From assembly GCA_029931535.1 (NCBI GenBank), contig JAQPZY010000780.1:62001-126000 (forward strand): 64,000 nucleotides of DNA, written 5' to 3'. Every line of letters begins with the position of its first letter. Within the stretch, counting starts at the first letter, position 1. The translations under genes and the position numbers were made by a program. Of the stretch, positions 1 through 64,000 are shown one piece after another. The notes beneath the pieces are model-generated. The model saw only the letters and a list, made by a program, of their open reading frames with translations, did not search any database and had not been told where the DNA came from. The DNA comes from Margaritifera margaritifera (lineage: Eukaryota > Mollusca > Bivalvia > Unionida > Margaritiferidae).

Positions 1-1553
1 AAAATTTATTTGTAGATAGATGCTCATCGATCAAAAATTTCAGTCTCGTACAACAAAACGCTAACGTGGCTCCTTGAGATCTCCGCCATAGTAAAGCCTA
101 GCAAAATTCTTCATTAATCTCTGTTAAAGGTTGAAGGCGCTTTGGTAAAACCTTGAAGGAACGAAACTACAAAGATATCTATCCCTATCTTGAAAGGTTT
201 CTAGACCTATTTTCTGCAATACTTCAAGCTAAAAGCTTCAATGGATATCATTGAACACCACTTTGTAAACAGCCGCCAATGCAGAAGGCATATCTGAGTC
301 AAACTAAACGCGTACGTCAAATATGACGTCATCTCAGCACAATGACTTAAGACTCACCTCCAATAACAACATCTTCGTCTCCTTCCTACTTGAGTCAAAT
401 AACGTGTAATCTCTGAAAAGGGTAATGTTAGTGGTACTTCCTAAACTGGTAAGATTTTGGGGGACAGATATCGGGCTTGACATGCAAAGAATAGATCCTC
501 ATAATGAAAGGTAGGCATTGAAAATAACAGTCGACGACGTTCCAGCTATCAATGAAATATCTGCACCTTTTTTTGTTAATACTATTCCTTTAACTTTTGA
601 ATGAAAAGATGAAGAAATCATGCAGTTTTCATAGCCTAAAACAATTGCTTATGTTGTTATTAGAGATGACACGTTAATGAATCATTGTGATGCCAGTAAG
701 ATTTTGACGTAACAAGAATTAAGAGGTTTAAGCCAGTTTCTGGACAACTGGGCACATCCAGTACGTCCATTATTTACCTATATATCCGTCGCGGTGTGAT
801 TGGATGTATGCGAACGACGTTTTAATTGACGGGCGTCACAGTTGTATATTTAAGTCACAATCGAGCCATAAATATGTAATAGAATACCTGGCGACAGACA
901 GCAACATAACAACAGTAGTAGATGTAAAATTTGTTTTCAATGGAAAAAATGAAATTGTTCCTTTGAAAGTTCAATATGCCGAATATTTTTCATACATAAC
1001 AATAAATTGAAAACATTTACAGCAATCTGTTTATATAAAGAACGATGAGCCTGTTTTGCGATTAAAACTTGAAAGAGAGGTAAATCTTGGAATAAGTTAA
1101 TAAGGAATTTCTTAATATGGCGTTTGGGCCATAATAGGCTATTTCTTTCCGTGAACGAGATATGTATATACTAACTGGGTTAAGGGAAGTTCAATATGGC
1201 CACTATTTACATCCGATGTATGTTTCTAACATGCGACGGAAAAGGCCGAAGACCTTCCAGCTGGAATCATCTCATATCGGGGGGAAAAAAAATACTTGTC
1301 TAATTTTTGGGAGAGCATCGTTTTGGCTTTCACAAGGAAAACTCAGCTTTTTTACGACACCTTCATTGAATAGGAATGTCATGGAGCCACGCGAAAGTCT
1401 TGTCGAACGAGACCATCTCAAATTTATATTTGTGAGAATAAGTAAAAACTAAACACGTATGATACTATAAGTTGTCGCGAAATGTAACTGATTTATGCAT
1501 ATATCTATATATCTATCAACATATCTATATATCTAGTTTGGGACTCTGAAAAC

Positions 1554-1584
<31 letters not shown>

Positions 1585-1869
1585 GTCTAACTTATTGTCT
1601 ACCTATATCTGTCCATGTTTAATCTCTCAAACGAATCAAGTGAGGTAAATGTACATTTTTGTGTTTACCTAAACCATGTTCAGATACGTTTAAAAATCAT
1701 TTTTGAGCACACACACACACAAGTACACATGCATATATCTCATTTTATATAGGTAATATTCCCTGGAATAAAATATTCCCTGGAGTTATGAATTTTATGT
1801 TTGACTAAAGCACCCACTGCTAAGTTCATTCCAAAAAGATAGTAAGTTCTAAACCTTATCCACATTTAG
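1..1869. other. 5' flank or intron without recognised exon
   Basis: No exon with signal peptide is recognisable. Contains a CRE-like TGACGTCA at 324-331 and a short (TA)n at 1561-1584. The short frame at 804-1010 has no recognisable domain or hydrophobic leader. Confidence 0.5.
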
Positions 1870-2048
1870 GATCACAGTCTGGTAGGTCAGAGCCAGATTG
1901 ATTACAAGACGACGGTGTACGGCAATGAGGTGTACCGCGGATGTTTTGAGGAAAGGAGCATAAGTGACCGATTCATTGCACACCAGATACAATTGTCAGA
2001 TGCTGACGCAGCCAAGATGACACCCCAGCTCTGTCAAAAACTGTGCAG
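1870..2048 (+). CDS. Exon 1 (visible): N-terminal part of WSC domain
   Basis: Acceptor tttag and donor gtatga. Phase 0 start, ends with two bases of a split codon. Encodes a 20-residue lead-in, then [11 protein letters not shown] and [10 protein letters not shown], the first three cysteines of a WSC domain. It has no start codon, so at least one upstream exon with the signal peptide must exist, in 1-1869 or before the window. Confidence 0.85.
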
Positions 2049-5000
2049 GTATGAGTGCATCCTGTAATTTGGAATCTTTTACGTCAAATGATTTTAGTGA
2101 AGCCTCCACAATTTTTTGTGTGCTTAAGATATTGCATTAACATTTCTTTGCTTTTGGTAACGAAGTTGTGTTGAGACAGTAATTTGTAAGGTCTTTAGGG
2201 TTTTTCACGAGTATTGAATAACTCCCATACATTCAATATATTGTAACTACATTTTGATACATTGCAGAGTATTTACTCTCACACATTCAGAATTTGTTCC
2301 ATAACAATCATTGCATACATGAAATTTTATCAGCTGGTTGTAATAAAATGCTATGTAATATACGTCATCTAAGAAAACAGTTTTTCTGTAATAATTAACA
2401 AGTCTTGTGTAATTAGGACACCTTTTAGATATACAATTATTTTCATGCACAATGTTGTTTGGTTAACATAATTGGAACATGTGACACCAGACCTGTCCAA
2501 ATGGAGGCATTCAGTGTGGCCACCATATACTCCTCACCCAATAGCGTCCTTCCGCCCCATCTCCTTACCACAAATCGATCTAGACCTTACAGAAAAAGTT
2601 GTAACTCAAATACTGGTTCCAGTTTCCTGTGATATCTGAACAGTACAAGAAAGACTAAATATATATTGGTTGTTTACAATAAATGTGTGTGTATGTTTCT
2701 GTTTCAGACAACGGGGTTTCATGTTCTCAGGAACTCAATACGCTCAAGAATGTTTCTGCGATAACCAGCTTGACATGTCAAGGAAAAGACCAGACAAGTA
2801 TATTTGAGGATTGAACTTTATAATTTACAGGATTTAACGTCCTTTCATGCTGTCAGTTTTCAAGCTTCATGACTTCATGAGTCCTGCAAATTATGAAGCT
2901 CAATTCTTACAATTACATATAGTTATACAAACAATACGGAATCTAAAGAAGACATAAAGGAACTATATTTTAACCATTGTTTACAAATGTTCTCAAAGCA
3001 CACAAGAAGGGAGCGTGGATGCGTAAGTAGTTCTTTCTGTTGTTATGAACTCAAGACCTCTAGTTTTATGCGATTTTAACTAATCTAAACGCTTGTTACA
3101 AAGAATTGATAACCATTTTAAATTTTCAGCAAATACTTTATCTTCTAAAATTTACACACCAATGTCCCCAGAATATCTTAAATCTATGAGATGCTTAAGT
3201 TTTATAAGTGGTTTTTTTTTTTTTTTTCTAATGAGCACAGGTTTGAGAATGTATTTACAACATGCTTTGAATGACTTTGTATTGCTTATTTGTGTTGTCG
3301 CATGAAGATGTTAAATGCTTTATTTCACATTGTGGTGTACGCTGTTTATTACGTGATGTTATATCAGTGAGTATGCAAGAATTATGAGATGCCTGTATTT
3401 GAATCATGTATTATGTCTTTCCAGTGATTGCAGCACACCATGCAGAGGTGATCCCAAGCAAACATGTGGAGGGACATATAGGGTGCAGGTTTTAGGTCCA
3501 CCTCCTGCCGTTCCCGTTACAGGATACAATATGTACCCCAAGTGTGACGAATGGTGTGTCACAGCCGACGCAAATACTGATAAAGTAAGACAATTTGAAG
3601 GACTTGGAAACTTGGTTCTTCCAGTGCCTCTTTGACATGTTAAGTTAGCAAGCGACATTGTGTTCCTGTGCCTCTTTGAAAAGTCAAATTAGAAAGCAAC
3701 ATTGTGTTCCAGTGCCTCTCTGACATTTTAAATTAGCAAGCAACATTGTGTTCCAGTGCCTCTCTGACAAGTTAAATTTGCAAGCTACATTGTGTTCCAG
3801 TGCATCCTTGACAAATTAAATTAGCAAGTGACATTGTGTTCCAGTGTCTCTTTGACAAGTTAAATTATCAAGCAACATCGTGTTAAAAAAAGTACTAAGG
3901 TGTAAGTAGCGAAGGAAGTTTTTAAAGAAAAGACAACTTCTTCAACTTTACCTCACCCAAAGATTAGAAAGAGAAATAAAAGACGAACTACATCAACGTT
4001 TTCCTTGAAGAGGACGTCATTAACACTCCTTAATTGATTTACATACTTCAAATAAGGATTTAATCGGTTCAGAATATTTTCTTCTCGTTGATAGAATGTC
4101 AAACATTGTCTCTTCCAACAGTCCATTTGATGTGGAATTTTATCCGAAGACAAAGAGAGATGTAGTGTCTATTTATCCCTGACGTATATTGCCCACCAGA
4201 ACAGACCCAAATATGGTCTAATAGGTTGCCAATGCACATTGATGTATTTTAAAACATTTTTGGTGCACATTGATAAACAGCTGTACTAATTTATTTGTCA
4301 TGGTTGCCCTGGTTATGGTTTTTCTCCAATACTTGTTTTGCTGTAAGTTATGTAAATCATCTTTATTAAGCGTGTTTCATGAGCATTCGCATATTTTAGT
4401 CTTCTGGGAGATCCTAACGCTGTCTTGAGGAATCCTCTTCCCTCAAATGATGCATGTTATTTTTCCATTCGTGACAAAAAGGCAATAAACCTCAGAGTGT
4501 TTACTTTCTTTTTCGCGATTAATAAGCCTTTAAGCTATTCCTTTTAACCGCGTGCAATACTAATTCTCACGATGACGAGACTTTTGCTAAGACAGACTCA
4601 CTCACAGACAGAAGCAATTCTTGCTATACTCATCCGTTTTATTAACTCTTGTCCATTCGTTGTAATCATCCTCATCAGCTTTTGTCATTGGATATACCTT
4701 TTTTCTGTTTTCCTTTTATTGCTCTATTTCTCATTGATATAGAAGTTAGTCCTTTCTGAAATATTCCAATAGAAGTCTGTCCTCTCTGAAATATTCCAAT
4801 AGAAGTCTGTCCTCTCTGAAATATTCCAATAGAAGTCTGTCCTCTCTGAAATATAGATATAGAAGTCTGTCCTCTCTGAAATATTGATATAGAAGTCTGT
4901 CCTCTCTGAAATATTCCAATAGAAGTCTGTCCTCTCTGAAATATAGATATAGAAGTCTGTCGTCTCTGAAATATAGATATAGAAGTCTGTCGTCTCTGAA

Positions 5001-8000
5001 ATATTCCAATAGAAGTCTGTCATCTCTGAAATATTCCAATAGAAGTCTGTCCTCTCTGAAATATAGATATAGAAGTCTGTCCTCTCTGAAATATTCCAAT
5101 AGAAGTCTGTCCTCTCTGAAATATTCCAACAGAAGTCTGTCCTCTCTGAAATATTGATATAGAAGTCTGTCCTCTCTGAAATATAGATATAGAAGTCTGT
5201 CCTCTCTGAAATATTGATATAGAAGTCTGTCCTCTCTGAAATATAGATATAGAAGTCTGTCCTCTCTGAAATATTCCAATAGAAGTCTGCCCTCTCTGAA
5301 ATATTCCAATAGAAGTCGGTCGTCTCTGAAATATTCCAATAGAAGTCTGTCCTCTCTGAAATATTCCAATAGAAGTCTGTCCTCTCTGAAATATTCCAAT
5401 AGAAGTCTGTCCTCTCTGAAATATTCCAATAGAAGTCTGTCCTCTTTGAAATATTCCAATAGAAGTCTGTCCTCTCTGAAATATAGATATAGAAGTCTGT
5501 CCTCTCTGAAATATAGATATAGAAGTCTGTCGTCTCTGAAATATTCCAATAGAAGTCTGTCGTCTCTGAAATATTCCAATAGAAATCTGTCCTCTCTGAA
5601 ATATAGATATAGAAGTCTGTCCTCTCTGAAATATAGATATTGAAGTCTGTCGTCTCTGAAATATTCCAATAGAAGTCTGTCGTCTCTGAAATATTCCAAT
5701 AGAAGTCTGTCGTCTCTGAAATATTGATATAGAAGTCTGTCCTCTCTGAAATATAGATATAGAAGTCTGTCCTCTCTGAAATATTGATATAGAAGTCTGT
5801 CCTCTCTGAAATATTCCAATAGATGTCTGTCCTCTCTGAAATATTGATATAGAAGTCTGTCCTCTCTGAAATATTCCAATAGAAGTCTGTCCTCTCTGAA
5901 ATATAGATATAGAAGTCTGTCCTCTCTGAAATATTCCAACCGCTTTAACTACTTTGTCATATGATGTCTTCATCTAAGTGATCGCCAGTTTCATGTACAT
6001 ACTTGTATATTAAGTTCCACTTCTGCATCTTACCAAATCAAGTCGAGAAAAACTTAAATGCTTGCAGTTCTATCCTTGTGTTTAGATTCATCGCTTTTTC
6101 CCATCCTGTAATCACACTAATAACTTTCAGGAACATCCATTGGTACCATATTGTATGTTCTTCACAAACTTCTGTGTAAGGCAGCTGTCTGAAAGACTGC
6201 AAGACATTACTGCATATATATTTGACTAATAGTATTCACATATTTTCCTCGATAGATTGCTCAAACCAATTATGTTCCTGAGGAGAAGCTCTCATTTTGG
6301 TGTTGAAAGCTCTCATATTCAAAGCATTTGCATTGTATTAAATGCATTAACAAGCTAGTAGCTATATGTATGTAAAGAAGATACTTACATGAGGCTTGCA
6401 TTGGAATAACAAAACACCTTTCTATGACCGATCCTCCGTAACAGTGTTTTGAAATGTTATATAACTTTCATAATAACATTTTTTACAATTTATCTTCTGT
6501 CACAGACGTGGTATTCTGCTTGTTTTCAAAACAGCTTGCAGCTGATACAAGAACCACTTCTTGGCTTCAGTGCCGTTCTTGCTAGTTTTTTAATATAAAA
6601 TTCGATCTCAAAAGTATACCTGTCCTTCAATAGAATGTTAGAACAAACCAACCAACACTTTTACTCTCTAAAAGATATTTTATGGAATATTTATGCACAT
6701 CATAGATCGTATTCTACTGTTATGTTCAATTATCAGTCTCTGAATATATGCAACGAAAATATAAAAGATCTTCAGCTAAATATTTCAAAGATTTCTTAAT
6801 TAATGAATATGCGTACTTTTCTGCAAAGAATTTAGAACATGGGTGTATGCTCAGTGTCATACAATTTATCACATGACTACATGTTTGTTTGGGTTATTCA
6901 GGTTTTTAAACCAATATAGCTTTTATTTCATTTTTTTATTTTATAGTAAAAAAATTGAACACCACTAAACCTTATAAATGACGTCTAAATTGATCTCCAG
7001 TGACACAGGCATACTACACGAATGCCTGTACAAACAGTCTGACTCCGGGGTCAGCCATGTTTTGAGTTGTCAATTTGGTTATATTGGCGTTGGATTTAGG
7101 CAAAAAAAAGATGAAAAGTCAACTTATAGAATAACAGTGCTATAGTTGCTGGCTTAAGGCTTAACATTTCTGTTTTCCTTTACCTTTTCCGAAATCCCTA
7201 AAAAAAAAATTGGAAAACAAAAGGGCTGGCGTATCTGCAATAAATTGGCAGATTTCAGATGTTGGTGTCCCTGTAACCTCGGTCACCCGGACCGCCTCGG
7301 ATTGCATTGCTATGCAATGGACAGCCAAACCAGGGCCGGAGGCAGAAACGAGGTGCTCCACATTTTAGGGCGCTAGATTGCGGTACGAGTGCTGAGTAAG
7401 ATTAGATACAATTAATAATGAAAACAAAACATGCCAGTTCATATCTTTAAGATGAAGAAAAGTAAAATTTATATCAGTCAGGAAGAATATTGAATGAATA
7501 ATTTATAGTAAAAGTCATACAGGTCATATATGCGTGGAAGGTCATTATTTACATGCCCCGAGAAACATATACAGCAAAACTAAATGTTAAAGTACGTGGA
7601 CATTTCTGGACGAGATCAACCGAAAGGTGTGATCCAGTACAAACCGGATTGAATGTCGTGTGCTGTGATATAACAATGAAAGATATGCATGTTGGAGAAA
7701 AAAAATCATACTAGCCTATATTCTGACGATTAGACGCGATATGTTCTTTTCTTGTCCCAATTTAGTACCTGGCCACAATTGTAAAAGTCCATAGCGATCA
7801 ATAATTTTCGTCTGGAAGTTTCTTCATGGCAGTTAAGGTGCAGAGCATTCAATAATCAGGATTGAATAGACTTTGGTTAAACTATATTAGTATTAAATTT
7901 TAGAACAACAATTAATATTTAATTTAAGATGAGTAAATGCGCCTACATGACCACATTGACATACACTTTAGCTGGATACAAGCCAGTGTCTTTTTAATGT

Positions 8001-9326
8001 CGTATATATTATGACGTCACAATTGATGCTGTCAACACTTTCTCAAGGCATGAGATCGATCGAAACGTATCAGCGTCATGTAAGCAAAGAAGAAGGTGAC
8101 TTAGCTTTTGCTATTTTCCCCAGTCTGTTATCTGCAAGTTCTCTATGCAGATACAGTCTGGGCAGACCAAGACTGATGGCATTGGCGTTCGAGAGAAGTG
8201 ACAGTGCCACCTGGGAGTAATTTGAAATGACGTCATGACATCATATAAGGCAAAAGCAACATATATAAGGTATCAAAATGGACGTTAGATTCATTTCACG
8301 ATACTAAACTACGTTTATATTAAGCTAAATCTATAATTTTGTGACGTGATAAAAAGTCTCACATTTAGCTTCTATAAAAATAAAACATATGAAATTGGTT
8401 TAATGCATTCAATCATTTGCTCGGCAAGACACACGATGGATAGATATTGTTCAACGCGTTTAAAAAGTTTCATTTAAAATGGTAACTAATGTAACATCAT
8501 CAACGCAGTGGCGGTGCGACCGGGTGAGGGTCGGTGGGAAGCCATTGCCCCCAGGCGTCGGCGAGGCGGGGGGGGGGGCGCCATCGAAAGTTTTTTTTTT
8601 TAGCTATAAGCGCGGTGTAGATGGGGGATAGGGGGGGGGTAGGAGGTTGGCAACTGACATTAAAAACTGTTCTCGGTGCCAAAGTAGGGGCGCCACTAAA
8701 GAACATTGCCCCCGGGCGCCTCAAACCCTTGCGCCGCCACTGCATCTATGGTCATCAAATATACCTTTGTCATGAAAAAGGTGATAGTATAAAATGAGCA
8801 CCATTTTTGGTATCATTCAAAGATATTTTTGAAAAGTATCGAGGCATGTAGGCCTTGACCTGATTTTACTTGGCACAGTAGCCTAATCATCCACGCACGT
8901 GACTACAAGTTGGTTGCATATTCTGTGAATTAAATTTCAAGTTTTAATTCCTGAAATTTGACGGTTATCTTTAAATCATCATGCCCCTGCATATATTAGT
9001 AAAAGATCTGGACACCTTTATTAGAGTTGAATACTGACACCAAAAATGATGCTGGATATTATATAGTATTGATGAACGCTTGCAAGATAATACAAAATGA
9101 TAATTCTTTGAAATTACTGATACATATTTTTAAATTGCATGTGAAATCATCAGCCTAAATGGGGAGACTGTGAGACAAGCAGTTCAACAGTGACTGATTG
9201 GCAAATTGTGTGCGATTGTCGACCCGGTTTCCTGGGAAGCCGTTGCGATCAAGTGAGTCAAACAACAACAAAAAAACAACAAAAAAACAACAACAACAAC
9301 GATAGTAATAGTAATAGCAGTATTAT

Positions 9327-9361
<35 letters not shown>

Positions 9362-10324
9362 CAAGAACAACAATAATACTAATAATAATAATACATTTTG
9401 GGTTGATATATTGGTATTATTAGCACAATTGGCAGCGATAATAACAAAAATGGTAATACTATTTTATCCTAACATCCACAGCAATGTCCTCCAGGTACAT
9501 GGGGTGATGGTTGTATGAATAACTGCACGTGTAACCAGACCAATACTGCCATTTGTAGTCCCACGAACGGTGCGTGCCAGTGTCAACCGGGCTTCAGTGG
9601 GAAACACTGTGAAAATGTATGTCCGGACGGATTCTATGGACAAAATTGCCAGAGTAGGTTTCGTTTTTCCCCATTCATGGTTCTCTGCACTATATGAATT
9701 TGATCATCATGTATGTTTTGTGAAAATGTGTTGTAATAATAATTTTAAAAAATAATATTAGTTACCAGAAATTGGTAATTTTTGCATTCACGCTATTTAA
9801 AAGAATAAATAGGATTTGATTTGGTGTGTTTTTACGGCCCAGCAACACGATTAGGTTATTTAGTGCCGAAGTAATTGGAATAAAGCACCTTGCCAAGAAC
9901 ACACAACGGTAGCCGACCTGGTCTGATTGGATTATAGAATTCAAACCAGTACCCACATCAGGCATGCTAACCACTGAGTCGCCTCGGCTCCTGCCTCCAT
10001 TAGGCGTCTCGAATGACACGCAGGACAGCCCATCGGGTCTATACTACATCTCTAAGCCCGTACGGGGCTAATTCTTACCCCACTGGATTGAACATATTCC
10101 AGACCAAAGATTCTTGATTTCGTTCAGGCTGTTAGGACTCTGAACTAAGGTTGTAAGAATTTAGTCAGATTTGTAATCAAAGATTATTGTATATACTACC
10201 GGTAGTAATATTTAAATTATGATATCAAGTGTATTCCAATGTTATTGTGCTTTTTTGTTTTTTTATTTCTTTTGCCAGGGAGTATTTGTGTCTGACTACA
10301 AGTTGCCACTGCAATAAGACACAG

Positions 10325-10360
<36 letters not shown>

Positions 10361-12184
10361 GAAGCTGACAAAATTGACTCATGTCGCAATTTTAATCATT
10401 TCCTTGGGATAAACTTTAGATTGGTTCTTACAAAGGCAACTAATATGTGCTTATCCCATGGAGTGACTTAAAACTGTTCGAGGCAGAATCAAAATGAGAA
10501 AGTTCATTTTCTATTTGCATTAGACAGTATCAAAATGAGAAAGTTCATTTTCTATTTGCATTAGGCAGTATCAAAATGAGAAAGTTCATTTTCTATTTGC
10601 ATTAGGCAGTATCAAAATGAGAAAGTTCATTTTCTATTTGCATTAGGCAGATTTCAAAATGAGAAAGTTCATTTTCTATTTGCATTAGGCAGTATCAAAA
10701 TGAGAAAGTTCATTTTCTATTTGCATTAGGCAGATTTCAAAATGAGAAAGTTCATTTTCTATTTGCATTAGGCAGTATCAAAATGAGAAAGTTCATTTTC
10801 TATTTGCATTAGGCAGATTTCAAAATGGTTAACTATGCTCAAATGTCGGGAAGTTTCTTTGACGCTGTTTTATTTTTCCCTTTGAATGATTTTTTGGTTC
10901 TTTATCTTCCAAAAAAGCTCTCTGTAACTGCTCACAGAATGCTGTATGTGACCCTCTTACTGGAATTTGTGGGTAAGTGTTTATGTTATGTTTTGCATTA
11001 AAGATGATTGCTTGTGAAATGTTGAAGGATTTCACATTTTTATTTAAATAAAATGGCATTTTTACATAACTAAGGGCAAATCAATCCAAAAATAAAAATA
11101 AAAAATTAATAAAAAATAGTTTGGTGTGTATATTCTTGAATTACTCTTAATTGATGTATATGTGTATAGTAATAAACGGCACTTCAGAACATACTGGCCA
11201 GTGCAAATTTAAAAGTTATAATTCAAATATGTAAGCATAAATACATTGGAGAACGAATACCCATTAGGCACATACATCCCCAAGTAAGGGTCGTTTCATA
11301 GAAAAGTATCGGAAAAAGTACTGTCGCTAAATGCCCATAAAATAATGCAATGAATGAGTATTTAGAAATTCATCAGATGTGCACAGGTAGAAAATTATTG
11401 CCTGCTCTTATCAAATACAAAAGAAAGTGTGTACTGCAATACTGGTGAGTTGTTTTATTTTTCTTTAGTATGAAACAATTATTGAGATCGTACCTCGTAT
11501 ACTTGTCGCTGACTTTTTCATTTTCTTTAGTATGAAATAATTATTGAGATCGTACCTCGTATACTTTTCGCTGTCTTTTTCATTTTCTTTAACAAAACTC
11601 TTATTGCGATTATTAAAATTGAATAAATTTTTATTTTTATTTTCCGTTGTTTAAAGAAGTCGCTATTTCGTCATTTTACATCAGATCTCTCCCACAGTTC
11701 ATAGCGCAACGACAAACATAGATAAAAGTGACATCATATCGATGGCGTCATAATGTAATGATTACGTCATTTCGAACTGTGCAATAAGCGTTGATTTTAC
11801 AAGAGCTGACTACATTAAATAGTCCTTTCTAACAAGAAAGACGTCAACAGCATGGACATGAGTTCTTGAAAATTTTGACTGCGGGTACAACAAAATAAAC
11901 TGCAAACCTAATATCTGTAATCAGAATACTTGACCTTGGAAATAAATAAATGCTCCATACGGGACTGAAAAACCCTTCTTATATGAATCTCATTTTATTA
12001 TATATTTCATGAGATACTCCAATATATCAGTGGGAGAAAAATGATATCGCCACAGTGGCGATACGACTTTTGGAACTACTTTCTTTTCCCATTTATATCT
12101 ACCCTTATGTACGATATTAAAATCTGTATTGCCATATTGAGGCCTTTTTTGTTTTTTTTCTTCTTCTGCTCCTACTCTCTCTCT

Positions 12185-12253
<69 letters not shown>

Positions 12254-15200
12254 AGGATGAATAGATCTTAAAATGTGTCAAGTCTGTAGACCCTCTAGTA
12301 TAAATTTATTTAATCAATAAGGAGGCGCCATAAAAAAATGCTTAAAAACAAACTCCAAACAACAAAAGTAGGCTTCAAGTACTAACTTGTTTAAATTAGT
12401 TTTTCAACATCAATCCTGCAAATTATTAGTGACTGAACTTACACGATCTGTTGCTATTCGATATTCTGTCACCCATACAGTATTGTATGCCTTTTGCACT
12501 CTACGACAAACGGACACATTTTTAGGAAAAATGCTTGGGCAATTATAGTAATAAAATTGTTAAGTAGCGATTCAAACTCTCAACATAATCATAATCGTGT
12601 CTGAAATCGATTGATAAATTGGGTATTGATGAGTGTTGATTGCAAACCGAAATTAACTGACAATCGAAATTTGAGTGTAACGTCTTTTACCGAACTATAC
12701 TGAAAGCTTGCCAAGACCAAAAATTCACGTTTTAATGCAGAAATTAACAAAAGAACCAAAATCCATATAAATAAACTCACAATCATTAAAATCTTTTGTT
12801 TAAAGATGTTACGCTCTGAAATCTGTAGGTTGTGACCGCTCTGCGATGTTTCTCCAGCATCCCCACCCCAACAATGTTCACTATATCAATCCGTGCAAGA
12901 AATGTATTAACGAATATAAAAATCTCTTCATTTTCGTTTGAAAACAGTCATTAATTTAACAAAATACACAATCTGAAACATTATTTGTACAAGCTAAATT
13001 TGTAAAAGGTCGCTGTCCTAAAATTATTGTAAATTTCGGAACTTCTTTTTATCAGTGTAATCGCTAATCCCATTGGTACAGAATGGATAGAAATCCATGC
13101 AAATCTATGGTTTTTACCTTTAAAAATATATAATTAAAAGAAAATCTACGATATTTATGTATAGATAAGAAACTATTTCCCTCGTAAAGTGGAAACATTT
13201 TGTATTGTGACGAGTGGCTTTGCCACTCATGACAATACAATGTTGCCCACTTCATTCTTGAAATATTTCCTTATGTAGATATCCTCTATGTATTTAGCTA
13301 TATTGCCTAATTTTACTTGGTTGGGTGCACAATAGATACTCCATATAGGTAAGTCTGTTGTCAAAGCCATGGTGGTCTACCTATTACAGGTGCCGGCCTG
13401 GTTGGCTTGGTGACTTGTGTAACTTTCCCTGTCGCCAAGGTACGTTCGGCACAAACTGTGGAACTATATGTAACTGTAACCATGGCTCATGCTCTCCAGA
13501 AGATGGCATGTGTTCTTGCGAAGATGGATACAAATTGCGTAAGTTTTATCTAAGATTGCTCACGATGTCTTATATGCACTCTCTCTCTCTCTCAGTGAGT
13601 CAAATGAAATTATACAGCAAATATTCTCATACATTTATTTTCTATATAACGGGGTACAGAGGATATGACGAGTGATTGGTATTGCTCCATTCAACTTTGT
13701 GGGACAAAATAGGTTTTTCAGTCCTTTAGGAGAGAAATCTTAAAATAGTAATTTTGGTGCATTTTCGTTTTAAGTGTCAAGGACTGAGACTTCTCAGTTA
13801 ACCTGAATGCTATACACTATATTTTCCGAAATGATTTTTATAAGGCTTTCTTTGATCGTTTTGAATAAACTCAAGAAAATGTTTACAAACATAGTTGGCT
13901 GATGGAAGGGTAAGTGGATACAACCAGCGCACCATAAATGCAAAGTAAAGCCAACTCCCACCACCTCTCCCACCCACCCGGAATAAAAGAGCGATTACAA
14001 GAAAAATAAAAATAAAAAGGAAGAAAAGGATCACTAACAAGTATAGCATACAGTCCCATCTCCTATAACGGTCACCTCTCTTCAACAACTTTCTCATATA
14101 AGCTATTGTTTTGTGTTTCCCAACTACCCCCGTGTGAGACCGATGTTTTTGATGTGAATTCAATTAAGAAAACATATAATAGTGTACCACAGAAGAAAAT
14201 CTTGGACTTTGTGAACGAATGAGGTTTATATGACACGTTTTGACCCTTTATTGTAAGGATTTTATACCTTTTACTGTTATATTGTAACTACCTTTCACTG
14301 TTGTATTTTAACTACCTTTTACCATTATATTTTAACCACCTTTTACCGTTGTTTTTAACTCCATTTAGCTGTTATATTTTAGCTACCTTTGACTATTATA
14401 TTTTAACTACCTTTGACTGTTATATTTTAACTACCTTTGACTGTTATATTTTAACTACCTTTTTCTGTTATATTTTAACTACCTTTGACTGTTATATTTT
14501 AACTACCTTTGACTGTTATATTTTAACTACCTTTTGCCATTATATTTTAACTACCTTTTTCTGTTATATTTTAACTACCTTTTACTGTTATATTTTAACT
14601 ACCTTTTGCTGTTATATTTTAACTACCTTTGACTGTTATATTTTAACTACCTTTGACTGTTATATTTTAACTACCTTTTGCCATTATATTTTAACTACCT
14701 TTTTCTGTTATATTTTAACTACCTTTTACTGTTATATTATATTTTAACTACCTTTGACTGTTATATTTGAACTATCTTTTGCCATTATATTTTAACTACC
14801 TTTGACTGTTATATTTGAACTATCTTTTGCCATTATATTTTAACTACCTTTTACTGTTATATTTTAACTACCTTTTACTGTTATATTTTTACTACCTTTT
14901 ACTGTTATATTTTTACTACCTTTTACTGTTATATTTGAACTACCTTTTACTGTTATATTTAAACTATCTTTTGCCATTATATTTTAACTACCTTTGACTG
15001 TTATATTTGAACTATCTTTTGCCATTATATTTTAACTACCTTTGACTGTTATATTTGAACTATCTTTTGCCATTATATTTTAACTACCTTTTACTGTTAT
15101 ATTTTAACTACCTTTTACTGTTATATTTGAACTACCTTTTACTGTTATATTATATTTTAACTACCTTTTACTGTTATATTTTAACTACCTTTTACTGTTA

Positions 15201-18200
15201 TATTTTAACTACCTTTTACTGTTATATTTTAACTACCTTTTGCCATTATATTTAAACTACCTTTTACTGTTATATTTGAACTACCTTTTACTGTTATATT
15301 TGAACTACCTTTTACTGTTATATTTGAACTACCTTTTACTGTTATATTTAAACTACCTTTTACTGTTATATTTTAACTACCTTTGACTGTTATATTTTAA
15401 CTACCTTTTGCCATTATATTTTAACTACCTTTTTCTGTTATATTTTAACTACCTTTTACTGTTATATTTTAACTACCTTTTACTGTTATATTATATTTTA
15501 ACTACCTTTGACTGTTATATTTGAACTATCTTTTGCCATTATATTTTAACTACCTTTTTCTGTTATATTTTAACTACCTTTTTCTGTTATATTTTAACTA
15601 CCTTTTACTGTTATATTATATTTTAACTACCTTTGACTGTTATATTTGAACTATCTTTTGCCATTATATTTTAACTACCTTTTGCCATTATATTTTAACT
15701 ACCTTTTTCTGTTATATTTTAACTACCTTTTACTGTTATATTTTAACTACCTTTTACTGTTATATTATATTTTAACTACCTTTGACTGTTATATTTGAAC
15801 TATCTTTTGCCATTATATTTTAACTACCTTTTTCTGTTATATTTTAACTACCTTTTTCTGTTATATTTTAACTACCTTTTACTGTTATATTATATTTTAA
15901 CTACCTTTGACTGTTATATTTGAACTATCTTTTGCCATTATATTTTAACTACCTTTGACTGTTATATTTGAACTATCTTTTGCCATTATATTTTAACTAC
16001 CTTTTACTGTTATATTTTAACTACCTTTTACTGTTATATTTTTACTACCTTTTACTGTTATATTTTTACTACCTTTTACTGTTATATTTAAACTACCTTT
16101 TACTGTTATATTTAAACTATCTTTTGCCATTATATTTTAACTACCTTTGACTGTTATATTTGAACTATCTTTTGCCATTATATTTTAACTACCTTTGACT
16201 GTTATATTTGAACTATCTTTTGCTGTTATATTTTAACTACCTTTTACTGTTATATTTTAACTACCTTTTACTGTTATATTTTAACTACCTTTTACTGTTA
16301 TATTTTAACTACCTTTTGCCATTATATTTTAACTACCTTTTACTGTTATATTTGAACTACCTTTTACTGTTATATTTGAACTACCTTTTACTGTTATATT
16401 TTAACTACCTTTTACTGTTATATTTAAACTACCTTTTACTGTTATATTTTAACTACCTTTTACTGCCATATTTAACTACCTTTTGCCATTATATTTAAAC
16501 TACCTTTTACTGTTATATTTGAACTACCTTTTACTGTTATATTTTAACTACCTTTTACTGTTATATTTTAACTACCTTTTACTGTTATATTATATTTTTA
16601 CTACCTTTTACTGTTATATTTTAACTACCTTTTACTGCCATATTTAACTACCTTTTGCCATTATATTTAAACTACCTTTTACTGTTATATTTGAACTACC
16701 TTTTACTGTTATATTTTAACTACCTTTTACTGTTATATTTTAACTACCTTTTACTGTTATATTATAATTTTACTACCTTTTACTGTTATATTTAAACTAC
16801 CTTTTACTGTTATATTTTAACTACCTTTTACTGTTATATTTAAACTACCTTTTACTGTTATATTTTAACTACCTTTTACTGTTATATTTAAACTACCTTT
16901 TACTGTTATATTTTAACTACCTTTTACTGTTATATTTTAACTACCTTTTACTGTTATATTATATTTTTACTACCTTTTACTGTTATATTTAAACTACCTT
17001 TTACTGTTATATTTTAACTACCTTTTACTGTTATATTTAAACTACCTTTTACTGTTATATTTGAACTACCTTTTACTGTTATATTTTAACTACCTTTTAC
17101 TGTTATATTTAAACTACCTTTTACTGTTATATTTGAACTACCTTTTACTGTTATATTTAAACTACCTTTTACTGTTATATTTTAACTACCTTTTACTGTT
17201 ATATTTGAACTACCTTTTACTGTTATATTATATTTTTACTACCTTTTACTGTTATATTTAAACTACCTTTTACTGTTATATTTTAACTACCTTTTACTGT
17301 TATATTTTAACTACCTTTTGCATAATTTTAGCATCTTTACCTTTTATCTTTCATTTTCTAGTAGTTCATATTTACGTTTATTTCGAAGGTTTTATCTTCC
17401 AAGACATTTGTGTGTGTATGTGAGGGGGAGGGGGATTTTGAATATATGTTAATTTTTAGAACTTAAATTTTGATCTCACCATATAGCCAGTATTGTGCTG
17501 ACGTACCGTTAAACCCTGAAACATAAAATATTTTCAAAACTGCCATTTTTGGTGTAAGTAGCCATCTCCCTTACATAGACAAAATTTGTATATCCTATAG
17601 GTTCATTGTAAATATGAGTTTTCTTGTGTTAATCTTTCAAAAAATGTATATATTTCTTTACCTTTTGCTCTGTCTTGTTTTGGCATATAGAAGACATTTA
17701 CAATGTAATTGTTTTTTTTTCAGCGGACTGCTATGAACGGTGTGACCCTTTAAACTGGGGAGGAAGTTGTCTGAAATTTTGTGACTGTAACAGCCAGCCC
17801 TGTGACCCTGTGACTGGTCTATGTCAATGTGGGCCTGGGTACACAGGACATAAGTGTGAACTTGTGAGTGTCATTATGTCGGTCAGGCTGGTATATGTCA
17901 GTGTGTGCCTGAGTACACGAACATAAGTGTGAACTTGTGAGTGTCATTCAATTTGTCAGACTGGTCTATTTCAGTGTGGGCCTGGTCAAACATATTTAAA
18001 TGGAACTTTTTAGTATCAGTATGTATGTCAGGCTGGTATATGTCAATGTGGAACTGGATACACAGGACATAAGTGGAACCTGTGAGTATCATTATATCTG
18101 TCAGATTGGTCTATGCCATTATGGGCCTGGATACACAGGACATAAGTGGAACCTGTGAGTATCATTATATCTGTCAGATTGGTCTATGCCATTATGGGCC

Positions 18201-20662
18201 TGGATACACAGGACATAAGTGGAACCTGTGAGTATCATTATATCTGTCAGACTGGTCTATGCCATTATGGGCCTGGGTAGTCATGATAAAGTGGAACCTG
18301 TGAGTATCATTATATCTGTCAGACTGGTCTATGTCATTATCGGCCTGGATACACAGGACATAAGTGTAAACTTGTGAATATAATTGTATATATTAGACTA
18401 ATATTTCTTTTTGCATTTTATTTACCAAAGATACAATTGGCTTCATGTCTTTTTGTTAGAAGGCAAGGCGCTGGATATATTTGTGTTTTTGTTAGGAGGC
18501 AAGGTGCTGGATTTATTTTCCATCCCTAAAATTGTCAGCACTGAAAAGATTTAAAAAACACGTCATATTTTGAACATATATACTAAAGAGTTAAACACTA
18601 TCATGTGTAATGAAAAGCTATTTTGAAATGACATTTCCTTTCAAAAATATTGATTTCAATACTAAGATTCATCCTTATATAATACTGACTATGATATGAT
18701 GTATATAATACTGATTATGAAATGTAGTATATAATATTATGACATGATGTATATAATACTGATTATGACATGTAGTATATAATACTATGACATGATTTAT
18801 ATAATACTGATTATGACATGTAGTATATAATACTATGACATGATTTATATAATACTGATTATGACATGTAGTATATAATACTATGACATGATGTATATGA
18901 TACTGATTATGACATGTATATAATATTGACAATGATATGTTGTATATAACACTGACTATGACATGTAGTATACCATACTATGACATATAGTATACCATAC
19001 TATGACATATGGTATACCATAATATGACATGTAGTATACCATACTATGACATGTAGTATACCATACTATGACATATAGTATACCATACTATGACATTTTG
19101 TATGTCAAAGAACTGTCCATGCAGCTTAATCAAAACTAGTATTCAATTAAATATAGATCAATTTTCATTAAACACCATTCATGTTGATATGATCTACTTA
19201 TGATCTTGGTGAAAAGTATGGGAAAAACTAGCTTAAAATGTTGACGCTATTTTTAAAGGAATATCCTTGAAAACAGCTACATTGAAGATTTTATGTTTCT
19301 AACAAACGTTTAGACAGCATTTTAAATGAATTTCAATACAATTTAGATGTATTTGCTAACCTTTATCTTGTTTTGAAGAAATAAAATAGGGACTGAATAA
19401 AAGTACATACATTTGCTTTCTTAATGGTGGCTGACTACATATATATATCTATTGATTAAAACATATATATTGTCTCTTAACTGATCGAAATTGTGCTAGC
19501 AATACTTCTTTTCGATTAATGTGATAGCTTAATTTTTATCCAACAAAAATTCAAACCAGAACTGTTTTTATACAGCAATGTTATCATGGCACTTGGGGTC
19601 AAGGATGCAGCCAAATCTGTACATGTTTGCATGGCTTTGGTTGTGACCACATCACCGGGCAATGTAATTGTGCGTATGGATACATAGGAGCCGCCTGTGA
19701 GGTACCCTGCCCAAAATGGACGTAAGCAAATTTAGTATTAGAACTATATTTTTATGTAGAGTGTGTATCACACTATGAAAACCTAATATAATTACTCTCA
19801 GCAGTCCAGGTAGTCCCTTGAATTGGTATTATACATGAAGAAAATCGCGATATGTGAAGAAAACAAGCAAACATGGATCAAGCGGGCGTAATAAAATATT
19901 CAGATTAAGACCTCAAGGGTTTTATATTTTAAACATACATGCGTTAGTATCTATTATATTTTCACTTAGTATCTTCTACCGTCAGATTTGGTATGATGTT
20001 TACTCACTCTTCTATGCCCATTTTAATTCGAACGTGAAAATACCAGGGACTGCCTATATTTTTTTCTCGTCAGAAAACGCATATTCGAGCAGGTTAAAAA
20101 ATGTTCCCATGCTTATTGTACCTCTGATATTATTAAATGATAAAAGACGACAAACTGAATCAAATGTAAGTAAATCAATATCGTGTATATTCGCGTACAA
20201 GTCAGATGCAGCTGAAAACAAAGAAGAGCCTATCTGCCGTTGCATGATTGGACGGAATATATGGATATATGTTGTCTGCAGTTGAATCAGACACATATGA
20301 GTGTCTATACGGTATTAATATCTGAAAGGAGAGAGATATTCCACAGATGGCTTGACAATAAGAGTAATGAGGAATATGATGTTGCGATGATCTTAAATTC
20401 GTTTATGGTGCAGCCATTCTAGACGAGTTTTCATTGCCGGCAAATAATGCAGCACCCGAGATACTCAGATAACTGGACATATCGATTGATTGGAATTACT
20501 TGTCAAAAGACTCATAAAAATGAGACCTAAATGAACGTGTAACTAACCATGCTTGAGAAAGCTTTATGTTGAGACTGTGCGAGACTTTCTAGTTACGTGG
20601 TGTTTTCGATTGATCGACTGATGTATGTTTTTACACACACACACACACACATATATAGATAT

Positions 20663-20732
<70 letters not shown>

Positions 20733-21331
20733 CAGTTTTTTATCGGTTCATAGCTCCATGAACTAAAAAAAAACAACAGGTCAACCTGACACCAATTGAC
20801 CCTTTTTGATATAAAAGCAAAATCATTTCTTTATGATTTAGCTCGTGTGACAATATTTCCCGCTGTCGAAATTATGGAATAGTGTGAAAATAATAGTGTT
20901 AACTTTCGTTCCTTGAAAACGAATTAATTTGCCTAATTTTTAAATTCGTATGTTTAATGAAAAATGAGATGTACTTAACAGGAAGACTTTTCACACACTC
21001 ACACACACACACAGACACACAGTCGCTACTGTATGAATCAGAGACCAAGTAAGAAGTGATACATATACTCAGCACTCAACACAAATTTGGGCTGATAAAA
21101 GTTTATAGCAAACTTCTGTAAAAGCCAAAGGGGGGAGTACTTGTGATTACTATTATTACTTTCTTTACAAGCATAAACAACGACAGCAACAACAAATCAA
21201 TCGTTGATTGTCAAAAAATCGAACATTGCTTGTCAACAAATCAAACGCGAGTGACCTGACAAAATGGTAGATCAAATGCCACTTAAAATTCAGACCAATT
21301 AAATAAACACATTTCTGATTAGTAGCACATG

Positions 21332-21363
<32 letters not shown>

Positions 21364-21953
21364 TGAGTGATTTTCACATTTAGATTAGTCCATTTAAGTT
21401 TATTGGGCTTTTTCAGCCATGATGTTTTTCGATATACACACTCTGCACTTCTCAGCACTTCTTATGAATCAGAACACAAGCTTCAGCTGATTTTTTGCAC
21501 AGTTTTTCGATGACCACAAGGACCGCTTCCACATTTTAAAAGGGGGAGTCAGTTAAAGTGTTTTCATTTAAAATCTACGCAAATATTTTATTAAAACTGC
21601 AATTCGAACTGAACAGTATATATACTTCTATCAAATTTTCTTTAGATCACAACTTCATTCAAAACTTGACAGACAAAGTCAACCTATGTCTGTTGGGTCC
21701 CTCCTGATAAATCGGCTGGTCATGACCTTGCTAAATGTTTTAAAAAAATGCTAAAACGTAGGTATACCTTTGAAAATGTAACTTGGAGGAGAAGAATGTG
21801 GAATGTCGGGCCCCAGCCTCTCTGGTTGTTGTCAGCTTGCGGGTCCAGATGTTTGCATTGTGTTTTAGTTCTGACAAGTGTGAACCAAGGGAATTCAAAA
21901 GGTCTTGACAGATCAGATTGCTGGAAATCGTAATGAAAAAGACACACACACAC

Positions 21954-22031
<78 letters not shown>

Positions 22032-22329
22032 TATATGGTACTATATGTTTGGTTTACAGATGTAAATTTGTAAATTTCAGGTATATACCTTGCATTAAAA
22101 TAGAAATCCACTTGGTTGTGCATTTTGCCGAGTGTTACATATTCACGTGTCTAGCGAGTTGGTTCCTGTGCACCTCGAGCCGTTCCTTTTACCTTGTACC
22201 ATCCTCTTTCGGGGATGAGCACATAACAGAGTGGATTAGAGTGCTGGAGCAAGCGAGTTTTACGATGGGTGCTGTTACACGCGACGTAGTTTGAAAGAAT
22301 TATAACTCTCTTACAAGTGTGACTACGTT

Positions 22330-22385
<56 letters not shown>

Positions 22386-22386
22386 C

Positions 22387-22455
<69 letters not shown>

Positions 22456-23264
22456 TGTCTCGAATAACGTGTAAACTAATCATTATTTTCATATGTTACA
22501 TTGAGAAGACAGTTCTTTATTAAATTCAATTTCGATGAAATACTTATCCAGAAATAGCTTGGAAGGACCAAAGTTTTATGTTTTATAACAATATTCTTGA
22601 GCCATGGTGCAGAGTAAGTTATTTTTGCAACTCTTCTCCTATACGGGATATTTTTATGGAACAATCCAAACATAGTATTATACTTCCCTTTTTTGGAAAG
22701 GGAAAGGCGTAAATACAGTAAAAGATTGTAAGATCAAAATACAGAAAGATGTATGACTTTTCATGAAAATATGTCAAATGTTGGGAATACTATGTACATG
22801 AAATATCCTATATTAGGAGCATGTCTACATATCATCATAAATACATCATCACAAATACATCATCATAAATACATCATCACAAAGAAGGCAGATGATGTAA
22901 AATTTCATATCATAAACAAATAAGTCAAATGGAAATGGATATTAAAGCTCGCTCGAAATGGCAATATGTCTTTTCTGACAAAGCTATAGAAAACACCTTT
23001 AATATGAAGTAAAGCTACTTTCAGGAAAAATGTATGATGCGTATAAATCCCATTTTTTTTTTTTATTTGAATGTGAAATAAATGAATCTTTCCTCTCTGT
23101 AGCTTTTCAGTATGCATGAAGAAACAATAACTGGTTATTTTGGGAATGCGAATTTTTTCAGGACTTCCTGGGCAACATCAAGACGTATTTAGAAAGGAAA
23201 ACAAAAATACTGCTTCAATCAAAAATTATTTTGACATTTTTGGAGGATTTTAAGGCCCTAAAAT

Positions 23265-23357
<93 letters not shown>

Positions 23358-26300
23358 TGTGTGTGTGTGTCTGTGTTTGTGTGCATGGTGTGTGCATGTA
23401 TGTCTATGTGCATGCATACGTGTGTGTGTGTGTGTGAAAAATGCCCCAACATTGATGATTTTATTATTTTCCTAAATTAAAACAGGAGGTTGAAAAAAAT
23501 CATAATATTGTTGTAAACAGACGAAAAAGTATTTTTTACAGAACAGTAGATTTTTTAATGATCCATATAATTCTTAATCCTTAATGATCCATATAATTCT
23601 TAATCCTAATGATCCATATAATTCTTAATCCTTAATGATCCATATAATTCTTAATCCTTAATGATCCATATAATTCTTAATCCTTTCGCGAACTTTGTAT
23701 TCACACACAATTTATGCAAACGTTTTATTCATACACAATTTAGATGAAACTGTTACTTTGCTTTTTTTGTGATATGCTTCATTTGTGATCAAAATTCTGA
23801 ATTTATTTCCTCAGCTAAGGACAGATATTTTCTTTATTCTTCATTCTATCATTTTCTACTTTCTGCCTCTTTTTTTAAAATATCGCAGGTTACTAGTTTG
23901 CATTGTCACTTGCAATATTCATTGTCATATTCTTAAATTTTTATTAATTGTGAAACAAAAATTGGAACTTTGTAAAGATAGGGAGTCTAAGGTTCCGCAT
24001 GCACAGTACTGTCGTTGTGTTGGTCAGGTGCAATACAGAAGTAAGAATAAAAAATAAAATCTTAATTCAATAATCTACTAATATTTAAATATTTTTCACA
24101 CGGCAGTATTAAAAATGCATGAATTGTACTTAATATAGTTTCGGGTTTTGTTACGGTTTATCATTACTTCTCTTGAGGTCATGCATCGTCTCCAGTATTG
24201 TATTCAGTATTATTGTTTGTTTTTGTTTATTTTTATCATCAGTGAGACTGTTATTTTAAATCATATACGCATATCTCTACATCACTGGATGATTACTGGT
24301 GTTATAAGTAAACTGTGGAGATTTTTTCTTTCAGCTTTGGAAACTCGTGCTCTCAGAATTGCACGTGCCTTCAGAATCAGACTAGTAACTGCGATACATT
24401 CAGCGGTCAATGTGTATGCATGCCTGGGTATAAAGGAGGCAACTGCGAAAATAAATGTGACCCCGGGTACTATGGACAAAACTGCACATCCCTTTGTAAC
24501 TGTCTGCATGGAGCCACGTGTAACCCTGTAAGTACTGTCAACTCAGTAACAACTGTTGTACCTACTGACTACAATAAGCCCCATAAGTGTTTCAGTCATT
24601 TCAGGTGACTTTATCTCTACTATGTTAATCGTATCTTCTTTACCCCGCTTTGATTGGCACGCTCCCATGTTCCTTGTGCGTCTACCTCGATGTTCTAATG
24701 CAGGTAAAAATTTCAGCTGTTGTGCTTTATTTCGATTTCTCATTATTCTGTATAGGATGCTATGCCTTAAATCCTCTCAAATGGTCTACTGGTTTAGGTC
24801 TCCTTAAATCCTCCTAGTTGGTCAACTGGTTTAGGTCACTTTAAATCCTTCGAGTTGGTCCACTGGTCCTGATCTCCTTTAATCCTCTGAGTTGGTCCAC
24901 TGGTTTCGATCTTCTTAAATCCTCTGATTTGGTCTGATGGTTTAGGTCTCCTAAAATCCTCCGAGTTGGTCTGCTTGTTTCTATCTCCTTATATCCTCTG
25001 AACTGGTTTACTGGTTTTGATCTCCTTCAATCCTCTGGGTTGATCTACTGGTTTCATTCTCCTTAAATCCTTCGAGTTGGTCTACTGGCTTCTACTGGCT
25101 TAGGTCTTCTTAAATCCTCCGAGTTGGTCTACTGGTTTCGATCCCCTTTCTGATATTTTTTTCTGATATATTTGTGGGTTTTTAAATCCAGCGCCTGGAG
25201 ATGAAGCCCACAATTTATCTTGTAGAAGGTAGCTAAAGTTATATATACTCTTTTAAGTCCATTGATATTTTTTTATAGTAGGGACTAAATTTCCCACTAT
25301 CAGTAAAATATATTCAGAACTAAGGTAACCTCAGTTTGTAATATATCATAATACTACCGTATATTAATGCTGACACTAAGCACTACAGACAAGTTTCCAA
25401 TTCTTTTCTTGATATTGCTATGAATCGTTCAAAATAGCAATAATTTGCATGATAATTCTAAAACATTCGTCTGGCATTTTTTTAAAATGCATCGTTTTGT
25501 ATACTGTAGGTAAATTTGTTGCTGGAATTAAGTACTAAAAGTACTAAAAGTAAGAAATTAGCTGTATTATTCACCTATAGCATGTGTCCCTTTCTACCAC
25601 AGATTGATGGATCTTGTCAATGTCCCCCAGGTTTCTCTGGAAACCAGTGTGAAACTCCTTGTCAGGACGGTTTCTATGGCAACAATTGTACTCAAAGATG
25701 CAGTACGTGCAATGGTGGTATATGCAGTAAAGTGGATGGTACATGCATTTGTCAGGCAAGCAACGATGTTCTTTAAGTCGATGCAACTTTGTTTGTAAAG
25801 GTTTAATTCCTGTCTGAAATAATAATTTCAATTGTGAACATGTTTCAGATGCCCATCGTTTACTTTGAAATATTTACCTATGTAATCATATATGAATTCG
25901 TATTTAGCTCCAAATGGTAGTTGCGATAATTGCCATTTTTCTGCATTGGTTTGGTTTTTTACGACACAGCAACATAAATAAGTTATTTAGTACCGAGGCA
26001 ATTGGAGTAAAATGTATTTCCCAAGGACACACTACTTTAGCTGACCAGGGCTGATCCAATAGTTGGATTCTAACCCTTGTCCACTTGGCTGCAAGTCAGA
26101 CACATTACCACCGAGCCATTGCGAGTCCTCCGTTATTCTGCTTAATTGGATCGTGTACTTTTTAAAACATTTTTGGGTATTTCACAAATTATTTGCATAA
26201 CTTAGAGGAAAAGCGGTGGCTCAGGGATTAGCATGCCGGACTCGCGACCAAAAAGGTGCGGGCTCGAATCCTAGCATTGATGCAGCCCGGGTCAGCTACC

Positions 26301-28891
26301 ATGGTGTGGCCTTGGGCAAGGTACTTTACCACAATTGCCTCAGCACTAAATAATCTACTTGTGTTGCTGTGCCATAAACACCAAACCAAATTCATTATTC
26401 AAATCAGATGCATTATCTTATTTATCGAATTATGCATTGAATGAATACTGTGATTAATTCCAAATGTCTAAATTAAAAAATATGAATATTTGACAATGGT
26501 ACCAGTACTAAATTTCAGGTGTTTGATTTGATTGGATAAGAAGAAAACCTGAAAACTTGTCAATAGCTAACCAAAAAATGAATATCCATATTTTTGTTTG
26601 TAATCTGAGAGTGCTCCAGAGGTTCTATGATTTTGTTTTCATTATCATACGAATAAATGGGTAGATTACAACTCAAAATCTAAAAAATGATGTGGATTTT
26701 AGCACAAGCATGAAATGGCACGCTTACGTATGTGAATGTGCCACATTGAAAGCTGTTCTACAGGACACTTATGCTTTCTTTGTAATGTGTTAATTGCAGC
26801 GTCATCATAGTATATGCATGGTAACAACGAAAGCTCTGTGCATTAATTAAAGGTTTCATCTTTTCTGTCAGAATGTACAAAATTGCACGTGTCCAAATGG
26901 TTTTAGAGGTCCACGTTGCCTATACGCATGTACCTGCGTACATGGTAAATGTGACGCGACAGCAGGCACGTGCATCTGTGCTGCAGGCTGGGGAGGAACC
27001 AACTGTGATCAGCCCTGTATAGGTAATATATACTGTTATATATAGCTGAATTTGATAATCCCTGTTTCCCATTACTATGCAAATTTTCAATCTTTATTTA
27101 CTTCATTTCATAATTGCAGAAACATCTAATTTAATTATATCAATCCAATAATAAAAAATAAAGGAAGCAAGTAATAAAATAATTGATCCCGTAAACATGA
27201 AATAAATGACCTGTTATAAAACAACAATGAATTACCACAATTACCACTTGCAGTCCTTAATGTTGAATTTTGATGGAGATGTGTCAGCCTTTGAAAGATA
27301 TTTAACCTTCTCAATGCCTGTAAGTACTGAGCCCGAGACCTTCTAGTTGTACAGTGAATGCTTGGCATATAGGTCACCGAATTTTGCATTACCTTTTTTA
27401 TCAGATAGAATCTGAAATTTGTTTGAGAATTCTAATGTAATAATGAAAGATTTATATGAATGTGTACCATTTATGTAGGGTTGTAAAGGGATATAGGTGA
27501 CTTGTTTATGTTATATATAGCACTTTTACATTTATGTAGTGTTGTAAAGGGGTATTAGGTGACTTGTTTATGTTATATATAGCACTTTTACATTTATGTA
27601 GTGTTGTAAAGATGTATTAGGTCACATATATGTTATATATAGCATTCTTACAACCATAAAATAACTTGTTGTAAAACATCATAAATCAGTTTATAATCTT
27701 GAAATATGATGATATCTCAGTGCATCGATATTTGTGTTCATATAACGGCAGACAGGGCAAAATATCAAAACCCGTCAGTAATAACTAATGTTATCTATAA
27801 TAAAAATAATAATAATAATAACAACTTTATTAATAACAACTAATCCTCCTTGTGGCCCTCTGTTATATGCATTTTTACATACAGAGTACATGTACATAGT
27901 TGCACACAATAATGATAATATTAAAAAAAGAAGAAGAAAAAAAGCATTGATAATAAGCTCAGTGTTATCATCATTAGATACAATTTGTAAATCTGCATAT
28001 TTTCTAAAACATTCGAGTATATCCTTTCTAATGTTTAAAATTGTCAAATTAACACTTTTATTTTTGTCAATGTTATTTTGCGATACACAAAGCTTTTACC
28101 ACACCTTTACCCCATCCAGTTTTGTAAAGAAATGGGCATTATCTCTTGATATTGACACTGTTTCTTTCATGCTAAGCTCATTAAATATTTGTATCACCTT
28201 CCTGAAGTCAATAAGTTGTATTGCAGTCCCATTGTTTATGGGGGTGGGTTAGGGGTGTTTGTTTAGTTGTTTTCTTTAAATCAAAGTAGTGGTCACTATT
28301 TGTCTGCATGTTCTTGCTGGTCCAGTAATTTTGTAAGTTTAAATTGTCAAGATAAGGAGATACACAAGAAATATGAGTCGGGTTTAGTAAGATGGTTGAA
28401 AATGATTTGACTTGCACAGTCCTCTCATAGTCCTTACTACTTCTGTCGAGTAAATCCATGAGATTTAAAATTAAAGGAACTTTGTATTCTCGTCCCTTTT
28501 TACCCCAGATTCCTACGGACCAAACTGTCAGACGCAATGCATCTGTTTCAATGGAGAATGTAACCCTATAACCGGACGTTGTCAATGTCATTCAGGATAC
28601 TATGGTCCTGCCTGTGCAGACATGTGCGATGTAAGTCGTATCTTTAATTTTCAATTTAAGACCATTAAGCTCCATTGCTCATTTGCTTGCATTCCGAAAT
28701 TTAAACATCAGTCATGATCTCCTTGACAGCGACCATATCCACAATAAGTCTATCTTCTATATAATATATATATTTATAAAGTTTTGTGTCATAATATATT
28801 TATGTAAATTTATCAATTAGTGTCATTATATATATATATATATATACGTGTGTGTGTGTCGTTTTATATATATACATATTTATTAATTTTA

Positions 28892-28973
<82 letters not shown>

Positions 28974-31900
28974 GAAGGAAAGGGGAATTACCTAGTATGT
29001 TTGAACAGCATGATCGGTTAGTAAGAGAACATAATCTACCAATAGTAGCGTTTAAGCAAACGTAACATTGCGATCTCATCACAGCGTTTACAGTCAATGG
29101 TCGCGCAAGATGCTTTTGAGATGTAGTGCTAGATGAACAGTGTCAATCAATGTCAATCAATGTAAATATACCTTTAATTATATTATTTATGTAGGGGGTA
29201 GTAAGGTGACGCTGTTGTGGTGGGGAAGGGGAAAAAAGTTTTTGTGGATTTTTCGATGGTTTGGTTGGTGATGTTTGGTATTTTACGACATACTTTGAAG
29301 GTTATATGGTGCTGATGAAAGTAGAATTAAGTCCCTTGCCTTGGCCAAGGACACGCCATGGTGACGGATCCGAAGCGGCTCCTTTGATATTTGTGATGGC
29401 CTCCATCTCTTTTTGAAAGTTATATTTATTTACCCTGTTGGCAAGCTCAGGGATTATTTAAAATTGCGAATTTGAAAACAGGCATTTATCCATTTAAGTA
29501 TATACGTCTTTTAAACTCATTATTTCCTAATTTTGTTAATTAGTCTGAAAGGAGAATTTTTAATTAGTAAAAGGAGAATTTGTCTAAATTCTGAATTCAC
29601 CCATTCACTTTAAGAACAAATTATGAATTAACTTCAGTTCAAGAAAATGGTGCATGACAATTATTGTCTCCTCAGCAGTCATGCAAGACTGGACAAGGTG
29701 TAATACTTATCCTCTATAACCAGTCATGCAAGACTGGACAAGGTGTAATACTTATCCTCTATAACCAGTCATGCAAGACTGGACAAGGTGTAATATTCAT
29801 CCTCTATAACCAGTCATGCAAGACTGGACAAGGTGTAATACTCATCCTCTAAAACCAGTCATGCAAGACTAGACAAGGTGTAATATTCATCCTCTATAAC
29901 CAGTCATGCAAGACTGGACAAGGTGTAATACTCATCCTCTAAAACCAGTCATGCAAGACTGGACAAGGTGTAATACTTATCCTCTATAACCAGTTTTAGT
30001 GGACCTGCTGAGACTAATTGTTTCCTTTGATTTCCAACGATGAATTGATGTTTCCCTTGAATTGACACAAATATTGGCAGACATTAAAGAGGACAACTAT
30101 AATGTCATAATTACCTGTTCCATATGTCTTTAAAATCGTATGAGTGTATTAACAATATCGTTATGTATTTCAGCATATATGGGTGCATTAACAATATAGT
30201 TATGTATTTAAAACTATATGGGTGTATTAACAATATATTTATGTATTTAAAACTATATGGGTGTATTAACAATATTGCTATGTATTTAAAACTATATGGG
30301 TGTATTAACAATTGTTACAGAATTATATATCATTTCTTTTAAATAATTGTATAGTTTTATTAGTTTATGACCTCTGTATAATAGTCTAATAGGTGTTGTC
30401 TTGCAGAGTACACATATACAGTAATTTCAATGTGACCCAGTACATTGGTCCTGGAAAAAAATCAGTATTGTCGGTTGAAGCATTAGTCATGTCACATGAT
30501 TCAGCGTGTGAGTTTTGAACTTGACCTGACCTGGTTTTCGCAGTCCAAGAATGATTCATTTTGTTGACCAGAAGTTAGAATAAGATTGCAATAGTACGAT
30601 GTTGATTTGAGATGGAATAAGTAATGGGTTTTGTTTGTTTGTAAGACGCACATTAAGAAAACTATAAATAAGATGCAATCGGAGTGTTCGTCATTCTTCT
30701 ATGTAGTTCGTCAGCCAGTGAGGTCATAAACGAGATTGGTTCATTTTGTGTGGTATTCTGCTTCAGAGATATACAGTACAGTTTGGATTTAGTACTGCTA
30801 CTTCAATTTTAAGAATTATTCAGCTCTGTTGGAATTATCGGAAACATTTCTAGAACAAGTGTGATATTCCATATTCACAAGGATTATTTGGAATTTATAA
30901 TATTTGGATATAACTGATTCTTGTTAGTACATCGGCACAGTGGTATTTTCATTCGGAATAGTCTCCATTCGGAATAATTTGGATTAACTTCCGGATCAGT
31001 GAACTTTAGAACAATTTAGGACTTTTAAGGATATTCTATACTGTAAGTTATTTTTAATTCTTTCACTTCGATTGTTTGTTGAAATATTTTAATATTTTAG
31101 GAAATTAAATATTTGTGTTTTTAATCTTGAAAGCTTGTTTGAGTCTTTTCTTTTGTTACATTTACCCCTAGTCATAACACAATATACTTATGTATTTAAA
31201 ACTATATGGGTGTATTAATAATATAGTTATGTATTTAAAACTATATGGGTGTATTAATAATATAGTTATGTATTTAAAACTATATGGGTGTATTAACAAT
31301 ATAGTTATGTATTTAAAACTATATGGGTGTATTAATAATATAGTTATGTATTTAAAACTATATGGGTGTATTAATAATATAGTTATGTATTTAAAACTAT
31401 ATGGGTGTATTAACAATATAGTTATGTATTTAACATTATATGGGTGTATTAAAAATATAGTTATGTATTTAAAACTATATGGGTGTATTAATAATATAGT
31501 TATGTATTTAAAACTATATGGGTGTATTAACAATATAGTTATGTTTTTTAAACTATATGGGTGTATTAATAATATAGTTATGTATTTAAAACTATATGGG
31601 TGTATTAACAATATAGTTATGTATTTAAAACTAAATGGGTGTATTAATAATATAGTTATGCATTTAAAACTATATGGGTGTATTAATAATATAGTTATGT
31701 ATTTAAAACTATATGGGTGTATTAACAATATAGTTATGTATTTAACATTATATGGATGTATTAATAATATAGTTATGTATTTAAAACTATATGGGTGTAT
31801 TAACAATATAGTTATGTATTTAAAACTATATGGGTGTATTAATAATATAGTTATGTATTTAAAACTATATGGGTGTATTAACAATATAGTTATGTATTTA

Positions 31901-34373
31901 ACATTATATGGGTTTATTAGCAGTATAATTATATATTTAAAATTATATGCGTATATTAGCAGTATAATTATGTATTTAAAACTGCATGAGTGTATTAACA
32001 ATATAGTTATGTGTTTAAACATATATGGGTGTATTAACAATATACTTATGTGTCTGAAACTATATGGGTGTACTAATATAATTATGTGTTTAAAATTGTA
32101 TGGGTGTATTAACTATATAGTTATGTCTTTAAAACTGTATGGGTATATTAGCAATATAGTCATGTCTATAAAACTATATGGGTTTATTAGCAATATAGTC
32201 ATGTCTATAAAACTATATGGGTATATTAGCAATAATGTCACGTCTTTAAAACTATATGGGTTTATTAGCAATATAGTCATGTCTATAAAACAATGTGGGC
32301 ATATTAGCAATATAATTATGTATTTAAAACTATATGGGTTTATTAGCAATATAGTCATGTCTATAAAACTATATGGGTATATTAGCAATATAATTATGTA
32401 TTTAAAACTATATGGGTATATTAGCAATATAGTCATGTCTATAAAACTATATGGGTTTATTAGCAATATAGTCATGTCTATAAAACTATATGGGTATATT
32501 AGCAATATAATTATGTATTTAAAACTATATGGGTATATTAGCAATATAGTCATGTCTATAAAACTATATGGATATATTAGCAATATAGTCATGTCTATAA
32601 AACTATATGGGTATATTAGCAATATAATTATGTATTTAAAACTATATGGGTATATTAGCAATAATGTCATGTCTTTAAAACTATATGGGTATATTAGCAA
32701 TATAATTATGCATTTAAAATTGCATGAGTGTATTAACAATATAGTTACGTGTTTAAAACTATATGGATGTATTAACAATATAATCATGTGTTTAAAAGTA
32801 TATGGGTGTATTAACAATATAGTTTTGTGCTTAACACTATATGGGTGTATTAGGAATATAGTTACGTATTTAAAACTGCATGGGTCGATTTACAATGGAG
32901 ATATGTGTTAGAACTGTATGGGTGTATTAACAATAACGATATATGTTCAAACCTTCATTTGCATGTTACCAATATAAATATATGCTTAAAACAGAATGGG
33001 TGCATTACCAATATAGATATGTGTTCCTGCACCCCACGATGCCATCTTCTGGACTGTCTGGAATGTTCAAGATATGCCCCATGATGACATCTTCTCGAAA
33101 GTCAGGAATGTTTAAGATAAGGTTTGATAAGAATGTACCATCATAATGAAGAGGTGCACACCCGTATCATTCAGGCATTGAATTAATAAGAATGTACCAT
33201 CATAATGAAGAGGTGCACACCCGTGTCATTCAGGCATTGAATTGATAAGAATGTACCATCATAATGAAGAGATGCACACCTGTGTCATTCAGGCATTGAA
33301 TTGATAAGGAAGAATGTACCATAATAATGAAGAGATGCACACCCATGTCATTCGGGCCTTGAATTGATAAGGAAGAATGTATCATCATAATGAAGAGATG
33401 CACACCCATGTCATTCAGGCCTTGAATTGATAAGGAAGAATGTACCATCATAATGAAGAGATGCACACCCATGTCATTCGGGCCTTGAATTGATAAGGAA
33501 GAATGTACCATCATAATGAAGAGATGCACACCCATGTCATTCAGGCCTTGAATTGATAAGGAAGAATGTACCATCATAATGAAGAGATGCACACCCATGT
33601 CATTCAGGCCTTGAATTGATAAGGAAGAATGTACCATCATAATGAAGAGATGCACACCCATGTCATTCGGGCCTTGAATTGATAAGGAGGAATGTACCAT
33701 CATAATGAAGAGATGCACACCCATGTCATTCAGGCCTTGAATTGATAAGGAAGAATGTACCATCATAATGAAGAGATGCACACCCATGTCATTCAGGCCT
33801 TGAATTGATAAGGAAGAATGTACCATCATAATGAAGAGATGCACACCCATGTCATTCAGGCCTTGAATTGATAAGGAAGAATGTACCATCATAATGAAGA
33901 GATGCACACCCATGTCATTCAGGCCTTGAATTGATAAGGAAGAATGTACCATCATAATGAAGAGATGCACACCCATGTCATTCAGGCCTTGAATTGATAA
34001 GGAAGAATGTACCATCATAATGAAGAGATGCACACCCATGTCATTCAGGCCTTGAATTGATAAGGAAGAATGTACCATCATAATGAAGAGATGCATACCC
34101 ATGTCATTCAGGCATTGAATTGATAAAGAAGAATGTACCATCATAATGAAGACACATGCAACTTTGGTGTATATGATCTAATTTCACTCGACAGTGTGTG
34201 ATACAGTGTCTACAAAGCAATGAGCAATAAATGAATACACTTTTCAACTCATGCTGATTCTTCCCATTTAGCACTCATGTCAAATTCAAAACTTTTTGCT
34301 TGAGTGGAACTATTATTAACCATGATGGATTTCTCAGTTAAAGTTTGTGTCTCTTTTGTCTCTTTCCTTTTGA

Positions 34374-34432
<59 letters not shown>

Positions 34433-35525
34433 ATGGAGAAATCTCATCGTTCGGTTCAGTATCTTACAATTTGTTTTGAGGAACTTCAACTAGAACGGAT
34501 CGGACGTAGCCACGGGGTTGTCGGACATAACAGTAGAGATTGATGGTGGAGTGGAGTGGAGTCTATGTCATATTGAAATGACAACGGAGGAAATTTGCCA
34601 GGATACTGTTCCATGTCCAAGCCTTGTTCAAGCATCCTTACCAAAATGTATTAAAATCTAGGCAGTCGTGACATCGATCAATTCGTCAAATATATATCTA
34701 TTTATCACAGCCGTTCATTAACTTCAGGATTTTGTCAACAATGTTTAATTCTTGCTTGTGAACAATGACTTTACCTCCGATATGTAAGTTCCATCGAACC
34801 CTCACCTAAGTTCAGTCCGTAGCTAATCCAGTTGGTTAGTTATACAAAGCATGTTTCCGTTTTAATAACAATAAGAACTTGGGACAGACAGGAAATTTGA
34901 ACAATTTATTTTATATATAAAATATATGATTTTGCATTTTTTCTTTGGAGATTTGCAATACAAGTACATTAATAAGTGCTGATGCAATTGGAGTAAATTG
35001 CCTTGCCCAAGGACACCATGATAGCCAACTCAGGAGGATCCGATAGTAGGATTCGAACCCGTACCCTTTCGGTCGCAAGTCCAGCATGTTGACAACTCAG
35101 TGGTTGGAGCTTAAGTGCCAGCTTGATAGAACGTACATATCGCAGATCAGCATTCATCATTAGCAAGCAAGAATTAAACTTTGTAGATAAGCTCTGAAGT
35201 TACTGAACGACAGCAAAAGATTGATAAATGTTTTTACGAATCTGTTGATATAAGTCATTATGACGTGGCTTTCTGTATTTCTTGGAACATATGCTTGAAC
35301 TCGGCAGGAGTATGGAACAGTATTCTGACAAGATCGACATTTTAAGGGTTTAACTAAACGTACTTGTAACCAATTTTGCAGTAATAATACTGATACTTTA
35401 AGGGCAAAGGTAACATGTGGTGAAAATCAAAATTAATTTGATACTTTTCAAACAGAGGGTAATGTAACAATAAACATCGATACAGAGCCATTAGTGTCCC
35501 TATTACTAGATATTTAGGCTCATTC

Positions 35526-35556
<31 letters not shown>

Positions 35557-38500
35557 TGTATGTATGTATGTATGTATGTATGTATGTATGTATGTGATTC
35601 TTTTATCTAATATTCTGTATACAGGGATCGCTTGGTATGTGGGGACCACAATGTGCCCTGAAATGTCCTCCCTGTGGTCCTTATGCAAATCCCGGATGTG
35701 ATGCTGCAAGGGGTCTCTGTATGTGCAGTACGGGCTTCACAGGTCCTCTGTGTGACAGACCGTGCCCCGCCGGTACATATGGTGATAACTGCGGCAAGCA
35801 ATGCAAGTAAGAATCCCCTCTAAGGAATATAACAAATTCGAAATCTTGGCGTAAATTGTAGTGTAAGAGAAAGCGAAATTCACATGTCCATGGAAATATG
35901 TGCATTGTTGTTTTATGAACAATATGTATCCATTTTTATTCAAATAATTACTCAGTACATAAATACAATTAAATAGTGTCAAAACAAATTAAATTTGTAA
36001 CCTGATGAGATATTTTTGCTAGAGTGGAGTACAAATGCATTATCTCAACCATCCCTAACCCACCTCCTAACCACAGCAATTATGAATAATTTGCACAGAA
36101 TATAATTTACATATATTGATTCATTTTAATTTTTAAAGTTTCATTTTCTATTTCATAATCTGTGTTTTTGTTTTATTTTTATTTTCATTTTACGGGATTT
36201 CAGTTGTCAAAATGGTGCATACTGCGACAGTGTTTTGGGTACATGCATCTGTACGGCCGGGTTCACGGGACAGAATTGCTCAATTGCTGTAAGCATTTAA
36301 AAATCTAACATTGTATGTGTTATTTATATACTCCCACTTAAGGGAATTTATTCCTGTGAATTATCTTTTTCTTTTTTAAACAAAGCTATAGTTATCGTGA
36401 TGGAACTCATATGGTGTACACGATAAAGGAGTAAAATGTTGATGAATTAAATCTTTAGGAGTCTTAGTGAAAAAAAAAAAAAGACTGTCTAGATGCACTG
36501 ACAAGGAAAGTTTTCACAATGCAAACCTCATATCTACACTTTATCAGATTGTTCAGGTTAAATACTGTATATTAATGTTAATAATTTTCATACAATGCAG
36601 TGTTCTCCTGACAAATGGGGACCTAACTGTACGTATATGTGTGATTGTGGACCCCACGGAGAGTCGTGTAGCTCAGGAGAAGGGATCTGTATATGTAAAC
36701 CTGGGTTTACTGGAGGTAATATAATAATATGTATTTGTGTATGCAAATAGCAATGTATGAATATATGGACGAATGTGTGTATCCATAGTGCATATGAATG
36801 ACAGGTGCCTGTCCCTCTGTGGTCATTTTCTACTCATACCTGTGTAGCTGCCACCATACGTCATTGTGTAATATTCAAGTATTCCAGGAATAGACAGGCC
36901 AGAGCTATATAGTACTGTGGGGTGTAAGACTTTAAGGATAATACTATGGAGAAATTCTACAGGTATATAACACTTTTGCCTGTGTAGTTGAGTATAACTT
37001 AGACATGGTGGGGCAGTAAGCCAGTGACTGAACATCACACCAGCATATAGCACTGAACTACACTCAAGTTCACCCATACCAGTACAAGTGTAACATGGTC
37101 AATCCACTTTGTGTGTACTAAAGGAATTTTGGTGGATAGGGAATGGTAAATAAGTAAGTATGTAGGAAGGGAAATTGGTAGGCATTTAAGCATGCATATA
37201 CAGTGTGCACAAAGTTTATTGACCATATATTACTCATGCTGGTGGATGGTGCTCTTAAGTGTTGTTCAGTGGATTATGCCACTGAAATGTAATATTTCTA
37301 GCTGTACTTCCTTCACCTAGTGTAACTTGCACACAACTCCACTTCCAGAGTGGATTCTATCTGGTTTGTGGATTACCTTTATATCCCTAAAGGACACAGG
37401 GGCCCCGGATGGCCGAGTGGTCTAAGCGCTTGCCTTTACAGATCACTGACATCTCTCCTCTGCTCTGGGTTCGAGTCTCAGACTCGGCCACCGTGGATAT
37501 GTGAGAAAGCTTGCCAGTAGCTTCTTGTGGGTTGGTGGGTCTTCCCGGATTTTTTTCCCGGTTCCTCCTCCACCAAATATACTGGCTACTGGCTACCATA
37601 TATAGCTTATAATATGCTGAAAAATGGCATTAAACCCACAAAACCACAAACCAATCTAAAGGACATATTGCTTGTGGAACATCATAGGTCATAAATCAAG
37701 TAAGTATATTATCCAACAGCATGGTGTAGCTCAACCCTGAATCCACCTGTAAATCCTGCAAAATTTGACGGCGCAGTGGCTTTATATCAGTAGATACTAC
37801 ACAATACAATCTGTATGTACTGTTCGTTTATAGGTATGCATGTAAGTTTGCATGGGAGAATTTGTCTAATGTGTGGTATAATTGTTGGAGACAAACCTTA
37901 ATGATACCTATATATGCCAACTCATAACACCCGTATAAATATAATTGTGCTTGAAACATATTTTCTTCAAACAACGTACTTAATGTTTGTATAAAACTTG
38001 AATGCACGCAGCTACTACTACTACTACTACACTATACTACTCCTACTGCTTCTACTACTATTGCTACTACTACTACTACTGCTGCTGCTACTTCTGCTCC
38101 TGTTACTACTACTACCACTGTTGCTGATAATACTACAATTACTACGACTATAATGTTTATTTCGCTTTCAAGAATTTTCTTTTGCCTGTTTAATGTTACA
38201 GTGAAGTGCCGGCAGAGTTGTGCGGATGGACAATATGGACCTCATTGCTCACAACAATGCCAGTGTGCCACACAAAACAGCAGATGTAGTCCGTTAGATG
38301 GTACTTGTCAGTGTAACATGGGATACACAGGACAACTATGTGACCAGGGTAATTAATAGGACAAAGATCAAATGGATTCCACCAGAAATATTGGTGGTAT
38401 TGAAATTGGAGCCCAGTTTTAATAATACATGTAAATGAATGAATAGTTTAAAAAAATACAAGTGAATTCCCTTCATGTAAACATCCATACTTTGTCTTTA

Positions 38501-39800
38501 AGTTTCTTATCACAAACATTTAGAGTAGTCTCTAAAAAAATAAAAGAAATGCGCAATATGCAACATAATGCTTTAAAAAAAAGAAGAAACGTTTCTCAAA
38601 ATGATTTTGAATTAAGGAATATGCTTATTATTGAATCTATATCTTCTCATTTGAAGACAAGAATCATTTTTACATAGTATATTCATAACGTACGATAATC
38701 TATTGGGGTTTGAGATAATAACAATTCTAAATGTGTTCTCACGATTTGATAAGATGTATACATATCTTGTATTTTAGTCTGTCCGACTGGAAAATGGGGT
38801 AAGGATTGCTCACAAAACTGTCAGTGTAGTGATCATGGTACGTGCGACCCATTTGCTGGAAAATGTGACTGTAACCCAGGTTACAAGGGAAATAATTGTG
38901 AACAACGTAAGTAATAAATTTTAGTGATAAAGATTACAATCTAGTGTAGGATATTTGCCTTTATTGGCATGTCACTGTTTTATTGGTCATTCTGACCCTC
39001 AACTGTAAAGTGTACTTTATTGCAGTAAATTGTGTACTTTATTGCGGTAAATTGTAAACTGGTGATACCATGCAGTGTAACTTAATCTAGTGCCATATAT
39101 CACTGCAATGCAACACAGTAAGGTGCAGTGCAGAAATTTGTAGCAAGCTAAGCAATTTGACCCAATCACTGTTTTGTGCTACAATTTTGTACATTTATGT
39201 ATTAGGAACAGTCATGTAATACAATTGTAACTCAGAATATGACAAGTGCTACAAGATGCCCAACTCATGTTCATTAGGTATCAGATGTTGCAGATAATAC
39301 CATGATTATACAAAAAGGTAGTGTGATCCTCCTATATTTGACAGCTCAATATGGTTTTAAATTTGATAGCATAGAAGTTAAGTTGGAAATATCCAAGGCA
39401 ATTAACACAGGACCAGCTTCTGTTAGTTCACATCTAATTTCCTCTTTTCCTCCAGACTGAAATGTGCGTGACCATGACTACATTTTAGCTGTAATTTCAT
39501 CCTTCTTTTTCAGTCTGTCTGCCTCTTTACATTTCTTTTCTTTTACGATTGCCTGTTTTCATCAAGCACTTTTTTAAAAATATAATTTTCTGTTTAAAAC
39601 ATTTTGAATGTATACATAATTGTTTCAGAGTGTCAGAAGAATCTGTACTGGGGGAAAGGATGTACAAATCGATGCCAGTGTCAGGTGGGAGATTGTGATC
39701 CGGTCACTGGAACTTGCCGGTGTCCTCCCGGAAAAGTGGGACACTTCTGTGAAAAAGGTCAGACTAATTTTCCCACTCAGGAAAGTCTTTTGCTTTATCA

Positions 39801-39898
<98 letters not shown>

Positions 39899-40090
39899 AT
39901 GTATGATGTTTATATACTTAATTTTTGTCTTTGATTGTAGGGTGTATGGTTATTTTAAAATAAATATTTAACTTTTGTCCAGTTGTTTACATAGTATTGT
40001 GCAACGTGTCCTCTTGTCACATGGGTCAGGTAGACAACTGTTTTTCCATTATAATTACTCGTATTCTATTGTGATATGGGTCAGGTATGC

Positions 40091-40169
<79 letters not shown>

Positions 40170-40599
40170 TTTTGATAAATAATATCATTCTTGTTCTAAA
40201 ATTCCTGTTCTTAAGATCAGTCTGAGTTCATGACTGTGTTGATGAAATCAGATATAATTTGAGAGGAATTACGTATGTAAAATATTCATTGGAATTAATA
40301 AAGTGCTCATTGACTTTTGGATTAATACATGATTTTGGAATTTCTGTGAACTCATTCAAATACATTATGGATTACATCTTTGCAGTACATCAGGACATTC
40401 AAGACTATGGGAATTCATTCGGAATATTCTATTATTTTGGACATATGATTAGGAGATTAAGGATTATTTGGAATTTACCTCATAAATTGAAAGTGTCTTT
40501 TGAATTTCACTTTAATTGTCTGGAAATAAATTGCTTGTTGATTTTACTTGATTTTATTGGCTTACTTTCTTTCTGTTACATATTTTAAGACCTAGAGTC

Positions 40600-40644
<45 letters not shown>

Positions 40645-41494
40645 AGTTGGTACACTTTACATACAGTGTTTTAGGTTTATTATTTTTGATATGTCAACAC
40701 GTTAACATATTACAACATATTACTTTCTGTGAATCTGATTGGTCCAGATAATCCCATTAAATCCTTGCGCAGTAATCTCATAGTTGGTTGGATACGACTG
40801 GGGGAATTTTCCTTGCTCCGCCTTCTGGAACCACGTACTATTAACAATATGGTGGCCATCTTTAAAATCGGTAGCCGAATGGTCATTAGGAAAAATGCAC
40901 AGTAGTTGTTGCATATGTCAGAATTAGACCCATGTACCCTACATAGAATTCTCTGAATGCCAAACTAAAACTAGAATATGAGTAAAATGGCTTCGCCTAG
41001 TTGAAACGAAAATGTTGGAAAACTAAACAAATCCATCACACTGTACAACACTAACATACTGAGTCTATGCTGATAAACACACGGCAGCCTATTATAATGC
41101 AGAAAGTTCCCTTTACGTTGCTGTTATCACGCAGTATGGATCTTGCACCCCACCCCTAGGGCAAGCTTTGGTTTAAATGTCAACCTATAGGAGTAAAGAA
41201 ACTCACCTCTCTTATAAAAAGAATGCCGACAAATGGAATCCTACTTTTTCTGCTGTATTCAATACTGCATTCAAGGTGAATGTTCATGGTGGAATCGACA
41301 CACTTTCGGTGTAAACAGTCTTATCGAAATCCATCAATATGGCGCCTCAACTACTCCAGCTGACATGCCCCATTAGTGAATTATGTGGCATCACACATAA
41401 ATTTCCCATCGGAGATCCTGTGTTCAAAATGATGTTTGCCGTGTTAATGTTCTAATGATTTGGAAGGACAGTTGCTCTTTGAGTTTTAATTTGT

Positions 41495-41588
<94 letters not shown>

Positions 41589-41820
41589 CCACTTTTAAAT
41601 GTTACAAGTTATTGAATTAAGGCAGAATTCGATGAAATGCCAAAAATTATCTGTTTTTATTTCTATCTATACTGTTGTTTCCACCAAAGTGGAAACTATG
41701 TGATAAACAGAATCTCAAATGGGTAATGATTTAACATTGAATTTATGACACTCTCGCAAAAGCTGTAATTTAGTCAACAAATTTCAAAAATGTAATATTA
41801 AACCATTATCCATTTGAGAT

Positions 41821-41858
<38 letters not shown>

Positions 41859-44800
41859 CAGATCATAGAGTATAATATATATTCAACATATTTTTTAAAA
41901 CTTTTGTATCAAAACATGTATAAAATCGTCTTTGTGTCTGCAATGATGAAAGTTGTGCAGAGCTGTCAGGTAATACAGGTGAGTCAATTTACGGACTAGA
42001 TTTTAGATTTCTTCTTCAAGTCTGTTTACGCTGAGTAAAGTGCCAATATTGCCTCACAGTTGAGAAACCATAGTCGTTTTCTTTCGGTTTGTGGGGAGGG
42101 GGAGGGGAGATTCTGGATGAGGGCGAAGGTTAATGACATTCTACTTGTTATCTTCCGGAGGTTACCTGTACAGATAATTACAAGTTTGTTTATTTATTTA
42201 TTTTATTTATTTATTTTTCCAGGTTGTGATTCCAATCACTTTGGTTTCCAGTGTGCCCAGGTTTGTGGGTGTCAGAATGGTGCGGTGTGCGACCCTATTA
42301 CCGGAAACTGCCGATGTCAACCTGGTTGGTCTGGTTACTTCTGCGATCAGAGTAAGGGCATACTTACATGCACAGTTTATTTTTGTTTTTATTGATTGAT
42401 AGGGAACCTGTAAATACATTGGACAAGGTCAGAGGTTCGGTGCTGTAAAATATTCAAACAAGAAAAATTAATGACATTGTTTACATAAAATGATTAAAAC
42501 ATGGACTACGTATTCAGCTATACAATTTTTATGTTGAAAAATGTTTGACTAGAAGGTAATTATTATGTTAATAAAGTGAATAAACTAATATTAGTGAATA
42601 AGAACAAATTTACTATACAAATGTGGTGAAAATGAAAGATGAAAAATTTAGAAAACATGCGAAATGAAAATGTGAGCATTATTTTGGGATAAAATATGGA
42701 TAAAATTTCTCTTATTAAATATGTTATATAAAAAAGCAACACATAATCTTACTGAAACATACAAAATATATTATAGTTATGGATCTAATTTATTTCAGAC
42801 AGTATTTAGTTTTAAATTTAAGATGAAAATTTTAGTGACATTACTTCATTTACAGTTTTACACTAAGAAGTTTAAAGTTACCGATATTCACAGGTTGCCC
42901 TGATGGTTACTATGGAGATGGGTGTTCGCAGGTGTGCCCTGACTGTCAGAATGGGGGATCATGTGACTCCTTATCAGGGACCTGCGCATGCTCCACTGGA
43001 TTCACGGGACCCCTGTGCAATACTTCTTTAACTACACTCGCTTTACAGCAACCTTCGCAACAAGTCATAAGTAAGTGAAAGACTCAGTTTATATCCTTTA
43101 TTCTAAAACCTTTTGTACCTGGTTTGGTTTCCATGCGACGTTTCTCCCAACAAAAGATATGTGACTATTTTAAAAATAAATACATGTTGAAATAATTTCA
43201 AAACACTTTTTTATGTGAAATAAGCAAAAATGTAGTATTCTTTTGATAACAAACTTTCCACTGTGTTTGATGACCACCTAACTAGCGTGTGCTTTGAATA
43301 AACGCTCATTTAAGCCTGATTAAAAATTAATGTGTTTTATAAAATACATTTTTTAGGTTTGGCCAGTGGAATGTTGCAGCTAAGTGCTGGGCAACTTGCT
43401 GGTTTGATTATTGGGTTCCTAATTGCCACCATAATAGCTGTTGTCATTGCAACGCTGCTATCAAGGAAACGGTACACAGGACAATTTTTTAGAGATGGAA
43501 TATTTGGCGCAAGGAAACTGAATGACAAAGAGGTAAACTATCATAGATGTCTGCATTTATATTGTACAACCTTGTAATCTTGTTTCCATTTATATTGTAC
43601 AACCTTGTAACCATGTTTTCATTTATATTGTGCAACCTTGTAATCTAGTTTCCATTTATATTGTACAACCTTGTAATCTTGTTTTCATTTATATTGTGCA
43701 ACCTTGTAATCTTGTTTTCAGTTAGAGTGTGCAACCTTGTAGTCTTGTTTCCATTTATATTGTACAACCTTGTAATCTTGTTTCCATTTATATTGTGCAA
43801 CCTTGTAATCTTGTTTCCAATTATATTGTGCAACCTTGTAATCTTGTTTCCATTTATATTGTACAACCTTGTAACCATGTTTTCATTTATATTGTGCAAC
43901 CGTGTAATCTTGTTTCCATTTATATTGTACAACCTTGTAATCTTGTTTCCATTTATATTGTGCAACCTTGTAATCTTGTTTTCAGTTAGAGTGTGCAACC
44001 TTGTAGTCTTGTTTCCATTTATATTGTACAACCTTGTAGTCTTGTTTCCATTTATATTGTGCAACCTTGTAATCTTGTTTCCAAAGAAGAAAAAAACAAA
44101 TGAGATAAGTGCAGCACTTCTCTAATTTAATTACCTCTGCCATTAAATGTTTTGCTCGCACCCTGAAGCATAACTTTATAGTCATGCAGCTTGTTTATGT
44201 GCACTAAGGATAAGTATAATATCCTGTGTATGATGTAATAAAATGAGTCTATACTTTTTGAGTATAATAAAATGAATTGACGATTTTTTGAATATAATAA
44301 AATGAGTCTATGCTTTTTTTAGTATAATAAAATGAGTCAATGCAATTTTTTCAGTATAATAAAATTAGTCAATGCTTTTTTGAGTATAATACAACGAGTC
44401 AATGCTTTTTCAGTATAATAAAATGAGTCGATGCTTTTTGAGTATAATAAAATGAGACAATGCTTTTTTGAATATAATAAAAATGAGTCAATGCTTGTTT
44501 GAATATAATAAAATGAGCTGATGCTTTTTCGAATATAATAAAATGAGTCGATGATTTTGTTAGTACCGTATATACTCGATTATAAGTCGTCTCGACTATA
44601 AGTCGACCCCCCGCCTTTTTAGGGCTGCAAAAAGTGAATTTCTCTTTGACCCTCCTATAAGTCTGGGTGTATTTTGCAAGTCAGATCCGTCTGAAGGGGG
44701 GACTTCTTAGTGAGTCAGATCCGTCTGAAGGGGGGACTTCTTAGTGAGTCAGATCCGTCTGAAGGGGTGACTTCTTAGTGAGTCAGATCCGTCTGAAGGG

Positions 44801-47407
44801 GGTGACTTCTTAGTGAGTCAGATCCGTCTGAAGGGGTGACTTCTTAGTGAGTCAGATCCGTCTGAAGGGGTGACTTCTTAGTGAGTCAGATCCGTCTGAA
44901 GGGGTGACTTCTTGGTGAGTCAGATCCGTCTGAAGGGGTGACTTCTTGGTGAGTCAGATCCGTTTGAAGGGGTGACTTCTTAGTGAGTCAGATCCGTCCG
45001 AAGGGGTGACTTCTTAGTGAGTCAGATCCGTCTAAAGGGGTGACTTCTTAGTGAGTCAGATCCGTCTGAAGGGGTGACTTCTTAGTGAGTCGGATCCGTC
45101 CGAAGGGGTGACTTCTTAGTGAGTCAGAAATGCACTTTGGAAATATAAACAAGCCAAACTGGATAGATAGATAAGAAAAATAAACACAAAACCAGTGTAA
45201 AATACAATTATATTATTTAGTGAAATATGACACAAATAAATTGACAACTTACAATTTGTCCATCTTTGTGTAATAAAATCCGTTGAAATACATAATGCTG
45301 GACATTTTAAATCCATTTATATGATAAATCCAGGAATTCAATTATAGGTCACATACCGGTATAAAAATGGAAGTACAGAATGATCCGATTCACAATATCC
45401 CCCGTAATATGTTAATTCCACACGTCGTACAAATAAACAATGAAAGTTAAGTCCATTTTTTTGTGATTCACGGTATCCTATAAATGTCACTATCTAATGT
45501 CATCTGGTACAAAGTCCACGAATTAATCCTCATTGTCTGATAAAGTTCTGAAATCCTACATCGTCGTCTAGTCATCGTAAATCTCGTCCGACTCCGATTC
45601 TCGGCTTTACTGTCATATGCGGGTGCTTATGCAGAGACTGAGCTTGGGCTCTGTGAGAAACACTTTGATCATAAAGTCAGAAATCTATTAAAGACTGCAA
45701 CTGAACACATGTCAATTGTGCGGCAAGATCACAGGGAGTTCAAATAGCCACCCTCTGTTACTTGGCACTGAACAAGTATCAAACTAGTGGCATGATCAAA
45801 GGGTTGTCACGTGGGAAAACAAAGAGTGTGGTGCCTTTACAAGCTAAGGGATTAAGGTCAAAGTATATGCACAGGAAGTTGTAGAACTCTACTTGGCACT
45901 GAATAAGTATAGATTGGCGGCTCGATCAAAAGGATTGTCAACTTGAAAACAAAGTGAGTCCCTTTAAAAGCCAAAGGCTTATCAGACCACGTGCACTGGC
46001 AGATAACTTGGGAAATATCACTTGGGAATTAAATCTGACTTGTGGAAAAGGAAAAGACAAATTAAATCAAAACTTTTATTGCATCAAGCACAGTTTTTAT
46101 ACAGCAAAACACAAATATTAATACAAATACAGGTTGTTCGGACTTGCACGAAAATGAGGCAATATACTTAAAAGTAAAGACCCACGGTAAATATTGACGG
46201 ACACTTCATGTTGCGGTAGGTAGTATTTAATTTACCTGTAATATTTTCAAATTAATAAAATCCAAATAACTGTAGATACATGTATTGTGTAATGAATACC
46301 GTCATAAAACGGATAAACACAGTGCATACCATATATGCATTACTGCATAGGAATAGTGGCATGAAAACGTAAAAATATATGAATTGATAGTATTTGTATG
46401 TACTGCAAACATCTAGAGTTTCCAACAATACCCCAAGATTTTTTTTTTAATGTCGCGCTTATAAGACGACCACAACTCTGCATGAATCGAATTCTAAGTA
46501 AAAAACGTCGACTTATAAGCGAGTATATACGGTATAACAAAATGAATCTATGGTTTTGAGAGTCCCACTGGAAAAATGTAGTTGCATAACATTTTTATTT
46601 TACAATAAATTGAAATATTTGCAAATTGTACAAGCAATTCTCAGCCAAAAAGATTCACTAAACGTTTACTATATCCATCAGTTTCATACACAGTTTTAAA
46701 AAAAGAAACTATTTTTGGGACATGGATGCACCCGCAAAAATGGTCTGATTGGATAGAACAAGATTCTTTCACATTAGCTATATCTTCTTAATTTTAAGTC
46801 TTTTTCAGTCTTCCACCACGAAGTCCTTCAAAAGTGTTTGAGTGGAATACAACGTTCTAAACCAAGAAGAGCACCATAAATCATTCCAAACTTAATGGGA
46901 AAAAGTGTGAATAGAACTTGAGTTAGGTCTTCCCAATATTAATCCTTATAAAATATTTTATTACATATAAGGAAGTCCATCAATAGTTACAGATCAGAAA
47001 CAAAATTGAGTCCAACAGGGGCCATAACTCGTTCACAATCTGAATCAAAGAGGTGTACCTCGAACTTGATGTGTCTCTATTAATCCTCATAAAAATGATT
47101 TCAATGCAAGAAGTTCTTCAGGAGTTATTTAAGCAATGCTCATAGTACATGCAAACTTATAAATCAAATGATTAATAATGATTTTTGTGTCTCAATTCAG
47201 GTCACTCTTGAAACTAAAGAAATTTATCACCATGGGAACAGCGAGATGGCATTCTCCAATCCATGTCATGAAGCGGATTATGAGACCAGTTTCGAAACCA
47301 AGAGCATCAGCGAGGTGTCTGATGCTCCAACCACTACTAGTGGTGTGGCATCATTAATAATGGATTCTGATGATGACGGTCAATTCGTTAAGGATAGTGC
47401 TGCGTGA
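1870..47407 (+). CDS. WSC-domain multi-EGF single-pass receptor (23 exons joined, 5' end missing)
   Basis: Joining 23 exons at consensus splice sites gives an uninterrupted frame of 1094 codons plus TGA; every exon phase agrees. Residues are numbered from the first visible exon. WSC domain at about 22-113 with the canonical eight cysteines; about 19 laminin-type/MEGF-like EGF modules at about 144-955, each with a CxCxxGxxGxxC-type end; transmembrane helix about 981-1002 followed by SRKR as stop-transfer; cytoplasmic tail about 1003-1094 ending in an acidic DSDDD stretch. From family knowledge, long EGF arrays of this kind occur in engulfment and scavenger receptors (MEGF10/PEAR1/Draper/CED-1/SCARF), which usually begin with an EMI domain; WSC domains are putative carbohydrate binders. 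A cell-surface recognition role is inferred. No initiator methionine or signal peptide is visible, so the N-terminus is incomplete. An orthologue cannot be named from sequence alone. Confidence 0.88.
2708..2797 (+). CDS. Exon 2: middle of WSC domain
   Basis: Acceptor gtttcag, donor gtatat. Encodes [20 protein letters not shown], the GF/Y..G....ECFC signature of WSC, with the fourth and fifth cysteines. Length 90 nt keeps phase 2 on both sides. Confidence 0.87.
3425..3584 (+). CDS. Exon 3: end of WSC domain and linker
   Basis: Acceptor tttccag, donor gtaaga. Encodes [20 protein letters not shown], the last three WSC cysteines and the CGG.YR.. ending. A proline-rich linker ([12 protein letters not shown]) and a CDEWC segment follow. 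Ends on a codon boundary. Confidence 0.88.
3612..3885 (+). repeat. 44-46-bp minisatellite beside exon 3
   Basis: About six copies of a unit containing ccagtgcctctttgacaa and agcaacattgtgtt, starting 28 nt after the exon 3 donor. Each copy contains an acceptor-like ttccag. Confidence 0.85.
3886..4740. other. Intron 3 sequence, nothing recognised
   Basis: Unique-looking AT-rich intronic sequence between two tandem arrays; no domain or element recognised on either strand. Confidence 0.5.
4741..5940. repeat. 30-bp minisatellite, 40 units in perfect register
   Basis: Forty units of agaagtctgtcctctctgaa plus a variable last third (atattccaat, atatagatat or atattgatat). There is not one insertion or deletion across 1200 bp. 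Because 30 is a multiple of three, several frames stay open on both strands (up to 397 codons on minus); these are not genes. Confidence 0.97.
5945..8497. other. Intron 3 sequence, no gene seen
   Basis: AT-rich intron. TGACGTCA palindromes at 8012-8019 and 8228-8235. A small hairpin-like gcattgctatgcaatg occurs near 7303. No coding homology recognised. Confidence 0.45.
8506..8742. mobile_element. Non-autonomous TIR element (hAT-like MITE)
   Basis: GC-rich 237-bp island. Ends are cagtggcggtgc and, inverted, cagtggcggcgc: 12-bp terminal inverted repeats with one mismatch. Flanks catcaacg (8498-8505) and catctatg (8743-8750) match at 6 of 8 positions, as expected of an aged 8-bp target duplication of hAT type. 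No transposase. Composition differs sharply from its surroundings. Confidence 0.7.
9154..9252 (+). CDS. Exon 4: first EGF-like module
   Basis: Acceptor catcag, donor gtgagt; 33 whole codons. Encodes [10 protein letters not shown]...[14 protein letters not shown], with the CxCxxGFxGxxC end of an EGF-like module. A 5.6-kb intron full of repeats separates it from the WSC exons. Confidence 0.84.
9277..9405. repeat. AAC/AAT microsatellite filling intron 4
   Basis: Runs of AAC then AAT make up more than half of the 229-bp intron between exons 4 and 5. Confidence 0.9.
9482..9653 (+). CDS. Exon 5: EGF-like module 2 and start of module 3
   Basis: Acceptor ccacag, donor gtaggt; starts in phase 0 and ends one base into a codon. 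Contains [24 protein letters not shown] and [10 protein letters not shown], the laminin-type/MEGF spacing. Confidence 0.88.
9820..9998 (-). mobile_element. SINE-B copy (tRNA-derived), minus strand
   Basis: Read on minus: an A-box-like cgactcagtggttagc, a B-box-like ggtttgaattc, a middle with cttggcaaggtgctttattcc, and a tail ggccgtaaaaacacacc. Same family as copies at 25946, 26213 and 34972. Confidence 0.7.
10327..10357. repeat. (CA)n microsatellite
   Basis: Uninterrupted CA run in intron 5. Confidence 0.9.
10472..10826. repeat. 41-42-bp minisatellite before exon 6
   Basis: Eight copies of a unit with aaaatgagaaagttcatttt and ctatttgcattaggca. Two alternating junction forms (agtatc and agatttc) give a higher-order order. 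Ends about 90 bp before exon 6. Confidence 0.92.
10918..10972 (+). CDS. Exon 6: short EGF exon
   Basis: Only 55 nt. Acceptor is a weak-looking ccaaaaaag after a pyrimidine-rich stretch; donor gtaagt. Encodes [18 protein letters not shown], which completes the module begun in exon 5. Both phases fit, which supports this otherwise weak acceptor. Confidence 0.82.
11450..11600. repeat. Two-copy ~62-bp direct repeat
   Basis: Two near-identical copies of a unit with tattgagatcgtacctcgta and a trailing partial copy. Confidence 0.85.
11601..13389. other. Intron 6 sequence, no gene seen
   Basis: AT-rich intron with a (CT)n run at 12175-12249. No exon-like cysteine pattern found before exon 7. Confidence 0.45.
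12175..12249. repeat. (CT)n microsatellite
   Basis: About 75 bp of nearly pure CT. Confidence 0.95.
13390..13538 (+). CDS. Exon 7: EGF-like modules 3-4
   Basis: Acceptor attacag, donor gtaagt. Encodes [32 protein letters not shown] and CSCEDGYKL. The last module runs into exon 8 as [12 protein letters not shown] and lacks the usual GxxG before its final cysteine. Confidence 0.88.
14285..17325. repeat. 24-bp satellite, about 3 kb
   Basis: Roughly 125 copies of taactaccttttactgttat plus attt. Variants (ttgact, ttgccat, tttctg in the middle) recur in blocks; the segments near 14740-15060 and 15890-16210 look like long copies of each other. Fills most of intron 7. Open frames reading NYLLLLYF repeats are artefacts. 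Confidence 0.97.
17724..17863 (+). CDS. Exon 8: EGF-like module 5
   Basis: Acceptor ttttttcag, donor gtgagt; ends on a codon boundary. Encodes [14 protein letters not shown] and [15 protein letters not shown]. The last ~50 nt and the donor are tandemly copied downstream in the intron (see repeat at 17864-18400). Confidence 0.9.
17864..18400 (+). repeat. ~73-bp minisatellite copied from the end of exon 8 and its donor
   Basis: Seven decaying intronic copies follow the true exon end. Each repeats the coding stretch from tggtctatgtcaatgtgggc through cataagtgtgaactt, the donor gtgagt and some 20 nt of intron. Most copies are preceded by ctgtcag, acceptor-like, so a copy resembles a mini-exon. 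Confidence 0.93.
18680..18945. repeat. 48-bp minisatellite
   Basis: About five copies of a unit with tgatttatataatactgatt and atgacatgtagtatataata. Confidence 0.92.
18950..19102. repeat. 22-bp hairpin-forming minisatellite
   Basis: Seven or so units of tatgacatatagtataccatac. Most contain the inverted repeat atagtat-acc-atactat. Confidence 0.9.
19576..19721 (+). CDS. Exon 9: EGF-like module 6
   Basis: Acceptor atacag, donor gtaagc. Encodes [30 protein letters not shown] and CPKWT. Ends two bases into a codon, matched by exon 10. Confidence 0.9.
19722..20632. other. Intron 9 start, no gene seen
   Basis: A 143-codon plus-strand frame (19854-20285) shows no recognisable domain, signal or homology and overlaps an 80-codon antisense frame. 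Treated as non-coding. Confidence 0.5.
20633..20730. repeat. (CA)n-(TA)n microsatellite
   Basis: CA run passing into a long TA run. Confidence 0.95.
21337..21364. repeat. (GA)n microsatellite
   Basis: Short pure GA run in intron 9. Confidence 0.9.
21941..22036. repeat. (CA)n-(TA)n microsatellite
   Basis: CA then about 80 bp of TA. Confidence 0.95.
22331..22450. repeat. (TA)n-(GT)n-(TA)n compound microsatellite
   Basis: A central GT block flanked on both sides by long TA runs; able to fold as a cruciform. Confidence 0.95.
22830..22882. repeat. Short catcat(a/c)aaataca repeat
   Basis: Four or five copies of a ~14-bp unit, catcataaatacatcatcac. Confidence 0.8.
23267..23435. repeat. (TA)n-(GT)n microsatellite
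   Basis: About 86 bp of TA followed by imperfect GT/GC-interrupted sequence. Confidence 0.95.
23552..23686. repeat. 26-bp minisatellite
   Basis: Five copies of ttaatgatccatataattct-taatcc. Confidence 0.92.
24335..24527 (+). CDS. Exon 10: EGF-like module 7 and half of module 8
   Basis: Acceptor ctttcag, donor gtaagt; the longest EGF exon at 193 nt. Encodes [34 protein letters not shown] and [10 protein letters not shown]. Confidence 0.9.
24745..25150. repeat. ~37-bp minisatellite in intron 10
   Basis: Ten or so diverged copies of ttaaatcctccgagttggtc-tactggtttaggtctcc. Confidence 0.88.
25603..25755 (+). CDS. Exon 11: EGF-like modules 8-9, GC splice donor
   Basis: Acceptor ccacag. Encodes [23 protein letters not shown] and GTCICQ. 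Reading on reaches an in-frame TAA 21 nt past the exon end, and no GT donor of quality lies nearby. The best donor is CAG|GCAAGC, a textbook GC-AG intron site that keeps the frame into exon 12. Confidence 0.8.
25946..26130 (-). mobile_element. SINE-B copy (tRNA-derived), minus strand
   Basis: Left end ggtttggttttttacgacac is the complement of the family tail (gtgctgtg..aaaccaaacc). The middle ccaaggacacac and the right end with accaccgagcca correspond to the core and A-box region. Lies about 80 bp from an opposite-strand copy. Confidence 0.75.
26213..26390 (+). mobile_element. SINE-B copy (tRNA-derived), plus strand
   Basis: A box gtggctcagggattagc (about 26218-26234) and B box gggctcgaatcc (about 26262-26273) at tRNA spacing. 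Then the core with gggcaaggtactttaccaca and the tail gttgctgtgccataaacacc-aaacc. The best-preserved member of this family in the window. No clear target duplication. Confidence 0.82.
26872..27022 (+). CDS. Exon 12: EGF-like modules 9-10
   Basis: Acceptor ctgtcag, donor gtaata. Encodes [38 protein letters not shown]. Joined to exon 11 the module reads GTCICQ then NVQNCTC, an atypical spacing. A small exon may have been lost or missed between them. Confidence 0.83.
27470..27655. repeat. 62-bp minisatellite
   Basis: Three copies of a unit with atttatgtagtgttgtaaag and tgttatatatagcactttta. Confidence 0.9.
27795..28490 (-). mobile_element. Possible LINE 3' end, minus strand
   Basis: Read on minus, the sequence ends in aataaagttgttattattat, a run typical of non-LTR retrotransposon 3' tails. 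Upstream frames have no clear reverse transcriptase motif. Family unassigned. Immediately upstream of exon 13. Confidence 0.4.
28509..28630 (+). CDS. Exon 13: EGF-like module 11
   Basis: Acceptor ccccag, donor gtaagt. Encodes [30 protein letters not shown] and ADMCD. Ends on a codon boundary before a 7-kb intron of satellites. Confidence 0.89.
28897..28970. repeat. (TA)n microsatellite
   Basis: Long TA run; smaller TA/GT runs lie at 28830-28880. Confidence 0.95.
29262..29385 (-). mobile_element. SINE-B fragment, minus strand
   Basis: Diverged tail (tttggtattttacgaca) and core (ccttggccaaggacacgcc) of the SINE-B family; the tRNA-like head is degraded. Confidence 0.5.
29676..29996. repeat. 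45-bp minisatellite
   Basis: Seven copies of cagtcatgcaagactggaca-aggtgtaatacttatcctct-ataac, nearly identical, suggesting recent expansion. Confidence 0.95.
30130..30312. repeat. 39-bp satellite, left block
   Basis: Four to five copies of ttatgtatttaaaactatat-gggtgtattaacaatatag. Interrupted at 30313 by a probable solo LTR and resumed at 31180. Confidence 0.95.
30313..31179 (+). mobile_element. Probable solo LTR, 867 bp
   Basis: Begins TGTTAC and ends GTCATAACA (TG...CA with TGTTA/TAACA inverted ends). It is flanked by the direct repeat CAAT at 30309-30312 and 31180-31183. Removing the element and one CAAT restores the 39-bp unit exactly in register. Contains a TATA-like actataaataag at about 30660-30672. 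No coding region or second LTR, hence a solo LTR. Superfamily unassigned. Confidence 0.72.
31180..32940. repeat. 39-bp satellite, right block
   Basis: About 45 copies. Copies before ~31910 are mostly gggtgtattaa(t/c)aatatag. Copies from ~32110 to 32720 are a gggtatattagcaatatagt-catgtctataaa subfamily alternating with the first. Outer copies are most diverged. The 573-codon plus frame and the two minus frames (290 and 234 codons) result from 39 being a multiple of three. Confidence 0.97.
33120..34162. repeat. 63-bp minisatellite
   Basis: About 16 copies of aatgaagagatgcacaccca-tgtcattcaggccttgaatt-gataaggaagaatgtaccat-cat. The central copies are nearly identical and the first few lack the ggaa insertion. 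A 304-codon minus frame is an artefact. Confidence 0.96.
34376..34429. repeat. (TA)n microsatellite
   Basis: Pure TA run. Confidence 0.95.
34972..35115 (-). mobile_element. SINE-B fragment, minus strand
   Basis: Core ccttgcccaaggacacc and, on minus, a B box gggttcgaatcc (complement near 35049-35060) with an A-box region near 35090. The 3' tail is missing. Confidence 0.68.
35526..35595. repeat. (GTAT)n microsatellite before exon 14
   Basis: Seventeen tetranucleotides, ending 29 nt before exon 14, within the usual branch-point zone. Confidence 0.95.
35625..35806 (+). CDS. Exon 14: EGF-like module 12
   Basis: Acceptor atacag lies about 30 nt after a (GTAT)n run; donor gtaaga. Encodes [26 protein letters not shown] and [14 protein letters not shown]. 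Confidence 0.89.
36204..36288 (+). CDS. Exon 15: EGF-like module 13
   Basis: Acceptor atttcag, donor gtaagc; 85 nt. Encodes [15 protein letters not shown] and [14 protein letters not shown]. Phase matches exons 14 and 16. Confidence 0.88.
36601..36715 (+). CDS. Exon 16: EGF-like module 14
   Basis: Acceptor atgcag, donor gtaata. Encodes [16 protein letters not shown] and [11 protein letters not shown]. Ends in phase 1; from here every boundary up to exon 22 is phase 1. Confidence 0.88.
37397..37655 (+). mobile_element. SINE-A copy 1 (tRNA-Leu-like head)
   Basis: A box ggatggccgagtggtcta near 37407-37424, B box ggttcgagtct near 37469-37479, then a non-tRNA body with gagaaagcttgccagtagct and a tail with gcattaaacccacaaaacca. 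Flanked by a perfect 10-bp duplication ctaaaggaca (37387-37396 and 37656-37665). Confidence 0.88.
38010..38145. repeat. Imperfect (TAC)n microsatellite before exon 17
   Basis: TAC/TGC triplets, about 135 bp, ending near 60 bp upstream of exon 17. Confidence 0.9.
38202..38348 (+). CDS. Exon 17: EGF-like module 15
   Basis: Acceptor gttacag, donor gtaatt; 147 nt, phase 1-1. Encodes [15 protein letters not shown] and [13 protein letters not shown], a single complete module. Confidence 0.9.
38778..38906 (+). CDS. Exon 18: EGF-like module 16 (129-nt cassette)
   Basis: Acceptor attttag, donor gtaagt. Exactly 129 nt, phase 1-1, one 43-residue module ([16 protein letters not shown] to [10 protein letters not shown]). 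Confidence 0.92.
38935..39480. other. Intron 18 sequence, nothing recognised
   Basis: Short local duplication of gtgtactttattgc(a/g)gtaaatt near 39008-39055; otherwise unremarkable. Confidence 0.5.
39629..39757 (+). CDS. Exon 19: EGF-like module 17 (129-nt cassette)
   Basis: Acceptor gtttcag, donor gtcaga. Exactly 129 nt, phase 1-1. Encodes [17 protein letters not shown] and [13 protein letters not shown] 90-bp TA run begins 45 bp past its donor. Confidence 0.91.
39803..39894. repeat. (TA)n microsatellite after exon 19
   Basis: Pure TA run starting 45 bp downstream of the exon 19 donor. Confidence 0.95.
40093..40166. repeat. (GT)n-(TA)n microsatellite
   Basis: Short GT run followed by TA. 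Confidence 0.95.
40180..40600 (+). mobile_element. Possible diverged LTR relative
   Basis: Shares short motifs in the same order with the solo LTR at 30313-31179: ttcattcggaata, aggattatttggaattta, ttctgttacat and an end near acctagagtc. No boundaries or target duplication found; sits between two TA runs. Confidence 0.35.
40601..40641. repeat. (TA)n microsatellite
   Basis: Pure TA run. Confidence 0.95.
40642..41500. other. Intron 19 sequence, nothing recognised
   Basis: Less AT-rich than its neighbours, possibly an old repeat, but no ends, motifs or coding signal identified. Confidence 0.4.
41502..41585. repeat. (TA)n microsatellite
   Basis: Pure TA run. Confidence 0.95.
41821..41860. repeat. 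(CA)n-(TA)n microsatellite
   Basis: CA run passing into TA. Confidence 0.93.
42223..42351 (+). CDS. Exon 20: EGF-like module 18 (129-nt cassette)
   Basis: Acceptor tttccag, donor gtaagg. Exactly 129 nt, phase 1-1. Encodes [16 protein letters not shown] and [12 protein letters not shown]. Confidence 0.92.
42894..43070 (+). CDS. Exon 21: last EGF-like module and juxtamembrane stalk
   Basis: Acceptor ttcacag, donor gtaagt; 177 nt, phase 1-1. Encodes [17 protein letters not shown] and [12 protein letters not shown], then a cysteine-free Thr/Leu/Gln-rich stalk ([16 protein letters not shown]). Confidence 0.91.
43357..43532 (+). CDS. Exon 22: transmembrane helix
   Basis: Acceptor ttttag, donor gtaaac. 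Encodes a ~22-residue hydrophobic helix with small-residue spacing ([16 protein letters not shown]...), then [10 protein letters not shown] as cytoplasmic anchor. Ends in phase 0. Confidence 0.92.
43560..44085. repeat. 33-bp minisatellite after exon 22
   Basis: About 16 copies of catttatattgtacaacctt-gtaatcttgtttc beginning some 30 bp past the exon 22 donor. A variant with cagttagagtgtgc occurs twice, marking a longer duplicated block. Open frames on both strands are artefacts. Confidence 0.96.
44205..44565. repeat. ~29-bp minisatellite, left part
   Basis: Eleven or so copies of gagtataataaaatgagtca-atgcttttt. Broken by the element at 44566; the next unit continues at 46533. Confidence 0.93.
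44566..46532. mobile_element. TIR element of ~1.97 kb with TA target duplication
   Basis: Ends ccgtatatactcgattataa(gtcg) and its inverted counterpart with gctt in place of gatt: 24-bp inverted repeats with one mismatch, flanked by TA on each side. Removing it and one TA rejoins the ~29-bp array. Internally: a 34-bp minisatellite (44679-45125) and a direct duplication around acttggcactgaa(c/t)aagtat near 45759 and 45892. No transposase frame, so non-autonomous. The TA duplication suits Tc1/mariner-like or similar families; the exact family is unassigned. Confidence 0.75.
44679..45125. repeat. 34-bp minisatellite inside the TIR element
   Basis: Thirteen copies of gagtcagatccgtctgaagg-ggtgacttcttagt with few changes. 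Confidence 0.96.
46533..46562. repeat. ~29-bp minisatellite, right remnant
   Basis: One unit, tataacaaaatgaatctatg-gttttgag, in register with the left part once the TIR element is removed. Confidence 0.8.
47201..47407 (+). CDS. Exon 23: cytoplasmic tail and stop
   Basis: Acceptor attcag; 68 codons and TGA. The tail has tyrosines in EIYHHG and ADYETSF, an NP followed by CH (so no NPxY), Ser/Thr-rich DAPTTTSG, and an acidic MDSDDDGQF near the end. I see no classical ITAM or YxxL pair. Phospho-dependent signalling is possible but not demonstrated by motif. Confidence 0.9.
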   Translation, partial: VTLETKEIYHHGNSEMAFSNPCHEADYETSFETKSISEVSDAPTTTSGVASLIMDSDDDGQFVKDSAA

Positions 47408-47479
47408 GGTGTTAAACTCAAGAAAGGGTATAACGCTGCTTGGACTTGTTTTATATTAGTTTTGTTATTTTTAATAATG

Positions 47480-47485
47480 AATAAA
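47480..47485 (+). terminator. Poly(A) signal AATAAA
   Basis: Canonical AATAAA 73 nt after the stop codon of the receptor gene. The 3' UTR would be short. It is the first such hexamer downstream. Confidence 0.6.
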
Positions 47486-47699
47486 AACATGAACTTAGAA
47501 ATATATATATGCTCTAGATTAAAGCAAGTTACATTGATGTCAATTTTGCACAGACTGGTGATCATAAAGTGATATACATCTATTTTAGTACAGCTAGGGT
47601 CATTGCCAGCATCAGGAGCAAAAGTGATACCACATTGCTGTAATGCTTAAAATTAAAAGCTAAAATCATGAGTACTTACAAACATCATTATTTTTATAT

Positions 47700-48275
47700 G
47701 AATACTTAGCTTTGCGAAGTGGACTGGAGTAATTATCACCTAAAAGGAGTTTTCATATGAATACTATGCTTTGAAACAAGGACTGGAGCAACTATCACCT
47801 ATAGGGAGTTTCCATATGAATACTATGTTTTGCAACAAGGACTGGAGTAATTATCATATATGGAGTTTTCATGTAAATACTATGCTTTGCAACAAGGACT
47901 GGAGTATTTATCACTAATAGGGAGTTTCATAAGAATTCTATGCATTGCAACAAGGACTGGAGTAATTATCATCTATAGGGAGTTTTCATACAAATACTAA
48001 GCTTTGCAACATGGACTGGAGTTATTATCCCCTATAGGGAGTTTTCATATAAATACTATGCTTTACAAGAAGGATTGGAGTAATTATCATCTTTAGGGAG
48101 TTTCCATATGAATACTATGTTTTGCAACAAGGACTGGAGTAATTATCACATATGGAGTTTTCATGTAAATACTTTGCTTTGCAACAAAGACTGCAGTATT
48201 TATCACCCATAGGGAGTTTCATAAGAATTCTATGCATTGCAACAAGGACTGGAGTAATTATTACCTATTGGGAGA
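47700..48275. repeat. ~59-bp minisatellite downstream of the gene
   Basis: About ten copies of a unit with gctttgcaacaaggactgga and gtaattatcacctatagggagttttcat. Begins 290 bp past the receptor stop codon. Confidence 0.93.
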
Positions 48276-48299
48276 TTTCACATCATGTAATAGGCCTTA

Positions 48300-49114
48300 T
48301 TAATTATTTTCCTTTCAGTCACTATCTGCGAATTAGGAGTTCATCCTGTTATGCGGACTAAGTTGCATAATTGCCTCTGTGTCTGGAAAAAATATCATTT
48401 TTCAGTGCATGACCAGAAATATATGCAAAATAAATCTTGTTTCTATTGCATTACAAGTATGAAGCTATTATTCCTTTCACAAATAATGGCAGACATGAGA
48501 CCGGTACAAATAATGGCGGACATGAGACCGGTGCAGAAATCTATCAATGAATAGGTTCACTATTTTTTCTAATCCACACCTATTCTAATTTGCAAATTAA
48601 ACTCTTTCCTAAGTGCAAAAAATTGATAATTTGTACTCGTGTATTGTTTTAGATCCAATTAAATTTAAAAATTGAGCTAAATCTAATCAATATTTTTGAG
48701 ATATCAAATTTAAACAATACTACATGTTTTATATATTCAAGTCCAATTGTTGGGAATTTGTCAGGTTTTTTTGTGCTCACCCATGATAACTTGGTTTATC
48801 AATACTGTGTAATAATTTAATCCAGACAACTGTTGCTGATCATAGTTAAAGGGATAAAAGGGTGCTAAGTAAGGTTAATTGATATAGATGAACTATTAAT
48901 TGGATGAGATATGTCCAATTTCGATATTTCCGTTTCTTAAGAAAATGAGAGATCCAATGTTTGGCAAGCCCGCAGTTTTTATTTAACTTAAAAACAAAAA
49001 CCACCTTTCATACTGATCTAAATAATAATGATTAAAAAAATCCTTAACGCAGACAATGATCAAAAATGAGTGGACATATATATATATATATGTGTGTATA
49101 TATATATATATATA

Positions 49115-49172
<58 letters not shown>

Positions 49173-51620
49173 TTTAGCTAGTTTGTGTATAGAAAATATA
49201 TCCAATATGTAGACATCGTATTTTGTAGTTGTTCTTTGTGCTATAAGCAACACTGATCATAAATAAAACAAATGTGAAAAAATAGTTGCAACTTTGTCCG
49301 TTCATACTTCCAACTAGATTCATTGCATATCACTATTGTTGTGGACAAACATTTCTGTATCGACTAATTGTTTTATATATAATATGTTTTTAATCACCCT
49401 CAACAATCTGTGTTTTTTAGTAGTTGGTAGAAATAAAAAAAGGAAGTGTTCAATGATTATTCTACAGAACAGGTCTTCCCATGATTGCTTGCATGAGCTA
49501 ACCCAATACATGATGTGTATGGTATATTTATAGCTTTGTTTACCACCAGTTCAGAATCATCTGCAAGAACGTCACATGGTTGCATGCATATATTGCACTT
49601 TCAGATTAGACAAAATAGTTAATGTACTAGCTGCAATCTTATCTCAAAATATTCAGATAATAAAGCAAAAAAACATAATACCAGTAATGATTTAAAAAAA
49701 AAAAAAAACTAATAGCGGTATGTTGGACAGTTTGCTCACACAAATATACCACGACCTTTATCCCATTCCACCCATACGAGGCTATAGAATAGCTTTAATT
49801 GAAAACAACTTTGAGATTTGCTGCCTCCAGCTGCAACACAAAAAAAGCAATGACTATCACAACAAGAGGCACACTTTTTATTGAGTCCGCCTGTTTTCTT
49901 TTGCTAGAAAAGACACCATAAAATCATTTAACAATGAGGTTGATCTAGGGTGTGGTCGGACATAAACGCATATACCAAAGTGGTTGCTATGTCGAATTTC
50001 TGTGAGTGCAGACTCGACAAAAATCATGAAAGCATAATGATTAGTCAGTACGCACAGCCTCATGTGATTACCATGCTCTGTCCGAAGTATCACCAAATTA
50101 CATCAATAACTGCTAGGCTAACTGAGATCACAAGATTGTCATAAAAGGACTGAATCCAGCCATAACCTAATTAAAAAGAAGAGCACCTTGCACGGCACAT
50201 TTATCATCCAAGAACTTTTCGACTGCTTCTCAACAGATTAAACTTGCATTTATGGATCTAATCTATGAAGTCTGTGACTAATTTCGAAACTGTTTGTACT
50301 TCTCTTAATAGTAGGATAAGGCTTAGAATCTAAAACTACACGTTATTCCAGGTTTTGTAGTATAGTGGGCTAATATGGTGCAGAAGGGAAATAAACATTA
50401 GCTAATGTTTGGTCTGTGAAATTTTCCAATGGGTCGATAAAGAGCATAAGGGAAATTCAACAATGTGGGTTGCTATGGGGCTTAAGGGAAATTTTACATG
50501 GGTGGGTCAGTATGGGGCATAATAGGAAATGTATGGGGCATCAGGAGAATTTAACATTATGGGTCAATATGGAGATAATGGAAAACATAATGCTTGAAAC
50601 GTCAATAAGTTTAACAATATAGGCCCATATGGCGCCAAGGAAAAGCATAATGTTAAACACGTCCATAGGTTTAACATTCACATTGATTGACCAAAACAGT
50701 CATGAACTATCCATTATCCCTACGTTTACTGCCCAACATTCCACAATTAGTATCCAACACCGTTTGGAGTGACCAACAACCAGTTATATACTATTTAGCA
50801 CCCAATTATGTACTATCCAACACCCAACATTTACTATCAACACGCTGTTTATAGTGTACAATTGAACCTTCTAAATAGCCAAAACACCAGCCAATTTACT
50901 TTTTGTTACTCAATTTGCGAATCCTATTCTTTTATATGTTGCTTTGTATTTAATGTAAAGGCGAAATCTGATCATAGCAAGTAGTATATACATCGAGAGT
51001 GTTTGACCACTCAATAAATTTACTTTGTTTAACTCCATCATCACATCCTGTCTTTTCATATGTAGCACACTGTATTTAATTTAAAGACAAAAACTGCTAA
51101 TGATGAGTAGTATATAAATGGCGAGCACTGAGCCACGCTATATGTGCATCCTGTCTTGTCATATGTAGCAATGAATTTAATTTAAAGACGAAATATATTA
51201 TTAGTGTCAGTGCGGAAATACAATGTACGATTATCTGACAAGAAGCAAAGTTTTGTACCAGTCCTTTAATTTGATTGTTAGCTGATTGAATTACTAGAAA
51301 ATTTCATGAGAACTTTTCAAATCACTGCCAGGGAATGAAGTGTAATAAGGCAAATCATAGTAGCCCATAGATTCTCTGCACCATGAAAGAGAAAACATGA
51401 ACTTTGTTTTTTGATGTGTAAGTTTTTTTGTCGCACCATGAAAGAAAGCAAACATGGACACTTTACTTGAAATGTGATAATTTTGCAACGTAAAAGAAAG
51501 AAAACACGAACTTTGTTCTTCGAAATGTGAATTTTTTGTACTATGAAAGAACAGCCCCGTACTTAATAGTCCGTTGTGTAGATAACTGACATTTTTGTGT
51601 TTACAGGAATCACTCTTTTC
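48300..51620. other. Intergenic sequence, no gene seen
   Basis: AT-rich sequence. A compound (TA)n-(TG)n run lies at 49075-49169. At 50430-50670 loosely repeated gggtcaatatgg(gg/cg)c phrases suggest a decayed ~30-50-bp tandem repeat. The short frames are unremarkable. Confidence 0.45.
49075..49169. repeat. (TA)n-(TG)n compound microsatellite
   Basis: TA run interrupted twice by short TG blocks. Confidence 0.95.
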
Positions 51621-51624
51621 TGTC

Positions 51625-52470
51625 CGTCACAGTGACATTAACCTCTGACCTTTCAATTCCAAAATCAATATGCATCTTCCTTACCCCAAGTATAAGCCAT
51701 TCACACAGTTTGGTTCAATAGGGTTTTTCCTTACCCGAAGTGCAAGTCATCCGCAAAGTATGGTAACTGTAGATGGTCGAGAACTCTAGTTATTATGCAG
51801 AAACCATTTCTTTTCTCTTGGTCAGTGATCTTGATCTTTGAGGGACCCTGGGTGGCCGAGTGGTCTAAGGCGCTCGCCTTTACAGATCACTGACATCTCA
51901 CCTTTGTCCACGTGGGTTCGAGTCTCGGCTTAGCCAAGGTGGATATGTAAGAAAGCTTGCCAGTAGCTTCCCGAGGTTTTCCCGGGTTTTTCATCCACGA
52001 GATATATACTGGTGGCCATGTATGTGTTGCAAAATGGTGTTAAATCCACAAAAAGCAAAAAACCTTGACCTTTGATATTTTGACCTATAAATCGACAGGG
52101 TTATTCAGTACCCCGAGTGCAAGTCATGCGTAAAGATTGGTAACTGAAGATGTTGGAGAATACAAGTTATTGTCTTGAAGCCATTTTCGTTTATAAGGCA
52201 GAGTGACTTTGACCTTCGAGCTTTTGACCCTGAAGTCGATAGGGTTTTTTCTTACCCATAGTGCAAGTCATCTGCACAGTTTGATAATTTAAACCATTGT
52301 GTTGGAACCATTCTTCTTCTTTAAGTCGCAGTGACCTTGACCTTTGAGATTTTACCCTGAAATCGATAGGGTTTTGCCTTTCACCAACTACAAGCCATCC
52401 AAAAAATTTGGTAACTATAGAAGGTGGATGACTAAAGCTGTTGTTCGGAAACGAAATTGGTAAGGGGCAG
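51625..52470. repeat. Decayed ~130-bp tandem repeat interrupted by a SINE
   Basis: Four diverged copies carrying cagtgaccttgacctttgag, aatcgatagggttt, gtgcaagtcat and a ggaaaccatt-like segment. SINE-A copy 2 sits inside the second copy. Confidence 0.82.
51842..52063 (+). mobile_element. SINE-A copy 2 (tRNA-Leu-like head)
   Basis: A box gggtggccgagtggtctaag, B box gggttcgagtctc, body with gaaagcttgccagtagcttc and tail tggtgttaaatccacaaaaa. Flanked by 12-bp duplications cttgatctttga (51830-51841) and cttgacctttga (52064-52075), one mismatch. Confidence 0.88.
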
Positions 52471-52621
52471 ATGGACGTGCGAACATCATTACATAATACT
52501 CTCCACTTGATGTCAGTAACACATCCAACAATTGTGTCATTACAATGATTTGTCAACAACACAATTTCTGATGGTCTGCATAATATGTATTAAGTTTAAC
52601 TTCAATCTACTAAAATCTGCA

Positions 52622-52705
52622 GGAGAAATTATTTTCAAGAGATTATGTCACACGCTAAATTCAACTGTAAGACAGAAAGGGCAGTAACTCTTACAAACGT
52701 AATAG
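52622..52705. repeat. Fragment of a dispersed repeat
   Basis: Shares agattatgtcacacgct(a)aatt and agggcagtaactcttacaaa with the array at 56580-57400. Confidence 0.55.
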
Positions 52706-54014
52706 AGTAATTGGTTTATATATATATATAAGTTCAGTGTGAGTATTAGTTGACTGTGAGAGGGATGAAAGTTCACAGGACATCGGCCGATGCATATCTA
52801 AAGCAAATGCACCAAGTACGTTAAACATTGATATTATATCATGCAATATTGAAGGTCTAATGAATTATAAACAGTCATTCAGTATTCTTCGGTATTGTTC
52901 TAAATTCGCCACTGTGAGTTTATATGAAACAAGGCGAGTAGTAAGGGCGAATTTGATAACGTTTAATGTAACCACATTTCGATAATGTAAGAACAAAGCG
53001 TTCCGTTGGGTACAATGTGGTGTCTCTATTTTTGTTAAAGATAACTTACTGTAATCTGGTTCTGTGAGACTCATGTTTCCTGAATTTGACAATTGTGTAA
53101 TTACACTTTTTGAATGAAATGTGTTTCATATTGGAAAATATATAATTCTATGTTGTGTATACATTTCTCTAGAAGGATCTCCTGTGTATAACCAATGTTG
53201 CGAAAAATATGGTGTTAAGTTGCACAAATCATACTTAGCGAGAGTAAGATTACATTTTCCAGTGGCACTACTGTTTTTGGATTGCGATTTTTATGTAAGA
53301 AGTACAGATTTCTTAGACTTTGCCACTGAAGATCACTTGGATTTTGAATTTGGCGATGTACTGTATGAAAGTGATTCTTTTAAGTGCCAAGAAAAGTAAA
53401 AATCGTGAGAAGTATAACAATTTCGGTATATCATTTGAACAAATATGTTGTACATTTGGAATACACGTTTTAAATGGCAGGGTACATAATGATTTTTATG
53501 GAAATTTTACATGTATAGCTAATGAAGGTATGAGCATTGTAGACTACATTGAATGCTTCCTCAGGACGTTTCCAGTTTATATCATACTTCCATGTTGAGA
53601 AACGAGACGAAAGTGTACATTTTCCGTCAAAATGCACTTTAAGTTTTCCTCGTAATAATTCAGAGGTCGATACAAACAGTGATTATAGAGGGTACTTTTC
53701 TCTGAACAATTAAGATAAATTTTTAAAGATGAGTTCAAGGGACTATTTTTGTTACATTTTAATGAGAGGTTCCTACTGGTGTATGCAAATATATGTGTAT
53801 TGATTAACTAAAATATCGATGAGTTTGTAAGTGCATTATTACATTTGTTTTATACGTCTGAGAATATTTTAAAAAGTTTGACACAGTCTCTTCTGTAAAA
53901 AGATCATCTCAACCATTTTGGTGGGATACCTAGTGTAAAATAGTAAAAATAAAAGAAAATATAAGTTATTGCGTAGTTTTAGGGCAATACATTCTCCAGT
54001 GAATCTTGATTAGT

Positions 54015-54075
54015 ATAAGGTAATCTAAATAACCTATTTGTGTTGCTGTGCCGTAAAGCACCAAACCAAACCAAA
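54015..54075 (+). mobile_element. SINE-B 3' tail fragment
   Basis: Contains tgtgttgctgtgccgtaaag and caccaaaccaaacc, the tail of the SINE-B family, without head or core. Confidence 0.65.
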
Positions 54076-54189
54076 GATATACCCCTACAATTATTAGGCT
54101 CATCTTAAGAACCCTTTGTAATGCTTTCTCTCCATAAACTAGGAAAAATGCCGGTATAAAAAACTTGGCTAAAAAGTGCTAATAAAAAA

Positions 54190-54300
54190 GGTGTGATGAA
54201 TCAATCCCTACCCCATCGGGACCGCAAACCTTTCCACGTTTGAGTCTAAGATAAATCCCTACCCCATCGAGACCACAAGCCTTTCCGCATTTGAGTCTAA
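54190..54300. repeat. Two-copy ~58-bp direct repeat
   Basis: Two copies of tccctaccccatcg(g/a)gacc and cctttcc(a/g)c(g/a)tttgagtcta. Confidence 0.85.
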
Positions 54301-54446
54301 GTATACAATGTACAACTTTCTCTTCAGATATAGATTCATTTTAGAATATCAGAATCTACCAGATGTATATCCAAAATAGTTTCCTCATTACCATCATGAA
54401 CGAATCTTTCTGAATATAGTAGGTTATTAAAATAGTTATACCAATC

Positions 54447-54606
54447 TGAGCCAGATATGTTAGATTTGCTAATATACTAGTAAGCCTATTACCACATATT
54501 CCAATTGTTAGATTTGCTAATATACTAGTAAGCCTATTATCACATATTCCAATTGTTAGATTTGCTAATATAATAGTAAGCCTATTACCACATATTCCAA
54601 TTGTTT
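54447..54606. repeat. 48-bp minisatellite within the LINE remnant
   Basis: Three copies of ttagatttgctaatatacta-gtaagcctattaccacatat-tccaattg. Confidence 0.93.
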
Positions 54607-55600
54607 TCAAAACTTTTTGTGCATTATCTCTACTAGAAACAAGAAAGCTCCTCTGTGTCATCATATTGTTCGTTCGTAACTTTACAAACATATCTGAAGT
54701 AATTTTTGCACGCTTATACGACTCATTGTAACAGCAGATACACGTAATAGAACACTTTAGTAATACTGCTGGAATGGTGGTTAACTTGGATAAGACAAAA
54801 CATAATTGTGTTTCAAAATGGAAAACGTTTAAGGAAGTATAAAGAGTGTTTTAATTTTTTTTAGCACAAACTGGTACAGTTTCATTTTACAAATAGATGG
54901 GTCTAGTGCTTTACACCCCAATGATCCTGGACGAATGCTAAATAAACATTAGTAACACAGAGTATCAAATCTGTTATGGCTATTTTTTTATTACCAAACG
55001 AAATTTGTGTACTTTAGTTGTGAAGAGGCTTTTAAAATATTTGGTACAATAGTAAAACATATAATATGTTATGGTTCTGAAATTTGGGTCTACGCGTATT
55101 CCACATGTATCGAAAGTGTTCAAAGTTGCTTCTATAAACAATATATATGTATCTCACGTGGTGTGAATAATTCTGTTGCCCTTGTAGAATATGGCAGACT
55201 ACTGTTGTGTGTTACATATTATTCTAAGTGTGTTAAATATTGGTGCACATTGTTACATATGGATAGGAGCAGATACCCAACAGAATGCTTCAAAATGCAT
55301 TCATCATTAGATGATAACGGAAAAGTTACATGGGTAGCACATTTCAGATTTATTATTTAGCTTTGTATGGATGTTGCAAGATGTTGGAAAAGTTAGTGTA
55401 TTTGTAAAAGCATTTTCTCAAAGAGTGAAGGATTGCATGAATCAAAATTGGCATGAGAAAATAACACAGTCGTCAAAATGTAGGTATTAGCAAAACGATA
55501 AAACACTATTAAATGTTGGAAAGTATATTTCCAAAGAATTACCATTTTATGTCCATACAGCTCTCTTGAGATTCAGATGTTCTAGTCATAACGTTTTATA

Positions 55601-56140
55601 GAGACTGGTAGACATGATGGTGCTACTACTTCATATCGTTTTACAGAGACTGGTAGACATAATGGTGCTACTACTTCATATCGTTTTATAGAGACTGGTA
55701 GACATGATGGTGCTACTGCTTCATATCGTTTTACAGAGACTGGTAGACATGATGGTGCTACTACTTCATATCGTTTTACAGAGACTGGTAGACATGATGG
55801 TGCTACTACTTCATATCGTTTTACAGAGACTGGTAGTCATGATGGTGCTACTACTTCATATCGTTTTACAGAGACTGGTAGACATAATGGTGCTACTACT
55901 TCATATCGTTTTACAGAGACTGGTAGACATGATGGTGCTGCTACTTCATATCGTTTTACAGAGACTGGTAGACATGATGGTGCTACTACTTCATATCGTT
56001 TTACAGAGACTGTTAGACATAATGGTGCTACTACTTCATATCGTTTTACAGAGACTGGTAGACATGATGGTGCTACTACTTCATATCGTTTTACAGAGAC
56101 TGTTAGACATGATGGTGCTACTACTTCATATCGCTTATGC
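55601..56140 (+). repeat. 45-bp minisatellite inside LINE ORF2
   Basis: Exactly 12 units of gagactggtagacatgatgg-tgctactacttcatatcgtt-ttaca with no indel. In the element's frame each unit reads ETGRHDGATTSYRFT. The last unit runs directly into YRLCNF of the C-terminal knuckle. Confidence 0.97.
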
Positions 56141-56376
56141 AATTTTTTTTATCGCAGTTTTTTGTCGTTTGTGGAAGTTGAATATCATGCGTTTATCATT
56201 TGTAAACATTATCAAGATCTAAGATAAAATATTTAGACAATCGTTGGTATAATAATCCATATGTAGAAACATGGTATGGCTTTATGTCAACACAAAATCC
56301 TTTTGCTACTCACAAAGTTGCATTATTTATATCCCATTTGCTGCATCGTCAAGACAATACATACAATTTATTTTAA

Positions 56377-56392
56377 TATATACACACACACA

Positions 56393-56458
<66 letters not shown>
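56377..56458. repeat. (CA)n-(TA)n microsatellite
   Basis: CA then TA run at the end of the LINE remnant. Confidence 0.95.
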
Positions 56459-56460
<2 letters not shown>

Positions 56461-56579
56461 GCGCTTCAGGCGATAGATTTAATATTTGTATTATTATATA
56501 TTATTGTAATATGGGCCGGTGGCCTAGATGCCTAGATTACCAAATAAATAATCTTGAGAAATAGGAACACATTGATTTG

Positions 56580-57400
56580 CCATTATTCACATCTGTAGAT
56601 GATGGCCATAATACATACCTGAAGCTTCATAGATATCAATAAAAAGATTAAGACAAGTTTGCAGCAATCCACTGAAAACTCTAAGAGTAGTTGTATTTAT
56701 AATATTCTTTCATATATTGCATTCCGCTGTATGATACTAAGGGCAATATCTTTAAAAAAAAAAGATATGCATGGTCAAAAATGTCTGAAGTTATGCATCT
56801 CATGTTGATGATCACACTGTGTACAATGTTTCATGGCGACCAACTGAAAACTGCGCAACTAGCTGCAAACAGAAGATTATATCAAACACTACATTTAGCT
56901 CAATGTCAAAAAGGGCAATAACAAAATTGCAAAGCACATTGATTAGTGGATATGCGGATCTTCAAATGATAGACATAATGTGTACTAGTTTCACAGCAAT
57001 ACATCAAAAACTGATTACCTTGTTGTGTTCACAAGATTCTGTCAAAAACTGCATTAAGCTGCAAGACAAGGGCAATAACTCTAACAAAAATAGCGAGATC
57101 GTAATGATTTGTGAAAATGCGCATATTCAAATGATACACATAGCATGTACCAAGTTTCATGGTGATCCACCGAAAACCTAGAGTAAATGTGTTTACAAGA
57201 TAATGTCATGTACCACATTCAGCTGCAAATCAAACTGTGCAATAACTAATAACATCACGGGAGCAGAGAGAGTCCACAATATAACCATCTTCAGGTGATG
57301 GCCATAATATGTACCAAGTTTTATGGCAATCCATCAAACAGTGTGAGACTAGTTGTGTTTGCTTGATTGTACAACAGACAGAATGCATGGATGAAACGAG
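56580..57400. repeat. Decayed ~190-bp tandem repeat
   Basis: Four loosely matching units, each with a ...catgtaccaagtttcatggc / gatccac(c)gaaaac phrase followed by agggcaataac. Related fragment at 52622 and similar closing phrase at 63565. Confidence 0.65.
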
Positions 57401-57809
57401 GAATCCTATATAAAAGGCATACTGTGACAGGTTAAAGATAAAGAACAGAACTCCAATCGGAAGCAAACTTTGGATACCTGTGACATTTTGCACAATCACT
57501 CGATCGACTCAGCTAATTCAAGTGCAATTTTCAGTGTGGATACCTCTGACATTGTCCAATCACTATATCGACTGGGCTAATCCAAATGCAATTTTCAGTG
57601 TGGAAAACTCTGAAATGATCCCTCTATCAACTGAGTTAATTTAAATACAATTTTAACCGTGGATACCTCTGATATTGTCCACTCAGTCTATCGATCAAAT
57701 ATAGTGGCTGTATGCGCTTGCGCTATATGGTTAGTATTGTTTTGAAGTCACGACTCCAACCCCCACCCCCATAAGAAACCCAACACAACAATGGATGCTG
57801 CAATTGAGC

Positions 57810-59650
<1,841 letters not shown>

Positions 59651-59660
59651 CAGATATTTA

Positions 59661-60328
59661 AAGGCCGCAAGTAATTATGATTGTTTAAAGGCCCAGCAAG
59701 TAATTATGATTGTTTAAAGGCCCAGCAAGTAATTATGATTGTTTAAAGGCCCAGCAAGTAATTATGATTGTTTGAAGGCCCAGCAAGTAATTATGATTGT
59801 TTGAAGGCCCAGCAAGTAATTATGTTTGTTTAAAGGCCCAACAAGTAATTATGATTGTTTGAATGCCCAGCAAGTAATTACGATTGTTTGAAGGCCCAGC
59901 AAGTAATTATGATTGTTTAAAGACCCAGCAAGTAATTATGATTGTTTAAAGACCCAGCAAGTAATTATGATTGTTTAAAGACCCAGCAAGTAATTATGAT
60001 TGTTTAAAGGCCCAGTAAGTAATTATGATTGTTTAAAGACCCAGCAAGTAATTATGATTGTTTGAAGGCACAGCAAGTAATTACGATTGTTTAAATTCCC
60101 AGCAAGTAATTATGATTGTCTAAAGGCCCAGCAAGTACTTATGATTGTTTAAAGGCCCAGCAAGTAATTATGATTGTTTGAAGGCCCAGCACGTTTTTAT
60201 GATTGTTTGAAGGCCCAGCAAGTAATTATGATTGTTTAAAGGCCCAACAAGTAATTATGATTGTTTAAAGGCCCAGGAAGTAATTATGATTGTTTGAAGG
60301 CCCAGCAAGTAATTATGATTGTTTGCTG
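59661..60328. repeat. 28-bp minisatellite
   Basis: About 24 copies of aaggcccagcaagtaattat-gattgttt with scattered substitutions. Confidence 0.96.
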
Positions 60329-60439
60329 AGAGTAAGATAATATTTACACACATATGCATAATGAGATCACATAATTTAAATATTAATGAAAATGCGATTG
60401 TGCTGAAAAACAAAACTGAAATTGAATTTAAAAACAAAA

Positions 60440-61085
60440 CACATTGTAAGTATTAACATTCCATCTGTTGTGAGAAAAAAACAAACTTACACCAGGAACT
60501 ACGAACAAGAAGTTTTACAATATTAATTAAAGAATGGCTTCGTTTTACTGGAGATAGAGAAGAGGTCAGAAGAAGGAGGGAAGAGGAAAAAGAGAGAAAA
60601 AGCACAAACATATGCTGATTATCAATAAAAAGAACTGTTAAAATCTTTGGATCAGTGCAATATAAAAACACTCAAAAGACATGTGGACAAGTTGTATATA
60701 TGGCTCTGGTAGCTAACTAGCTAGCCCTATGTTTCTCGTTCAGTTTTGTTTTAGGTTTATAATTACATCCTTATAGTGGTTTTCAGTGCTATGGGCAGAT
60801 TTTTATTATGTTCTGTTTTTGGAAGCAAAGATTCAGTGTGCATACATTCTTGTACTCTATCCAGTGTGTACATATTCTATGTTATATATATTCTTTGTCT
60901 TTTCACATACTAGTATGCCACAAGCTGAATTGCTGTATTAACCAATGTGATCCTATATTTTATGCTATGTATACATTTTGACTGTTATTATTTGTATTGT
61001 CATTTGATTTGAGCTCATTTATGTTCAATTCTAAACTTGTTATGGACGTTCCAATAAAATAATCTGACTGAAATGTATTGAATAT
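60440..61085 (+). other. Possible retroelement or gene 3' end
   Basis: A short charged frame (KEWLRFTGDREEV then Arg/Glu/Lys-rich) ends at a TGA near 60618. About 430 bp later comes caataaaataatctgactga, a poly(A)-signal/LINE-tail-like ending. It could be a LINE 3' end or a decayed host exon; I cannot decide. Confidence 0.35.
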
Positions 61086-61399
61086 ATTTCTGAAATACTT
61101 ACTTCTATTTTCCTTTCAAATGTTATCAATATCGATTATCTTTTGTTGAAATATATTATTGTTAATACATTATATGCTTATAAATTATGTGACAAGTGAG
61201 ACGTATGTATTGCAAATTAATTCATACTTACCTACCTTACCTTGGAGCAAATTTTTTTATTGACTAAATTAATGTAGCTTAATTGAAAGTGCAATATTGT
61301 GATATATACTTCAATTATGATGACGTAATTCACAAGAATAAATATCTCAAATCTGTTGTCTTTAGGTTTGATTCCAATCAATAATGAAAACTTTCTTTG

Positions 61400-61648
61400 G
61401 TTTGTGGTTTCGTGGATTTTAACACCATTTTTCAGCACATGATAGACTATACATGGCGGCCAGTACATTTGGTGGAGGAAGAACCCGGGAAGACCCCGTA
61501 ATGAACCTCCGACCCACGGGAAGCTACTGGCAAGCTTTCTCACATATCTACATTGACCGCACCGAGACTCGAAACCAACGCGGACAGAGGTGATATGTCA
61601 GTGGTCTGTAAAGGCGAGCGCCTTAGACCACTCGGCCACCCTGAGCCT
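61400..61648 (-). mobile_element. SINE-A copy 3 (tRNA-Leu-like head), minus strand
   Basis: On minus: A box ggtggccgagtggtctaagg, B box ggtttcgagtctcgg, body with gagaaagcttgccagtagct, tail with ggtgttaaaatccacgaaac. Flanked by 15-bp duplications tgaaaactttctttg (61385-61399) and tgaaaactttgtttg (61649-61663), one mismatch. Confidence 0.88.
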
Positions 61649-61759
61649 TGAAAACTTTGTTTGAAACAAATATGACTATTTATGGATGTCTGTAACCAAC
61701 ATAATTTCAATGCAGATCCAGTACTGCCAATAGTTGTCAGTATTGACTTGAGCCTACAG

Positions 61760-62045
61760 TAAAGTAAACATTTTCAACAGTTGAAAGTATTTCGTTGGGC
61801 CAACAATAAAACAACAACTGTCATTTGTTGACATCATTGTATAGACCAACGTGAATAGTCACTTTATTTAAATGCTGGACCAACGTTGTAAACGTTGTCT
61901 TTGGTTGACAGACAAAGGTGGGCCAACAATGAACCAAGCTGTTTACCATACTAAGAGCCGACGAGCAAAACGGCATTGGATCAACGTTGCTTTCCCATCA
62001 TAAACCAGTATACAATGGCACAACAAATGTTAGCTATCTGGGAAT
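61760..62045. repeat. Diffuse CCAACGTTG-rich repeat
   Basis: Recurrent ccaac(g/a)ttg and gttgac/gtcaac words in both orientations; looks like an old interspersed element without clear ends. Confidence 0.4.
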
Positions 62046-62309
62046 GTATATTAAGTTCCGTCATGTACTTTTGTCCTTATGATCTACTAGTAGCAATTAT
62101 TCTCATGCATTTAGGTTACAATTGCATGTCTCTTGTGCATTGATACTTGTTGAAACTTAATTTTACTTTGCAGATAAAAAGTCGGGAGAAAACAAACTTT
62201 CCTAGCATCGTCCGTACAACAGTTACTATTGTAGCAGTCAGATTTTACGAACTTAATGCATAGGATGCAACTGGTCTATATTCTTAAGTTTAATGAGAAA
62301 GTCCTAAGC

Positions 62310-63620
62310 ACGAAAAAGAACCATTTTCATTCAGAACCAATTAAGTATTTCAAGAAGTGTTTTAGTGAAAATCCCACGTCTATTCCATCATTTACGCAAG
62401 TGTAGAGATATCAAGATTTTCAAGAAGTCCACTATGGTGCCCTGTTGGAGCTCAGACGAATACCAGTTTTATTCAGAACTAGCAACATACTGCTATAATA
62501 GTATTTTAGTAAAAACCCAATGTCTATACGACCATCAATTCTGAAGAAGTAACAATATATAGACTCTGAAAATTGCCGTCAAGGCAGTAATTATGAAGGT
62601 TAGTTCAGCATAATTTTAATACATTGCAAAAAGTTTTTTTTTTTTTTTTTTTAAAGATTTAAATGGTTGATATAGTGATCCGTCTAGGAGAAGCAGCTGT
62701 CATGTGATTTTTAAATTTTTTAAAAAATTGCCATCATTTTCATTTAGTATAAACTTCATATGTTGAGAAGAGTTTTGGTGAAGACCCAATGTCAGTACGA
62801 CCATCCCATCAAGGAGCAGTAATAACACTATTTTCAAGATGGTCACAATTGATCAGCACGTGTTTTATTTAAGATAAACTATACATCATAAGATATCTTT
62901 TAGTGAAACCCCCATGCTGATATGATACTTCATTCAGGACGAGGAGCGATGACAAAAATTTTAAGCTGGCTAACATAGTGGAAATTTTTGATGTCCAAAT
63001 GGCAACGTTTACATTTCAGACTAACTAGATACCATACACGTCGTTTGGTGAAATCCCCATATTGATATGACCATGCATTCAGGAGAAGTAGCTATAACAC
63101 AATTTTCGAGATCGTCGCCATGGCGACTATATTGGATGCTAGATAGAAATAGTTTTCATTGAGAACCAAATAGACATGATAAGAAGTCTTCCGGTGGAAA
63201 CCTCATGTCGATATGACTTTCCGTTCAGGAGTGATAACAAGATTTTCAACATGGCTGCCATAGCGGCATATTGGATGTCAGATTGGCACCATTTATTTTT
63301 AGGATCAACTAGACACCATAGGAAATCTGTAGATATCACCATCCATCCAGGAAGACTAGCGATAATATTTTCAAGACGGATGCCATATTGGAGGTCAGAT
63401 CGGCGTCATTTTCATTTAGTACCAAATAAATATCATAAGAAGTCCTCTGGTAAAACCCACGTCCGTTCAGGAGGTGTAATGATACGATTTTCCAGATGGT
63501 TGTCGTTGGGGACATATTGGTTGTCATATCGGCACCATTTTTATCTAGTATGAACAAAACCTTGTGATGAATGTGTGTAAAATTTCATGGCAATCCTTTA
63601 AGTAGTTTAGGATCTCTAGT
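62310..63620. repeat. Decayed ~110-150-bp tandem repeat
   Basis: Nine or so diverged units sharing cattcagaaccaa(tt), agaagt(c/g)tttt(a/g)gtgaaa, ccca(t/c)gtc(g/t)atatgacca, caggagaagtag and attttcaagatggc. The close, aaatttcatggcaatccttt, resembles the unit at 56580-57400. Confidence 0.75.
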
Positions 63621-64000
63621 TTATTCTAACTGACAGATAACGGACAAAAGGCCATCTCAAGAGTTCTTCTGGTCTTTCACCAGTAGAGCTAACAAATCAA
63701 AGAAACAAAGACTTAACTTAACATTATTGTATATTTCTAATGTATAAATGGACTTATCTATTTCGTGCTTAATCAGTCGCCAAAATGTTATGGAATTCGA
63801 TAAAAGTGAATCCTTTTAACTTAAAGAATTGATTTCCCATTTATAACCAGCTCGAAACCAACGATTACATAGATCACATCTACTTTCATTAGTCTCCAGT
63901 AGTCATTGTAAACATTATCATGCAGAAATAAATCCAGACTAAAATGGTCTTGTCTTCTGTTCCAACAAGATATTTTTTGCAATCTTTTTTCTTTACATCT
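63621..64000. other. Window end, nothing recognised
   Basis: AT-rich sequence without motif or frame of note. Confidence 0.5.

Follow-up and report, generated by a model that had tools for sequence, protein, structure and literature searches.

In this study, we found that a tandem array with a 73-bp period runs across the 5′ splice site of exon 8 in an EGF-rich receptor gene of Margaritifera margaritifera, so that the end of the exon, its donor and the first bases of the intron recur seven more times inside intron 8. We regard it as most likely a passenger minisatellite of a type already described for human IFI6; here, the first copy would still serve the gene and the later copies would be carried along by the intron. 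The sequence analysed (the window) is a stretch of 64,000 nucleotides, 62001-126000 of contig C475, with a GC content of 33.5%.

The array and its host gene

The host gene lies on the + strand and was represented by a hand-joined model of 911 amino acids, which is incomplete and in which the exons outside 7-10 have approximate ends. This model matched the Pfam family EGF_laminin (PF00053) with an E value of 5.9e-39, and arrays of laminin-type EGF modules are present in it. Its ten best protein matches have 32-40% identity, and those of the ten that carry a family name are MEGF10, MEGF11 or Draper; PEAR1 names appear from rank 14. The matches suggest that the gene is a MEGF/Draper-like scavenger-receptor gene. 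Among the 120 protein matches listed, which include Dreissena and oysters, none was recognised as a close orthologue from a unionid mussel. A hydrophobic stretch was noted, by eye only, in the exon at 43357-43532. The number of exon 8 was taken over from an earlier note on this DNA. As shown in Table 1, splice motifs and phases agree over four consecutive exons, and exons 7-10 give one open reading frame when they are joined via the first donor, which places the true donor at 17863|17864 and the final 52 nt of exon 8 inside the array. The introns flanking exon 8 are long, with 4,185 nt upstream and 1,712 nt downstream.

We cut the array into eight units of 72-74 bp, of which the first holds the exon end and the other seven lie in the intron. 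The exonic unit has 77-86% identity to units 2-8, while divergence between units ranges from none (unit 5 and unit 6) up to 32%. These results agree with the earlier note, which had described seven further copies of the exon end and donor at a spacing of about 73 bp, and whose span of 17815-18400 is close to that found by TRF. Named there as speaking against this description were copies unlike exon 8, or an absence of donor use combined with an identical source array elsewhere in the genome. The identities given above show that the copies do derive from exon 8, while the 73-bp unit was found at a single location in the assembly of 2,453,371,941 bases (1,696 contigs). A source array elsewhere was therefore rejected, which falls short of proof since the search skips very common words. 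The statement that the copies are preceded by ctgtcag is correct for units 5-8 (4/7) and incorrect for units 2-4; the shorter GTCAG is present at all seven junctions between units. By our cut, the AG ahead of each copy would be intron sequence that meets the G of the next exon-derived piece. The short motif GACT opens unit 1 (17812) and occurs again right after unit 8 (18396), which would be compatible with slippage between short matches. Unit 4 differs from unit 5 at eight of the first 28 alignment columns and at none from column 29 on, a pattern that may be read as a sign of exchange between units.

Table 1. Exons, array units and other sequence features of the window, followed by donor-crossing arrays at other exons of the genome
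Feature	Position	Strand	Description
Exon 7 (EGF-type)	13390..13538	+	ends in phase 1; splice motifs; reads on in frame into exons 8, 9 and 10
Exon 8 (DCYERC...GYTGHKCEL)	17724..17863	+	enters in phase 1, ends in phase 0; donor at 17864
Exon 9	19576..19721	+	enters in phase 0
Exon 10	24335..24527	+	frame carried on
Minisatellite	17812..18389	+	73 bp x 7.9 copies (TRF: period 73, 83% matches, score 702); takes in the 52-nt end of exon 8 and 526 nt of intron 8
Unit 1	17812..17885	+	last 52 nt of exon 8, donor, intron start
Authentic donor GTGAGT	17864..17869	+	
Unit 2	17886..17958	+	decoy GTGAGT donor at 17937
Unit 3	17959..18030	+	TTTAGT at 18009, donor lost
Unit 4, chimera	18031..18103	+	decoy donor at 18082
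Unit 5	18104..18176	+	decoy donor at 18155
Unit 6	18177..18249	+	same sequence as unit 5; decoy donor at 18228
Unit 7	18250..18321	+	decoy donor at 18300
Unit 8	18322..18394	+	GTGAAT at 18374, donor weakened
Stop codon TAA	17924..17926	+	20 codons past exon 8, read through from every later donor
Only in-frame, stop-free mini-exon-like piece (unit 8)	18323..18373	+	51 nt, 17 amino acids, phase fits both ends
Comparison array, 34 bp x 13.2	44679..45128	+	later intron of the same gene; no exon content; 13 GTGAGT
L034 donor-crossing array			53 bp, about 10 units
L035 donor-crossing array			144 bp x 2.6
L101 donor-crossing array (myosin exon)			85 bp x 3.7
L111 donor-crossing array			106 bp x 2.2
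L021, L092			marginal donor-crossing arrays, only 4-5 exon nt

Splice signals and reading frames of the copies

The copies had been said to keep gtgagt, which holds for five of the seven intronic ones and fails for unit 3 (TTTAGT) and unit 8 (GTGAAT). GT itself stands at the donor position in 6/7 intronic copies, and CAG stands ahead of each. The true donor and the five decoys alike have a U1 pairing energy of −7.4 kcal/mol, whereas six other donors of the host gene pair more weakly than the decoys (−4.5 to −6.8 kcal/mol) and the GTGAAT of unit 8 pairs poorly (−1.7). The earlier description of a row of decoy donors is thus upheld, with five intronic GTGAGT sites equal to the true donor in U1 pairing. 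On the + strand of the window, 6 of the 30 GTGAGT (true donor included) lie within 17864-18400, and among the 106 GT sites of intron 8 only five reach −7.4 kcal/mol or better, all of them array copies, which excludes chance. The idea that decoy rows are peculiar to exon-derived arrays was rejected, since the 34-bp intronic array of the same gene also has such a row (Table 1).

Among the units, 26/52 exon-derived columns, 14/22 intron-derived columns and 3/6 donor columns are variable, and there is no clear extra conservation of the donor compared to the rest of the unit. Unit 8 differs from exon 8 at 5/52 exon-derived versus 10/22 intron-derived columns (p = 0.001, uncorrected, 28 pairs). Units 4-7 show the opposite pattern, in that they have an identical 22-nt stretch from donor to acceptor while their exon-derived parts differ; between unit 4 and unit 7, the differences are 13/51 in the exon-derived part versus 0/22 in the donor-to-acceptor stretch (p = 0.007, uncorrected, 28 pairs). 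Both patterns could reflect patchwork exchange between units, and constraint on splice signals is a possible cause of the invariant 22-nt stretch. Coding constraint on unit 8 was rejected: by our reading, four of its five exon-derived changes alter the amino acid, and there is therefore no sign of such constraint.

When exon 8 is read on into the intron, all seven later donor positions run into the same stop codon (Table 1), so their use would truncate the receptor. One alternative reading is a working array of alternative donors, in which some later donors are used and the shared stop works as a poison switch, so that receptor output falls to a degree set by copy number. We consider it unlikely. 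Five decoys that equal the true donor, and surpass six other donors of the gene, speak for such a switch, as does the single stop to which they all lead; however, where introns are long, exon-centric proximity prefers the first donor in the available text of PMC9225289, and the lack of clear extra conservation of the donors does not suit a selected function. The precedent of IFI6, for which the accessible part of PMC4526556 gives downstream repeat units as donors, suggests by analogy that use of the copies here is possible, but an array at another exon, L034, persists although its donors are mostly lost (see below).

Inclusion of a copy as a separate exon leads to a similar result. Mini-exons running from CAG to donor (49-51 nt), when inserted before exon 9, bring in a stop in six of seven cases, and among the 28 contiguous stretches that begin at a CAG and end at the donor of that copy or a later one, only unit 8 alone is open. 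Between neighbouring mini-exons, about 23 nt separate the donor from the next CAG, which is too short for an intron. The earlier note had expected EGF module 5 to change if a later donor were used or a copy included; the frames predict truncation in nearly every case instead. That note had also seen exon duplication caught in progress, and the related possibility that one of the units, such as unit 8, is becoming an alternative mini-exon is very improbable. Unit 8 is 51 nt long, open and in phase at both ends, and all copies have a CAG ahead and most a GT at the donor position, yet an acceptor, a donor and an open, phase-matched frame come together in only 1/7 copies, unit 8 itself, and its donor is weak. 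The exon-derived changes of unit 8 without sign of coding constraint also argue against a new exon. Pyrimidine runs are no longer than 3 nt at the acceptor-like sites of the copies, compared to 2-10 nt at the eight real acceptors scored; two of these, at 9154 and 13390, are no better than the copies, and run length is not decisive. Taken together, the stops in six of seven units, the single open unit and the gaps of about 23 nt make exon duplication in the making unlikely, and we rejected it on reading frames.

Arrays at other exons of the genome

The survey comprised 133 exon matches from four families, which become 131 when two EGF rows that duplicate another exon are removed. The matches were drawn from lists of best candidates: 44 of 48 listed for EGF_laminin, 30 of 150 for SRCR, 39 of 73 for the myosin head (40 fetched, one dropped) and 20 of 150 for tyrosine phosphatase. 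The myosin and phosphatase rows were picked from the top, and most stop-containing rows and very long open frames were left out. An array was scored as crossing when a TRF array covered at least 4 nt of exon and at least 10 nt of intron. The junctions were mostly predicted by simple weights, with donors set by hand at eight loci and acceptors at none; without hand-setting, we judge, as an estimate that was not recomputed, that 4/6 TRF donor cases would stay.

The results show that TRF arrays cross the donors of 6/131 exons (two of them marginal) and the acceptors of 0/131 exons surveyed. Self-alignment adds two donor cases, the diverged L072 and a myosin paralogue family on contig C1442 (L102, L106, L107 and L112), which has one extra diverged copy and was counted once, with L102 and L112 checked by eye. 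There are six strict donor events versus no acceptor event (two-sided sign test 0.03 by our own arithmetic), or eight with the marginal ones. No crossing array was found at the donors or acceptors of the SRCR and phosphatase exons surveyed, and the cases are thus confined to two families. In the gene of this window, an array is present at the donor of 1/18 exons and at none of the acceptors; this is the starting exon and stands outside the survey count. Repeats cover 9.0% of positions at 60-450 nt from junctions, and within 10 nt they cover 4.6% after donors and 1.3% before acceptors. With 11.8 crossings expected, the probability of none at acceptors is 4e-6 and that of six or fewer at donors is 0.04, both on the assumption of independent exons, which fails since survey matches cluster in genes. 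The comparison of donors and acceptors is also small and post hoc.

Several candidates were set aside. At six loci (L036, L088, L099, L100, L103 and L118) arrays come near an acceptor without crossing it, stopping about 5-36 nt before it (L118 by eye, the others as predicted). The array at L083 ends 14 or 84 nt before the acceptor, depending on which of two predictions holds, and an upstream pair at L034 ends at least 43 nt before the HMM match. The array at L086 begins 13 nt into the intron; at L050, L061 and L067 the repeat lies beyond the predicted donor; and at L030, L043, L107, L112 and L113 short arrays lie inside the stop-to-stop frame, off the predicted junctions. L068 is a case of two neighbouring EGF exons that are alike, not an array.

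The donors of the crossing arrays have been kept to different degrees. L101 has five GTRAGT sites, its own donor included, at −10.7 to −10.8 kcal/mol, and GT is retained in every copy seen at L111 and L035, while the copies of L034 have ATGAGT in 6/9 and GTGAGT in 1/9, which shows that such an array can lose its donors yet persist. This mixed retention suits passengers better than a selected switch. An assembly artefact from collapsed or stuttered reads is the least credible explanation, since the units differ by up to 32% in a graded, chimeric series unlike a stutter product and similar arrays occur at unrelated exons, although the exact copy number may be off if the sequence is from the Margaritifera margaritifera V2 assembly, for which the text available under PMC10189783 gives PacBio CLR and short reads. 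Taken together, these results suggest that donor-spanning arrays are a recurrent class in this genome, one that is worth a genome-wide test.

Origin, polarity and known systems

To account for the array as a passenger minisatellite, we propose that a 73-bp block over the boundary of exon 8 and intron 8 was tandemly duplicated and that expansion and reshuffling by unequal exchange then produced the eight units; the order of these events is part of the proposal, and the pattern in units 4-6 is seen in the alignment. By its phase and frame, the first copy is still a working exon end with its donor, and it is presumably the copy used in RNA, while the seven further copies would be passengers of the intron. 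Under exon definition, which we assume for this animal, and with introns of 4.2 kb and 1.7 kb, the first donor, which is nearest to the upstream acceptor, should win, and rare use of a later donor would give a truncated and probably degraded mRNA. In the available text of PMC9225289, the upstream donor is likewise favoured when near-equal donors compete with long introns on both sides. The donors of the copies would owe their survival to homogenisation of the array and not to any use in splicing. Such tolerance may let donor-spanning arrays persist in a repeat-rich genome while acceptor-spanning ones are removed, as the survey suggests.

A more general polarity rule, by which tandem arrays may grow across 5′ but not 3′ splice sites, was framed after the data had been seen; it is a tentative idea, which we think somewhat more likely to fail than to hold. 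Its reasoning is that the first copy in a donor array is the authentic one and the nearest to the acceptor of the exon, whereas in an acceptor array the copy met first is a decoy. For alternative acceptors, the accessible part of PMC9225289 describes an upstream preference overall that is reduced under exon definition, which favours the sites closest across the exon, acceptors too. With the upstream preference, the decoy of an acceptor array would be at an advantage; since these findings are mixed, as far as that text goes, the tolerance of donor arrays is well explained and the absence of acceptor arrays only partly. If the rule is true, exon ends would be a recurrent seeding ground for minisatellites, many with silent full-strength donors, and the frequency of arrays in a genome would measure the preference of splicing for the exon-proximal donor. 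The asymmetry between donors and acceptors, if genome-wide, would point to selection on repeat expansion through splicing. The arrays are natural versions of the classic duplicated-donor test, with exon 8 having its own donor and five equal ones, and donor choice in existing RNA-seq at such arrays, which by the text available under PMC10189783 would include data from the assembled individual if the species is right, would probe the rules of exon proximity outside vertebrates. Gene predictors could misplace exon ends within donor arrays.

Among the matches listed in our literature search, which mostly excluded subscription papers, no survey of donor-spanning versus acceptor-spanning arrays was found. 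The 38-bp VNTR in intron 6 of human TERT is, like the array here, an intronic minisatellite in a gene body; it differs in that exon junctions are more than 1 kb away and in that its effect, as reported in the portion of PMC3948165 at hand, comes from RNA pairing and not from duplicated donors. The polyubiquitin gene UBC has an array of dual-specific splice sites, with splice sites in each tandem repeat as here, but its repeats are coding monomers according to the available part of PMC10809524, whereas only the first unit is coding here. In the duplications across exon-intron boundaries treated in the accessible text of the review PMC3443670, splice signals are doubled in the same manner; unlike in those cases, the array here requires no new intron or exon, and the copies lie in one intron with only one open frame among them. 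The closest system is the minisatellite of human IFI6, in which, according to the available text of PMC4526556 and PMC2915984, which cite the 1995 paper (NAR 23:1854; listed also among the references of PMC2572611), isoforms arise from the use of two downstream units. Both are tandem arrays at an exon end with units that serve as or carry donor sites, and here the array crosses the exon-intron junction with 52 nt of exon 8 and has 5/7 copies with a donor equal to the true one in U1 energy. The unit here measures 73 bp, 52 nt of which are exonic, while the citing text available does not give the length or exon content of the unit in IFI6. Unlike in IFI6, every later donor here would truncate the protein, as judged from the DNA.

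Tandem repeats and a long open frame in the window

Tandem repeats detected by TRF make up 25% of the window (1-64000). On the minus strand, the 30-bp array is open for 406 codons from stop to stop and reads as a repeated peptide; the length of this frame is probably no more than a consequence of a repeat unit that is a multiple of three nucleotides.

Coordinates of the arrays within the window and at two further exon loci of the same genome
Array	Location	Coordinates	Strand	Source
30 bp x 40	window	4724-5944	minus	TRF
24 bp x 125	window, just upstream of exon 8	14265-17319		TRF
39 bp x 45	window	31179-32935		TRF
34 bp x 13.2	window, later intron of the gene containing exon 8	44679-45128		TRF
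Laminin-EGF exon end + GTGAGT, ~10 units of 53 bp	L034	1618-2135		
Myosin-head exon end + GAG/GTAAGT, 85-bp spacing	L101	561-935	reverse	

Donor motifs elsewhere in the EGF-rich receptor gene

The 34-bp array contains 13 GTGAGT motifs and no exon content. Two of the 13 are preceded by G, and both have a U1 pairing energy of -9.2 kcal/mol. The donor of exon 11 seems to be of the GC type (CAG/GCAAGC, window 25753-25761).

Exon-end arrays at other loci

At the laminin-EGF exon (L034), GTGAGT is replaced by ATGAGT in six of nine copies. Numerous myosin-head-like matches, several with long open frames, were found on contig C1442 and may represent a gene family arranged in tandem. Among the loci examined there, four share one additional diverged copy of an exon end. 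The myosin-head array at L101 has five strong donors, including that of the exon itself, and is a cleaner case than the exon 8 array of the window.
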